DNA of 48,754 nt, taken from positions 1 through 48,754 of the IMG/VR virus record IMGVR_UViG_3300042376_001320. One strand, written 5' to 3'. Below, piece by piece: positions 1 to 48,754 of this stretch (position 1 is its first letter; the number at the start of each line of letters is the position of its first letter). A program made the translations under genes and the position numbers. A model generated the notes under the pieces. The model searched no databases. It had not been told where the DNA came from and saw only the letters and a list, made by a program, of their open reading frames with translations. This stretch comes from a virus.

Positions 1-553
1 TGTTGCCTGCCCGCTCACAGCGGGTGCCCCACTTGCAGTTCTCGGGCGTGTAGTTCCCCTCATTGTCGATGCGTTCGATGGACAACCCTTCGGGGCGCGG
101 CCCCATGTCTTTGAGGAACTGGTCGAAATCATCCTGCCACTGCGGGCAGATGGTGATCCCCCGCTCACCGTGGTTGCGGTAGGACGGGTGCAGCGGGTTG
201 TAGCAGCGTGTCCGCATGCCCTGCCAAATGCGGTAGGTGGGGTTGCGCTGGCCGTGGACTTGGTGGGTGGGCTTCACCAGACCCTCCATGCGGAGACAGC
301 CGCATGACTTTGACGCGCCGCTGACGAGTCCGCCATAGAGGACAGCGGGCTTCTCCTTGCCGCAGTCACAGAGGCAATGCCAGCGTGTCTGGCCTTTCCT
401 GGGTTTCGGCGACTCGTGGAGAACAGTCCACCGGCCAAAGCGTTTGCCGGTGAGGTCGATGAACGTGGTCCTGCTGGGCCTGCGCTCCTTGGCCTTGGGA
501 CGGTTTTCCTTCTTCTGCCTCTGCTGGGGGAACGGTGTGAAGTCGATTTTCAT
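1..553 (-). CDS. HNH-type phage endonuclease-like protein (3' end cut by window edge)
   Basis: Open from an ATG at 551..553 to the left edge (184 codons, no stop), so the C-terminus is missing. The middle carries Cys clusters (CLCDCGK, then SCGC) that look metal-binding. The distal part reads GERGITICPQW, then IERIDNEGNYTPENCKW, the pattern of phage HNH-like proteins that spread as free-standing endonucleases. An N-terminal FIDLTGKRFGRWTVL segment is also typical of that family. No SD precedes the ATG; a -10-like TATATC lies only 6 nt upstream, so the transcript may be leaderless. The role (homing, packaging or decay nuclease) is not decidable here. Confidence 0.75.
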   Translation of the reverse strand, partial: MKIDFTPFPQQRQKKENRPKAKERRPSRTTFIDLTGKRFGRWTVLHESPKPRKGQTRWHCLCDCGKEKPAVLYGGLVSGASKSCGCLRMEGLVKPTHQVHGQRNPTYRIWQGMRTRCYNPLHPSYRNHGERGITICPQWQDDFDQFLKDMGPRPEGLSIERIDNEGNYTPENCKWGTRCERAGN

Positions 554-559
554 GGAGGC

Positions 560-587
560 GATATAGCAGACTCTCAGGTAATGTAAA
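560..587 (-). promoter_or_regulatory. Leaderless-type promoter for the HNH gene
   Basis: On the minus strand TTTACA (582..587) and TATATC (560..565) are separated by 16 nt, and the start codon follows the -10 by 6 nt. The 16-nt spacing equals that of the repeated plus-strand promoters at 6077 and 6726. Inferred from sequence only. Confidence 0.45.
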
Positions 588-777
588 GATGGGATTCTCG
601 GATGCTGTGAAAAATTTGGGTTTGAACTTTGAAGGGGGTAGGGGTGCCGAGGTGAGCGGTAGAGGGGGTGGTGTAAGGTTGGGTTTCAAGAGCAAAACTG
701 GTACGGAGCTAAGTACGTGAAGAGAGGTTCGCGCTCAATGGTCACACCGGACCCGCGTGACCCTTCACCCCGCAGCA

Positions 778-853
778 CAGACAAGGAGGCACCGCTCACC
801 CCCTGCTCTCGTGCTCCGCCTGCTAGGTACTTAGCCCGGTGCCTCCTTGTCTG
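778..853. repeat. Perfect 17-bp inverted repeat, 42-nt loop
   Basis: The arms at 778..794 (CAGACAAGGAGGCACCG) and 837..853 (CGGTGCCTCCTTGTCTG) are exact reverse complements. One arm contains AAGGAGG and the other CCTCCTT, the Shine-Dalgarno and anti-Shine-Dalgarno cores. No T-run follows on either side, so it is not a standard rho-independent terminator. It could be a structured RNA, a protein-binding dyad or an origin/packaging feature. Confidence 0.8.
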
Positions 854-967
854 CGTGTCCGCAGTGTTTCCTTCCCGTGTATCTACAATGTATTAGCTAC
901 ATTTAATGACTGTAATGGAAAGGAGGATGCACCCCTAAACCCTGCATTCTCCGCTGAATCTCCATAC

Positions 968-1504
968 TTATCCCCAAAAATCCGCATCCTCTTGCACTGG
1001 CTGTAACGTCTCGGCCTCATACGTTTGAGCCTCCATAATTGCAGGCCCGCTGATGTCCTGATTTGCAAACAGGCTCAGTTGAATTTGGGGCGTGTCTGCG
1101 TCAAGAATGCCAGTGGCTTGCCGGGCGACGTGAACCGCATGTTTCAGGTCACTGGCCGATTCGATTACGATGTTGCCGGAACTGGACTCAATCGCTTGAA
1201 TCGCTGCCTCATAAGCCACGGTACGAACGTGTTCCGCCTTCTCCTGCCACGTCTCAACCAAGAGGGAACGCGAAAACTCAGAGGGGGATTTTCCCCCCAA
1301 AAGCGGGTCAAAACCGGATTCCCTACTTACCCGATCTAGTTTCGCCTTTAACCGTTTCGGGATCAACCAATCCTCGGAAGCGCATCGGTTGTATATGGTC
1401 TTGGCGTTGACCTTGAATTTTTCCGCCAAGTCGGCGAGCGGGACGCCGAGTTCCGCCAATCGCCTTATCTCCGGCCAATACTCCGTCACTTGATGATTTG
1501 CCAT
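968..1504 (-). CDS. HTH DNA-binding protein, terminase-small-subunit-like, with C-terminal FWG tag
   Basis: The start is the ATG at 1502..1504, chosen because AAGGTGA sits 4 nt upstream; an upstream in-frame ATG at 1585 would run through the intergenic hairpin. The protein has 178 residues. Residues about 10-45 (EIRRLAELGVPLADLAEKF, then VNAKTIYNRC) form a helix-turn-helix like those in phage small terminases and Mu-type regulators. It ends QEDADFWG, the acidic Phe-Trp-Gly tail found on many proteins in this window. It is co-directional with 1603..1860 but separated by a hairpin. A small-terminase role is a guess; a transcription regulator is equally possible. Confidence 0.65.
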   Translation of the reverse strand: MANHQVTEYWPEIRRLAELGVPLADLAEKFKVNAKTIYNRCASEDWLIPKRLKAKLDRVSRESGFDPLLGGKSPSEFSRSLLVETWQEKAEHVRTVAYEAAIQAIESSSGNIVIESASDLKHAVHVARQATGILDADTPQIQLSLFANQDISGPAIMEAQTYEAETLQPVQEDADFWG

Positions 1505-1551
1505 GCCGTCACCTTGCCATCCTCCCGCCCCCCAGTCAAGGGCACGAGAAA

Positions 1552-1579
1552 GGGCGGCACGTCCGAAAACATGCCGCCC
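1552..1579 (-). terminator. Candidate terminator after the 1603..1860 gene
   Basis: Arms 1552..1559 (GGGCGGCA) and 1572..1579 (TGCCGCCC) are exact complements; two inner pairs extend the stem past one mismatch. On the minus strand it is followed by TTTCTC, a weak U-tract. It sits between two minus-strand genes, so it may attenuate rather than stop transcription. Confidence 0.45.
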
Positions 1580-1602
1580 CTCCAATGTGCTATCGCCAGC
1601 TT

Positions 1603-1860
1603 TTACCGTGTGTGACGTTTGACGAGCGCCCGAACCTTGTCGGCTTCATCCTCACCCCAAAAATCGGTATCAGGAGCGACAACGGGCGAAGCTTCAACCG
1701 GCGCAACCTCCAAAATCGTTTCTGGCTGTTCACGGTCCAGCTTCTCACAAATAGCCGAGTTAATCCAGCGCGTGATGGACATCCCAAGCGGGATACGAGC
1801 AAGTTCCAGCCGCGCACGAGTCACCGGATAATAAGTCAAAAGTATTTTCTTCAGGATCAT
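1603..1860 (-). CDS. Small protein paralogous to 1857..2444, carrying an FWG motif
   Basis: It has 85 residues; the ATG overlaps the stop of the upstream gene (ATGA), indicating translational coupling. Residues 1-50 align with the start of 1857..2444: shared features are TRWIN, a Leu-Asp-x-Glu core and PETI. The motif resembles the second half of a ribbon-helix-helix fold, but I cannot assign a family. DTDFWG falls at residues 64-69, followed by a charged 16-residue tail. The product is unknown; the duplicated domain and tight coupling suggest the pair acts together. Confidence 0.6.
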   Translation of the reverse strand: MILKKILLTYYPVTRARLELARIPLGMSITRWINSAICEKLDREQPETILEVAPVEASPVVAPDTDFWGEDEADKVRALVKRHTR

Positions 1861-2444
1861 ACAGCAGCCCCCCAGAAATCGGTTTCCACCGCTGCAAGAT
1901 GAGCCTGCCGCTTTGCATCCCATTCCGCGTACTTCCGGGGATGTCCTCTCACGTCTTCCGGGATTTCGTTGAAACTTTCCAGTTTTGATTCCGCCGCAAC
2001 CTCCAATTGTTTCTGGCGATGCTCGGCCATGAAGGAAACCTTTTCGTCTTCGCTCAATTCCATGCCGTTCTTTTTCGCCACAATCTCCAAAAGGTCTTCC
2101 AGTCCAAGGATGATGCCCTTTTTCTTCAACTCACGCCGCTGGCCTTCAGCGAGCGCCAGAAAAGCGGGATCTTGCCCATATTTGATTCTGTACGGCCCGA
2201 GAAAGTCCAACGGCTTTGGAGCCTGCTTCGCTTTCTCCCACAACTCCATAGGGTTGATAGGCTTTTCAGGTTCGGGCGGCAAAACTTCCACCGCTCCAAT
2301 GGTTTCAGGGTGTTCACTGTCCAAACGCCTAGTGACAGCCTCGTTTATCCAACGGGTCAGGTTTGTCGGAATGGGCAGTTTGACCATATCCAGCCGGACA
2401 CGGTTAGAATGGTAGATTTTCAGAGTCAGTTGAAGCGGAATCAT
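1857..2444 (-). CDS. Unknown protein with duplicated N-terminal domain and near-terminal FWG
   Basis: It has 195 residues. The N-terminal 50 residues are paralogous to 1603..1860 (TRWINEAVTRRLDSEHPETI against TRWINSAICEKLDREQPETI). Then come a Pro-rich linker, a basic KKKG stretch, and a charged helical C-terminal half. It ends VETDFWGAAV, so FWG lies three residues from the end. It is the first gene of the leftward unit, starting 6 nt below a TATAGA -10-like box. No function recognised. Confidence 0.6.
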   Translation of the reverse strand: MIPLQLTLKIYHSNRVRLDMVKLPIPTNLTRWINEAVTRRLDSEHPETIGAVEVLPPEPEKPINPMELWEKAKQAPKPLDFLGPYRIKYGQDPAFLALAEGQRRELKKKGIILGLEDLLEIVAKKNGMELSEDEKVSFMAEHRQKQLEVAAESKLESFNEIPEDVRGHPRKYAEWDAKRQAHLAAVETDFWGAAV

Positions 2445-2450
2445 AGGATT

Positions 2451-2482
2451 TCTATACTATGAGGGTTATCCTCATTCGTCAA
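2451..2482 (-). promoter_or_regulatory. Leftward promoter with internal dyad
   Basis: On the minus strand TTGACG (2477..2482) precedes TATAGA (2451..2456); the gap is 20 nt, or 17 nt if TAGTAT is used as the -10. The gene starts 6 nt later. Between the boxes is the dyad TGAGG-ATAAC-CCTCA (2460..2474), suited to a repressor. Its half TTATCCTCATT (2466..2476) recurs exactly at 2551..2561. Confidence 0.4.
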
Positions 2483-2577
2483 CTCTTTCGCCTCGTGACT
2501 TGTGACTCGTGCCCTAAAAGCCCTTTTCCCTTTCTCTTTTTCTTCGATTTTTATCCTCATTATAACCTTAAATATTC

Positions 2578-2600
2578 CTGTACTAGGAAAGGGAGTACAG
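2578..2600. repeat. CTGTAC/GTACAG dyad
   Basis: A perfect 6-bp inverted repeat (2578..2583 and 2595..2600) with an 11-nt spacer in the divergent control region. The size fits an operator for a dimeric repressor, possibly the XRE protein at 15074 or an HTH protein of this phage; that link is inference. Confidence 0.4.
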
Positions 2601-2732
2601 ATTAACTAGCCAGACAGGGTAAATTACACTTTAACTATGATTACATACAAAATATATACTTCTGGCCGTTGACATCCTCAGAAAGCACTGTTAAGGTTCG
2701 TCCGTTAAAGCAACCTCAACCCGTAAAACGAT

Positions 2733-2927
2733 ATGCATCACCGAATCGAAAAACTGACGGACGCTTCAAACCTGTTTGACGTGGTGATGGCGCTTCACCT
2801 CATGGCATTGGAAAAGGTGGAACACATCGAAACGGCATGGCAGGACAAAGCGACCGCGAAACCTTGGAAAAAGGCGTCACAAGCTCTCTACGTGAGCGCC
2901 GAAAAGATCCAAGGTTTGAACATCTAA
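2733..2927 (+). CDS. Small hypothetical protein, first rightward gene
   Basis: It has 64 residues, helical and charged, with no family recognised. It starts at an ATG in an AT-rich context without SD. Its TAA opens the repeated stop-to-start linker (A-run, CCCCGCGCCC, ATGAAA) that also joins later small genes, which supports it being real. No signal peptide or membrane segment. Confidence 0.55.
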   Translation: MHHRIEKLTDASNLFDVVMALHLMALEKVEHIETAWQDKATAKPWKKASQALYVSAEKIQGLNI

Positions 2928-2941
2928 AAACCCCGCGCCCC

Positions 2942-3103
2942 ATGAAACCCGCTCCCGTTCAGCCCGATAAACTGGAACGCCTCTTGGCGACTCTTGACAA
3001 GCTCCGCGTTGAGCGGGAGCGCCGGGAGGCGCAAGAGCGCAAAACGCACGAGGACAAAAAACTGGCCAAGCTCCGCCCATGGTGGGTGGAAGCCGCACAA
3101 TAG
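2942..3103 (+). CDS. Small basic coiled-coil protein
   Basis: It has 53 residues. The start at 2942 is chosen because the ATGAAA lies at the end of the conserved linker; a longer frame from 2837 would overlap the previous gene. Residues 9-45 are a Lys/Arg/Glu-rich helix with leucine heptads (LERLLATLDKL), ending PWWVEAAQ. No function recognised. Confidence 0.5.
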   Translation: MKPAPVQPDKLERLLATLDKLRVERERREAQERKTHEDKKLAKLRPWWVEAAQ

Positions 3104-3113
3104 CAGAAAAGAC

Positions 3114-3140
3114 TTGCACTGTTAACATTTAGACTATATA
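3114..3140 (+). promoter_or_regulatory. Promoter of the repeated TTGACAC...TATATA family (leaderless)
   Basis: TTGCAC (3114..3119) and TATATA (3135..3140) are 15 nt apart. It matches the copies at 6077 and 6726 with one A missing in the -35. The ATG of the next gene begins 8 nt after the -10, at about the expected transcription start. Confidence 0.55.
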
Positions 3141-3147
3141 CTTTCAC

Positions 3148-3252
3148 ATGAACCCCCTCGACCCTCAAGAGCCTCACGCCTTCATTCAATTCGCCATTAC
3201 GATCATCTTCGCCTGCTTTTTCGCGGCAGTGCTGTTCGAATGGTGCCACTGA
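3148..3252 (+). CDS. Tiny single-span membrane protein
   Basis: It has 34 residues. Residues about 12-30 (FIQFAITIIFACFFAAVLF) are a continuous hydrophobic helix, preceded by an acidic/polar N-terminus. It sits directly behind a promoter with almost no leader, so it is probably expressed. It could be a small inner-membrane peptide of the early region; the role is unknown. Confidence 0.5.
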   Translation: MNPLDPQEPHAFIQFAITIIFACFFAAVLFEWCH

Positions 3253-3293
3253 AAACCCATGGAACCCGGCTCTCCTCAAACCGGCAACCTTTC

Positions 3294-3340
3294 GGGCGGC
3301 GAACGCCCACAGCAAACCAGAAACACAGAAAGCACACAAT
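3294..3340 (+). promoter_or_regulatory. Hairpin plus A/C-rich leader element, copy 1
   Basis: Stem GGGCG (3294..3298), loop GCGAA, stem CGCCC (3304..3308), then an A/C-rich tract containing AGCAAACCAGAAACAC just before the ATG at 3341. Related elements precede 3854, 4561 and 5579. No SD is present, so the unstructured leader may replace it. Confidence 0.5.
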
Positions 3341-3760
3341 ATGAAAACCGAACTGCAAAAAGCCCTTGCCCAGATTGCGCCATCAATCTCGATTCACACA
3401 ATCTGGGAGCACGACAACGATCATTCCGACATCCGCAAGTATTGCGATGGCATGGAAGATGAAAACCCCGACGACTGGCAGGCGTGGCAAAGCAACGTGC
3501 GAGCCGTGGCAATCGTCAACGGTGACGAGATCGAAGGTAACGCGTACCTTGGCGGAACCTGGGAAAAGGCTGGCGACGTGCCAGAGGAAAGCAATCCAGA
3601 AATCAGCGGATACGAGAATCAAATGACCGTTGAAGCATTGGAAGAGCTAGGTCAGCAAACGACAGAGTTGGACATCTCTAACCAGATCATTGCAGCCATC
3701 AAGCACTGCGAAGCCGAATCTGCTAAAACCTACGCCGCGCAAGTGGCGGAATCCAACTAG
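3341..3760 (+). CDS. Conserved phage hypothetical protein
   Basis: It has 139 residues, acidic. Segments WEHDNDHSDIRK, DDWQAWQ, YLGGTWEKAGD and NPEISGYENQMT resemble a conserved phage protein I have met in early regions, without known function. The ATG follows the hairpin/leader element, with no SD. Downstream lies another leader copy, so it reads as an independent cassette. No catalytic motif, signal or membrane segment. Confidence 0.7.
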   Translation: MKTELQKALAQIAPSISIHTIWEHDNDHSDIRKYCDGMEDENPDDWQAWQSNVRAVAIVNGDEIEGNAYLGGTWEKAGDVPEESNPEISGYENQMTVEALEELGQQTTELDISNQIIAAIKHCEAESAKTYAAQVAESN

Positions 3761-3853
3761 ACCGCGCCCGCGTCCTCCCTGCAAAAGGGGAGGGCGCAAG
3801 CGTGAGCTACAAAGCCCGCGAAACAACGAACCAAAAACAGAGAAAGCGCACAT
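3761..3853 (+). promoter_or_regulatory. Hairpin plus A/C-rich leader element, copy 2
   Basis: A 10-bp stem (3770..3779 with 3788..3797, one G-U pair) and an 8-nt loop, followed by GTGAGCTACAAAGC and an A/C-rich leader up to the ATG at 3854. Nearly identical to 4478..4560. Confidence 0.65.
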
Positions 3854-4477
3854 ATGAGAACCAAGGAAATCCAGATATTCAAATACGAGGAACTGACAGA
3901 CACGGCAAAAGCAAAAGCCCGCGACTGGTGGAAGGAATCGAGTCGCCTAGATGGGGACTCCTTTTGGAGTGAATGCACGTTTGCGAAAGAGCAAGGAAAA
4001 GCAATGGGGCTGGAAATAAGTAACGTCTATTTTTCCGGCTTCTGGAGTCAAGGCGACGGCGCATGTTTTGAAGGAAGCTGGAAAGCTGCCAGTGTCAAAG
4101 CGGAGCTTGTGGCAGATGGATGGGGCGAAAGCGAAGCAACAACGCAAATCAAGCGCATTGCCGCAGAGTTTGCCAAGTTTGCGAAAGCATGGCCGGAAAG
4201 CTCATTCACCGTCAAGCATTGCGGCCGCTACTCGCACGAGAATTGTACGGACTTTTCCGTCAGTCTTGGCGAGTATGAAGACAACGGGGAAGGTAAATCC
4301 ACCTCGGATCAATGGGAAGCAGCGGAAAAGGAAATCACGGAAACGGCGAAGGACTTCATGCGGTGGATCTACCGCCAGCTTGAAGCCGCGTACGAGGATT
4401 ACCACGCCGACGATAACGTGGCAGAGAACATCATCGCAAACGCGTACGAGTTCACCGCAGATGGAAAAATCTACTAG
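3854..4477 (+). CDS. Phage protein resembling 'antitoxin stability system' family
   Basis: It has 207 residues. The N-terminus IQIFKYEELTDTAKAKARDW and the central YFSGFWSQGDGACFEG are hallmarks of a phage/prophage family often labelled as an antitoxin of a stability system. That label is historical and I would not infer toxin neutralisation from it. The C-terminal half is acidic and helical. Hairpin/leader elements flank it on both sides. No SD. Confidence 0.7.
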   Translation: MRTKEIQIFKYEELTDTAKAKARDWWKESSRLDGDSFWSECTFAKEQGKAMGLEISNVYFSGFWSQGDGACFEGSWKAASVKAELVADGWGESEATTQIKRIAAEFAKFAKAWPESSFTVKHCGRYSHENCTDFSVSLGEYEDNGEGKSTSDQWEAAEKEITETAKDFMRWIYRQLEAAYEDYHADDNVAENIIANAYEFTADGKIY

Positions 4478-4560
4478 ACCGCGCCCGCGTCCTCCCTGCA
4501 AAAGGGAGGGCGCAAGCGTGAGCTACAAAGCGCACGAAACAACAAACCAGAAAACACGAT
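4478..4560 (+). promoter_or_regulatory. Hairpin plus A/C-rich leader element, copy 3
   Basis: Stem 4487..4496 with 4504..4513 (10 bp, one G-U), loop of 7 nt, then GTGAGCTACAAAGC and AACAACAAACCAGAAAACAC before the ATG at 4561. It differs from copy 2 mainly by one loop base and in the leader. Confidence 0.65.
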
Positions 4561-5502
4561 ATGAAAACCGAAACGAAAGTGCTCGACCTTAAAAAGTTGC
4601 TCGCTGTCAAGAATACCGAGGATAAAGCCGTTGCCGCCCGTCAAACGGCGCAACGGGAACTCGACCAAATCATCACCGGGACAATAGTGCCTGCGCTGAT
4701 TAACCCGTGCACCCTTTCAGCGGCTCGCCGTTGCAAGGTTGAGAGTGAAAAAGCCGCCGCCACCTTTACCGCGCTCCCAAAAGCCCGGCGCGAGACGGCG
4801 GAAACTGCTGCCCGTATCGCGCTGGAAATCGGCAAAAAAGCCGCGCAGATGGGCGGAGACTACAGCGGACACACGACTTACCGCGCATCCTGGGGGGTCG
4901 AGCCGTGCGCGTTCACCAACACGGACAAAGGGGATCAGTACAGCCGTCAATGCAAGTACAGCAAAACGGACGCAAGCCACACGGTCAAACTCACGCCAGA
5001 AGGATCTATCCTTTTGGTTGAGTCGGAAGCCCTGCGCCAGTGCTCCGCCCGCGAAGGTTTGCACCTGATTGCCCTGTACGCGGACAGCTCCGCCGTGTGG
5101 GTGAAAACCAGCGGCAAGCAGATAGTGAGCCAAAAAGGCTGGATCGTGGGCAACGCGGCGCTCTGCTATCACTCCACCAAATCGGCAGCGGATGCGCAGG
5201 CTGGGTTTGCCCGCAAGCTGGCTATACACGCGCGCGAGCAAAAACTCGCCCGTGCCGCTGGCAAGGTGGAGCGCCGGGCACGACTGATTGCCCGGCTCTG
5301 TGGCTCCGCCGTGGCAACCATCGAAGATGCCCGCCGACTCGGCTATTGCTCGCCCGGCATTGCCGCATTCCAAGCGGCGCATGGCATCGCCGACTCTGCC
5401 ACACTGCCGCAACTCATCCGCACGGGCAACCCATCCGCCGCCATGCTCGCGCTCAACGTGGCGCGGAAGATCAGTCAGAAAAAGGAACTGCAAACCGCCT
5501 AG
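4561..5502 (+). CDS. Hypothetical protein, 313 residues
   Basis: No family recognised. The N-terminal third is Ala/Lys/Glu-rich and helical. The middle has YSGHTTYRASWGVEPCAF and several scattered Cys. The C-terminal region is basic with RARLIARLCGS and a possible small helical DNA-binding segment (ATIEDARRLGYCSPGIAAF). It is preceded and followed by hairpin/leader elements. Codon use matches its neighbours. Confidence 0.65.
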   Translation: MKTETKVLDLKKLLAVKNTEDKAVAARQTAQRELDQIITGTIVPALINPCTLSAARRCKVESEKAAATFTALPKARRETAETAARIALEIGKKAAQMGGDYSGHTTYRASWGVEPCAFTNTDKGDQYSRQCKYSKTDASHTVKLTPEGSILLVESEALRQCSAREGLHLIALYADSSAVWVKTSGKQIVSQKGWIVGNAALCYHSTKSAADAQAGFARKLAIHAREQKLARAAGKVERRARLIARLCGSAVATIEDARRLGYCSPGIAAFQAAHGIADSATLPQLIRTGNPSAAMLALNVARKISQKKELQTA

Positions 5503-5578
5503 ACCGCGCTTGACGGCATCCGCGAGGGTGCCGCCATGCGTGAGCTACAAAGCCGCGAAACAACAAACCAGAAACACC
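5503..5578 (+). promoter_or_regulatory. Hairpin plus A/C-rich leader element, copy 4 (compensated stem)
   Basis: Stem GGCATCC (5515..5521), GCGA tetraloop, GGGTGCC (5526..5532), plus a C-G closing pair. The stem sequence differs completely from copies 2 and 3, but the following GTGAGCTACAAAG and AACAACAAACCAGAAACAC are kept, so structure rather than stem sequence appears conserved. Confidence 0.65.
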
Positions 5579-5896
5579 ATGAAGAAACCAAACATCACGC
5601 CGGGGCCGTGGCGCAAAGAATCCAACGCCGCAAACGGAGAGCAGGAAATAGGCATATCCCGCTCATGGGAAAACGGCGGGGCCAGCATTTGCCTTGTCGA
5701 TAGTTCACGCGACACGCGCATTTTGAACGCGGATGCGCAGGCAATCGCCGCGCTCCCCGACTTGCTGGCGGCATTGGGAGCAGCTTTAAGCCTGCTGGAA
5801 TGCGCAAACGACCACCAGCGAGAAGCTGGACGGATGGAATACGACACGCAAACAGCAAGAGACGCACTCGCCAAAGCCGGATACGAGTTCCCCTAA
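5579..5896 (+). CDS. Conserved small phage protein (TPGPW family), paralogue of 8171..8485
   Basis: It has 105 residues. The start MKKPNITPGPW, a central region ending AQAIAALPDLLAAL, and a C-terminal ARDALAKAGYEF match a family widespread in phage genomes with no known activity. The same order (NIT.G.W, IAAAPDMAKALE, KAALIKAGYSF) occurs in 8171..8485, so the two are diverged paralogues. The ATG follows leader copy 4. Confidence 0.7.
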   Translation: MKKPNITPGPWRKESNAANGEQEIGISRSWENGGASICLVDSSRDTRILNADAQAIAALPDLLAALGAALSLLECANDHQREAGRMEYDTQTARDALAKAGYEFP

Positions 5897-5930
5897 AAAC
5901 CCACCCCGCCAAAAACCAGCAACCACCGCC

Positions 5931-6080
5931 ATGAACGCAGATCCTCACAAACTCCGCCACCATTACGCCCAAGTAGCAACCCGCAGACGCAGGGCAAAGG
6001 CGTTGCGCACATGGGCCGCGTGTCTCGCGCTCGCCATGGTGGCGGGGTTTGTCTGGATCAAAATCGCATTCCCGGCTTGA
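5931..6080 (+). CDS. Small single-span membrane protein
   Basis: It has 49 residues. A basic N-terminal half (RRRRAKALR) is followed by a hydrophobic helix (WAACLALAMVAGFVWIKIAF), predicting Nin-Cout topology with the positive-inside rule. The ATG follows an A/C-rich leader. Its last codons contain the -35 TTGACA of the next promoter. Function unknown. Confidence 0.5.
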   Translation: MNADPHKLRHHYAQVATRRRRAKALRTWAACLALAMVAGFVWIKIAFPA

Positions 6081-6104
6081 CACTGTGAATTTTTAACCTA
6101 TATA
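6077..6104 (+). promoter_or_regulatory. Strong sigma70-like promoter for the pentapeptide-repeat gene
   Basis: Consensus TTGACA (6077..6082), 16-nt spacer, TATATA (6099..6104), followed by an (AT)n run. Family consensus CTGTGA...TTTAA is kept in the spacer, as at 6726. The start of gene 6128 is 23 nt further on. Confidence 0.75.
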
Positions 6105-6127
6105 TATATATATATATATTCGACACC

Positions 6128-6745
6128 ATGAACACCGAACAAATCAAAGAAACCCTGCGTTTACATTCCCTTTGGTTGGTAAATGACCTCGCCGGAAAAC
6201 GCGCGAACCTCTGCGGCGCGAACCTCTACGGCGCGGACCTCCGCAGCGCGAACCTCTCCGGCGCGAACCTCTACGGCGCGTACCTCCGCAGCGCGAACCT
6301 CTCCGGCGCGAACCTCTACGGCGCGGACCTCCGCAGCGCGAACCTCTCCGGCGCGAACCTCTACGGCGCGAACCTCTACGGCGCGAACCTCTACGGCGCG
6401 AACCTCTGCGGCGCGAACCTCTACGGCGCGAACCTCCGCAGCGCGAACCTCTGCGGCGCGAACCTCCGCAGCGCGAACCTCCGCAGCGCGAACCTCTCCG
6501 GCGCGAACCTCTCCGAAAACCGGGGTTTGCAATTCGCGCAAGTCGCTTTCACCGGGCACGGCGAGTGCGGGCGAATGCTCACGCTGGCAACCATTGGAGA
6601 AGCCAAGAGGTTTTTCTGCGGCTGCTTCCAAGGCACGCCCGAAGAACTCGCGGCGTACATCGAAGCCGGGCCAGACAATCTGAAAAAGTCGCGCCTGCTG
6701 GCAATGAACTTTTGCCTTGAAGTGATTGACACTGTGAGCATTTAA
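6128..6745 (+). CDS. Pentapeptide-repeat protein
   Basis: It has 205 residues. Residues about 26-133 are some 20 near-perfect A(N/D)L(C/Y/R/S)(G/S) units, which fold as a right-handed quadrilateral beta helix. Residues 134-205 are a separate C-terminal domain (GHGECGRMLTLA...CGCFQGTPEELAAYI). Pentapeptide proteins such as Qnr/MfpA mimic DNA and block gyrase, but most have no known target. The gene has its own strong promoter. DNA repeats of 15 and 30 bp make its length prone to change by slippage. The last codons (IDTVSI) overlap the next promoter. Confidence 0.9.
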   Translation: MNTEQIKETLRLHSLWLVNDLAGKRANLCGANLYGADLRSANLSGANLYGAYLRSANLSGANLYGADLRSANLSGANLYGANLYGANLYGANLCGANLYGANLRSANLCGANLRSANLRSANLSGANLSENRGLQFAQVAFTGHGECGRMLTLATIGEAKRFFCGCFQGTPEELAAYIEAGPDNLKKSRLLAMNFCLEVIDTVSI

Positions 6746-6753
6746 ACTATATA
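6726..6753 (+). promoter_or_regulatory. Sigma70-like promoter, repeated family
   Basis: TTGACA (6726..6731), 16-nt spacer, TATATA (6748..6753). The spacer CTGTGAGCATTTAAAC resembles that at 6083. The -35 lies inside the end of the pentapeptide gene. It drives 6840..7298. Confidence 0.7.
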
Positions 6754-6839
6754 CCCGCGCAATCAATTTCCAGCGGTGGACGCTGGCAGACAGAGAAACC
6801 AACGGGGGAGACACCCGCAAAACGTCAAAAGCAAAACAT

Positions 6840-7298
6840 ATGAAAACGACACCAAACGAATACGACACCCAAGCGGAGCAGTTCTTGACCTCCAACGAGA
6901 TCAAGTTCCGCGCCACGCTGAGCGACACCAAAGCGCCAGCGTGGGGAGACAACGGCAAGCACGGCCATCACTACCGTGTGACGCTTAGCAAGGGCAAAGC
7001 AGGCACTCCAGAACATACCGGCAACGTCTGCGCTTCAAACCGCCTGACCTTCGACTTCTGGTCAAGCATCGCAGACGCGGAGAAAGGCATTCAAACCGTC
7101 TCCGCGTATTCTGTGCTCGCCTGCATCTCGGGCGATGCGTACACGCCGGAAACCTTCGCGGACTTCTGCGCGGAATACGGGTACGAGTCGGACAGCATCA
7201 AATCACTCCAGACGTTCCGCCGCTGTTCGGCCTTCGCCAAACGGCTGCGCGCCTTCTTCACCGGGGCCGAGCTTGAGCAGTTGCAGGAGATCAACTAA
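6840..7298 (+). CDS. Conserved phage hypothetical protein
   Basis: It has 152 residues. Segments FLTSNEIKFRATLSD, APAWGDNGKHGHHYRVTLS, LTFDFWSSIADA and YTPETFADFCAEYGYESDS match a family common in early regions of diverse phages, of unknown activity. Its internal DFWSS is unrelated to the FWG tails discussed elsewhere. An 86-nt leader separates promoter 6726 from the ATG; its last part is A-rich with no SD. Confidence 0.75.
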   Translation: MKTTPNEYDTQAEQFLTSNEIKFRATLSDTKAPAWGDNGKHGHHYRVTLSKGKAGTPEHTGNVCASNRLTFDFWSSIADAEKGIQTVSAYSVLACISGDAYTPETFADFCAEYGYESDSIKSLQTFRRCSAFAKRLRAFFTGAELEQLQEIN

Positions 7299-7394
7299 AA
7301 ACCGCCCTCGGGCGTTAATGCAGCCGCAACGGTGCGCCGGTCACAAGCCCGGACAAATGCAGAGTGACGCAACAAACCAAACGACCAAGACAAT
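7299..7394 (+). promoter_or_regulatory. Divergent copy of the hairpin/leader element
   Basis: A short CGCCCTCGGGCG dyad just after the upstream stop and an A/C-rich CAACAAACCAAACGACC tract before the ATG at 7395 follow the same plan as copies at 3761, 4478 and 5503, though the middle differs. Confidence 0.35.
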
Positions 7395-7877
7395 ATGAAA
7401 ACACTATACACCCGCGACCTGTACAAGCGTAAATGCAAACTCGAAGAACTCCGCGATGCCGTCACCACGGCACGCGAGGAACTGGAGGGAAAGAAAGGCG
7501 AGCTGGCAGCATTGGAGGAAACCCCCGAAGATGAGGCGAGCGAGGCCGCGCTGGAGATTGCCAGCGAAGGAGTGACAGACGCAGAGAGCAATCTTGAAAT
7601 CGCCGAGTCCGACTTCAGCGACGACGAGAAAGCCGAGCTGGACGAACTCGAAACCCTCGAAAACGAGATCAGCGAGTTCATGCACGGTGAGACGATGATC
7701 CCCGAAAGTGATTTCGAGGATTACGCCCGCGAGATGGCCGAGGTCATCCACGGGAAAGCAGTTCGCGAGGCCACATGGCCTTTCACCTGCATCGACTGGA
7801 CTGAAGCCGCCGAGCAACTGCAACAGGACTACTCCACGGTCGAGTACCAAGGTGAAAGCTACTACGTCCGCAGCTAA
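7395..7877 (+). CDS. Acidic coiled-coil phage protein
   Basis: It has 160 residues. Residues about 10-100 are an uninterrupted Glu-rich coiled coil (LEELRDAVTTAREELEGKK and onwards). The C-terminal part WPFTCIDWTEAAEQLQQDY and YQGESYYVRS is a conserved block in small phage proteins of unknown role. The highly negative charge could suit DNA mimicry, but this is speculation. The ATG follows an A/C-rich leader. Confidence 0.7.
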   Translation: MKTLYTRDLYKRKCKLEELRDAVTTAREELEGKKGELAALEETPEDEASEAALEIASEGVTDAESNLEIAESDFSDDEKAELDELETLENEISEFMHGETMIPESDFEDYAREMAEVIHGKAVREATWPFTCIDWTEAAEQLQQDYSTVEYQGESYYVRS

Positions 7878-7937
7878 AGCCCGCAAGCCAGAACCCGCCC
7901 GCCCCATAGCCAGGGGCCGCCGAGTTTTGGATTGTGC

Positions 7938-7986
7938 GCTTGACACGATGAAAATTCACCCTTAAAACCCCGCGCCCATGAAAACT
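7938..7986 (+). repeat. 49-bp direct repeat, copy A (promoter plus start)
   Basis: Positions 7938..7986 equal 9182..9230 except for one base in the linker. The unit spans the -35, -10, linker and the first three codons of the following gene, so the whole expression signal was duplicated. Confidence 0.9.
7940..7967 (+). promoter_or_regulatory. Promoter, repeated family
   Basis: TTGACA (7940..7945), 16-nt spacer, TTAAAA (7962..7967). The ATG at 7978 is 10 nt below the -10, implying a leader of only a few nucleotides. Confidence 0.55.
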
Positions 7987-8157
7987 TTTCGAGACAACCC
8001 GCCCATCGGCAAAACCCGGCATTCCGTTTCCTTCCACGGAGGCACCAAATTCCACAAAGACGGCAGCCCCTTTTTCGATCTCCAGACCTTCCGCCGACGT
8101 GCGGACAAAAACACATTCGTGCGCAGCCTTGAACAAACGAGACACACCGTCGCCTAA
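7978..8157 (+). CDS. Small conserved phage protein
   Basis: It has 59 residues, basic. The core SFHGGTKFHKDGSPFFDLQT followed by FRRRADKNTFVRSL resembles a short protein I have met in other phages. Start is set by the repeated promoter/linker ending in ATGAAAACT. No membrane or signal features; function unknown. Confidence 0.65.
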   Translation: MKTFRDNPPIGKTRHSVSFHGGTKFHKDGSPFFDLQTFRRRADKNTFVRSLEQTRHTVA

Positions 8158-8170
8158 AACCTCTACGCCC

Positions 8171-8485
8171 ATGAAAAGACCAAACATCACCTCTGGAGAA
8201 TGGAACGTCGCACACGAGTTTCCCGGATCCATAATCGCAGGCACCGTCGAAGACTCCCCACGAGGGAAGTCTGCCATGGTCATCTGCCGCGTGCAGGGCA
8301 ATTTGTTGCCGACGTACAAGCCCAACATTCAATTCATCGCCGCCGCCCCCGACATGGCGAAAGCATTGGAAGAGATTGAAAACATGCTTGCTGGGCACCC
8401 TGAGTCAGGAACAGGCAACACCAAAGTCCATTACGCAATGCACGCCGCCAAGGCCGCGCTCATCAAAGCCGGGTACTCCTTCTAA
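8171..8485 (+). CDS. Conserved small phage protein, paralogue of 5579..5896
   Basis: It has 104 residues. NITSGEW at the start, FIAAAPDMAKALEEIENML in the middle and AAKAALIKAGYSF at the end give the same architecture as 5579..5896. The start lies at the end of a TAAAACCTCTACGCCC linker variant. A family role is not known. Presence twice within 3 kb suggests local duplication or capture of cassettes. Confidence 0.7.
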   Translation: MKRPNITSGEWNVAHEFPGSIIAGTVEDSPRGKSAMVICRVQGNLLPTYKPNIQFIAAAPDMAKALEEIENMLAGHPESGTGNTKVHYAMHAAKAALIKAGYSF

Positions 8486-8498
8486 AAACCCCGCGCCC

Positions 8499-8657
8499 AT
8501 GAAAGCCCGTTTCCTCATCACCTACCGCATCGAAACCAACCGCTACACCATCACCCTGCCCGGCGTCTCCGCCGCGCATGTCTGGCGAGCCTGGGACCGC
8601 CCCGGCTCAACACTTCTCGACGTGCGCGAATGCGATTCCAACGGACTGCCTCTCTAA
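8499..8657 (+). CDS. Small hypothetical protein
   Basis: It has 52 residues, starting MKARFLITYRIETNRYTITLPG, with alternating beta-type residues. Start chosen at the conserved linker; the longer frame from 8376 overlaps the previous gene. No family recognised. Confidence 0.55.
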   Translation: MKARFLITYRIETNRYTITLPGVSAAHVWRAWDRPGSTLLDVRECDSNGLPL

Positions 8658-8662
8658 ACCCC

Positions 8663-9025
8663 ATGAAGACCAACACCAAAGCAGTCCACGAGGCTTTTCT
8701 TGACCAGATCAGGCAAGACTTCGCCGCCCGTGGCATCGCTCCCGTTGCCAACCCATACGGCGAGGAAGAGTACACCGTGCAAACCATGGTCGGGCCTTAC
8801 ACCTGCCACGCGCAGAAGGCGTTCGGCACTGGCCGGGACACGCTGCGTTTCTTGTCCGTCATGGGTCGATTTGCAGACCCAACCAAAGCCCGGACGCAAG
8901 TGGACTGCAACCCGCACAATGGAAAATGGAATTTCGACGGGCAAGGCAACCGCAAAACCGAGATGGAGGCGCGAGGCTTGGCCTCGTGCATCACTCAACG
9001 CATTCTCAACCTGACGACACCATGA
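8663..9025 (+). CDS. Hypothetical protein, 120 residues
   Basis: Charged N-terminal helix (EAFLDQIRQDFAARG), then a mixed region with CHAQKAFGTGRDTLRFLSVMG and NPHNGKWNFDG. No known family. The ATG lies 5 nt after the previous stop in a shortened linker, and the stop overlaps the next start (ATGA), so it is coupled to 9022..9168. Confidence 0.6.
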   Translation: MKTNTKAVHEAFLDQIRQDFAARGIAPVANPYGEEEYTVQTMVGPYTCHAQKAFGTGRDTLRFLSVMGRFADPTKARTQVDCNPHNGKWNFDGQGNRKTEMEARGLASCITQRILNLTTP

Positions 9026-9168
9026 AACCCAAAACCCCGCGACTCGTCCGCCCGGCTGACCGTGTGACCGACAAACGCCAGCACTGGCGGCTCAAGCTCG
9101 CCACCCTCAAACGCAACCAAACGACCAACCTGACCGAGCCTTGCACGGATGCACGGTTTGTGAAATGA
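9022..9168 (+). CDS. Small basic protein
   Basis: It has 48 residues, strongly basic (KPKTPRLVRPADRVTDKRQ, then HWRLKLATLKRN). ATGA overlap with 8663..9025 sets the start. It could be nucleic-acid binding by charge alone; no family recognised. Confidence 0.5.
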   Translation: MKPKTPRLVRPADRVTDKRQHWRLKLATLKRNQTTNLTEPCTDARFVK

Positions 9169-9181
9169 CTTTCACATACCA

Positions 9182-9230
9182 GCTTGACACGATGAAAATT
9201 CACCCTTAAAACCCCACGCCCATGAAAACT
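9182..9230 (+). repeat. 49-bp direct repeat, copy B
   Basis: Second copy of 7938..7986 with a single difference (CCACGCCC in place of CCGCGCCC). It places the same promoter and first codons in front of an unrelated gene. Confidence 0.9.
9184..9211 (+). promoter_or_regulatory. Promoter, repeated family
   Basis: TTGACA (9184..9189), 16-nt spacer, TTAAAA (9206..9211); ATG at 9222, 10 nt below the -10. Identical to the promoter at 7940. Confidence 0.55.
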
Positions 9231-9395
9231 GTTGAAGACATACTGCAAAAGTTCGGAGTTACCGCGTACAAAACGCTCGCCAGCGGAGAGACCGCCATTC
9301 GCAAGGGCGGGATGTGGCTTTATTTCTGGCGCAACCCGGAAACCCGCGAGTACGAGCAAAACGGCAGCAGCTCGCTGCTATACCCGAACGCCTAA
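9222..9395 (+). CDS. Small hypothetical protein
   Basis: It has 57 residues: a short helix (VEDILQKFG), then KGGMWLYFWRNPETREYEQNG. The start is set by the 49-bp promoter repeat and its TAA opens the next conserved linker. No family recognised. Confidence 0.55.
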   Translation: MKTVEDILQKFGVTAYKTLASGETAIRKGGMWLYFWRNPETREYEQNGSSSLLYPNA

Positions 9396-9407
9396 AAACC
9401 CCGCGCC

Positions 9408-9668
9408 ATGAAAACCAAATCCAAGTACCTCAACCCTGACATCGACAAAGCCCTGCCCGATCTGGTGCCGGAAGTCATCGCCAGTCGGGCAACCCGTGAC
9501 CGCGACGAACAGACCCGGCTCTGCGTCCGCCTGCGCCACCATTGGAAAACCAACCCAGGCTTTCGCAATTCGTTCAAGCGCAAAGATCCGCGTGACGTGT
9601 GCTTCATGTGGATGGCGCAGTGGAGCGAGTCCGAGCGGAAGAAACAACTCAGCACCAAGAAATCATGA
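9408..9668 (+). CDS. Small basic hypothetical protein
   Basis: It has 86 residues, many Arg/Lys/Asp, with LRHHWKTNPGFRNSFKRKDP and a Trp-rich FMWMAQW. The ATGAAA closes the conserved linker. The stop overlaps the next start (ATGA). No family recognised. Confidence 0.55.
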   Translation: MKTKSKYLNPDIDKALPDLVPEVIASRATRDRDEQTRLCVRLRHHWKTNPGFRNSFKRKDPRDVCFMWMAQWSESERKKQLSTKKS

Positions 9669-10033
9669 GCGACACAAGACCAACACCAGAAACTCAGGCC
9701 GCGATTATGGCCTCCAAAGGAGCATGGAGCTTTGAATTGCGCGAAAAAATGGAAAAACTGGAACGTGAGCGCGACGACCTCGCCAGATGGAAAGACGATG
9801 CCCGCGAACTCCTTCTGGAAATACGCGACGACGAGGTGAACGCCCAAGACGAAACGGACAAGTTTCTGCGAGACCACGAGCCTTCTGAACTGTCCAAGAT
9901 GCGCGAGGCGATCAAAGAGGCAAGCAACGCCATAAAACTCCAAATCTTCGTTCGGGGTACTCGTGACGACACGCTTGACGTGTTGGCACAGATGCAGGCA
10001 GCCCTCACCAAACTCCAACCCTTCATCAAGTGA
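9665..10033 (+). CDS. Coiled-coil hypothetical protein
   Basis: It has 122 residues. Residues 25-75 form a charged coiled coil (ELREKMEKLERERDDLARW, then RELLLEIRDDEV). The C-terminal part is amphipathic. Translation is coupled to the upstream gene by a 4-nt overlap. Function unknown. Confidence 0.6.
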   Translation: MSDTRPTPETQAAIMASKGAWSFELREKMEKLERERDDLARWKDDARELLLEIRDDEVNAQDETDKFLRDHEPSELSKMREAIKEASNAIKLQIFVRGTRDDTLDVLAQMQAALTKLQPFIK

Positions 10034-10051
10034 CCACCGAAGCCCAACGCC

Positions 10052-10651
10052 ATGCCCTTCATTCTCTCCGACACGCCCTCAATCGTCCGCTGCTTAGTCC
10101 GCGCCGAGTTCACGCAGAACCATCAAAGCCGGAAAGGCGAGTACCTTCAGGCCCACATCCTGGGGATACGTTGCCAGGAAGCAGCCAGCCTCCAGTTCCA
10201 AGTGAGGTTCGATGAGCCGGAAATGGCTGGAGCGATGTTCTGTTTACCAATCCAGGCGCTCTGCTGGAAACCGTGCCCTCTGCCAGACACCGAATTGATC
10301 CAGCCTTGGGATACGTTCTCCTCGACCTTCTGCGTCCACGAGTTCGCCCTGTGGAAGCGGGGCAACGCTGAACTGCTCAACGTGCGCCAGATCGAAGGAC
10401 ACCCCGAACGCCTTGCCGCCCGCTACCTCTTCACATTGGATTTCGAAGGCAACGCACTGGCGAACGACTTCGAGCAGCACAAACAGCTCCACGTTCTCCA
10501 GGTCGAGGCAGGCTGGTTTGCAGCAGTCCCAAACAACCGCGTACTGAGTGTGGACAGCGCATTTGCTACACCCTGCGAAACGCTCCCACGCTTCGAGTCC
10601 CTTGAACACCTTTACACGGCTGAATGCCGGATTGGAGAGCCAACACCATGA
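10052..10651 (+). CDS. Hypothetical protein, 199 residues
   Basis: Mixed alpha/beta composition with several Cys and Trp. Segments AHILGIRCQEAASLQFQV and FCLPIQALCWKPCPLPD read as a folded domain but match nothing I know. The stop overlaps the start of 10648..11013. No SD; the ATG follows CCCAACGCC. Confidence 0.6.
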   Translation: MPFILSDTPSIVRCLVRAEFTQNHQSRKGEYLQAHILGIRCQEAASLQFQVRFDEPEMAGAMFCLPIQALCWKPCPLPDTELIQPWDTFSSTFCVHEFALWKRGNAELLNVRQIEGHPERLAARYLFTLDFEGNALANDFEQHKQLHVLQVEAGWFAAVPNNRVLSVDSAFATPCETLPRFESLEHLYTAECRIGEPTP

Positions 10652-11013
10652 CCACCGCCCAACTCGACCACCTGCGCAAGATCGACGCGCACCTCGCCCA
10701 TCTCCTCGAAATTGCCGCGAAACGGACGCCGGGGAGGTGGCAGCAAGAAGGCACAATCACAAATGAGGTCTGGAGTGATGCAGATTTCATTTGCGATTGC
10801 ATGGACAACTCCGATGCAAACGCCGCCTACATCGCCGCCTGCGCCGGAAACGCCGAAGCAGGATGGGAGAGCACGCGGATTCTGATCGCCGAGTTACTCA
10901 GCCTGCACGAACGAATGGAGAAGATCGGCTGCCCAGAGTTTGTATGCGAGCCAATCCAGAAACTCCTCGCCCGATGGCCGCTGGAATCCCTCTTGCAAAC
11001 GGCTAAAGTTTAA
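10648..11013 (+). CDS. Small phage protein with GRW motif
   Basis: It has 121 residues. AAKRTPGRWQQEG followed by DANAAYIAACAGN is the arrangement of the phage family that includes TPGPW-type proteins, so it may be a distant third relative of 5579..5896 and 8171..8485. The C-terminal half is helical (ILIAELLSLHERMEKIG). It is coupled by ATGA overlap. Function unknown. Confidence 0.6.
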   Translation: MTTAQLDHLRKIDAHLAHLLEIAAKRTPGRWQQEGTITNEVWSDADFICDCMDNSDANAAYIAACAGNAEAGWESTRILIAELLSLHERMEKIGCPEFVCEPIQKLLARWPLESLLQTAKV

Positions 11014-11021
11014 CCTAGCCT
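10993..11021 (+). promoter_or_regulatory. Weak member of the promoter family
   Basis: TTGCAA (10993..10998), 17-nt spacer ending GTTTAACC, TAGCCT (11016..11021). The TTTAACCTA part matches the promoter at 6077. The next ATG is at 11031, 9 nt on. Confidence 0.3.
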
Positions 11022-11030
11022 GTCGGTCAT

Positions 11031-11351
11031 ATGTCTGACCCCATCAAGTACCCGAAGACCATCTCATGGAAAACCATGCGCAACGAAGAGATTGCCAATA
11101 TCGTCGGTTGCCACCCCAATACCGTGCTGCGCCATCGCGCCGAGAAAGGCAAGCCCAAGGCTCCGCGCAAACCGGGAAGCGGCAGCAAACCACACATCCT
11201 TGACAGCAAGATCGACCTGACCAAGACCGCCGCGTGGAACGCCAAGAAGCAAAAGGCACATCCTCAGTGGATGGCCCACCGCATGCGCCTACTGCGCGAG
11301 AAGCTCAAGCAAGCCGATGCCACCTCAGACGATAAAGAGTTCTGGGGTTGA
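11031..11351 (+). CDS. HTH DNA-binding protein with C-terminal FWG tag
   Basis: It has 106 residues. SWKTMRNEEIANIVGCHPNT then VLRHRAEKG is a compact helix-turn-helix in which the second helix follows HPNTV. The rest is basic (KGKPKAPRKPGSGSK) and helical. It ends SDDKEFWG, the shared acidic Phe-Trp-Gly tail. A regulator of the downstream NAD and replication genes is possible by position. A weak promoter sits 10 nt upstream. Confidence 0.7.
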   Translation: MSDPIKYPKTISWKTMRNEEIANIVGCHPNTVLRHRAEKGKPKAPRKPGSGSKPHILDSKIDLTKTAAWNAKKQKAHPQWMAHRMRLLREKLKQADATSDDKEFWG

Positions 11352-11580
11352 CCCAAGATCAAACGCTCAAGTGGACCTGCCGGATACAGCCGGTGAACTG
11401 CTGGGCGTGCTGCAATGGCATGCGGCAGACGGGAGGATGAGGCGGTGGGCAATCAAGCAGGGGACGCGCATGAATGGCATCCAGGTCATCGCTCAAGGCA
11501 AGACCGTTGAATGTGGGTGGGATCACTTGTTCCGCTCGCTACGCAAAAAACTTTCCACTCCTAAACGAATACTCGCATGA
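11317..11580 (+). CDS. Small conserved phage protein
   Basis: Up to 87 residues. The start is uncertain: the ATG at 11317 overlaps the previous gene by 35 nt, while an in-frame GTG at about 11371 would avoid this. The C-terminal part (RMNGIQVIAQGKTVECGWDH, then LFRSLRKKLS) has the look of a conserved domain. The stop overlaps the next start (ATGA). Function unknown. Confidence 0.5.
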   Translation: MPPQTIKSSGVDPRSNAQVDLPDTAGELLGVLQWHAADGRMRRWAIKQGTRMNGIQVIAQGKTVECGWDHLFRSLRKKLSTPKRILA

Positions 11581-12026
11581 CCTTTTTCAAATCCATATTC
11601 ACCGACAAGCTCGCCGCCATGCGAGCCGCCGCCCCCCGCGCTACCCTGCGCATGCTCCACGAGAGCAACGGTTTTTCTCTCTACCTCGACGAGGCTGCCG
11701 CCGCCCGCAAAGTGTCGCAGCTTGGCACGTTGACCGACTACGCCGAGGACATCCTGGAGGACAGCATACCGACCCTGATCGTCCCGTTGGAACAGACCAT
11801 GAAGTTCGTGGAGGAGGTGACAGCCGTACACTCGGTCGCCTTCGTGGACGTGTGCCTCGCCAACCGGGTCAACAATGCGCGGCACACGATGTACGCGTAT
11901 TTTCCGAAGCGGCAGGCAAAACGGGAAACGTCTGCGTGGCCTTACACTGCCGCCGAGCAGGCGGAGATTGACGAGGAGAGTCGGAAGGCCATGCCAGTCG
12001 AAGAATCTGACGACTTTTGGGGTTGA
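11577..12026 (+). CDS. Hypothetical protein with C-terminal FWG tag
   Basis: It has 149 residues. It opens with MTFFKSIFTDKLAAMRAAAP; the middle (LTDYAEDILEDSIPTLIVPLEQ) is amphipathic; the end is acidic and finishes VEESDDFWG. No family recognised. It is coupled by ATGA to 11317..11580. The stop context GGGGTTGACA contains a consensus -35 that may serve the next transcription unit. Confidence 0.6.
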   Translation: MTFFKSIFTDKLAAMRAAAPRATLRMLHESNGFSLYLDEAAAARKVSQLGTLTDYAEDILEDSIPTLIVPLEQTMKFVEEVTAVHSVAFVDVCLANRVNNARHTMYAYFPKRQAKRETSAWPYTAAEQAEIDEESRKAMPVEESDDFWG

Positions 12027-12054
12027 CAATCTGTCCGCACCGTTTCAGTATAGT
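12023..12054 (+). promoter_or_regulatory. Candidate promoter for the NAD gene pair
   Basis: TTGACA (12023..12028) overlaps the upstream stop codon. TATAGT (12049..12054) is 20 nt away; a 17-nt spacing would give CAGTAT. The same TTGAC(A/G)-N20-TATAG layout occurs at 2451..2482 on the minus strand. Confidence 0.4.
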
Positions 12055-12070
12055 GAAATTCAAACACACC

Positions 12071-12859
12071 ATGAAGACCATCAACCTGATCACCGGAGAG
12101 CGTGTAAAAACTCTCCTTTTCCCGGACAACCAGCCTCACGTCACAGTGAATGACATTCAGCCGGGAGACGACGTGCGGGTTGTTTGTCCAATCCGAAGTC
12201 CCCTCGAACTAGTTCAGTTGATGCTCGTGGTCAATGCAGTGCGACACACACAAGCGACACCCCGCGAACTTGTGGTACCCTACCTGATGGGTGCTCGGTA
12301 CGACCGCATCATCAATACTGGCGACAGTTTTGACCTTGAGGTGGTGGCGCAGTGCATCAACTCCTGTGGTTTCTTATCGGTCAACCTGTTCGATGTTCAC
12401 AGCAGCGTTGCCACATCTTTGATTCACAACTCGCGATCTCACAACAACAGCAGGCTGGTCAAAGCCTACAACCAGTTGGGCGCGGTTCTCATCGTGCCCG
12501 ACAAAGGAGCTGTCAGCAAAGCCGCCGACTACCAAGATTGGAACGCCTGCCTTTCGGAAAAAGTGTTCTGCGACAAAGTCCGCGACACCACGACCGGGCG
12601 TGTGTCCCTCGTGGTACAGAACCCGGAAATTTGCACTGGACGCAACTGCGTCATCATCGACGACATTTGCGATGGTGGAGCCACGTTCCTTGCCATCGCA
12701 GAGCAGATTGAACCAGTTCACCTCACCCTGATAGTTTCGCACGGCATCTTCTCCAAAGGTTTTCACACTTTGAAGGAGAAGTTTGACGAGATCATCACAA
12801 CCGACAGCTTTTGGCATCACGCCGCAGACAAAGTAACCACCATCAAACTCGGACTATGA
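12071..12859 (+). CDS. Ribose-phosphate pyrophosphokinase-like protein (Prs or ADPR-pyrophosphate synthetase candidate)
   Basis: It has 262 residues; the ATG follows CAAACACACC. The Prs fold is visible: PYLMGARYDR, FDVHSS, VLIVPDKGAVSKA, the mobile-loop CDKVRD, and the phosphoribosyl-binding loop DDICDGGAT at residues 197-205. Cellular Prs enzymes have about 315 residues; phage forms are shorter. Two reactions are possible: ribose-5-phosphate plus ATP to PRPP, or ADP-ribose plus ATP to ADPR-pyrophosphate as in the NARP1 anti-immunity pathway. Its partner, a NAMPT-like transferase, starts 318 nt downstream. Motifs alone cannot settle the substrate. Confidence 0.9.
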   Translation: MKTINLITGERVKTLLFPDNQPHVTVNDIQPGDDVRVVCPIRSPLELVQLMLVVNAVRHTQATPRELVVPYLMGARYDRIINTGDSFDLEVVAQCINSCGFLSVNLFDVHSSVATSLIHNSRSHNNSRLVKAYNQLGAVLIVPDKGAVSKAADYQDWNACLSEKVFCDKVRDTTTGRVSLVVQNPEICTGRNCVIIDDICDGGATFLAIAEQIEPVHLTLIVSHGIFSKGFHTLKEKFDEIITTDSFWHHAADKVTTIKLGL

Positions 12860-13092
12860 AATTCAGGAAAAGACCAGTCATCATCGAAGCTACGCGGTTC
12901 AACAAAGAAGGGGATCACCCTTCAGTTGTGGCAGATATTACATCCCCCACAGGTTTCGGCATCCACACGCTTGAGCACACCGCCATCAAACACGAAGTGA
13001 CTCCAGGCGATTGGATCATCACAGGAGTTCAAGGCGAGGTGTACGCCTGCAAACCCGACATCTTTGAACAAACCTACGAGCCTGTTAACTGA
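12856..13092 (+). CDS. Conserved small phage protein (PGDWIITG family)
   Basis: It has 78 residues; ATGA overlap with the Prs-like gene. FRKRPVIIEATRF, HTLEH, TPGDWIITGVQGEVYACKPDIFEQTYEPV is a very common phage protein, often placed among metabolic or early genes, with no established role. Position inside the NAD pair implies co-translation but not function. Confidence 0.75.
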   Translation: MKFRKRPVIIEATRFNKEGDHPSVVADITSPTGFGIHTLEHTAIKHEVTPGDWIITGVQGEVYACKPDIFEQTYEPVN

Positions 13093-13176
13093 CCTGCTGA
13101 TTATCGCGGCGACATTCATCTCGGTTATCCGAGCGGGATGGAGTCTCGAAAAAACCAACGACCCTTACTCCTTCCA

Positions 13177-14640
13177 ATGACCACAAATCCTTGCACTCAA
13201 ATCGACGGCTACAAAGTGGACCACCGCCGCCAATACCCAGAAGGGACCGAGCTGGTGTTCAGCAACCTGACCTCCCGTAAAACCCGCCGCGCCGGAAATC
13301 CTGACATGGTGTTTTTCGGACTGCAATACTTCGTCAAAGAAGTGCTCATACGCCAGTGGAACGAGAACTTCTTCCAACGTCCAAAAGAAAAGGTTGTGGC
13401 CGAGTTCAAGCGACGTATCAAAAACTACTTGGGTCCGAACGAAGTCGGAACGGCGCATATCGAAGCCCTCCACCATCTCGGCTACCTGCCGATCAAGATC
13501 ATGTCTTTGCCGGAAGGCAGTGTGTACCCGATTCGAGTACCTTGCATGGTGATCTGGAACACTTTGCCAGACTTTTTCTGGCTGACCAACTACCTTGAAA
13601 CGATCCTGTCCACAAGCGTTTGGGGGATGTGTACTTCTGCTACGACAGCCCGGCAGTATCGACTGCTGCTTGACAGATATGCTTTGGACACGGTCGGTTG
13701 CACAGACTTCGTCCAATGGCAGGGTCACGACTTCTCGTTTCGAGGCATGTTTGGGCCGGAGGCAGCCATGATGTCGGGGGCGGGACACCTTCTCAGCTTC
13801 ACTGGGACAGACACCATCCCAGCCATCGACTTCCTTGAGAAGTATTACAACGCCGACTCGGACAAAGAGCTTGTTGGTGGCAGCGTCCCTGCGACCGAAC
13901 ATAGCGTTATGTGCGCCGGAGGCATGGACAATGAACTTGGTACCTTCCGTCGCTTGATCAAAGACATCTACCCGGCAGGAGTCGTCTCTATCGTTTCGGA
14001 CTCGTGGGACTACTGGCAGGTGTTGACCCAGTTCACAGTCCAACTGAAGGAAGACATCCTCTCCCGCGATGGTAAAGTGGTGTTTCGTCCCGACACAGGA
14101 GACCCGGTGAAGGTGGTGTGTGGAGATCCAGACGCGCCCGCAGACTCCCCCGAGTACAAAGGTTCTATTGAGGTGTTGTGGGAGGTGTTCGGAGGCACAA
14201 TCACTCCGCAAAGGTTTCGCCAATTGGACACCCACGTTGGTCTGATCTACGGGGACAGCATCACTCTCGAACGTGCCGAGGCTATCTGCGAAGGTCTGAA
14301 GTCCAAAGGCTTCGCCTCGACCAACGCGGTGTTTGGCATTGGCAGCTACACCTACCAATACGTCACCCGCGATACGGATGGGTTTGCAGTGAAGGCCACA
14401 TTTGCCCGAGTCAACGGAGTTGACCGCGAGATTTTCAAAGCTCCGAAAACAGACGACGGCACCAAGAAGTCGGCCAAAGGGTTGACTGCGGTGTTCAAAA
14501 CCGATGGGCAGTACCAACTGAAGGACCAAGCGACTTGGGAGGAAGTGCTCGACTGTGCGTTCGTCCCAGTGTTCGAGGACGGAGTCCTGCAAAAGGATTA
14601 CACTTTGGTGGAGGTTCGCGAGAATCTTAGGAACGGTTGA
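13177..14640 (+). CDS. nadV: Nicotinamide phosphoribosyltransferase-like protein (NAMPT/NadV or Namat candidate)
   Basis: It has 487 residues, the usual NAMPT length. MTTNPCTQIDGYKVDHRRQY matches the NAMPT start, which decides the ATG at 13177 over 13138. SVPATEHSV places the catalytic His at residue 242; SIVSDSWD, RPDTGDP and YGDSITL give the phosphate/ribose site; FGIGSYTYQYVTRDT and FKAPKTDDGTKKSAKG complete the fold. The known reaction is nicotinamide plus PRPP to NMN. In NARP1 a homologue joins nicotinamide to ADPR-pyrophosphate, making NAD+ directly. No NMN adenylyltransferase is visible nearby, which mildly favours the second option. Confidence 0.92.
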   Translation: MTTNPCTQIDGYKVDHRRQYPEGTELVFSNLTSRKTRRAGNPDMVFFGLQYFVKEVLIRQWNENFFQRPKEKVVAEFKRRIKNYLGPNEVGTAHIEALHHLGYLPIKIMSLPEGSVYPIRVPCMVIWNTLPDFFWLTNYLETILSTSVWGMCTSATTARQYRLLLDRYALDTVGCTDFVQWQGHDFSFRGMFGPEAAMMSGAGHLLSFTGTDTIPAIDFLEKYYNADSDKELVGGSVPATEHSVMCAGGMDNELGTFRRLIKDIYPAGVVSIVSDSWDYWQVLTQFTVQLKEDILSRDGKVVFRPDTGDPVKVVCGDPDAPADSPEYKGSIEVLWEVFGGTITPQRFRQLDTHVGLIYGDSITLERAEAICEGLKSKGFASTNAVFGIGSYTYQYVTRDTDGFAVKATFARVNGVDREIFKAPKTDDGTKKSAKGLTAVFKTDGQYQLKDQATWEEVLDCAFVPVFEDGVLQKDYTLVEVRENLRNG

Positions 14641-14685
14641 CCTGTCAGGACCTGGATCACCAACCACCCCAAACCGCTCAAGGGC

Positions 14686-14865
14686 ATGTGGCCTCGCCGC
14701 GTCGGCTGCGAATGTGTCGAGGGCGAACCCAAGGGCACTGACGCGCTTCGTGTGGAAGAGTTGAAAGCGCAGGGCTACATCGGGGTGTACGTTGACATGT
14801 CTGACAGCGAGTACCGGAAGCTGCCCGTTGCCAAAAACCCGCAGGAGTTTGCAGCACTATCATGA
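14686..14865 (+). CDS. Small hypothetical protein
   Basis: It has 59 residues: MWPRRVGCECVEGEPKGTDA then LRVEELKAQGYIGVYVDMSDSE. It lies in the same frame as the NAMPT-like gene, after its stop, with 15 open codons before the ATG; an older fusion or a non-ATG start cannot be excluded. The stop overlaps the next start. Confidence 0.55.
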   Translation: MWPRRVGCECVEGEPKGTDALRVEELKAQGYIGVYVDMSDSEYRKLPVAKNPQEFAALS

Positions 14866-15077
14866 GCGTTCCATACGACAACAGCCAGGTTTACACTCGT
14901 GCCGCCAAGGTGGCGGAAGAGAGGTATCTCCGCCTTCGGCAAATGAGGAATCCTCGGAAGCTGCAAACTCCGGGGTTCCGCGACATCATCCGGCAGCACG
15001 TCCCCACTCCATCACAGTACGCCATGTGGTTTATTTTCAACGCAGCGTGTCGTTTTATTTTGGAGGATAAGAAGTGA
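14862..15077 (+). CDS. Small hypothetical protein
   Basis: It has 71 residues, basic N-terminal half (RAAKVAEERYLRLRQMRNPRK) and an aromatic C-terminal stretch (YAMWFIFNAACRFIL). Start and stop overlap both neighbours by 4 nt, so it lies within a tightly coupled operon. It ends with the SD used by the XRE gene. Confidence 0.55.
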   Translation: MSVPYDNSQVYTRAAKVAEERYLRLRQMRNPRKLQTPGFRDIIRQHVPTPSQYAMWFIFNAACRFILEDKK

Positions 15078-15280
15078 TCCCCAAACTCGAAACCCCCGGC
15101 GAACGGCTCCAGCGTGTGCGCCGGTCAGCAGGACTCACCATCACCGAGCTTTCCGACAAGTCCGGCGTGGCCGTCGGAACCATTTGGAACGTCGAGAACA
15201 GCGTCGGCGACACGCAGTTGTCCACATTGCAGAAGCTCACCAAGGCTTTGAACATCAACATCAGCGACTTGAATCTATGA
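15074..15280 (+). CDS. XRE-family HTH regulator
   Basis: It has 68 residues; GTG start supported by GGAGG 7 nt upstream, one of the few clear SD sites here. GERLQRVRRSAGLTITELSD, SGVAVGTIWNVENS and TLQKLTKALNI make a complete Cro/C1-type HTH spanning nearly the whole protein, with no dimerisation or protease domain. It is probably a small repressor; the dyad at 2578..2600 is one possible target. Confidence 0.85.
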   Translation: MIPKLETPGERLQRVRRSAGLTITELSDKSGVAVGTIWNVENSVGDTQLSTLQKLTKALNINISDLNL

Positions 15281-15651
15281 CACCCGAGAAACAGCGAATT
15301 GCGATTGCCGAGGCGTGCGGGCTTGAAGTACTGAAGGTCGCCAACCCTGCCGACCCTGATGCGTGGAAGCGTGGGTACTTCACTCCTTCCGCCGCCAGGA
15401 CACGGCGCAAAGGTTGGCGTAGTGGCGGCGTGGTCAAGATCATCCCTGACTACCTCGACAGTCTCGACGCTATGCACGAGGCTGTGAAAAAGCTGCCAGA
15501 CGGGCACACATATTGGAGGTACATCGAGTTGCTGGACGGTTTGGTGAAACATGGGGGGCACGTCGATCATGTTGCAGACCGCGCCACCGCGACTGCCGAG
15601 CAGCAGGCCAAGGCTTTTCTCCACGCTCTCAACCTCTGGGTCGAAGAATAA
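15277..15651 (+). CDS. Conserved phage protein (DYLDSLDAMHEA family)
   Basis: It has 124 residues. TPEKQRIAIAEACG, IIPDYLDSLDAMHEAVKKLP and a C-terminal ATAEQQAKAFLHALNLW are a standard small phage protein found near replication genes; its activity is unknown. The ATG overlaps the XRE gene stop (ATGA), so it is co-translated. Confidence 0.75.
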   Translation: MTPEKQRIAIAEACGLEVLKVANPADPDAWKRGYFTPSAARTRRKGWRSGGVVKIIPDYLDSLDAMHEAVKKLPDGHTYWRYIELLDGLVKHGGHVDHVADRATATAEQQAKAFLHALNLWVEE

Positions 15652-15658
15652 CCGCCCC

Positions 15659-18259
15659 ATGCCCTCCTACTTTACAGGCAAGCACGTTGGCAGCCACACG
15701 CTGGTCAAGTCACCAGCTTCCACCTTCCGCGATTTTGCTCAGCAATTTATCGATCTGCCGGTGCCGCTCTCCGTCACCCACGCGGAATACCATGCACTGC
15801 CCAAAGCCGAAAAAGCTAAAGCAAAACTCGTTGGGTATGTGGTCCCCTGCACCTTCAGTACTTCGCCGTGGGAAGGCCGCAAGCTGGAGCACGCCCGACC
15901 CTGCCACCTCATCATCCTAGACATCGACGACGCCGACGACGCCAGACGTTTTGTGGAAGAGCCGAGTCTGCTGATCGACGCACTGGGTAAATACAACTTC
16001 GCAGCCTACCAAACCATTAGCTCAACGCCTGCGTCCCCACGCATCCGCGTCATCGTGGAAGCCGACAGCGTGCCCGTTGAGCGGTACCCCGACGCAGCCC
16101 TCACGGTGGGGCAGCTTCTAGGGCTGCCAAAGGTGACGAGGGAGTCTGCTATCGTGTGCCAACCGATGTTTCGTCCCACCGTCTTCGCGGATCAAGATCC
16201 CGATCTGGAGCATCCCGTGCTCGTCATGCATTTTGGTGGGCGTGCGTTCAAACCCGACGACATTTCCACCGACCTCGACTCGCTGCCGGGCATCGTGTCG
16301 GGCAGCAAGCCGAGTCGCGGGCCGTCCTCCGGCAGCATCGACGACTTCCTGACTTTCTTCCAATTCCCGGTGGCAGGTGTGAACCTTACCCAGGTGGAGG
16401 AGGCTCTTACGTTCATCAATGCCGACTGCTCCCGTCCCGAGTGGCTGGAAATCGCGGCAGCCCTGAAGCACCAATTCGGCGGATCGCAGGACGATGAGGC
16501 GTACACCCTTTTTGACTCGTGGAGCGCCACGGGCAGCAAGTATGAAGGCGACAAGGACACGGCGACCGTCTGGCGCTCGTTCCAAGAACAGGCTCAAGGC
16601 CGCAAACCCGTCACCATCCGCTCGCTGCTCAAACGTGCTGTCGAGGGTGGGTGGAACAGTGACAAGGTCAAGGAGTCTAGCTTCAAGACCGTCTCTGACT
16701 GGATCATGTTTGAATGCAAGTCGGCAGTCCAGTTGATGAACGAAGGTGTGCGGCGCATCGCTGCCGCCCCGCTGCTCTCCCACGTCGAGGAAGGCGCTTT
16801 GCTGCAAACACTGGTGATGAAGTCCCGGCAGGACTACCAGCAACCGCTGCCGCTCATGAACGTGAAGCGTGAGTTGAAGGTGCTTCGCGAATGTCTCGTC
16901 GCCAAACGCAGCGAGTCGGCGGAAGTGATTCACCCCCCATGGTCGTTGGGCTTCGTGTACATCGCCGCCACTGATACGTTCCTGCGGCACCGCACCCGGC
17001 AGGAGTACAAGAAGGTGCCGTTCGATTCGGTGTTTGCCCGCAAACTGCTCCCCACGGCTGCCGAGTTGCAGGCCATCGGTCGAGACGTGAACGAGCAAAC
17101 CCTCAACACGCCCAAGGTGTTGCCGTCGCTGTACCTGCTCAACCATCTCAAATGTCAGACCGTTGACGACGTAACTTACAACCCGTCAGCCCCGGAGGAC
17201 ATCATCACGCGGGAGGAGGGCAAGCTCTTTGTGAACCTCTACCGTCGCAGCTACCGTGAAGCCGACAAAGCACTGGCCGACTACGCGGAAGACGTGCTGT
17301 GCGAGCAACTTTGCAACATTATCACCGAACCTGCTTACCGAACTCACCTGCTCGACTGGATCGCCTACCATGCGCAGTTCCCCGGCAGCAAGGTGCGTCA
17401 TGCGCTGCTCATCCAGGGGGTGGAGGGTTGCGGCAAAACGCTGCTCTTCGGCGTCATCCGAGCTATCCTGGGACTCGACAACACCCGTCTGATCAATTCC
17501 GACACCATCAAAAAAGGGTGGAACGACTGGGCCTTCGGCTCACAGGTGGTGTGCATCGAAGAGCTTCGAGTGGCCGGGCAGAACCGTCACGAGTTGATGA
17601 ACACGCTCAAAGAGCCGATCACCAACGACTTCCTGCCGGTCAATGAGCGAAACAAAAACACGCGGAACATCCAGAATAGGACAAACTACATGGCCTTCAC
17701 CAACCACCATGACGCCATCGTGGTTGGTGAGGATTCACGCCGCTGGTGGGTCGTGAAGTCGAAGCTCCAGCACAAAGAGCAGATTCGCGCCATCGTGGAC
17801 AAAGACCCGGAATATTTCGCCCGGTTCGCCGAGTCGCTAACCACCCACGCAGGCGGCTACCGCTACATGTTCGAGAACCGCGTCATCAGCTCCACGTTTC
17901 GTCCCTCCGGCCCGGCCCCGACTACCTCATATTTGCAGGAAATGATCACCGACACCAGCGACGACGTGACTGCCGTGCTCAACCGCATCTGGCAAAACGA
18001 CGAGTGCCCGCTGATCCAGGCTGACGCGGTGGCTGTCGGTGCTCTCAGGTCCGCGTTGGACGCGGAAGGCGTCAAGAACATCACCCCCAAATACCTCACC
18101 CATGTCCTGCGCAACGCTGGGTTCTCGCCATCCGGTCGGCACATGATCGCGGGTGAGCGGCAGTACGTCTGGGCACGCGCCGATCGCCTCAATGGCAGAG
18201 ATCCCGTGAAAATGTTGGTGGACAAGTCTGAAAATTCATCCAATAGTGAAAACCTATGA
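15659..18259 (+). CDS. Phage primase-helicase (D5-like, VapE/DUF5906 type)
   Basis: It has 866 residues. Residues 1-200 form a PrimPol-like domain: LIILDIDDADDARRF (catalytic acidic pair near 86-90) and TISSTPASPRIRVIVEAD. Residues 230-330 hold a primase C-terminal-type helical domain (EWLEIAAALKHQFGG). Residues 560-780 are an SF3-like/D5 ATPase: Walker A GVEGCGKT at 587-594, VVCIEELR as Walker B, then NDFLPVNERNK and YMAFTNHHDAIVVGEDSRRWWV. It should prime and unwind at the phage fork. The ATG after the upstream stop is preferred over a 15551 ATG that overlaps the previous gene. Confidence 0.9.
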   Translation: MPSYFTGKHVGSHTLVKSPASTFRDFAQQFIDLPVPLSVTHAEYHALPKAEKAKAKLVGYVVPCTFSTSPWEGRKLEHARPCHLIILDIDDADDARRFVEEPSLLIDALGKYNFAAYQTISSTPASPRIRVIVEADSVPVERYPDAALTVGQLLGLPKVTRESAIVCQPMFRPTVFADQDPDLEHPVLVMHFGGRAFKPDDISTDLDSLPGIVSGSKPSRGPSSGSIDDFLTFFQFPVAGVNLTQVEEALTFINADCSRPEWLEIAAALKHQFGGSQDDEAYTLFDSWSATGSKYEGDKDTATVWRSFQEQAQGRKPVTIRSLLKRAVEGGWNSDKVKESSFKTVSDWIMFECKSAVQLMNEGVRRIAAAPLLSHVEEGALLQTLVMKSRQDYQQPLPLMNVKRELKVLRECLVAKRSESAEVIHPPWSLGFVYIAATDTFLRHRTRQEYKKVPFDSVFARKLLPTAAELQAIGRDVNEQTLNTPKVLPSLYLLNHLKCQTVDDVTYNPSAPEDIITREEGKLFVNLYRRSYREADKALADYAEDVLCEQLCNIITEPAYRTHLLDWIAYHAQFPGSKVRHALLIQGVEGCGKTLLFGVIRAILGLDNTRLINSDTIKKGWNDWAFGSQVVCIEELRVAGQNRHELMNTLKEPITNDFLPVNERNKNTRNIQNRTNYMAFTNHHDAIVVGEDSRRWWVVKSKLQHKEQIRAIVDKDPEYFARFAESLTTHAGGYRYMFENRVISSTFRPSGPAPTTSYLQEMITDTSDDVTAVLNRIWQNDECPLIQADAVAVGALRSALDAEGVKNITPKYLTHVLRNAGFSPSGRHMIAGERQYVWARADRLNGRDPVKMLVDKSENSSNSENL

Positions 18260-18603
18260 ACATCACCCCGCTCACCATCTATCTCTGGCAACTCACCGAC
18301 AAGTTCGGCTCTGCTGTCATAGTCTTCAGTGTTGCATGCGCAATTTTTGCCATCGTCTCTTATGTAGCTTCCACCTACCCTGATTTGGATGACGAAGATC
18401 GCCCCAAAATAAGAAAATCCGGGTTTCGGTGCATGATTGTGGCGGTAACTACTCTGCTGTTTTCCGCGTTCATTCCCTCTTCCAACACCGTCGCCATGAT
18501 GGTCGTGATTCCTGAGATTGCCAAAAGCAAAATGATGCAGCAAGACCTTCCCGACATCTACAACGCGGCAGTCAAGGCGTTGAAAGATCAACTGACGAAA
18601 TGA
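18256..18603 (+). CDS. Two-span membrane protein
   Basis: It has 115 residues. Hydrophobic segments at about 18-42 (SAVIVFSVACAIFAIVSYVA) and 58-80 (MIVAVTTLLFSAFIP) flank an acidic loop (PDLDDEDRP). The C-terminal part is a soluble helix. Similar small membrane proteins lie beside replication genes in many phages; the function is not known. Coupled by ATGA to the primase gene. Confidence 0.65.
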   Translation: MNITPLTIYLWQLTDKFGSAVIVFSVACAIFAIVSYVASTYPDLDDEDRPKIRKSGFRCMIVAVTTLLFSAFIPSSNTVAMMVVIPEIAKSKMMQQDLPDIYNAAVKALKDQLTK

Positions 18604-18629
18604 TCTCCACCGCCGACTTCATCCAATAG
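18600..18629 (+). pseudogene. Nine-codon remnant duplicating the start of gene 18867
   Basis: The ATG overlaps the upstream stop and reads MISTADFIQ then TAG. Gene 18867..19562 begins MIPTTDFIT, and about 20 of 22 bases match. It looks like the stub of a duplicated or deleted gene copy. Confidence 0.4.
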
Positions 18630-18663
18630 TGAGGACTCATGAAAATCAGAATCAAACACCACC

Positions 18664-18870
18664 ATGTCTGTTGCTGACCACTTTGACCGCTGCACCGACA
18701 GTTTAGACTACGGCGCAGGCGCGTTGGAGGTGGCTCGTGATAAGGCTGAAAGAACATCCCGTGCGGTGGGGCGTCTGTGCGAAGTTCTCCACACCAAAGG
18801 TTTTTTGACTCTGGATGACATATCCACTATTTCAGGCGGCTTTGAAAACATCGAAGGCATCATAGAATGA
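18664..18870 (+). CDS. Small hypothetical protein
   Basis: It has 68 residues: SVADHFDRCTDSLDYGAGA, AERTSRAVGRLCEVLHTKG, DDISTISGGFENIEGIIE. Mostly helical, slightly acidic. Preceded by an A/C-rich CAAACACCACC leader and coupled to the next gene by ATGA. No family recognised. Confidence 0.55.
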   Translation: MSVADHFDRCTDSLDYGAGALEVARDKAERTSRAVGRLCEVLHTKGFLTLDDISTISGGFENIEGIIE

Positions 18871-19562
18871 TCCCCACCACCGACTTCATCACCCTGCTCA
18901 AAGCACACGACTGGGGCTTCGAGTCGCTGCGTGACGCCCCGTACGACCGTGGCCGCGCCTCCCAGCGCAAACTCCTCTACCTCTGCCAGCAGCAACCCGA
19001 GTTGTTCCGCCTTTACAACCACGCCTTAAACCGCTTTATCCGATCCCTTCCTTTCGACTTTCAATCAGTTCCCGGTACGTTGCCGGGAAAGGATGAAAAA
19101 CAACACACCCACACAAACACCATGACCAACGAACTGTTCAAGTCCTTCTTCGACATCTGCGTCAAGCCGCTTGTCGATGCCATCAACAACCTCGCCACTG
19201 GCGCTCTCGGCGCTCCACCACCGCAGCCGGAAACGCCCGCCCCCGTCGTCGAGAAACCCGCCAAAGCCAAGGCTACCAAAGCCGCCGCCCCGGCCCCGGC
19301 CCCTGCGCCTGAACCAGAACCCGAGCAGCCCGAGCAGCCTGAGCAGCCTGCCATCACCGAAATACGTCTGCGCGAGACCGTGAAGACCCTTCCGAACGAA
19401 GGTAAGGCCAAGCTCAAAGCCTACTTCGTGAAGAAGTTCGGCTACAACACCATGGCCGAGATCGCCCCCGAGCATTACGCGGACATCCACGCCGCCGCCG
19501 TCAAGATCGGCGCTGTGGACACCGACCCTGACGCACAGACTGAAGAAGTGGACCTCGGCTAA
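18867..19562 (+). CDS. Possible two-gene fusion: unknown N-domain plus Pro/Ala-linker protein
   Basis: The open frame has 231 codons. Residues 1-55 look like one protein (TLLKAHDWGFESLRDAPYDR). Residues 56-85 are translated from DNA that looks like an intergenic leader: hairpin TTCCCGG/CCGGGAA at 19066..19086, then an A/C-rich tract. A second ATG at 19122 starts a self-contained 146-residue protein: helix, Pro/Ala/Glu linker, then a C-terminal domain (LRETVKTLPNEGKAKLKAYF) ending EEVDLG. Either internal initiation occurs or a lost stop fused two genes. Confidence 0.6.
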   Translation: MIPTTDFITLLKAHDWGFESLRDAPYDRGRASQRKLLYLCQQQPELFRLYNHALNRFIRSLPFDFQSVPGTLPGKDEKQHTHTNTMTNELFKSFFDICVKPLVDAINNLATGALGAPPPQPETPAPVVEKPAKAKATKAAAPAPAPAPEPEPEQPEQPEQPAITEIRLRETVKTLPNEGKAKLKAYFVKKFGYNTMAEIAPEHYADIHAAAVKIGAVDTDPDAQTEEVDLG

Positions 19563-19581
19563 GACCGACACACCACAATCC

Positions 19582-19613
19582 GCCGTTACTCCGATGAGGG
19601 GTGACGGCTTTTT
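19582..19613 (+). terminator. Rho-independent terminator
   Basis: An 11-bp stem (19582..19592 with 19598..19608, two G-U pairs), GATGA loop, and TTTTT (19609..19613). It lies 20 nt after the stop of 18867..19562 and would close the operon that began near 12023. Confidence 0.85.
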
Positions 19614-19625
19614 GGGTACAGACTT

Positions 19626-19871
19626 ATGGAAACTCATACCGAAGCCCCCACTTTCTCCACAGAAACAGACAAAGATTACCCGTCTCTGGCGGGACTCACC
19701 AAACGCGAATACTTCGCTGCGATGGCGATGCAAGGACTCCTCGCCAACCACCAGTTGGTGATAAAACATGACCATGCGGACATGACGGGAGAAGGATATG
19801 ATTTTTACGAAGACATCGCTGAAAAAGCCACCATCCACGCGGTTTGCCTTATCGCGGAACTCAACAAATAG
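19626..19871 (+). CDS. Conserved small phage protein
   Basis: It has 81 residues. GLTKREYFAAMAMQGLLANH followed by YDFYEDIAEKATIHAVCLIAEL is a familiar phage protein pattern (an FAA..LQGLL core with a C-terminal helix) of unknown activity. It starts 13 nt after the terminator T-run, so it needs its own promoter or readthrough. None is obvious. Confidence 0.7.
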   Translation: METHTEAPTFSTETDKDYPSLAGLTKREYFAAMAMQGLLANHQLVIKHDHADMTGEGYDFYEDIAEKATIHAVCLIAELNK

Positions 19872-19876
19872 TCCCC

Positions 19877-21079
19877 ATGGCCGACACCACTCCCGAACAC
19901 TCTCGCCTCTCCCCGTCCAAGGCTCACACTTGGACCGAATGCACGGTTGCCCTGGCTTTCGTCAAGGCCAACGAGCACCGGCTGCCACCGGACAGACCGG
20001 GACCGTCAGCCATGGAAGGCACCAAGGCCCACACAGTTGCCGAGTATCTGCTTCTCGGCAAAGAGCCGCCAAAGTGGGCGACCAAGGAAATGCTGCGGCA
20101 CGGCAAAGCGTACGCCGAGTTTTGCCATGACGTGATGGGTCCAAAGTGTGATGTCATCCGCTGGGGTGCCGAGTTCCGAGCGCCACTCTACTACCTCCCG
20201 TCCGAGCGTGGCACCGTGGACTTCCACGCGCTCACCAAGAACGGCGCTCACCTCGTTGACTACAAGTACGGCTACGATCCAGTGGAGAGTGAGAACAACC
20301 TCCAGATGGCGATCTACGCCCGCAGTTTGATCGAGTCCATGTTCGACGGGTTCTGGATGGACCTGCCTGCCGACTCTTACCCCGTCACGATGACCATCTT
20401 CCAGCCACGGCTGGAGCAAGACCACGTCACCTGGACAACCAACTGGGGCGAACTCAAAAAGTTCACCGACGAACGGATCACGCCCAAAGCCGCAGCCATC
20501 TTGCGCGGAGATCCCGGCGTGTTCAAATGCGGTCCGAAGATCTGCAAGTGGTGCCGTGGAGCCGCCATCTGCGAGACCTACAACAACGCCATGCTGGAGG
20601 ACTTCAAGAGCGAAGTGCTGGAGGTGCTGGAGGGCAACGCGCTTCCAGCAGCGTCCACCATCACCGACGAACGGCTGGCGCAGGTCTTCATCAATCGCGA
20701 CAAGCTGCTGGACTGGCTCAAAGAGATCGAGAAGTTCGTCAGTGCCCGTCTGATCTCCGGCAAAGGTCTGCCCGGCGTCAAGCTGGTGCTATCCCGTGGT
20801 GGACACCGTCGCTGGACCGACCCCGTCGCTGCCGGGAAACTGCTTCTCAGCCTGAACCTTCCACACGACGAAGTTTATCCGCCGTCTGACGTGATCACGC
20901 CATCCGTGGCCGAGAAACTCACCGACAAGATGAAAGGCGCGAAGATGATCGAGCTTCAACGCCTGATCATCAAGCCGCCCGGCTCCCCGGTGGCCGTGCC
21001 TGAAAGCGACCCACGCAAGACGTATCAGAGCGACCTGACCGGCGACTTCGCTGGAGTAGATTTGGGGGAGGAGTCGTGA
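19877..21079 (+). CDS. DUF2800 PD-(D/E)XK exonuclease, Fe-S type
   Basis: It has 400 residues. RLSPSKAHTWTECTVALAF, AMEGTKAHTVAEYLLLG, GTVDFHAL and LVDYKYG carry the D...DYK nuclease core; FKCGPKICKWCRGAAICETY supplies clustered Cys that, with the early WTEC Cys, fit a Cas4/AddB-like iron-sulfur site. In phages this family is linked with the DUF2815 protein and PolA, as here, and probably works in recombination or end processing. It ends FAGVDLGEES, a short motif shared with 22145..22777. Start chosen at MADTTPEHS after the previous stop. Confidence 0.88.
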   Translation: MADTTPEHSRLSPSKAHTWTECTVALAFVKANEHRLPPDRPGPSAMEGTKAHTVAEYLLLGKEPPKWATKEMLRHGKAYAEFCHDVMGPKCDVIRWGAEFRAPLYYLPSERGTVDFHALTKNGAHLVDYKYGYDPVESENNLQMAIYARSLIESMFDGFWMDLPADSYPVTMTIFQPRLEQDHVTWTTNWGELKKFTDERITPKAAAILRGDPGVFKCGPKICKWCRGAAICETYNNAMLEDFKSEVLEVLEGNALPAASTITDERLAQVFINRDKLLDWLKEIEKFVSARLISGKGLPGVKLVLSRGGHRRWTDPVAAGKLLLSLNLPHDEVYPPSDVITPSVAEKLTDKMKGAKMIELQRLIIKPPGSPVAVPESDPRKTYQSDLTGDFAGVDLGEES

Positions 21080-22056
21080 ACCCTTTGCGCAAATTGGAAG
21101 CGGAAATCTCCTCCCGCGTGTTTACCAGCTTGAAGCCCCGCATATCCATATCTTTCTCAGGTGGGCGTACCAGTTCCGTGATGACGGAGTTGGTGCTCGA
21201 AGAGTTTGGTAGCACCCACCAAATAGTGGTGTTGTTTGCCAACACTGGACAGGAGCATCCAAGCACCTTGGACTTTGTACGGGAGTGTGATACTCGTCTA
21301 GGGTTTGGAACGGTGTGGCTTGAAGCGGAGGTAGATATGGAGAAGGGGAAAGGCGTTCGACACAGAGTTGTGAATTATGAAACGGCCAGCAGAGACGGCA
21401 GACCTTTTCGTGACTGCATAGCAAAATACGGCATCCCAAACATGGGCAGCCCTCAATGCACCGCCCGGCTAAAAGAGAACGTGATGACCAGTTACCTGCG
21501 TCAAATCGGATGGGGGGGGAAGTCTCACAAAACGGCTATTGGTATCCGTGCAGACGAGGCTCATCGCGTGTCGGCCAGAGCCGCCGAGGCGGGGTTTATA
21601 TACCCCCTTGTGGACTTGGGCTACACTAAAGAGAAGGTGATTGCTCACGTCAGGTCCAGAGGATTCGACCTAACCATTCCTGAGCATCTAGGCAACTGTA
21701 CGTGGTGTTGGAAAAAGTCGTACCGCAAGTTGCTGACAGTAGCCAAGAACAACCCCGAGTTCTTGGAGTTCCCTGCCCGAATGGAGAAAGAGTTTGGCAA
21801 TTTCAAAGTCACCGCTGCGACAGCTTCCCCCGATGGTCGCCGTTTGTTTTTCAGACGCCACCTCGACACGTCGGATTTGCTCGAAGCCGCAAAGCAACCT
21901 TTCGAGGAATTTACAGACAAGCACCACATCCCCTACGACGAGCGTTTTGATTTCGGTGTGGGATGTGGGGAATCTTGCGAAGTTGGGTCTGACGAACGCT
22001 ACGGCGTGGAGTTGACCGACGACGAAGATTTTGACGAAACAAACTTTTGGGGTTGA
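21076..22056 (+). CDS. PAPS-reductase-like PP-loop ATPase with FWG tail
   Basis: It has 326 residues; GTG start overlapping the previous stop, with a strong GGGGGAGGAG SD. SFSGGRTSSVM (residues 26-36) is the PP-loop, followed by VVLFANTGQEHPSTLDFV and NCTWCWKKSYRKLL with CxxC. Phage members of this superfamily adenylate substrates; some relatives act in DNA phosphorothioation (DndC) or tRNA thiolation, but no partner genes of those systems are seen. It ends DETNFWG. Placed between exonuclease and ssDNA-binding genes, it may modify DNA or nucleotides. Confidence 0.85.
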   Translation: MNPLRKLEAEISSRVFTSLKPRISISFSGGRTSSVMTELVLEEFGSTHQIVVLFANTGQEHPSTLDFVRECDTRLGFGTVWLEAEVDMEKGKGVRHRVVNYETASRDGRPFRDCIAKYGIPNMGSPQCTARLKENVMTSYLRQIGWGGKSHKTAIGIRADEAHRVSARAAEAGFIYPLVDLGYTKEKVIAHVRSRGFDLTIPEHLGNCTWCWKKSYRKLLTVAKNNPEFLEFPARMEKEFGNFKVTAATASPDGRRLFFRRHLDTSDLLEAAKQPFEEFTDKHHIPYDERFDFGVGCGESCEVGSDERYGVELTDDEDFDETNFWG

Positions 22057-22144
22057 CCCGCAGAATCCTCTGTGGATATTCAGCCTCTACCGCACAACGC
22101 GGCGACCCGAGAAACACACACACACACAAACCGAGACCACGAAC

Positions 22145-22777
22145 ATGAGCCAAGCCAACACCGCCGATCCGAACATCGTTCTGCTGAAAAACGTCAGACT
22201 GTCCTACCCGAAAATCTTCAAACCTGCCCCTTTTGGCGACGAAGGCGGCGATCCGTTTTACAGCGCCAACTTCATCCTCGACAAGAAGACCAACGCTGAA
22301 ACCATCAAAGCTGTCGAGGCCCGCATCGACGCCCTCAAGAAAGAAAAGTGGAAAGGCAAGCCTCCGGGCGGTATCAAACCTTGCCTTCGCGACGGTTCCG
22401 AGCGCGACGGCAGCGACGGCTATGGCGACAACGTCATGTTCCTCTCCGCCAGTTCCAAGCAGGACCGCAAACCTCGTGTGGTCAACAAGGCGTTCGAGCC
22501 TCTGTCTCCCGAGGACGGCAAGCCCTACGCTGGTTGCTACGTCCACGCTTCTGTGCGCCTCTGGGCCATGGACAACAAGTTCGGCAAGCGCATCAACGCC
22601 GAGCTGCGTGTGGTCATCTTCCATGCTGACGGCGAACCCTTCGGCGCTGCCCCGGTGGACGCCGAGTCCGAGTTTGCCGGTATTGATCTGGACGACGAGT
22701 CCGAGAGCGCACCCGCGCCAGCCACCAAACCGGCTGCGAAGAAACCTGCCGCCGATCTTAGCATCGACGACATGTGA
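22145..22777 (+). CDS. DUF2815 ssDNA-binding-type protein
   Basis: It has 210 residues. ILLKNVRLSYPKIFKPAPFG (approximate), FYSANFILDKK, GDNVMFLSASSK, RPRVVNKAF-like and YAGCYVHASVRLWAMDNKFG are the DUF2815 pattern, thought to be an OB-fold ssDNA-binding protein next to DUF2800 nucleases. The C-terminal third is acidic, then Ala/Pro-rich, ending SIDDM, like the flexible tails of SSB proteins. FAGIDLDDES echoes the end of 19877..21079. The ATG follows an A/C-repeat leader with no SD. Confidence 0.85.
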   Translation: MSQANTADPNIVLLKNVRLSYPKIFKPAPFGDEGGDPFYSANFILDKKTNAETIKAVEARIDALKKEKWKGKPPGGIKPCLRDGSERDGSDGYGDNVMFLSASSKQDRKPRVVNKAFEPLSPEDGKPYAGCYVHASVRLWAMDNKFGKRINAELRVVIFHADGEPFGAAPVDAESEFAGIDLDDESESAPAPATKPAAKKPAADLSIDDM

Positions 22778-22904
22778 AGAATTTTGGAGGTGGCTATATC
22801 GTCTTGATCGCTTGGTACCCAATCCAAGAACTAAAGACTCCACCTTCCGAACGGAGACTGAGCAACCTGCTGACAATGTGGTAGCTCGCCAACACCCAAA
22901 CATC

Positions 22905-23147
22905 ATGCCAGACAAGAAACCAAATCTCAGTGTCGGACGAGGCGAAAAGCTGCCTGTGTCCAAAGGTGCAGGACTCACCGCCAAGGGTCGTGCAAAATAC
23001 AACGCGGCTACCGGCTCCAACCTGAAGCCGCCAGCACCAAGCCCCAAGACCGACGCGGACAAAGGCCGAAAGGCTAGCTTCTGCGCTCGCTCCAGCGGGT
23101 GGACCGGCGAACGCGGCAAGGCTGCGCGTAAACGGTGGGGTTGCTGA
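22905..23147 (+). CDS. DUF6321-like small basic protein
   Basis: It has 80 residues. LPVSKGAGLTAKGRAKYNAA, TGSNLKPPAPSP and SFCARSSGW, ending ARKRWGC, are the signature of small phage proteins with this domain. Highly basic, so nucleic-acid binding is likely, though unproven. The ATG follows a CCAAACATC leader; 127 nt of sequence after the SSB-type gene holds nothing else obvious. Confidence 0.8.
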   Translation: MPDKKPNLSVGRGEKLPVSKGAGLTAKGRAKYNAATGSNLKPPAPSPKTDADKGRKASFCARSSGWTGERGKAARKRWGC

Positions 23148-23154
23148 CCAATTC

Positions 23155-23268
23155 GACTCAAAAGCGTGGAAGGCGGCACGCATTGGAGTGCATTCCAAGC
23201 TAGGCTCATACACGCGGAGCAATCCGTAAAACCCTAGACCGTAGGTTCGAGTCCTACTTGAGTCACCA
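23155..23268 (+). tRNA. tRNA-like element with expanded arms, anticodon uncertain
   Basis: Acceptor GACTCAA (23155..23161) pairs exactly with TTGAGTC (23258..23264), followed by encoded ACCA. The T-arm GTAGG-TTCGAGT-CCTAC (23241..23257) is perfect. A class-II-like D-arm (GCG, GG-containing loop, CGC) follows the acceptor. The rest is odd: 114 nt total, about 25-35 nt too long. One hairpin TTGGA-GTGCAT-TCCAA has a 6-nt loop. A second, CTAGG...CCTAG, opens with CTCATA, a Met-type anticodon loop, but encloses an extra hairpin (CGGA-GCAA-TCCG). It may be a tRNA with an insertion, a class II tRNA with a giant variable arm, or a decayed gene. Confidence 0.55.
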
Positions 23269-23375
23269 ATCCGATAAGCCAAGAGAGTCGCAACCGAGGG
23301 TTTTCTCTTTACCCTTCTATTGGAGTAGCCGCCAGCCTGCTTGGTATCCTTGGCGCTGGCACCTTTTTCCGCACT

Positions 23376-25424
23376 ATGAATTTTCATCTGGATTTCGAGA
23401 CACGCTCAACGGCGGACATCAAGCGCACAGGCGCTTTTCGGTACGCGGAAGACCCGTCCACTGAGATCCTGTGCGCAGCCATAGCTCGCGACGGCGAGGG
23501 TCCGCTGCTGTGGGTGAATCCCAAGTTCGAGTTCGACGACATGTCCGTGTGCCGGTCGTCGCCAGGGGTGGACGAACTGATTGCCGAGATGAACCGCAAC
23601 GATGCTCCGGTGTACGCGCATAACGCCTACTTCGAGCAGGCGATCACCAACCACTGCCCGAACAACCGTTGGTTCAAGATCGACTACCGCCGCTGGCGCT
23701 GCACCGCCGCCATGTCCCGCCGCGCTGCCATCCCGCCATCCCTGGAGAAAGCTGCCGAGACGCTGGGCTTGCTGCAACAGAAGGACAGCAAAGGCAAAGC
23801 ACTGATCCGCAAGTTCTCCATCCCGCAGAAAGCCTCCGGCAAGTTCATTCAACCCATTGACCGACAGGACGACTTTATTGCATTCTGCAATTACTGTATC
23901 CAAGACGTTCGTGCGGAGCAGGGAATCCACAAAACTCTCAAGCACTTCGAGCTGACCGGCAACACGCTGGCAGCGTTCCAGGCTGACCTCGCCATCAACT
24001 CCCGTGGTCTGCCGGTCAACCTGCCCGCCCTGCGTCACGCTCAAACGCTGATCGAAGCCAACGAGGCTCGCATGACCGAGGAGTTCCGTGAACTCACCGG
24101 CTTCAACCCGACCCAACGTGACGTGCTGTTGAAGTGGCTCAAGGAGCACGGGTATGAGGGCGACAACCTCCGCGCCGACACACTGGACGAACAGTTGGAG
24201 GATGAAGCCTTTGACCCCACCACGACGGTTGGTCGCGTGCTCACCATCAAAAAGTCTCTCAGCTTTGCCAGCATCAAGAAGGTGAAAGCAATGATCGAGT
24301 GTGCGTGTGCTGACAGCCGGGTGCGCGGCACCATTCAATTCTACGGCGCAGGTCCGGGTCGTGCATCCGGCAGACTGGTTCAGCCGCAGAACTTCAAACG
24401 CCCCACGATCAAAAACACCGACGCCGCCTACGCCGACATCATGGCGGGAGCGAGCGAGGCACACATCGAAATATTCTACGGACCTCTGCTGGAGGTCATC
24501 GGCTCGTGCATCCGTCACTTCATTCACGACGAAGCTGGGCCGATCTTCGACGTGGACTTCAGCAGTATCGAAGCCCGTATCGCGGCATGGTTGGCGAACG
24601 AGGAGTGGACGCTTGAAGTGTTCCGCACTCACGGCAAGATTTACGAGGCGACCGCATGCCGCATGTCTGGGATGCCTTTGCAGGAGATGCTAGACTACGC
24701 CAAAGAGCACGGCAAACATCACCCAGACCGACAGAAGGGTAAGGTCGCAAGTTTGGCACTTCAATACCAGGGCGGAGTGGAAGCTCTCAAAGACATGGGT
24801 GCTCTCGACATGGGGGTGAAGGAGGAAGAGTTGGAGGAGGTGGTCGAGCAATGGCGAGAAGCTAATCCGAACATCGTCAAAGTCTGGCACGCCTATGATC
24901 GTGCGGCCAAAGCCGCCGTGAGTAATTTTGGTTCCCGCCATCAGGCGGGCAAAGTCGAGTTCTTTTGCGCGGTAACGGCGGGAACCAAGTATCTGTTCGC
25001 CAAACTGCCGTCAGGTCGTCGTCTCGCCTACCGCGATCCCAAAATTGAGGAGACCGTCAGTCGGAACAAGAAGACCGGAGAGATTGAGACGTGGGAAAGC
25101 GGCAAGATCAAAACTCGTCAATCTCTCACCTACTGGGGGCAGATTCGCGGCAAAACTATCTGGGGTCGATGCGGTCTATACGGAGGTCTTTTGCTCCAGA
25201 ATTTCTGCGAAGGGGTCGGCGCTGACCTGCTCAACAACGGCATCATCAAATCAGAGGCAGCGGGCTACGAGGTGTGCTCGCTGATCCATGACCAGATTCT
25301 CACCTACACTCGTGAAAGCCAGTCCATCGAAGAATTGGTTGGACACATGACCAATGTGCCTGAGTGGACGAAAGGTCTGCCCGTGGCAGCCGATGGTAAA
25401 GTTCAACCCTACTACACCAAGTAA
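23376..25424 (+). CDS. Family A DNA polymerase with 3'-5' exonuclease domain
   Basis: It has 682 residues. Exonuclease DEDD motifs: HLDFETRS (4-11), VYAHNAYFEQAI, and YCIQDVRAE. Polymerase: GRASGRLVQPQNFKRP, motif A VDFSSIEARIAAWLA (about 393-407), motif B region RQKGKVASLALQYQGG, and motif C SLIHDQI with the catalytic HD at about 638-639. No 5'-3' exonuclease domain, as expected for phage PolA. It replicates the phage genome with 15659..18259 and the ssDNA-binding protein. The 107 nt between the tRNA-like element and the ATG hold only a weak AAGAGA/TCTCTT dyad. Confidence 0.95.
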   Translation: MNFHLDFETRSTADIKRTGAFRYAEDPSTEILCAAIARDGEGPLLWVNPKFEFDDMSVCRSSPGVDELIAEMNRNDAPVYAHNAYFEQAITNHCPNNRWFKIDYRRWRCTAAMSRRAAIPPSLEKAAETLGLLQQKDSKGKALIRKFSIPQKASGKFIQPIDRQDDFIAFCNYCIQDVRAEQGIHKTLKHFELTGNTLAAFQADLAINSRGLPVNLPALRHAQTLIEANEARMTEEFRELTGFNPTQRDVLLKWLKEHGYEGDNLRADTLDEQLEDEAFDPTTTVGRVLTIKKSLSFASIKKVKAMIECACADSRVRGTIQFYGAGPGRASGRLVQPQNFKRPTIKNTDAAYADIMAGASEAHIEIFYGPLLEVIGSCIRHFIHDEAGPIFDVDFSSIEARIAAWLANEEWTLEVFRTHGKIYEATACRMSGMPLQEMLDYAKEHGKHHPDRQKGKVASLALQYQGGVEALKDMGALDMGVKEEELEEVVEQWREANPNIVKVWHAYDRAAKAAVSNFGSRHQAGKVEFFCAVTAGTKYLFAKLPSGRRLAYRDPKIEETVSRNKKTGEIETWESGKIKTRQSLTYWGQIRGKTIWGRCGLYGGLLLQNFCEGVGADLLNNGIIKSEAAGYEVCSLIHDQILTYTRESQSIEELVGHMTNVPEWTKGLPVAADGKVQPYYTK

Positions 25425-25429
25425 CCACC

Positions 25430-25576
25430 ATGTCCGAAACACCACACACCCGAGGTCGCATTTGTCGGTGCGGCAGAACATTCAAGTTGCACACAGACGA
25501 AGCCGACTTTCTAATGTGCCCGCCATGCCGGATGCAATATCACGCCAACAAAATCAAAAAGAGGAGAAGGAAATGA
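25430..25576 (+). CDS. Small zinc-ribbon-like protein
   Basis: It has 48 residues. ICRCGRTF and MCPPCRMQ give a CxC...CxxC metal site, and the C-terminus is highly basic (KIKKRRRK). The ATG lies 5 nt after the polymerase stop, and its end carries GGAGAAGG, the SD for the next ATG. Possible nucleic-acid or polymerase accessory; function unknown. Confidence 0.65.
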   Translation: MSETPHTRGRICRCGRTFKLHTDEADFLMCPPCRMQYHANKIKKRRRK

Positions 25577-25662
25577 GTGAGCACCTTCCTTTCATCCTCG
25601 TCTTCTCTGGATTGGTTCTTCTGACCATCCATTGGGTAATTTATGGAGACCACGACTTATGA
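25573..25662 (+). CDS. Tiny single-span membrane peptide
   Basis: It has 29 residues, nearly all one hydrophobic helix (LPFILVFSGLVLLTIHWVIY), ending GDHDL. A strong SD (GGAGAAGG) and 4-nt overlaps with both neighbours argue it is translated. Role unknown. Confidence 0.55.
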   Translation: MSEHLPFILVFSGLVLLTIHWVIYGDHDL

Positions 25663-25967
25663 AACCCCCACCCCTCGAAAAGGAGATCGAGAAAAAAATC
25701 TGCGACTACGCCAAGTTGAAAGGCTGCTACGTCCGCAAGTTCGTCTCACCCAACAACCGTTCGGTGCCTGACCGTCTGATCATTGCGCCGGGCGGGGTGG
25801 TCGGCTTTTTGGAGATCAAGCGCGGTGGGTGCAAGCCGACCAAGGCACAGGAAGCAGAAATGGAACTGCTGGCGAAGGTGGGTGCCAACACAGGCTGGTG
25901 CGACAACGTGTCGGACGGCAAAGACTTCGTGGATGGCTTGATAAGCCCTAGGGGGTTCTGGGGATGA
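25659..25967 (+). CDS. VRR-NUC domain nuclease with FWG tail
   Basis: It has 102 residues, the normal size of stand-alone VRR-NUC proteins. Catalytic core: Glu9 in LEKEIEKKI, SVPDRLI (Asp38), FLEIKRGG (Glu52, Lys54), then a KPTKAQ helix. Such nucleases resolve or cleave branched DNA and pair with Snf2-type helicases in phage replication modules, as here (26726..28162). It ends ISPRGFWG, the only FWG tail here lacking acidic residues before it. ATGA overlaps on both sides. Confidence 0.88.
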   Translation: MKPPPLEKEIEKKICDYAKLKGCYVRKFVSPNNRSVPDRLIIAPGGVVGFLEIKRGGCKPTKAQEAEMELLAKVGANTGWCDNVSDGKDFVDGLISPRGFWG

Positions 25968-26410
25968 AACTGCGCAAAATCAAAATCCCTGGTCGCTGCC
26001 CCGTCAGCCGGTGCAAAGGTGTGCCGCGCAACCTGTCCGACCATCCTACCTCCACGCAGCTCTGCGGTTCCCACGCCAAGCAGCAATGGCGTTTGAACAA
26101 CCCCGTTCACTGTGCCTTCGACAACCTCCGGGCATCCGCTCGCAAGCGCAAGATCGCCTTCACCTTGACCTTCGATCAGTTCAAAGCCGCCATCCTGCCG
26201 ACCTGCTACATGGACGAGAAGGGTAAGGAGCGATTCTGTCTGCACATCGACCGCAAGGACAGCACCCGTGGCTACGAGGAGGACAACATCCAGGTGCTCA
26301 CATGCACGGAGAACGTGGAGAAAGAGCACGCGGAACGTCGGCAACGGTTCGTTGATGCGAAGATCGGCGCACGACAGCACGCAGCAGATAATGAAGGAGA
26401 CCCTTTCTGA
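25964..26410 (+). CDS. HNH-like endonuclease family protein
   Basis: It has 148 residues. The N-terminus has Cys/His pairs (GRCPVSRCKG, LCGSHAKQQW) and the core LHIDRKDSTRGYEEDNIQVL then TCTENVEKEH is a typical HNH tail with a HIDR metal motif. It may be a free-standing homing-type or structure-specific nuclease. It overlaps the VRR-NUC stop (ATGA), so is translated with the replication operon. Confidence 0.75.
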   Translation: MKLRKIKIPGRCPVSRCKGVPRNLSDHPTSTQLCGSHAKQQWRLNNPVHCAFDNLRASARKRKIAFTLTFDQFKAAILPTCYMDEKGKERFCLHIDRKDSTRGYEEDNIQVLTCTENVEKEHAERRQRFVDAKIGARQHAADNEGDPF

Positions 26411-26411
26411 C

Positions 26412-26729
26412 ATGACCACCGTAATCCTCGAATCGCCCTACGCAGGCAACCTGCAACGCAATATCCGCTACGCCCGTGCCGCCATGCGCGACTCGCTGTT
26501 GCGCGGCGAAGCGCCGATGGTGAGCCACCTGCTCTACACCCAAGTCCTTGACGACGAAGACCCGACCGACCGTGCCATGGGCATCGCGGCAGGACTGGCG
26601 TGGAAAGCGGACAAGACCGTCGTGTACACCGACTGCGGCATCAGTCGCGGCATGGAGTTTGGTGTTCGTGCAGCGCAGCTTGCCGGTCGTCCTATTGAGT
26701 ATCGCACGGTGGAGGGGTGGAGGGCGTGA
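26412..26729 (+). CDS. DUF7768 protein, nucleoside deoxyribosyltransferase-like
   Basis: It has 105 residues. TVILESPYAGN, ARAAMRDSLLRGEAPMVSHL, YTQVLDD and YTDCGISRGMEFGVRAAQLA match the small Rossmann-like phage family related to nucleoside 2-deoxyribosyltransferases. A role in nucleotide metabolism is plausible by fold. No SD directly upstream. Its end contains the SD and GTG of the helicase gene. Confidence 0.8.
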   Translation: MTTVILESPYAGNLQRNIRYARAAMRDSLLRGEAPMVSHLLYTQVLDDEDPTDRAMGIAAGLAWKADKTVVYTDCGISRGMEFGVRAAQLAGRPIEYRTVEGWRA

Positions 26730-28162
26730 ATTTTACACCCGAACCGCCTCAAAAACTGATGATCGACAAGATCGTCAACCAAGATGTCGTGTTTGCCCTC
26801 GTAGGCATGGGAATAGGTAAGTCTTCTAGTATCCTGTCCGCCTTTTGTCAGTTGCAGCAAAACCTAGAGGTCGAGGCCATGCTGGTCGTCGCCCCGGTGC
26901 GAGTGTGTAATTTGACGTGGCCGATGGAGGTGCAGCAATGGGAACAATTCCAGCACCTCAAAGTCGCCAATCTTCGCACGCCGCTAGGTCGTCGCGCCTT
27001 CATCGCCGGTCAGGCTGATGTGTATGTTGTGAACTACGAGGCCATCCCGATGTTGGTGAAGCTGGTAGAGAAGCGCGGCGGCACAGTGCCTTACCAGATG
27101 ATCGTGTACGACGAGAGCACCAAAGCCAAGAACCCTGCCAGCAAACGAATCAACTTGCTTCGTCGCGAGCTACCGCAAGTGAAGCACCGGATCGCGATGA
27201 CTGGAACTCCAGCGCCCAACAGCCTCCTCGATCTGTTCGCCCAAGTGCGCCTGCTCGACGACGGGCAACGCCTTGGTCGCAGCTATGACCACTTCAAGAA
27301 AACCTACTTCGCCGCCACCGATTACCAGCAATACAACTGGGAACCGATACCTGGGGCAGCCGAACGCATCGACCAGCGCATTGCCGACATCACTCTCACC
27401 CTGCGTACGTCCGACTGGCTCAAAGACTTGCCGGACTGCCACATCGAGGACGTGGAGGTTAAGTTGCCGGAACACGTCTTGGAGCAGTACGAGGAGTTCA
27501 AGAAAGAACTGATCCTCGAACTTCGGTCGGAAGTGCAAATCACCGCAGCCAACGCCGCTGTGCTCGTGCGCAAGCTGTTGCAGTTCACCTCCGGTGCCAT
27601 CTACGACGGCGAGAAAAAAGTCCACGAGGTTCACGACTGCAAGACCGCCGCCCTAGCCAAGATCGCAAAGCAAACCAAAGGGCCGCTGCTGGTGATCTGT
27701 GATTTCAAACACGAGCAAGACCGTATCCGTCGCAAGTTTCCGCAGGCTCGCTTTTTTGCCGATGCAAAAACACCAGCATTGCAGATGCAAATGATCTCGC
27801 AATGGAACCGCAAAGAGATCTCAATGTTGGTCGGGCACCCGATGTCCATGGGCCACGGTCTAAATCTCCAAACCGGTTCACAGACCATGGTGTGGATGTC
27901 CCTTACTTACTCGCGTGAGTGCTATGAGCAGACCATCGCACGTCTCCATCGGCGGGGACAGAAAGACGTAGTCACAGTTTATCGTTTGATGGTGCCCGAC
28001 ACCGTGGACGATGTCGTGGCCGAGGTGCTAGAAGAAAAGCGCAACACGGAGCAGCGGCTACTCACCGCCCTGATGTTGCTTGAAGGCGACCGCAAAGGCA
28101 AACCCTTGAAGTTTGTGCCAGTGGAGGAACCAGAGTTTAACGAGGAGGATTTTTGGGGATGA
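26726..28162 (+). CDS. SF2 (Snf2-like) DNA helicase with FWG tail
   Basis: It has 478 residues; GTG at 26726 overlaps the previous stop and follows GGAGGGGTGGAGG; a GTG at 26717 is a possible alternative. Walker A GMGIGKS (27-33), VVAPVRV, motif II VYDESTKAKN (Asp129-Glu130), MTGTPAPNSLLDLFAQ, then the second RecA domain with GHPMSMGHGLNLQ and EQTIARLHRRGQ (arginine fingers). Typical of phage DEXD/Snf2 helicases beside VRR-NUC. It ends FNEEDFWG. The stop overlaps the methyltransferase start. Confidence 0.92.
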   Translation: MNFTPEPPQKLMIDKIVNQDVVFALVGMGIGKSSSILSAFCQLQQNLEVEAMLVVAPVRVCNLTWPMEVQQWEQFQHLKVANLRTPLGRRAFIAGQADVYVVNYEAIPMLVKLVEKRGGTVPYQMIVYDESTKAKNPASKRINLLRRELPQVKHRIAMTGTPAPNSLLDLFAQVRLLDDGQRLGRSYDHFKKTYFAATDYQQYNWEPIPGAAERIDQRIADITLTLRTSDWLKDLPDCHIEDVEVKLPEHVLEQYEEFKKELILELRSEVQITAANAAVLVRKLLQFTSGAIYDGEKKVHEVHDCKTAALAKIAKQTKGPLLVICDFKHEQDRIRRKFPQARFFADAKTPALQMQMISQWNRKEISMLVGHPMSMGHGLNLQTGSQTMVWMSLTYSRECYEQTIARLHRRGQKDVVTVYRLMVPDTVDDVVAEVLEEKRNTEQRLLTALMLLEGDRKGKPLKFVPVEEPEFNEEDFWG

Positions 28163-28965
28163 ATTACTACAATGAACATGACAAAAAAACCGCCGCATGG
28201 CTGCGAGAACTTATCAAGCAACGCCTTATCCCGCATGGAGTTGTTGACGAAAGATCAATTACAGACGTGCGCCCAAGCGATCTCGCCGGATACACGCAGT
28301 GCCATTTCTTCGCCGGAATCGGAGGATGGAGCCTTGCTTTGCAACTTGCAGGATGGCCCTCAGATCGTCCTGTGTGGACCGGAAGCTGCCCTTGCCAGCC
28401 ATTTTCAACAGCAGGAAGGGGACTTGCTCAAGCAGACGAGCGACACCTCTGGCCCGTGTTCTTCAATCTCATCAAGGAATGCCGCCCTGAATATGTCTTT
28501 GGGGAGCAGGTTGCAAGCGCGATTGGCAAAGGTTGGCTCGATGGAATATCGACAGACTTGGGTGAAGAAGGTTACACCTGCGGGTCTGCCGTATTGGGCG
28601 CACACAGCGTCGGCGCACCGCATATCAGACGGAGACTCTACTGGGTGGCCAACTCCGGCAGCCAGGGACTACAGAGACACTGGCAATCTGGAGAACAGCC
28701 GATGGAGGAAAGATGGGAAGGAAAGGAACGACATGCTTTCGAGAGTAGCAGCATTCACTGTAGAGACGGAAAAAGCCGCCGCATCCCAACTGAACCCGCA
28801 TTTTTCCCGTTGGCTCATGAAATTCCCGCCCGAGTGGTGCGCCTGCGCGGTTACGGCAATGCAATCGTTCCCCAAATTGCGGCGGAGTTCGCCAAAGCAT
28901 GCTGCGACCTTCAACGAAGCGCAGTTTTGGGGATGAGTTTTAACGAAGAAGATTTTTGGGGATGA
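28159..28965 (+). CDS. C5-cytosine DNA methyltransferase with FWG tail
   Basis: It has 268 residues. Motif I FFAGIGGWSLAL, motif IV GSCPCQPFS with the catalytic Cys, motif VI-like EYVFGEQV, motif VIII APHIRRRLYWVA, and motifs IX-X RLRGYGNAIVPQIAAEF. The recognition domain is short. It methylates cytosines in phage DNA, probably to evade restriction; no cognate nuclease is seen. The ATG overlaps the helicase stop. Nearly the whole gene is also open in frame +2 (28172..28936), which encodes another protein-like sequence. Its FNEEDFWG tail comes from the second unit of a tag duplication at 28910..28965. Confidence 0.93.
   Translation: MNYYNEHDKKTAAWLRELIKQRLIPHGVVDERSITDVRPSDLAGYTQCHFFAGIGGWSLALQLAGWPSDRPVWTGSCPCQPFSTAGRGLAQADERHLWPVFFNLIKECRPEYVFGEQVASAIGKGWLDGISTDLGEEGYTCGSAVLGAHSVGAPHIRRRLYWVANSGSQGLQRHWQSGEQPMEERWEGKERHAFESSSIHCRDGKSRRIPTEPAFFPLAHEIPARVVRLRGYGNAIVPQIAAEFAKACCDLQRSAVLGMSFNEEDFWG
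28172..28936 (+). CDS. Overprinted protein in the methyltransferase gene, with its own FWG tail
   Basis: 254 codons in the +1-shifted frame relative to the methyltransferase. The sequence is not random: SLGSRLQARLAKVGSMEY, TGWPTPAARDYRD, LNPHFSRWLMKFPPEWCACA and VTAMQSFPKLRRSSPKH are motifs I recall from phage proteins annotated as hypothetical next to or over C5 methyltransferases. It stops at its own NEAQFWG, followed at once by a second tag used by the methyltransferase. That arrangement suggests both frames are translated. The function is unknown; the start could be 28172 or a later ATG. The alternative is that conservation is only a shadow of the methyltransferase. Confidence 0.55.
   Translation: MNMTKKPPHGCENLSSNALSRMELLTKDQLQTCAQAISPDTRSAISSPESEDGALLCNLQDGPQIVLCGPEAALASHFQQQEGDLLKQTSDTSGPCSSISSRNAALNMSLGSRLQARLAKVGSMEYRQTWVKKVTPAGLPYWAHTASAHRISDGDSTGWPTPAARDYRDTGNLENSRWRKDGKERNDMLSRVAAFTVETEKAAASQLNPHFSRWLMKFPPEWCACAVTAMQSFPKLRRSSPKHAATFNEAQFWG
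28910..28965 (+). repeat. Tandem duplication of the FWG-tag coding sequence, in two frames
   Basis: Units 28910..28936 and 28939..28965 are both 27 nt (TT(C/T) AAC GAA, two codons, TTT TGG GGA TGA). Their starts are 29 nt apart, so the copies lie in different frames. The first ends the overprinted ORF, the second the methyltransferase. A third similar unit ends the helicase at 28136..28162. Confidence 0.9.
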
Positions 28966-28985
28966 AATTTAACCACACAGACACC

Positions 28986-29528
28986 ATGAAAGACGACAAC
29001 AAACCAGAAGCGCCGGAAGGTTACACAGTGATGCTCGGGAAAGACGTGCCAGACCCAGTGCCACAGGACACGTTGGTCTGGGATGCGAAAAACGATCTCG
29101 AAGGGTGCCCCCACGAGTGGCGACCCAGTCTGCTGATTGGGGCACACCTACATGCAGAGCAGTTCAACTCTTGGTACGCCGTGCCGAACGTCGAAACCGA
29201 CGACGAAACCCTGCACCTGCGCGGGCCTTACCGTGTAGTATCCCCCGACACAGACCCCAAAGCCCCTCAATCCCTCGCCGAAGAGGCCGCAGCCATTGTG
29301 GCTGGAGACCGTGCAGCCGACTACGGCGACGTGAACGACTCTTTCGCTCGCATCGCGAAACTGTGGAGCGCCTACACAGGGTCGCACATCTCCCCGTGGG
29401 ACGTGGCGCAGATGATGATTCTGTTGAAAGTCAGCCGAGCCAAGACGAGTACGAAGCGAGACACCCTGGTTGACATCATCGGGTATGCCGAATGCGCAGG
29501 CCAACTGAAGAAACCACGAACAGACTGA
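28986..29528 (+). CDS. Phage protein with C-terminal DUF6378 domain
   Basis: It has 180 residues. The C-terminal half (EEAAAIVAGDRAADYGDVND, FARIAKLWSAYTG, WDVAQMMILLKVSR, KRDTLVDIIGYAECA) is the DUF6378 pattern, a helical domain common near phage nucleotide genes and reminiscent of MazG-like folds. The N-terminal half is unassigned. Start taken at 28986 after an A/C-rich ACACAGACACC; an ATG at 28962, overlapping the previous stop, would add eight residues. Confidence 0.8.
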   Translation: MKDDNKPEAPEGYTVMLGKDVPDPVPQDTLVWDAKNDLEGCPHEWRPSLLIGAHLHAEQFNSWYAVPNVETDDETLHLRGPYRVVSPDTDPKAPQSLAEEAAAIVAGDRAADYGDVNDSFARIAKLWSAYTGSHISPWDVAQMMILLKVSRAKTSTKRDTLVDIIGYAECAGQLKKPRTD

Positions 29529-31492
29529 TGCCCCAACCCTCTCCCCAGCAGATGGAACGCACCCACATCGCTCGCTATGGGCGGTGGTGGAAACGTCTCC
29601 CCGGCGTGCCCAAGACGAGCGCCGGGTATGAGCTGTTGCAGGAGGTGGATCTCGAAAAGTTTATCTTGGGCAACTACGAGCATTTCGTTAATCTGCCGGG
29701 CAGCCAGCTCAACCCGTGGACGTGGCACTTCCGCAGGTTCATCTCGTTGATGCTGGATCGTCCCGAGACCAACCCCCGCTACCGCTTCGAGTGGAACCCG
29801 TACGCCATGCGGATGTTGGAAGAAGCCTACTCCAACAACTTCCTCGCCGTCGCGGGGCACGCCAGTTGCTCCAAGTCTGAATTTTTCGCCCTCTACGCCA
29901 TTGGGCGCTTCCTCATCGGCGCACGTTTTCCCGACTGCCCTGTGGCATCTCCTGAGTATGTGAAGGTGTTCATTACCTCGACATCGTTGGACGAGTCTCG
30001 CGGTCGTATCTGGGGCGTCGTCGAGGGCTACTGGGCGGAGATTTGCCGGTTCTTCGGCGGCGAGCAGTACATGCAGGCCAAGCTGGTGTCCTCCCTCGGC
30101 AAGATCGTGCGCGTCAATTCTGATGGCAAGCAGAACCAGCTCGCAGGCATCACTCTCGTTGCTGGCGGCAAGGGACAGGACAAGGACGCCTCGACCAAGA
30201 TCGGTTTCAAGAACCGTTGTGTGATCTTCATCGCGGACGAACTGCCGTTGCTCACCCACAGTCTTTACAACACCGCCATCACCAACTTGCAGTCCAATGA
30301 GTACTTGCAGTTCATCGGCATTGGCAACCCCACTTCGCCGTTTGACCCGCTCGGCGTGTTCATGGAGCCGGAGGAAGGGTGGAACTCCATCGACGAAACC
30401 TTCGACGGGTGGAAGACCAAACGTGGCTACTGCATTCGATTTGACGGGGAGAAGTCTCCCAACGTGCTCGCCGGTCGGGAGGTGTGGAAGGGCATTCTCA
30501 GCCTGCGCACCGTCACGGATCTGCGTCGAGACCTTGGCCCGAAGTCGCCGGAGTACTACCGCATGGTGCGCGGCTTCCTCTCCCCCGATGGAGACGCCAA
30601 TGCCATCTACACGGAAGTCGAGATCACCAGCAGCGGCAGCCAGCACAGAGTCAGCACATGGCTCACCCCGCCCACCCCAATTGCTTTCCTCGACCCGGCC
30701 TTCAGCCATGGTGGAGACGAAGCGGACGCCTGTTTTTGTCGGGTGGGCGACTACTACTCAGCCATCCACCAGCGCACCGTCAAAGGTATTGAACTGGTTG
30801 AGACGATCAACCTCATGGCCTTGGTCGATGCCAGTAACAAGACGGTGGACCGCAATCAGCAGTTGGTGAATCTCTACGATGCCGAGTGCGCCAAGCGCGG
30901 CGTCAAAGTGGAAGACCGAGGCTCCGACTCCACAGGGGCCGGTGATCCGTTCGCCTCGCTCATGGCGATCAAGATGGGCCGGGGCTTCCAGATGGTGAGC
31001 TTCGCGGGAGCGCCGTCAGACAAGACCGTGGGCACCACCAACTCGCGCACCGGCAAGGACAGGTTCGCCAACCGGGTGTCCGAGCTGTGGTACGTCGGCA
31101 AAGACTTCATCAAGGCCGGACAGATTCGTGGCCTCGACCCAGAGACGTGCATCCAGATGTGTGCGAGAATGTACAAGCTCGTGGACCGGGAGAAAGTTGA
31201 GGTGGAGTCCAAGAAGGTGATGAAGCAGCGGACCAACGGCAGAAGCCCCGACCGCGCCGACGCCTTCTTCGGCTGCATCGAGATCGCCCGTCGCCGTCAT
31301 GGGCTGACTTCGCTGGTCAAGGCTGCCCGCCGAACCGCGTTGCCGTCGAACGCGCCCAAGAACCCCATGTCCGTCCGTCACGCTCATCTGGTGGCAGCCG
31401 TGACCGACACGAAGGGACGGGGCAAATACTCGGACCTGATCACCGCCTCACTCAGCGCCAATCAGGGCTGGGCTGATCAAAGTTTCCATTGA
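29528..31492 (+). CDS. terL: Terminase large subunit
   Basis: It has 654 residues. ATPase: Walker A-like GHASCSKS (110-117), Walker B CVIFIADE (Asp237-Glu238), coupling NPTSPFDPLG. Nuclease, RNase H fold: FLDPAF (Asp389), VEDRGSDSTGAGDP, and SPDRADAFFG at the end. It packages DNA into proheads. The ATG overlaps the previous stop. It is isolated from head genes: modification genes follow, and the virion operon lies on the other strand. A small-subunit candidate is the HTH protein at 968..1504. Confidence 0.92.
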   Translation: MPQPSPQQMERTHIARYGRWWKRLPGVPKTSAGYELLQEVDLEKFILGNYEHFVNLPGSQLNPWTWHFRRFISLMLDRPETNPRYRFEWNPYAMRMLEEAYSNNFLAVAGHASCSKSEFFALYAIGRFLIGARFPDCPVASPEYVKVFITSTSLDESRGRIWGVVEGYWAEICRFFGGEQYMQAKLVSSLGKIVRVNSDGKQNQLAGITLVAGGKGQDKDASTKIGFKNRCVIFIADELPLLTHSLYNTAITNLQSNEYLQFIGIGNPTSPFDPLGVFMEPEEGWNSIDETFDGWKTKRGYCIRFDGEKSPNVLAGREVWKGILSLRTVTDLRRDLGPKSPEYYRMVRGFLSPDGDANAIYTEVEITSSGSQHRVSTWLTPPTPIAFLDPAFSHGGDEADACFCRVGDYYSAIHQRTVKGIELVETINLMALVDASNKTVDRNQQLVNLYDAECAKRGVKVEDRGSDSTGAGDPFASLMAIKMGRGFQMVSFAGAPSDKTVGTTNSRTGKDRFANRVSELWYVGKDFIKAGQIRGLDPETCIQMCARMYKLVDREKVEVESKKVMKQRTNGRSPDRADAFFGCIEIARRRHGLTSLVKAARRTALPSNAPKNPMSVRHAHLVAAVTDTKGRGKYSDLITASLSANQGWADQSFH

Positions 31493-31527
31493 CATTCACC
31501 CTATCAAACACGAAGAACGCCGCACCC

Positions 31528-32163
31528 ATGGAATCTGAATTTTACGACGCCGAGTACTACCTGACCGGCCCGACATCCGGCAAATCAAACTACGTCGATT
31601 ACAGTTGGAAGCCCGATCTCACGCTCCCCATGGCGGACTGGCTCAAGCGCGTCCTGCACATTAAGGACGGCGACACGGTTCTCGATTTTGGGTGCGCCCG
31701 AGGCTACCTCGTCAAGGCGTTACGCATGCGCGGGGTGAACGCTTTCGGATACGACAGCAGCGAGTGGGCCATCCAGAACTGCGACGAAGGGGTGAAGGGT
31801 TATGTGTCCAACGTGATGCCCGATGAACGGTTTGATCACATCATCCTGAAGGATGTGGCAGAGCACATCCTGCTCGATCAACTTCGTCCTCTGCTCAAAC
31901 AACTGCTCGCCTCCACCCGGAAGCACCTACTCGCCATCGTCCCGCTGACTCACCATCCCGACGGTCCCTACCTCCGCGACGAGGACAACTCCGACCCGTC
32001 ACACTGCAACGCATGGCCGCTGGACATGTGGATGGATTTGTTCAGGGAGAGTGTCTCCTTAGACGAAGGGTGCATCACCGGTTCATGGCACTACCCCGGA
32101 CTCAAACCTGCCTCCTCTGAGGTGCCGAAGTCCTGCGGGTTTATCCAATTTACGCGAGTATGA
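31528..32163 (+). CDS. SAM-dependent methyltransferase (class I)
   Basis: It has 211 residues. Motif I VLDFGCARGYL (51-61) with the glycine-rich SAM loop, acidic Asp after VNAFGYD, then FDHIILKDVAEH. Substrate is unknown; it resembles methyltransferases from sugar and peptide modification clusters. The ATG at 31528 is preferred to a TTG at 31489, because the preceding region has the usual A/C-rich leader look. First gene of a tightly overlapped modification cluster. Confidence 0.82.
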   Translation: MESEFYDAEYYLTGPTSGKSNYVDYSWKPDLTLPMADWLKRVLHIKDGDTVLDFGCARGYLVKALRMRGVNAFGYDSSEWAIQNCDEGVKGYVSNVMPDERFDHIILKDVAEHILLDQLRPLLKQLLASTRKHLLAIVPLTHHPDGPYLRDEDNSDPSHCNAWPLDMWMDLFRESVSLDEGCITGSWHYPGLKPASSEVPKSCGFIQFTRV

Positions 32164-32939
32164 GAATCTCCGCAGTCTGTCATTTCCACAACGAGCGCCA
32201 TGCTCTGCCCGGCTTTATCGAAACCGCCGAGCGAATGTTCGACGAGATCGTGCTCGTATCCTCTCCCATGGACGGCACCCCGGCTGACCCTGAGACGATT
32301 GCCATTGCAGAGGCGTCCGGTCACAAGCTCATCCACGATACCCTGAGCCAGGGCTTCGGAGCATTACGAACCCGCTGCATCGGGTATTCGTCCTGCGAAT
32401 GGGTGATGATCTTGGACGCGGATGAACGGGTGTGGCCGCTTGCCCCCATCCTCGGCGTCACTGGCACCGGCAAGTTCCCCGAGACACTCACCCCCGATCT
32501 GCACGTCTCCAACCAAACGGGTGCTGGCGGCAACGTCAACCAGCGTGAGAAGCTGCGGCATTTAATCGGGCATGCCGAGGCAGAGCAAGCTCTCGCCATC
32601 TGCGTGTCCCGCCGTCACTGGTTCGGTGCTCCCGGTGAGTGGGACCGCCCCTGCCAGAACTGGCACGCGGAGCACGACTGGCAACTCAGGCTATTGAAGA
32701 ACACCCCCTTCCTGTGCTACGACCCGGAGGTGAAGATGCACGAGCGCCTGATATGGACGCCAACATGGGCCGAGCCAAAGTTTATCCGGGTGACTGACGG
32801 GTCGCTCTACATCGACCACTACTCGCACCACTATCGAGCCATGGAGCCTGAACAGAACACCGAGGACATCGCCACCTACGAGGCGTTGATGCCGGGATGC
32901 ACCAAAGACATGTGGATTTCACACCAACCAAAAGCATGA
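32160..32939 (+). CDS. Glycosyltransferase family 2-like protein
   Basis: It has 259 residues. ISAVCHFHNERHALPGFI is the N-terminal nucleotide-binding strand of GT-A enzymes, and MILDADERVW gives the metal-binding DxD at 86-88. HWFGAPGEWDRPCQNWHAEH and an ending HYSHHYRAM with many His/Trp complete the domain. It should transfer a sugar from a nucleotide donor; acceptor unknown. ATGA overlaps tie it to both methyltransferase neighbours. Confidence 0.8.
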   Translation: MRISAVCHFHNERHALPGFIETAERMFDEIVLVSSPMDGTPADPETIAIAEASGHKLIHDTLSQGFGALRTRCIGYSSCEWVMILDADERVWPLAPILGVTGTGKFPETLTPDLHVSNQTGAGGNVNQREKLRHLIGHAEAEQALAICVSRRHWFGAPGEWDRPCQNWHAEHDWQLRLLKNTPFLCYDPEVKMHERLIWTPTWAEPKFIRVTDGSLYIDHYSHHYRAMEPEQNTEDIATYEALMPGCTKDMWISHQPKA

Positions 32940-33673
32940 GTTTTTACGAAGAAATCAACAAGGTTTACGCCTCTTGGAATTACGACAGCCCGCGCCTGCT
33001 GCACGGATTCACCCGCTGTCTGAAGCCGCAGCATATCGTCGATTGTGGCACTTACCGGGCCTTGTCTGCCGCATGGATGGCGAAAGCCTGCCAAGAGAAC
33101 AACCTAGGCCGCGTCCACTGCCTCGACAACTGGTCGTTATTGGAGCACGTACACATCCTTGAAGGTAAGACGCCGAAGCAACACGCCGAGGAGAACCTGA
33201 CTCATCTCGGTGTCCGCGATTGGGTGGAGTTCCATGACGGTGACACCAAGAACTTGAGCATCTGGCCGGAGCGTGTGGATTTTATCTACATCGACGCTTG
33301 GCACAGCCACGAGGCCGCGCTGTTCGAGATGAAGACGGCGATCAACCGAGGCGCTTCCTTTATAGCCTTCGATGACGTGGAGAACTGCGTTGGTCCCCGC
33401 ATGTTGGTGGACGGACTGACCGACAGGTTGGGAGGGCTTACAGATTGGCAGCAACTCGACCTCCACTCCGACAACGGGCTGACCCTCTTCGTCAAGAAAC
33501 AGTCGCGCCGGTTGATCACGTTCTCCCAAGAACTGCCCTACCCCAACCCCGGCGTTGACCTGCGCCCGCTCACCCTGGAGCAGCAGAAGGCCCACTTTGA
33601 CGAGGCCAGCGCCATCACCGGACTGGACTATTCCAGCATCCTCGACCAAACTGAACACGACTTGAAAGTATGA
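32936..33673 (+). CDS. Class I methyltransferase (Methyltransf_24-like)
   Basis: It has 245 residues. HIVDCGTYRALSAAWMAKA is motif I in the form seen in cephalosporin-hydroxylase/Methyltransf_24 proteins; VDFIYIDAWHSHEAALFEMK and FIAFDDVENCVGPRM supply the DAxH and DD metal-type residues of that group. It probably methylates a sugar or small molecule made with its neighbours. Start fixed by ATGA overlap; the longer frame begins within the previous gene. Confidence 0.75.
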   Translation: MSFYEEINKVYASWNYDSPRLLHGFTRCLKPQHIVDCGTYRALSAAWMAKACQENNLGRVHCLDNWSLLEHVHILEGKTPKQHAEENLTHLGVRDWVEFHDGDTKNLSIWPERVDFIYIDAWHSHEAALFEMKTAINRGASFIAFDDVENCVGPRMLVDGLTDRLGGLTDWQQLDLHSDNGLTLFVKKQSRRLITFSQELPYPNPGVDLRPLTLEQQKAHFDEASAITGLDYSSILDQTEHDLKV

Positions 33674-34251
33674 AAATTCTCAACCTCGGAGCCGGGTCAA
33701 CAAGACCCATCGACAACATCTGGGTCAACCTCGACAACTGGGAGGGCGGTGGTCATGAGATCAACGAGCCGAACTTCGTCCGGCACGATCTGCGCCAGCC
33801 ACTCCCTTTTCCCGACAACTCGTTTGACGGCTGTTTGTGCAGCCATGTTCTGGAGCACATGGACTGCCGTGAAGCGGTCAAGGTGATGAAGGAAGTGCTG
33901 CGAGTGCTCAACCCTGGTGGCGTGATACTGGTGAGCGTGCCAGACGCCACCTACTTCCGTTCTGTCCACGACGAGGACCGCAACGAGAACTGGCCTCGTT
34001 TGTTCGAGGTGACAGATCCACCGAACCCTATCCCAACGTGGTTCGAGGCAGCTTTGTGGTTTGACCAGCACGCTCAAATCTTCACAGAGGATTCCATGTG
34101 GGCACATTTTGTCCGCGCAGGTTTCCCCTCACACCACGTCCATCTCCTTGTCAACTCAGACGAGAACCACTCGCCCACGGTTGCCGAGATCGTGCCAAAA
34201 CTTAACCGCCGTATCTTCTCGTTGGAGATGTGGGCACGGAAACCTCTATGA
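33670..34251 (+). CDS. Class I methyltransferase (Methyltransf_11-like)
   Basis: It has 193 residues. KILNLGAGSTRPIDNIWVNL is a compact SAM motif I, FDGCLCSHVLEHMD and LNPGGVILVSVPD are motifs of ubiE/Methyltransf_11 enzymes. Such short forms occur in O-antigen and glycan loci as well as phage clusters. Overlaps on both sides place it in the operon. Confidence 0.82.
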   Translation: MKILNLGAGSTRPIDNIWVNLDNWEGGGHEINEPNFVRHDLRQPLPFPDNSFDGCLCSHVLEHMDCREAVKVMKEVLRVLNPGGVILVSVPDATYFRSVHDEDRNENWPRLFEVTDPPNPIPTWFEAALWFDQHAQIFTEDSMWAHFVRAGFPSHHVHLLVNSDENHSPTVAEIVPKLNRRIFSLEMWARKPL

Positions 34252-35474
34252 ACACCCTCCCTTCCGCCATCGCCGACAAGCCCGAACTGGACACCATCCC
34301 CGGCGACTCAGAGACGTGTAATCACGAGACTCCTGAGTCCATGAAGGATTTGCTCAACGAGTTCACCAGCACCTCATCCAAAATCCCTTGGCACCGCGAC
34401 ATCATCGAGGGGCTGCATCAAGGCAAAGGAGTGCCCAAGGTGAGCGGGATTTTTGTGGGAGACGCCTGCCAGCACAAGTGTTCTTTCTGTTCTACTGCCA
34501 ACCGAGGCAACGCCGCCCTGACATTGCATCAGGTGGAAACATATGTGGATCAGCTCATTCCATTGGGTTTGAAAGCCGTTATTCTGAGCGGGGGAGGGAA
34601 CCCCATATTGTGGAAGGACCGCGAAAAGGGCTACGATTTCGACGACTTGGTGGACACGCTGCATGGCAAAGGTCTGCAAATCGGGCTGATCAGCAACGGC
34701 CTCAAGAACATGGTGCAGTATCCCGATGGCCGGACCTCTTGGAGAACCGTTCGGCCTGAAACCTTGGATAAGTTGACATGGATTCGCATCTCTCTCAGCG
34801 CGTGGGACCATGGTGAGGAAGTGGAAGTGCCTGACATCAATCCAGAACTGACTGCTCTTGGCGGAAGCTGGGTGTATCACGACTCCTACAAAGATCCGCT
34901 CGACCGGCACGGAAAAGTCAGTCGTCCCGAAGACCTTCAAACTCCTTTGCTCGCAGGCGATGAAGCGGAGCGCGTGACCTATGGCAAGGACCGCCTCCCG
35001 TTCATAAAGCAGAAATTGAAGGAGTTGCTTTCCACCAAACCGTTCACCTACATCCGTGCGCTGCCGAACTGCTACGAGATTCAGAAGATCCCGGAACGGT
35101 GCATCGAGTTGGAACAACTGGCGTTGGAAGTGGACCCTCGCATCATGGTGCAGTACAAGCCGCCAGCCCCCCACACCTGTTGTCTGCTTGGTTATTCACA
35201 TCCCGTGTTATGGCCTTCCGGCGACGTGACACCCTGCGATAGCGTAACCCTTTTGGATCAAGCCAACCGTTCACAGGGCGGCAGCGCCTACGTCATCGGA
35301 CGCTGGGACACCATTCATGAACTCTACGAGCAGCCTGTGCGTTCGCTGATCGACCCGATGGTGCATTGCCAGAAATGCGTGTTCGGCACGCAGAACCGCG
35401 CCTTGGACGCTATCTGGAAAGGGGCTGACCCGCAGCCAGTGGGGCCGGAGCCACGGCATAAGAACTTCATTTGA
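34248..35474 (+). CDS. Radical SAM protein, SPASM-like C-terminus
   Basis: It has 408 residues. GDACQHKCSFCSTANRGN holds the CxxxCxxC cluster ligands (Cys74, 78, 81), followed by AVILSGGGNPIL and GLQIGLISNGL of the radical SAM barrel. The end has extra Cys (HTCCLLGYSHPVL, DVTPCDS, HCQKCVFG) suited to an auxiliary Fe-S cluster as in SPASM proteins. It may carry out a radical modification of a peptide, sugar or nucleoside. Its place among methyl- and glycosyltransferases suggests a shared product. Confidence 0.85.
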   Translation: MNTLPSAIADKPELDTIPGDSETCNHETPESMKDLLNEFTSTSSKIPWHRDIIEGLHQGKGVPKVSGIFVGDACQHKCSFCSTANRGNAALTLHQVETYVDQLIPLGLKAVILSGGGNPILWKDREKGYDFDDLVDTLHGKGLQIGLISNGLKNMVQYPDGRTSWRTVRPETLDKLTWIRISLSAWDHGEEVEVPDINPELTALGGSWVYHDSYKDPLDRHGKVSRPEDLQTPLLAGDEAERVTYGKDRLPFIKQKLKELLSTKPFTYIRALPNCYEIQKIPERCIELEQLALEVDPRIMVQYKPPAPHTCCLLGYSHPVLWPSGDVTPCDSVTLLDQANRSQGGSAYVIGRWDTIHELYEQPVRSLIDPMVHCQKCVFGTQNRALDAIWKGADPQPVGPEPRHKNFI

Positions 35475-35518
35475 CCGTGGGGAGATTTTATGACGAAATA
35501 AGAAATATCCCCCAACAC

Positions 35519-36517
35519 ATGAAAATTTCTTCTACAGGTGACATTGGCGATGTGGTGTTTGCGCTGTGTCTGCTCAAACAGATCCCCGACGGCCCACACA
35601 CCCTGTGCCTGCGTTCATCGTCTTCGACCAAGGCCAAAGGACCGGAAGGCGTGCAACGCATGTATGATCTGCTGGCACCACTGGTGAAGCTGCAACCCTA
35701 CATCGCGGACATCCAGATCATCCAGCCGGGCGACCCGGTGGACTGGAAGAGCGAGGGCTTCCGCGAACGTCACTACACCAAAGGCGAGACGCTCATGCGG
35801 GCGCACCTCAACCACCTCATCAAGACGCACAGCATCGGGCAGAACTTCACCGCCGACGAGCCGTGGCTGTACGGCGTCGAACCGTCGCCGCGCTCCAAAG
35901 GGCGTGTGGTGATCAACCGCACCGGGCGCTATCGCAACGAGCGGTTCCCGTGGAAAGAGATCGTGGCTCATCTCCGCAACCGTCTGCTCTTCGTCGGACT
36001 GCATCACGAGTGGCGCGATTTCATCGGCCACCACGGCTACGTCGAGTTCCAGCCCACCACAGACATGTTGGAGGTGGCGCGGCTGATCAAAGGGTCTGAC
36101 CTGTTCATCGGCAACCAGTCCTGTGCCAACGCCATCGCCGAAGGGCTGAAACACAACCTCATTCAAGAGACTCATCTGGGCTTCCCCGACTGCATCTACG
36201 TCCGCCCCAACGCCTCCCATGTCGCTGACGGCGTGGTCACGCTGCCAGACGGCACCGTGCTGCGCGGAGTCCGCCCCAAGACGGAGAAGAAAATCCACAC
36301 CACGCCACCGGGGAACTGGCGCTACAACGGTGGAGCTTCACCCTGCTTTGAACTTTTGGTGAGAGAAGTTGCGAAGAGGGAGAATCTCACTATTGATGAT
36401 GCCGAGGACGCCGTGTACGACGCCAATGTCGAACGATGCCCCGCCTTCTTTGCGGATCACGGGGGGCAGGCCCAGTTTCTCCGCGTACAACAAGCTCTTG
36501 AAAATTACAGCCTATGA
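35519..36517 (+). CDS. GT9-like glycosyltransferase
   Basis: It has 332 residues. MKISSTGDIGDVVFALCLLK is the N-terminal donor-site strand and glycine loop of heptosyltransferase-type (GT-B) enzymes; VVINRTGRYRNERFPWKEIV and VARLIKGSDLFIGNQSCANA match their C-terminal nucleotide-sugar site. A TTG at 35471 would overlap the previous gene and add 16 residues; the ATG at 35519 gives the standard family start. Acceptor unknown. Confidence 0.78.
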   Translation: MKISSTGDIGDVVFALCLLKQIPDGPHTLCLRSSSSTKAKGPEGVQRMYDLLAPLVKLQPYIADIQIIQPGDPVDWKSEGFRERHYTKGETLMRAHLNHLIKTHSIGQNFTADEPWLYGVEPSPRSKGRVVINRTGRYRNERFPWKEIVAHLRNRLLFVGLHHEWRDFIGHHGYVEFQPTTDMLEVARLIKGSDLFIGNQSCANAIAEGLKHNLIQETHLGFPDCIYVRPNASHVADGVVTLPDGTVLRGVRPKTEKKIHTTPPGNWRYNGGASPCFELLVREVAKRENLTIDDAEDAVYDANVERCPAFFADHGGQAQFLRVQQALENYSL

Positions 36518-36879
36518 ACCGTCGCTCCATCTTCAAACTCCTTGCCGGGGCAGCGTGTGCCGCAGCCATGGAGATCACCGGCTTGGTGCCTGCTCTGCCG
36601 AAAGCGGCAAAGTATGTGGTCAACCCTGAGTATCTGACAGCGGCTTATGAGGACGTGGTGATCTTTAGCAGTGCTCTCTCTGTTGAGATGCGCCAAACGG
36701 TGGAAGAGAAAGGGTCGGCGAGATTGTTGCTGAGATTTCGGAGGAAGGGGCAAGACGAGCCTTTATCTATTGGCATGTCCAAGTCGCGCCCCGGAGTGTT
36801 GGCCGACGCGAACCCGAACCGATACAACTTCGCCAACGGAGAATATCTACGAATCCCCCAACACGTTCTCGCACCATGA
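36514..36879 (+). CDS. Exported protein with Tat-type signal
   Basis: It has 121 residues. NRRSIFKLLAGAACAAAMEI is a twin-arginine signal (RR, hydrophobic stretch) with a possible cleavage near GLVPALPKA. The mature part (AKYVVNPEYLTAAYEDVVIF) is mostly beta and unrecognised. It could be an exported protein or, since phages reuse such leaders, one whose signal is decorative. Coupled by ATGA on both sides. Confidence 0.65.
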   Translation: MNRRSIFKLLAGAACAAAMEITGLVPALPKAAKYVVNPEYLTAAYEDVVIFSSALSVEMRQTVEEKGSARLLLRFRRKGQDEPLSIGMSKSRPGVLADANPNRYNFANGEYLRIPQHVLAP

Positions 36880-37367
36880 GTACTTCCAAAGAGCCTATGA
36901 AATTCACCCGATCCGGTCTATCAGACTGGAAATGGGTGCAGACTGGTGGTCCTGATCTGTCTGAGGAGACTGAGAAAGATCGCGAGGAGTATGCCCTCGT
37001 GGCGGAAAAAGTGTTTGCGGATTCTGTCAGCGAAGACACTCCTCTCAACCGCTTCTTGCACAACCTGTGCATAAAAAACAGGACTCTGCGTTTGCCTCAG
37101 AGCGTGGGTAGGCGTGAAGCCGTTGAGGTCGGGAGGACATATCTGGATCTTACCTATCTGTGCAAAGACGAGAACCCGAAAAAAACTACTCTCGACGCTT
37201 TTGCTCAAGCCCTATCCACTCCCGAAAACTTGATGCCGGAAGACATCCTGGAAGTAAGGTGGGTCAACCGAATAGACAAACAAGACAACCCTTTTTGCTC
37301 TTTGGGTTATTTCTTAACTACTTTGTACCCAGCCAAACTCTTTAACGCCTCAACGCCTGAACCATGA
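36876..37367 (+). CDS. Hypothetical protein, 163 residues
   Basis: No family recognised. Acidic N-terminal half (EETEKDREEYALVAEKVFAD), a central LHNLCIKNRTLRLPQSVG and a C-terminal ILEVRWVNRIDKQDNPF. Residues include several Trp and Cys. Overlaps fix it in the cluster operon. Confidence 0.55.
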   Translation: MSTSKEPMKFTRSGLSDWKWVQTGGPDLSEETEKDREEYALVAEKVFADSVSEDTPLNRFLHNLCIKNRTLRLPQSVGRREAVEVGRTYLDLTYLCKDENPKKTTLDAFAQALSTPENLMPEDILEVRWVNRIDKQDNPFCSLGYFLTTLYPAKLFNASTPEP

Positions 37368-38587
37368 AAATCGCCATCCCCGTATCCGCCCACGACAAGC
37401 ACCTGCTGCCCGACCTCACCGAATGCCTGCTCAAGCTCGGCGGGTTGGAAGAGCATCCCGTCATCTTCTTCCCCACATCTGCCGCCAAGGACACCGCCTA
37501 TGAGCATGCCGAGCGTCTGGGCGCGGAAACCTACCCGCTGACTCAGGACTTCGAGGGTGGAGCGCCTGTCGCCTGCAACCGACACTTCGCCAGCGTGGTC
37601 TTCGCACTCGCCAAGATGGGCAATACCGATCCCTTCTTGTGGATGGAGTTAGACATGCTGCCGGTGAAGCCGCGCTGGGCGGTCGCCCTGTTCGAGGACT
37701 ACCGCTACGGCGGCACCCCGTTCCGTGGCGTCCTCGTCAACACGCCGTTCAACGTGAACGGACAGATCGCCTACAAGGACGGCGATCAGATGATGATGGG
37801 CACCGGCATCTACCCCGCCAACATGGAGAAGGACGAACGGATCAAGCCGCTGCTGCTCGATCTCGCCAAACCTTACACGATGAACCCGCGTGAACCGTTC
37901 GACGTGTACCTTCGCTGGCCTATCCGCAACATCGGCGTGTCGCACACCGAACTCATCAGCGACATGTGGTCCACGCAGAACTACCACATGGAAGGAACCA
38001 ACCTCGTCTGTGAGTCCGTGGATCACGGCAGCCGTGTGGTGCGTCCTCGCGGTGGTGTCGTCAGCCCCAAGGCCGTGCTGGTGCATGGCTGCAAAGACGG
38101 GTCGCTGGCTGACATCGTGTTGGGACGTGGGGAAAAAGCGCGGACGTTGGGAAGCGGTTGGAGCGTGGAGACGACTACTGTTGAGGTGGATGTCGAGTCC
38201 TTTCGGCAGGCGGCAGAAAACGTGGTCGAGGCTGCCACGAACCCGGCCCAAGATGACGCCTTCTGGGGCGACGATGAGAAGCCTACCGAGGTCATCCCAG
38301 TGAAGGCTCCCGAGCCTCCGGCTCACACCGTCACGAAGGCACCCGTCGTCACTGTTACCGAGTTGCCCGAGGAGGTGAAGATCAAAACCCCCGAGGTCAA
38401 ACCCGTCAAGAAAATCACCCGCGCCGACATCGAAGCCGCCCTCGGTGGCAAGAAGATGCGCGTCAACGACTTGGCGGAGAAGCTGGAAGTTGATGTGGCC
38501 TACCTCATCGGCACGTTCTCGATCAACGGATATGCCGTAGCCAAAGCTGGCTGGGTGCAGAACACCATCCCGATCACGGAGGCTTGA
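37364..38587 (+). CDS. Glycosyltransferase-like protein with internal FWG and C-terminal HTH-like domain
   Basis: It has 407 residues. Residues 1-260: AIPVSAHDKHLLPDLTECLL, HPVIFFPTSA and FLWMELDMLPVKPRW (ExD at 95-97) form a GT-A-like domain. At 296-302 is QDDAFWG, the tag seen at the ends of other proteins, here followed by a Pro/Glu/Val/Lys linker. Residues 350-407 (ITRADIEAALGGKKMRVNDL) are a small helical, winged-helix-like domain. The position of the tag at the old domain end suggests fusion of a tagged enzyme to a second gene. Confidence 0.72.
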   Translation: MKIAIPVSAHDKHLLPDLTECLLKLGGLEEHPVIFFPTSAAKDTAYEHAERLGAETYPLTQDFEGGAPVACNRHFASVVFALAKMGNTDPFLWMELDMLPVKPRWAVALFEDYRYGGTPFRGVLVNTPFNVNGQIAYKDGDQMMMGTGIYPANMEKDERIKPLLLDLAKPYTMNPREPFDVYLRWPIRNIGVSHTELISDMWSTQNYHMEGTNLVCESVDHGSRVVRPRGGVVSPKAVLVHGCKDGSLADIVLGRGEKARTLGSGWSVETTTVEVDVESFRQAAENVVEAATNPAQDDAFWGDDEKPTEVIPVKAPEPPAHTVTKAPVVTVTELPEEVKIKTPEVKPVKKITRADIEAALGGKKMRVNDLAEKLEVDVAYLIGTFSINGYAVAKAGWVQNTIPITEA

Positions 38588-38591
38588 TTTT

Positions 38592-38741
38592 ATGCACTTC
38601 CCCATCACCAGACCAATGCGCAGGCTCCTTGCTATGTGGGCGGCTACTCTGGTGTGGCTGTTCTGCCCTGAGATAAAAACCGTTCAAAGGCAACTATTTA
38701 TACGGGTATGGTATCGCTGGGTTTGGCTGCACCTTCCATGA
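38592..38741 (+). CDS. Small Trp-rich, probably membrane-associated protein
   Basis: It has 49 residues. MRRLLAMWAATLVWLFCP forms a short hydrophobic helix after a basic start; the rest (FIRVWYRWVWLHLP) is aromatic and basic. The ATG is 4 nt after the previous stop. No family recognised. Confidence 0.4.
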   Translation: MHFPITRPMRRLLAMWAATLVWLFCPEIKTVQRQLFIRVWYRWVWLHLP

Positions 38742-38754
38742 CACTTGCAAAGGG

Positions 38755-38783
38755 TTGACCCATCACCCCGGCTCCACTACAAT
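38755..38783 (+). promoter_or_regulatory. Near-consensus sigma70 promoter, leaderless
   Basis: TTGACC (38755..38760), exactly 17 nt, TACAAT (38778..38783). The ATG of the Dps-like gene is at 38792, 9 nt below, at the expected transcription start. One of the best promoters in the window. Confidence 0.75.
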
Positions 38784-38791
38784 CCGCCACC

Positions 38792-39253
38792 ATGGACCTC
38801 GCCGCCCTCCAACTGCTCACCCTGCGTCTGTTTGCCCAACGCGCCCATCACGACACGCAAGGGCCGACGTTCTTCGCCGACCACAAGACGTTCGGGAAGT
38901 TTTACGAAGCCTACGACGCGGCCTACGATTCGGTGGTTGAACGGGCTGTTGGTCTCGGCAGCAAGATGGACCTCGCCAAGCTGGGGATGGACGCTGCCAC
39001 GAAAGCCGCGTTCCACCCGAACGAGCACTCCCCGGAAAAGCTGTTTGCTGATCTCCTGTCAGGTGAGAAGAACCTGTGCGCCGTCCTCGTGTCGGAGATG
39101 CCGAAAGCCACCGAAGGCACCAAGAACCTGCTGGCCCAGCTATGTGACGACTCGGAGCAACGGCAGTTCTTGATCCAGAAGAGGATCACTCCCGCATCCA
39201 GCAATTCTCCCAGTAGTCCGGCTGCTTCCCCAGCTTCACGTCCACAGATTTGA
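38792..39253 (+). CDS. Dps/ferritin-like protein
   Basis: It has 153 residues. The N-terminal helix region (LRLFAQRAHHDTQGPTFFAD then HKTFGKFYEAYDAAYDSVVE) matches the Dps ferroxidase half-site pattern H...GP.F...H..F...Y....D. The full four-helix core is expected to about residue 130; a Ser/Pro/Ala tail follows. Dps proteins oxidise iron and protect DNA; phage roles are uncertain. It has its own promoter and converges with 39186..39773, overlapping it by 68 nt at the 3' ends. Confidence 0.65.
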   Translation: MDLAALQLLTLRLFAQRAHHDTQGPTFFADHKTFGKFYEAYDAAYDSVVERAVGLGSKMDLAKLGMDAATKAAFHPNEHSPEKLFADLLSGEKNLCAVLVSEMPKATEGTKNLLAQLCDDSEQRQFLIQKRITPASSNSPSSPAASPASRPQI

Positions 39254-39773
39254 GCACGTCGAGGGGGTAGTATGTTTTGCTCGACACGTCGCAGCCGCAA
39301 GCACTGCACCCCTTTTTATATAGCTCCGCAGGCCGGTGAATCTTCCGACCACCGAGCATCTCGGTCAACTTCTTGCTCACCCAACCGCACGGGAACGTGC
39401 AGGCAACGTCAGCCATCTTGGGGCATGACAGGCAGATGTCGGCGCGGCGGCGATGCTCTTCGTCACTGACCAACTCATTGCCGTACAGCTCTTGAAGTGT
39501 GAGCAGGAACCGCTTCACGTCGTCCCCCGTCATGTGGATCTCGGGCGCTCCAGCCTCGATGCACCGGAAGCCGGGGTTCTGCTCGCACATCTCGTCGAGC
39601 ACCACATGCTCCCAGCCACTCCCGACCTCGACACCATTGGCAACGCGCTGCGCCTTCACCTGCTGGAGCATGACGGTCAGGGAGTTGGACGACACGGGAA
39701 CTCCGGTGACGGGGTCGGTGTATTTCCAGCCACCTCCAGGCGGGACCACAGTTTCGTTGAAGGGGCGTTTCAT
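39186..39773 (-). CDS. Virion-operon protein with Cys clusters
   Basis: It has 195 residues. The N-terminus is FNETVVPPGGGWKYTDPVTG; the C-terminal half has ADICLSCPKMADVACTFPCG and KKGCSACGCDVSSK, two metal-binding-like Cys groups. Such CLSCP/CGC proteins occur in phage structural regions, perhaps as assembly or tail-tip factors. The start overlaps the stop of the giant gene (ATGA). It is the last gene of the leftward operon seen here. Confidence 0.65.
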   Translation of the reverse strand: MKRPFNETVVPPGGGWKYTDPVTGVPVSSNSLTVMLQQVKAQRVANGVEVGSGWEHVVLDEMCEQNPGFRCIEAGAPEIHMTGDDVKRFLLTLQELYGNELVSDEEHRRRADICLSCPKMADVACTFPCGWVSKKLTEMLGGRKIHRPAELYKKGCSACGCDVSSKTYYPLDVLKSVDVKLGKQPDYWENCWMRE

Positions 39774-42700
39774 GGGTTGTTGACTTTCGCTTGAACCTTG
39801 CGGGTCTCGATGTCGAGGATGCGCGTGGCCCGATCACGAATCAGTTTGTCGAGCGCCTTGGTGGACATTCCTGTGATCCGCTCGCCGTTCTCCTGCAAGA
39901 ACTTGCCATAGCTGAGAGCGACCGCTTTCTCGAAGTCGTAAGTAACTCCTTTGCCGAGGGTGTCCATAGGCACCTTCTTGCCGTCCTTGATGATCTGACG
40001 TTTGGTGCTCGGTGTAGGAAAGTCGATACCCCTCGCGAGTAACTGCCCGTAGGCCACAGTCGCCTTGTCTGCTTCGTCAGTTGTGTAGAGACGGCTGTAA
40101 GGCTCGCGGTGGAGTCGGACATCTTGACCGATGCGGTTGAACTGCGGACGCCCATCGTTGACAAATCGACGTGCGACAGGCATCTCGCGGACGAGCTTTT
40201 CCCAGACGCCGTCTGCCCGGAAATTGCGTGGGTCTTGCCACTTGTCCAAATCTTTGACGGATGTGGGTACCAGACCCCCAAGGTAGTTCGTACCCATTTT
40301 AATGACTTTCTCCGGCATCCCTTGTGCCGCCCCGTACGAGGACGAGGTGCTGAAAAGTTCGGCAACCTGCTGCATGGCGGCAGCATCTTGGACTTGAAAC
40401 AGCCCAGTGACAGCGCCTTGAAGAATGTGTCCCGCTACTCCGCGCTGATTCCAGTCTTCAGGCTTGTAGCGTTTCTCGTCGAGCATGCTTCCCACAGCGG
40501 CTAGAAGTCCGGCAGTCGGCCATTGTGCATAGCTGATGCGCTCAATCTTGCCGTCTTTCCTGCGCCAAAAGGAGTTCTTCGCCAATCCCGCGCTCAGGCG
40601 GGAAGACTGCTCACCGAGACTGAGATCGTTCCACGGACCTTCCATGTGCCACTTGCCGTCCTCGGATTCGTCGTCGTCTCCAAACAGAGAATAGAGAGTG
40701 GCAAGCAGAATGCCCCCGACCACGTTCTTACCAATCAGCATATCCTGCTGCATCGGGCTGAGTTTGCTGCCGAGGATGTTGGTGCCTTTGTTCAGCAGCC
40801 ACGAGCCGGGCATGTAGCGCATGAACTCGTTGCCGAGGTTGAAGCCGAAGCGCATGAACCTCGTGCCGGTGAGGGCGTGGACGCTGCCTGCCGTCACTGC
40901 GGCGAACGCTCGCGTGATCTTGGCAGCTTCCTCATCTTGTGCAACTTGGTCCAGACTGCGGACTGCGGAAGACAAGCCTGACTTAACCGCATGGTAGAGT
41001 CCGCCAAACAACCCCGTCGGATCGTTCTGGAATGCGGCGATGTCTCCTACTTCAGAAGCAGCCATCTGGTCTGCCTCGGTCAGCCCGGCGTTAAGAATTT
41101 CGCGAGTGCGCTTGGCGACCAGCATGCGTTCAAATTTGGTCGCGGGTTCCGCTCCTGCCGTGGCCTCGGCAATCGCCTGCTTGCGAGCGTCGGCGATCTC
41201 CTTCTGAGTCCAAGATGTCTTGCCTTCATAAAGCTCAGGATTCATCGCCCGAGCCACGGCCATCGCTCCCTGCGTGGTGGCGGTGTTGTTCACGTGGTCG
41301 GCGGCGACCATGCTACGACCGACCACCATCATCAGAGCGCCGGGAATCTTCTGGAGCAGGCTGCCGCTTTTCCACATCTTCTCGCCGATGGCAATGGGGT
41401 GCGCGGTCTTCTCGCCATTCAGAGCGTCGATAAGATCGGCCTCAAAACGCTTGGTGAATGAGGGGTCTCCGGTGCGCAGGAGATACAGGGCTTCATTGAG
41501 TCCGGTGAACAATCCTTTCCACCATTGAGCCTGGATGTCGAAAGCGGCAACCCCTCTGCCCTTCGACAGTTGGACTCCTGCTTGAATGAGGTTGGTGCCG
41601 AGACCATTCACGACACCTCCCCAGGTGTCGAAGTGAGTGCGCAAACCGCTAAGAACACTGGCGATCCAGTAGGAGTTCATCACGTCTGCCCAGTTCGCAC
41701 CAGTGGCGTGCTGGATGCCTTCAACCAATTGGCCGAGTTTCTGATTGCGCAGGACGCCTTGGGGACTGCCCCACGCTTCGGCTGCCAGCTTGCGCAAAGC
41801 ATCGGCCTGAACGCCGGTCAGGAGCTTCAAGCCGAACCGTTTGGAGATCGCTTCGCGGAAAGTGCTGGAGTTGAACACTCCCAGGTTCATGAGTCGGAGA
41901 AGCTCGGGAGCAGCAGACGCCACGTTCGCAACAGCCTTGGTGGTCTTGGCTTTCAGGACGCCAGCTTTGAAGAGTTCGTCTTGGAACGCTTTGAGTCTTT
42001 CGCGCTGCCACAGTTTGTCGATGCTCTCCGCCAACTTTTTCGACTCATCCGGGGTGAGGTTCTTCAGTGCCTCATGTTTGGCGACACGGTCCTTGATGGC
42101 GGCAAGACGTTCCGCCTGTGTGCGCGGCAGGTCGTAGAGAATGTCAGACCAATCTGAGTCGGGGAGGATTCTATTGCGGATGGAGTTAACCAGCTTCTCA
42201 AGAGCTTTGGAGTCCTCGCTGAGAAGACTCTGCTTGGCGGCTTCTAGCTTCGCCACTTTGTCGGCGTCTGTCTGCGCCTGCCACGAGTCGAGAGTCTCGT
42301 TGACCGCCTTGAGTGCAAGGGCGCGGGCTTGCGGCCAATCGTTTTGAGTCGCGGCGTCCGGGACTTGCATCTCCGCGTCGAACACTTTTATCACGGCGTC
42401 AGCGGCGCGTTGACGGTTGAGCAGCGCGTCTTTGATGCTGAGAGTGCGTTTGCCGGACTTGTCCAGACCCGTTGCCAAGTCGGCGGTGTAACCTGCCTTC
42501 TCAAATGCACGGCCAATCGCTTCACGGGAAGACACGGGGTCAAACGCCACCGTTGGAGCGGCGGGCATCAACGCATCGCGCTGCGCTTCGAGTTGAGGCG
42601 TCATTGCCTTGACCGCATCCATAGCGGCTTTCGTTTCCACCTTGGCAACCTTGATCTGGTCGGCGAGTTGAGCGCGTTCTGCGGCACTGGCTTCCTGCTG

Positions 42701-45700
42701 TTCGGCACTTCCAGCCTCCAAATAGGTGAGTTTGGCACGAAGATCGGCCAGACGCTTTTGGGCTGGATGGAAAGTTTTGTCCAACTCCATATCAATCAGC
42801 ATGTCGAGCACTTTTTGACGACCCTCTTTCCACGCTGATTCAAACGCCGGACCCTCAGACACCTGATTGACGAATGCGCTGGTCAGCAGGTCTTGCAGCG
42901 TGCGCTCGGGCGCGGGCTTCTTCTCACCCTTCACACTGGCTGCGAGAGTGCTTTTAAGGCTGCTCACCAAATTGGCAAGCGCGGTCTTCCGTTCGGGAGC
43001 GACCACGTTGCCACGGGCTTTGAGCATCAAGGCTTTGGCTACTTCGTCGATGATCTGGTCACGCTGTCCCTTACCACGGAACATACGGGCGAGCGCACCA
43101 ACAGCAGTTTGCTTTGGACTCAAGCTGCCCATCAACCGACGGATGATGTTCTCCAATCGTTCGTCGGCTTCAGCAGTGGCCGTCTCGGCAGCACCGGCTA
43201 CTCGCGGAGCCGCACCTTCCGATCCTCCCTCGAACTGATCCTTCAGAATCTTCTCTCCGCGATCTGCGAGCACCTCTTCCGCCGCAAGAATAGGGGCGAT
43301 GGGTTGAAGCACTGCACCGTTCTGCACTCCAATCTGACGCATGCCACGGGCGGCGTCTTGGTTCATCCGTACTCGATACTTCCCAAGCCGTTGATTGGTG
43401 GCGCGTGCGACCGTTTTCTCGTCCTCGCTGGCGTTGGGGTCTATCGAAATCTCTGTGAAACCTTTGAGCAGACCACCCATGACGATGTTCTTCACGTTGA
43501 GGTCCATGTCGCTCGGCGCACGGTCTGCCATCAGCAGGTCGGCAGCCCGGAGTGGGCCAACGGCGTTGATCCAGGCAAAGGCTTTCTTGGTAGCTTCCTC
43601 GTCCGAATGGACTTGATACATTTGGTCCTCCGGTTTCGGCGGGGCGAAGCGAGCGCGAGTGAAGGCAAACTCAGGCCCGTCCGCAGGTTCTGCTTCGCCG
43701 CCGATGTCGATGGTAGGCGGTTCGCCGTCGTCGGCCTTACTCTTCAACGTCCCCTGCGGTGCTGGCATCATCCGCACAGCCGTCCCCACGGGCGTTCCTG
43801 GCAACGATATGCTGGACTGTGCGGCTTCTTGCTGGCTGCCCGCGCCTTCGAGTAGCAGGGTGCCGTTGTCGTAGCCTTCCTGCACCTGTGCCAAGAACGC
43901 CTCGGGCGTGAGTCCGGGCTGAAGCAGCCGGGCCTGCGCATAGACGCTGGAGAGCGGAGCCATCTGCGTGCTTGAGCCACGCACGGCTTCACGGTAGGCG
44001 TCTGTCAGGACGCTGCGGGTTGGCATGTCCAGCAACTTGCGCTCCCCGGTGGCCGGACGTTTGGCCTGCGGGTTGAACATGCTGGCGAGTCCCTGCGGCT
44101 TGGTTCCCACGGTTTCGCCTTTGGCCTTCCGCGCTGCCTCCGCGAGCATGTCGGTAGGTGAGCGGTATCCGGCAGGCTTGCTCTGCACCGCGTTCAACGC
44201 TTCCAGCTTGCCTGTCTCGACGGCGCGGAACGGAGTCTCGAACGTCGCAAGCACGGTCGTAAAGTACTGCTCCATCGTGCTGCCCCTAGCAACCGGCTCG
44301 CCTTTGATCCACTCGGCAATGAGGCGGAACACTTCGGAGAGCGCCGAGCGGAACTTGCCCACAGACACACCAGTCGAGAAACTGTCGGGGATCGAGGCGA
44401 GGAAGTTCTGGAAGTTGGGATTGGTGAGGGCAGAGATGAACTCCTCCACAGTGTCAAGCTCGTAGTCCAGCCTATCGTATAGACCTTTTTCCTTGGCATA
44501 CTCCAACACCTTCTCGCGGATGGTGTCGAGCTTGTTAAAGACCTCGTTCTCCCAAGCACCTTGAGGATCGCGCACCTTCGCCAATGTGACGTGGTGAAGC
44601 GCCTCATGCAGGATGGTGCCGAGGGCATCGACCATGCCGCGTCCGACCTGCCGCAGGTTGACCGCGATGGCTGACTTGCCGTTGCTGTGGGAATACTCGC
44701 CTGCGTAGCGCGTGTTCTCGTCGGCGACGACGTGAAGATCCATGTTAGCGAAAGCAGGCATCTCAGACATCACGCGGGCGATCTGCCGGTAGATGCGTGA
44801 GAGCGACGTGTCCTTTGCCATGGAGGCGAACGATTTGCGGAAGTCGTGGTTGGCGTGAACACCGGGAGCCGATGGGAAGTGTTTCGCCATCTTTCGCGTG
44901 TTCTGCTCCTGCGTGTATTGGTATCGCGGTGGATCAGTGAGTGAGGCAACCGGGCTGGAAAGGCGATCAGGGCGAACGGTCGCCTTCTGAGTCTGGCCGT
45001 TCCATTCGTACTGGAAGCTCACCAAACCTTTGCCCGTGGACGGACCTACCGTGCCGACGACCTTCTGGCCGTTGATATTGGCGGTAGCCGGTTGGCCGGG
45101 GGTGGGAGACCACTCGCTGCTGCCTCCCGGCATGGGCTGGCCTTCGGTAGCGGTCGTCGGCGCTTCTCCTTGCGGAGAGACTGGGGTTGACGGTGTATCA
45201 GATGTAGATACTATATCTTCGGTAACGGTAGGATATGACCCTCCTGCCGATTCAGACTGAACACCCTGGCTACCCCCAGCAGCATTAGCCGTGCTGCTGG
45301 GGGTTTCTGTTGCAGTGGTAACGGCTGGGGATGGTTGGAGAAAGCCGATGCGCGGACCACGCTCGGTGCCTGCCGCACGGGCGGCAGCTTGACGGAGCAT
45401 GTCGGCGTTGCGTGCCGCGCCTTCGGGGGTTTCCAGCGTCGGGGCTGGGGGCGGTGTGACGCCGAGGGTCTCAGCAGCTTGGCGACGAGCCTCGGTCTCT
45501 TTTGCAGCCGCAAATTCCTCCTGCGCTTTCATCTGCTCTAAGCGGGTTTCTTCATCGCGGGACGCTTTTTCCTGTGCGGACTCCAAGGCAACTATGGTTT
45601 GGTCTGCCAAGCCGGTTGCTTTGCCTGTCGCAAACCGAGCGTTCATCTCCTCGGTGATCGCAGGATCAACACCCTCGATTGGAGCGACCACCTCGGGCAA

Positions 45701-47611
45701 CGTGATTATCTTGTTACGAGCCAGCATTGCCATGTCCTCGGGACTGTTGGCAAAGTCGAGCACGTCTTCCGGCGTCATGTCCGACTCCGGGGGGATGGTG
45801 GCGATGGTGACGCCTTCCACTTCGACGGGGATGCCCTTCTTGACCTCCTCCTCGGCAGCGGCACGCATGTCCGCACGGGCAGCCGCTTCTTCGGGAGCAC
45901 GGTATTCCGTGGCACCCTCCATCGCGGCACGCTGGGCAAAGTCGGTGTCGGGGGTAGGTTGCCCTGCTTTGGTTGGGTCGGTGGTCGTCTCCTTGAACCT
46001 GCTTACTCCAGAGCCAGCGCCACCGAGGGCGGCGATTTGCAGGATCAGGTCTGGCGCGTTGGCGGCGAACTCGTCAGTGACTTGGCTCGGCGAAGCGTTC
46101 GGGTCTTTAGCGAAGGCAGACACCAACTGGCTGACATACTCGTCGGGGAGTTCTTCAGCAATTTCAGCAGCCGCCCCACCCGGCACCGCTTTCATCGCGG
46201 CCACGAGTCGGCTCTTGACCAAGTCTTTGCCGCCCTGCCGCAGCAGAGATTCAACACCTGTGGCACCACCCAAAGCGGTAAGCGCGGTCGTCACGGCACC
46301 GGAAAGCACCGCCGCATTGCGTGACACGCCGAACGCCTGCTCATGCGTCTTGCCCTGCTGCCTGAGATGGTCATATACTTCGCCAAACTGCGAGCCTGCG
46401 GTCTGTGCTCCAGCGGTAAGTGCGGAGGCACCCACGGCTGCGGCGGTAGCTGCTCCGGCACCTGCACCGGCCATCCGGGCAATCCCTCCGACAGCGCCAC
46501 CAGGAAGCAGCATGGGAGCCATGTTGGTGCCGAGGCGTGCGAGTCCTCCGGCGAACGTGCCGCCCGTGGCCTGCATGTCACCTTCAAGCCCTTGTGCCGC
46601 GCCGATGTCGCCGCTTGCGCGTGAAAGTTCTGCGGCTACCTTCGAGGTTTCCTCGTCGCCGGTCAGCATAGCCGCCGTGCCAACCGCTTGCGTGCCGATG
46701 TCGAGCATGCCGGTTGCAACACCTGTGGAGATGGCGCTGCCGATCTTGCGGAACCAACCACGGTCCTGCATCTTGGTCAGGTACTCCTGCGCAAGTTCGC
46801 GCTGCTTCTGGATGGGAGAGTAGTCTAGTTTTCCTTCGGACTGTTTCGCCATCTCCTGATCAAGATTGAACCCTTTGGATTCGAGGAACTTGGGGAACGA
46901 CTCTGCGAGAGGAATCTGCGGATCGCCTTTGGTGAGCGTGTTGATCGCTTCGTCCAAGTACCGTTTCTTCTCGTTCTGAAACGAGGCCAACTTCAACGCC
47001 TTGGCTTCGGGGGGCGCATCGCTGTCGAGCACCTGCTGACGAAACTCCTCCTTGTTGAGCACCAGCGCGGGGTCGGTGTAGATGTTGCCGTTCAACGTCG
47101 CGATCTTGCGCTTCCCTTTAAGGGCTTCGCTCGCAGCCTGTGCCTGTGCTCTGGCTTCAGGCGTAAACTTGGACTCTGCGGCTTTGAGGTTTTTGGAAGC
47201 CTCTTGCACGCCCCTGTCCCACTCTGGAGATGCCTGGCCAAACTCATCCACGCCGGGCATTATTTGCGCATCACGCAAACGAAACTTCTTGTCCTCGACC
47301 TCGGCGTAATCTTTGAGCGTTTGCTGGGCGAGCTTGGCTTCCGCCTGCTTTTGCTCACTCCACGATTTCACTGCGGTGTTGGGGTCGCTCACATCTTCAC
47401 CAGACAGTTTGCGGCGGCGGATAGCGTTAGTAGCGGCGAGGCGGTTCAACCCTTCGGGCTTGACCTTGTCGAGGTCGGCACCTTCCAACAAAGTCCTACT
47501 GAACTTCTTCTCCCAGTCGTCGAACAGTTTTGCGCGGCTCTCTTTCGGCAGTGAAGAGAAGTCTGGGTCTGCTTCGATTTCATCCCAATCAGTGACAGTG
47601 CTGGTAGCCAT
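39770..47611 (-). CDS. Giant polyvalent virion/ejection-type protein with metalloprotease motif
   Basis: It has 2613 residues. Residues 1-300 are charged and helical. About 350-410 is Gly/Ala-rich and hydrophobic (GGAVGGIARMAGAGAGAATA). A Pro/Ser/Thr linker spans about 765-835. HEALHH (1002-1007) is a zinc metalloprotease HExxH in an irrE/polyvalent-protein context with a downstream acidic LDTVEEFISAL. The rest is long Ala/Lys/Glu helix, with a short hydrophobic segment near 2295 (GGILLATLYSLFG). This resembles phage internal ejection proteins and large polyvalent proteins injected with DNA. It has no SD. Confidence 0.85.
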   Translation of the reverse strand: MATSTVTDWDEIEADPDFSSLPKESRAKLFDDWEKKFSRTLLEGADLDKVKPEGLNRLAATNAIRRRKLSGEDVSDPNTAVKSWSEQKQAEAKLAQQTLKDYAEVEDKKFRLRDAQIMPGVDEFGQASPEWDRGVQEASKNLKAAESKFTPEARAQAQAASEALKGKRKIATLNGNIYTDPALVLNKEEFRQQVLDSDAPPEAKALKLASFQNEKKRYLDEAINTLTKGDPQIPLAESFPKFLESKGFNLDQEMAKQSEGKLDYSPIQKQRELAQEYLTKMQDRGWFRKIGSAISTGVATGMLDIGTQAVGTAAMLTGDEETSKVAAELSRASGDIGAAQGLEGDMQATGGTFAGGLARLGTNMAPMLLPGGAVGGIARMAGAGAGAATAAAVGASALTAGAQTAGSQFGEVYDHLRQQGKTHEQAFGVSRNAAVLSGAVTTALTALGGATGVESLLRQGGKDLVKSRLVAAMKAVPGGAAAEIAEELPDEYVSQLVSAFAKDPNASPSQVTDEFAANAPDLILQIAALGGAGSGVSRFKETTTDPTKAGQPTPDTDFAQRAAMEGATEYRAPEEAAARADMRAAAEEEVKKGIPVEVEGVTIATIPPESDMTPEDVLDFANSPEDMAMLARNKIITLPEVVAPIEGVDPAITEEMNARFATGKATGLADQTIVALESAQEKASRDEETRLEQMKAQEEFAAAKETEARRQAAETLGVTPPPAPTLETPEGAARNADMLRQAAARAAGTERGPRIGFLQPSPAVTTATETPSSTANAAGGSQGVQSESAGGSYPTVTEDIVSTSDTPSTPVSPQGEAPTTATEGQPMPGGSSEWSPTPGQPATANINGQKVVGTVGPSTGKGLVSFQYEWNGQTQKATVRPDRLSSPVASLTDPPRYQYTQEQNTRKMAKHFPSAPGVHANHDFRKSFASMAKDTSLSRIYRQIARVMSEMPAFANMDLHVVADENTRYAGEYSHSNGKSAIAVNLRQVGRGMVDALGTILHEALHHVTLAKVRDPQGAWENEVFNKLDTIREKVLEYAKEKGLYDRLDYELDTVEEFISALTNPNFQNFLASIPDSFSTGVSVGKFRSALSEVFRLIAEWIKGEPVARGSTMEQYFTTVLATFETPFRAVETGKLEALNAVQSKPAGYRSPTDMLAEAARKAKGETVGTKPQGLASMFNPQAKRPATGERKLLDMPTRSVLTDAYREAVRGSSTQMAPLSSVYAQARLLQPGLTPEAFLAQVQEGYDNGTLLLEGAGSQQEAAQSSISLPGTPVGTAVRMMPAPQGTLKSKADDGEPPTIDIGGEAEPADGPEFAFTRARFAPPKPEDQMYQVHSDEEATKKAFAWINAVGPLRAADLLMADRAPSDMDLNVKNIVMGGLLKGFTEISIDPNASEDEKTVARATNQRLGKYRVRMNQDAARGMRQIGVQNGAVLQPIAPILAAEEVLADRGEKILKDQFEGGSEGAAPRVAGAAETATAEADERLENIIRRLMGSLSPKQTAVGALARMFRGKGQRDQIIDEVAKALMLKARGNVVAPERKTALANLVSSLKSTLAASVKGEKKPAPERTLQDLLTSAFVNQVSEGPAFESAWKEGRQKVLDMLIDMELDKTFHPAQKRLADLRAKLTYLEAGSAEQQEASAAERAQLADQIKVAKVETKAAMDAVKAMTPQLEAQRDALMPAAPTVAFDPVSSREAIGRAFEKAGYTADLATGLDKSGKRTLSIKDALLNRQRAADAVIKVFDAEMQVPDAATQNDWPQARALALKAVNETLDSWQAQTDADKVAKLEAAKQSLLSEDSKALEKLVNSIRNRILPDSDWSDILYDLPRTQAERLAAIKDRVAKHEALKNLTPDESKKLAESIDKLWQRERLKAFQDELFKAGVLKAKTTKAVANVASAAPELLRLMNLGVFNSSTFREAISKRFGLKLLTGVQADALRKLAAEAWGSPQGVLRNQKLGQLVEGIQHATGANWADVMNSYWIASVLSGLRTHFDTWGGVVNGLGTNLIQAGVQLSKGRGVAAFDIQAQWWKGLFTGLNEALYLLRTGDPSFTKRFEADLIDALNGEKTAHPIAIGEKMWKSGSLLQKIPGALMMVVGRSMVAADHVNNTATTQGAMAVARAMNPELYEGKTSWTQKEIADARKQAIAEATAGAEPATKFERMLVAKRTREILNAGLTEADQMAASEVGDIAAFQNDPTGLFGGLYHAVKSGLSSAVRSLDQVAQDEEAAKITRAFAAVTAGSVHALTGTRFMRFGFNLGNEFMRYMPGSWLLNKGTNILGSKLSPMQQDMLIGKNVVGGILLATLYSLFGDDDESEDGKWHMEGPWNDLSLGEQSSRLSAGLAKNSFWRRKDGKIERISYAQWPTAGLLAAVGSMLDEKRYKPEDWNQRGVAGHILQGAVTGLFQVQDAAAMQQVAELFSTSSSYGAAQGMPEKVIKMGTNYLGGLVPTSVKDLDKWQDPRNFRADGVWEKLVREMPVARRFVNDGRPQFNRIGQDVRLHREPYSRLYTTDEADKATVAYGQLLARGIDFPTPSTKRQIIKDGKKVPMDTLGKGVTYDFEKAVALSYGKFLQENGERITGMSTKALDKLIRDRATRILDIETRKVQAKVNNP

Positions 47612-47615
47612 GGGA

Positions 47616-48518
47616 TTATTCGATGTTGTATTTCTTTCTCAACTTTTGCTCTGGCGTTTCTGACCCTGTGGCGGCTGCCGGAGCGCCCGCAACAGGAGGC
47701 TCGGCGATCATCTTGTACTTGCTTCCAAGCAGGGACGAAACGCGGAGAATCTCTGCCTCTGTCTCATCAGAAACGCTGCCGTTCCTGTTTTCCTCCGCTC
47801 GGGCACGGTCTTTCACGACGCGGTAGTAACTTTCCAATGCTCGGGCTTGTGGGTCTTTCGAGAACGACGATTCGTTCTTCCGCTGCGCGATGGCATAGTT
47901 GACGCGGGCCTCATCGACCCCCTTCGCCAGAATCTCGTCTGCCTCGTCGGGGCTGTAGCCAGCCTCACCAAGACGTGCTGCCTGTTGGCGGCGAATCCTA
48001 AAACGGTCCGCCTCCTCACGAGCGGCAAGCGTGCCCGCCCCTTTTGCCACCGCCCCAAGAAACACGTTCCGCTCATCGGGGTCGTCGATCTTGTTGGCGA
48101 GGTTTTTGGCAAGGACGTTGTCGGCGAAGCTCGGTTGGCGCTGACGGATTTCGGCGAGTTGGTTGTAACGCTTCGACCCAGACATGGCGGCTTCGTTCTC
48201 GTCGAAGAACTTCTCACGGGCGCTCGGATTGCGGATGGTCGTGAACTTGTCTGCCACTCTCTCGGCTTCGCGCTGCCGCTCGGCAGCCATGCGCCTGTCT
48301 TCCAGTGACGCCCGTTCTTCCGCGATAGCCGCTTCCTCGTCGAGGGCTGCTTGATGCTCTTCCACACCGCGACGGGCAGCCATGCCCCACCCCGGAGCAG
48401 ACACATCTGGAGTGCCAAGCATGTCGAACGCGAAGGAGCGCTTCGGACGTGGGGCTTCTCCGAACAACTCGCTGGCGGGGCGGCGGGAGAGACCAAATCT
48501 GGTGAGTGCGTCTGCCAT
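47616..48518 (-). CDS. Coiled-coil virion-associated protein
   Basis: It has 300 residues. The N-terminal motif FGLSRRPASELFGEAPR leads into a long charged coiled coil (EEAAIAEERASLEDRRMAAE and onwards), with a Pro/Ala linker and KLRKKYNIE at the end. Position directly upstream of the giant gene (4-nt gap) and downstream of another virion-type gene suggests an internal head or ejection-complex protein. No enzyme motif. Confidence 0.65.
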   Translation of the reverse strand: MADALTRFGLSRRPASELFGEAPRPKRSFAFDMLGTPDVSAPGWGMAARRGVEEHQAALDEEAAIAEERASLEDRRMAAERQREAERVADKFTTIRNPSAREKFFDENEAAMSGSKRYNQLAEIRQRQPSFADNVLAKNLANKIDDPDERNVFLGAVAKGAGTLAAREEADRFRIRRQQAARLGEAGYSPDEADEILAKGVDEARVNYAIAQRKNESSFSKDPQARALESYYRVVKDRARAEENRNGSVSDETEAEILRVSSLLGSKYKMIAEPPVAGAPAAATGSETPEQKLRKKYNIE

Positions 48519-48519
48519 G

Positions 48520-48754
48520 TCAGGTCACGTTTTGGCTCAGTGTGGCTGTCCACGGAGTCGGGTTGGTGTTGAGAGTGGCGCGACCGCCTCCACGGAAAGT
48601 CTTGGCCTCGTCGTTGAGGAAACTGATGGCTCTGGCAAATGAGGCGTCGGCAGCGTCCATGTCGGAAGCATCCTCAAAGAGGAGTGACTGTATGATCGCT
48701 CGCAAAGCAGAGATGTTGCCGGGAATGATCCAGTCGGTCTCAGCAACCGTGGGG
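48520..48754 (-). CDS. Partial virion-operon protein (5' end beyond window)
   Basis: The last 77 codons of a gene whose start lies past the right edge. The end reads ISALRAIIQSLLFEDASDMD, AADASFARAISFLNDEAK, TFRGGGRATLNTNPTPW. One nucleotide separates its stop from the next ATG on this strand, so it belongs to the same operon. Resembles small head-associated phage proteins; not assignable. Confidence 0.6.
   Translation of the reverse strand, partial: PTVAETDWIIPGNISALRAIIQSLLFEDASDMDAADASFARAISFLNDEAKTFRGGGRATLNTNPTPWTATLSQNVT

Follow-up and report, generated by a model that had tools for sequence, protein, structure and literature searches.

We describe a perfect 17-bp inverted repeat in an intergenic spacer of a phage genome, which is real rather than a product of chance and forms the core of a long hairpin predicted on the coding strand of the neighbouring genes. 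Comparison of the spacers of related phages leads us to propose that the elements kept across lineages are a long hairpin in this position and short flanking motifs, with the sequence of the stem itself drifting. The repeat is probably a local control element of mRNA or DNA, not a small RNA touching the ribosome, and our tentative first choice is a hairpin that acts in cis within the mRNA of the operon.

Sequence data and related records

The window, by which we denote the whole stretch of DNA analysed, is a 48,754-base virus record from a phage that encodes a polymerase, a helicase, a primase and an exonuclease. Searches with the 178-aa protein that adjoins the spacer and with a portal-like protein added six records, and in four of these the gap between genes was readable. 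Four distinct spacers were compared (those of the window and of records G002, G003 and G006), G001 being 100% identical to the window over 414 nt and adding no independent information. The neighbour protein is 98% identical in G002, where the gap is 67% identical over 206 aligned columns; judged from the aligned sequences, this last figure is not remarkable in itself, since most of the window region 671-3713 also falls below 91% against G002, with matches of at least 91% only over 955-1687 and 2518-2747. Identity of the neighbour protein is 70% in G003 and 43% in G006, where an HNH-like gene follows the gap, as judged by eye.

The G003 gap consists of tandem repeats with 8-, 11- and 17-nt units (TGACCTGG and others) extending over hundreds of bases, with repeat stretches at L203:6615-6994 and L209:1-287. 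Both G003 contig ends fall inside this array, the middle of which is therefore unread, and by eye the stretch from the array to the next gene is free of HNH genes. The first base of record G004 falls 23 nt inside the gap, and the 178-aa protein finds no counterpart in this record; G005 stops short of the gap.

Wider searches were carried out on several collections. The exact arm pattern of the repeat returned 87 stretches from IMG/VR, 80 of which were taken as loci, and the loop pattern returned 100, with 80 of the 100 listed. BLAST of the spacer against 203 loci recovered only the window and G001, G002 and, for the end of the neighbour gene, G003. Neither the 178-aa protein nor the portal-like protein had a match in 50,697 phage records; positions 1-8000 of the window found similar DNA in seven of these records, with the best places within 6194-6515, matching pentapeptide-repeat or repeat genes and, in one record, a hypothetical gene. 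Genome contigs were also searched and yielded no relative of the 178-aa protein. The protein and the spacer likewise gave no matches in 14 large-terminase records, G005 included, these being records of 4-40 kb for which an empty result is uninformative.

Genomic context of the spacer

The neighbouring genes, as read from open-reading-frame lists, lie on the coding strand of the hairpin. At the left end of the window the same lists give a minus-strand order of a 195-aa protein, a protein of about 106 aa, the 178-aa helix-turn-helix protein (968-1504, minus strand), the gap, and an HNH endonuclease gene (2-553, minus strand) that is cut by the end of the window and encodes 279 aa in G001. The first-pass annotation had placed the repeat in a gene-free stretch of 414 nt, and such a spacer indeed runs from 554 to 967 on the minus strand, between the HNH start codon (553) and the stop codon at 968. 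Read on the coding strand, it comprises a G-rich part that holds the hairpin, followed by a C-rich, G-poor part; this succession, around either a hairpin or the array, is present in four of four spacers. The spacer also contains an AT-rich patch (880-939, GC 0.35), that of G003 has a run of alternating T and A, and there are no promoter-like matches within the spacer.

In G001 the block continues with more minus-strand genes, including one for a 780-aa protein that we read as portal-like from its sequence, with no match in PHROGs, Pfam or PDB sequences. Further G001 proteins are likely scaffold and capsid, again judging by sequence, and these putative assignments had no significant database match. 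The 178-aa protein is predicted to have an N-terminal helix-turn-helix and further helices in a model of low confidence (mean pLDDT 53). Its match to PHROGs is weak (phrog_664, 'DNA binding protein', E 0.0055), and the best fold match of the model is 2ao9 at E 1.2, with no fold match below an E of 1. From these weak matches the protein looks like a small terminase. It also contains the sequence QIQLSLF, which we take to resemble a sliding-clamp-binding motif and of which all four aligned relatives retain LSLF. The large terminase, a 666-aa protein (29492-31492, plus strand) that matches annotated large terminases in 16 records, all at under 60% identity, is encoded 28 kb from the spacer on the opposite strand.

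The motif CATCTTTACA (582-591, minus strand) lies in the leader of the HNH gene and in relatives is also found before the next gene of the block. A role as a repeated phage promoter found no support, with 2 matches at up to 1 mismatch against 1.4 expected. The HNH genes (2-553, minus strand, in the window; L222:254-754, minus strand) are on differing sides of this motif: the gene comes after it in G001 and G002, each with a second copy of CATCTTTACA past the HNH gene, and before it in G006. Together with the lack of an HNH gene there in G003, this arrangement suggests that HNH genes were inserted repeatedly beside the spacer.

The inverted repeat and its hairpin

The two arms of the repeat, 778-794 (CAGACAAGGAGGCACCG) and 837-853, pair at all 17 positions and enclose a loop of 42 nt. 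The first-pass annotation had described them so, and its account of their surroundings is also borne out: the loop bases 827-835 form an exact complement to 708-716, AAGGAGG and CCTCCTT both lie in the stem, where the predicted fold pairs them with each other, and on neither strand is the stem followed by a T-run. The pairing of the loop with 708-716, a possible pseudoknot that by eye is not kept in G002, sits inside a 17-nt, 82% pair between 700-716 and 827-843. Allowing loops of up to 80 nt, no perfect arm in the window exceeds these 17 nt, and the runner-up has 13. When the whole window was dinucleotide-shuffled 100 times, its longest arm measured 10 nt (39 shuffles), 11 nt (37), 12 nt (17) or 13 nt (7), and it is because this shuffled maximum stays at 13 that the repeat cannot be put down to chance.

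The repeat is the core of a longer minus-strand hairpin, P1 (769-864, about 96 nt, -55.1 kcal/mol), which ranks first in stability among structures of up to 100 nt on both strands of the 48.7 kb. The fold has 34 pairs in total, and its 5' side includes a run of 18 that takes in the 17 perfect pairs. Hairpins processed by RNase III have a long stem of about 20 bp and lie on the coding strand between genes, and P1 has these properties. Its loop carries the motif AGCAGGCGGAGCACG (810-824, minus strand), identical in G002 at the aligned place, and by eye a similar sequence, TAGCAGCGGTGCA, is held in the G006 hairpin. An intrinsic terminator was discarded as a candidate, as it would call for a hairpin and then a T-run; the sole terminator-like match near the stem is a 5-pair hairpin at 851-864. 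A search of the window against Rfam 15 gave no matches at the gathering score, and those below it were to generic hairpin models of microRNA precursors.

Folding statistics

Folding energies were compared with shuffled sequences in two ways. In the first, the whole spacer (for G003, the 314 nt after the array) was shuffled 100 times and the best structure of up to 100 nt was retained. The coding strand then scored -55.1 in the window (z -5.4, 0/100), -62.4 in G006 (z -4.8, 0/100), -45.3 in G002 (z -2.9, 1/100) and -47.0 in post-array G003 (z -3.2, 0/100), against reverse-strand z values of -1.5, -2.2, -0.4 and +0.3, respectively. By this control the coding strand folds more strongly than the reverse strand in all four spacers, which favours RNA. 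In the second, only the segment was shuffled, and the hairpins of the window (z -6.0, 0/500; reverse strand z -4.3) and of G006 (z -4.2, 0/500; reverse strand z -1.3) remained well apart from their shuffles, whereas that of G002 was marginal (z -1.8, 22/500) and the G003 segment was not significant (z +0.4, 309/500). Since the two controls disagree for G002 and G003, a robust long hairpin is present in two of the four distinct spacers, those of the window and G006. It is in these two, one of them a distant relative, that coding-strand folding lends support to an RNA structure of some kind.

Folds of larger or different segments gave a mixed picture. Folded whole, the window spacer has a z of -2.5 on the coding strand (1/100) against -0.5 on the other (31/100), and in the segment 690-880 the two strands are about equal (z -2.3 and -2.4). 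A 363-nt stretch of the G002 spacer has a whole-fold z of +0.4 (62/100), and the best G002 structure ranks sixth within an 11-kb piece. The first 90 nt of the G003 spacer are not more structured than shuffles (z +0.8). The G003 array folds strongly (-58.4 at L209:48-144), and tandem repeats of this kind fold strongly by themselves. No consistent strand preference was found in the 5' and 3' parts of the spacers.

Conservation of pairing and of flanking motifs

In the alignment of the window with G002, 9 of the 17 pairs are invariant, 1 has changed on both sides and is still paired, and 7 are broken. The covariation between the two sequences was reached by 234 of 500 shuffles. The percentage paired, 79.4 against 38-47 in slid versions, is a difference to be expected because the stem was taken from one of the two aligned sequences. 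Among the four distinct spacers the exact stem occurs only in the lineage of the window. At the same place as P1, G006 has a different, equally long and strong hairpin, so that two differing hairpins of 92-96 nt occupy one position, each far stabler than shuffles. Seven of the pairs in the G006 hairpin are G-U, and no A-C is found among its three 1x1 mismatches, as expected for an RNA of the coding strand. Conservation of pairing in relatives, on which the first-pass annotation had laid weight, thus fails for the exact stem, with seven of its eight changed pairs broken in G002, but a long hairpin as such recurs in this place in G006.

Short motifs accompany the hairpin. On the side of the 178-aa gene, TATGGAGATTCA (955-966, minus strand) lies one base past the stop codon, and TAYGGRGATTCA is shared at that same position, one base beyond the stop codon, by four of four distinct spacers. 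On the other side, CACGCGGGT (751-759, minus strand) lies in a small second hairpin, P2, and AACCTTACACCA (669-680, minus strand) lies where the C-rich part begins, its first base 79 nt downstream of that of CACGCGGGT. Both occur in three of the four spacers, at start-to-start distances of 79, 81 and 78 nt, and the exact pair is missing from the G002 spacer. AACCTTACACCA is confined to the spacer in the parts searched, namely the window, all G002 pieces (where it is absent), G003 and 21 of the 60.7 kb of G006; away from the spacer, CACGCGGGT has one extra copy in the window (37884, minus strand) and one in G002. By eye, the final base of AACCTTACACCA is in G006 the first base of the start codon of the HNH-like gene. 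The motifs were chosen after viewing these spacers, and their agreement is descriptive. More informative is a scan of viral contigs with the combined CACGCGGGT and AACCTTACACCA pattern, which returned three stretches, all from known relatives, and nothing else; the single stretch matched in a Planctomycetota contig lies, by eye, within coding sequence and was set aside as chance.

Other features of the genome

Several proteins of this phage have FWG C-termini, mostly after acidic residues, as in NEEDFWG (helicase) and EDADFWG (the 178-aa protein). Of the 451 stop-to-stop frames in the window with 60 codons or more, 8 end in FW[GED], and the corresponding stops are at 968 (minus strand) and at 11351, 12026, 22056, 25967, 28162, 28936 and 28965 (plus strand). 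Stops of this type in the loci of relatives are at L090:6693 (minus strand) and L206:1971 (plus strand), and the frame at the G002 HNH gene ends in PPDDFWG. Replisome proteins of T7 carry C-terminal docking tails, and by analogy the FWG tail looks like a shared C-terminal docking tail; a literature search on FWG-type tails returned nothing relevant. At 28900-28965 (plus strand), overlapping frames stop 29 nt apart with NEAQFWG (28936) and NEEDFWG (28965), an arrangement that duplication of the tail into a second frame would give.

The minus strand also encodes a 2613-aa protein (39770-47611) without Pfam or PHROG match, where the G003 open frame measures 4142 aa. Ribose-phosphate pyrophosphokinase-like and nicotinamide phosphoribosyltransferase-like genes at 12017-12859 and 13138-14640 (plus strand) form, from their sequences, a possible NAD-synthesis pair. 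A tRNA-Ser (cga) call at 23574-23667 (minus strand) is probably false, given its placement within the DNA polymerase gene of the other strand.

Discussion

In the reading that we tentatively prefer, the repeat would be the stem of a hairpin in a minus-strand operon mRNA that leads into the phage head genes, with the spacer transcribed together with the operon. The long double-stranded RNA might then serve as a processing or insulating point that separates early-gene from later-gene expression, an RNase III-type enzyme cutting the stem or the stem protecting the end of the mRNA, and the C-rich, poorly structured part might act as the 5' leader of the downstream message. What suggests processing or insulation is the position of so long a hairpin between genes with no T-run, and intergenic hairpins of this sort are known from phage mRNAs such as those of T7. 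The findings do not discriminate among processing, insulation and attenuation. Against this reading stand the broken stem of G002 and its marginal hairpin, the G003 segment that folds no better than its own shuffles, the equal folding of both strands over 690-880 and the absence of a promoter match in the spacer. With T7-type intercistronic RNase III hairpins the present element shares a long intergenic stem within one operon, a coding-strand fold and the lack of a T-run; it differs from them in a stem that drifts quickly, and its own fold is a prediction. A literature search on phage RNase III sites returned nothing specific.

The perfect stem may have arisen, or been repaired, through template switching during replication. 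Template switching can generate perfect stems, according to PMC8794818, and such an origin fits the present case in that one lineage has a perfect stem and its relative an imperfect one, as in the quasipalindrome hairpins treated there. The parallel differs in that no outgroup here is close enough to give the direction of the event, which cannot be told from two sequences.

Packaging offers a credible but unlikely alternative, in which the spacer would be a DNA pac or cos site bound by the small-terminase-like neighbour, with the protein recognising the spaced motifs or a DNA hairpin. The helix-turn-helix of the low-confidence model, the nearly fixed distance between CACGCGGGT and AACCTTACACCA in three lineages and the restriction of AACCTTACACCA to the spacer are all in keeping with such a site, and so are the contig ends in or near the spacer, where both G003 ends fall in the array, G004 begins inside the gap and the window starts in the HNH gene. 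Contig ends coincide elsewhere too, however (the start of G001 and the end of G002 lie within 295 nt), and repeats or strain variation may explain them. The small-terminase identity comes from weak matches, the large terminase is far away on the other strand, G002 is missing both exact motifs, and the stronger folding of one strand tells against a DNA site. Like pac and cos sites by small-terminase genes, the spacer adjoins a likely DNA-binding gene and has an HNH gene nearby and a near-fixed motif distance, but here the large terminase is elsewhere, folding is strand-biased and the ends are known only as contig ends; a literature search on hairpins with a terminase small subunit gave no match. 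A fast-evolving structured RNA tied to packaging, with a pRNA-like role and made from the gap beside the small-terminase-like gene, could be imagined, in which relatives would keep the place and size of the hairpin and two spaced motifs and almost all of the stem sequence would turn over; we consider it decidedly improbable.

The tandem repeats of G003, the broken stem of G002 and a window/G002 divergence that is not special to the spacer could all come from a neutral, low-complexity spacer in which slippage and template switching yield functionless hairpins and repeats. We think this rather unlikely, as motifs are kept at both ends of the spacer even where the neighbour protein is only 43% identical, and as two different hairpins, each far stabler than its shuffles, stand in the same place. 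A replication origin whose hairpin is recognised by the phage's own replication proteins appears improbable; it would be consistent with the shift of the coding strand from G-rich to C-rich within each spacer, with the AT-rich patch and the alternating T and A run of G003, and with the primase, helicase and polymerase that the phage encodes. The cumulative skew of the window tells neither for nor against an origin, the spacer being at the window's edge, where a turning point would not show. The first-pass annotation had also raised the idea of a small RNA in contact with host 16S rRNA, which as a free molecule would pair by way of AAGGAGG or CCTCCTT. These Shine-Dalgarno and anti-Shine-Dalgarno cores are present in the stem, but the predicted fold leaves neither accessible, none of the other three distinct spacers has either core in full, the stem is not kept in G002 and Rfam offers no match at its gathering score, all of which makes this role scarcely believable. 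The shorter GGAGG or CCTCC has one occurrence in the G002 spacer and two in that of G006, none of them within the hairpin.

If the preferred reading of a cis-acting mRNA element is true, one more phage operon would come under the control of an intergenic hairpin, in a group of phages to which the annotated phage records searched offered no close relative. If the spacer were instead a packaging site, it would locate the start of packaging in phages whose large terminase and likely small terminase are encoded far apart. The four spacers make up a small natural series in which selection on structure or place may be set against selection on sequence, and in which template switching may be studied as a builder of stems.
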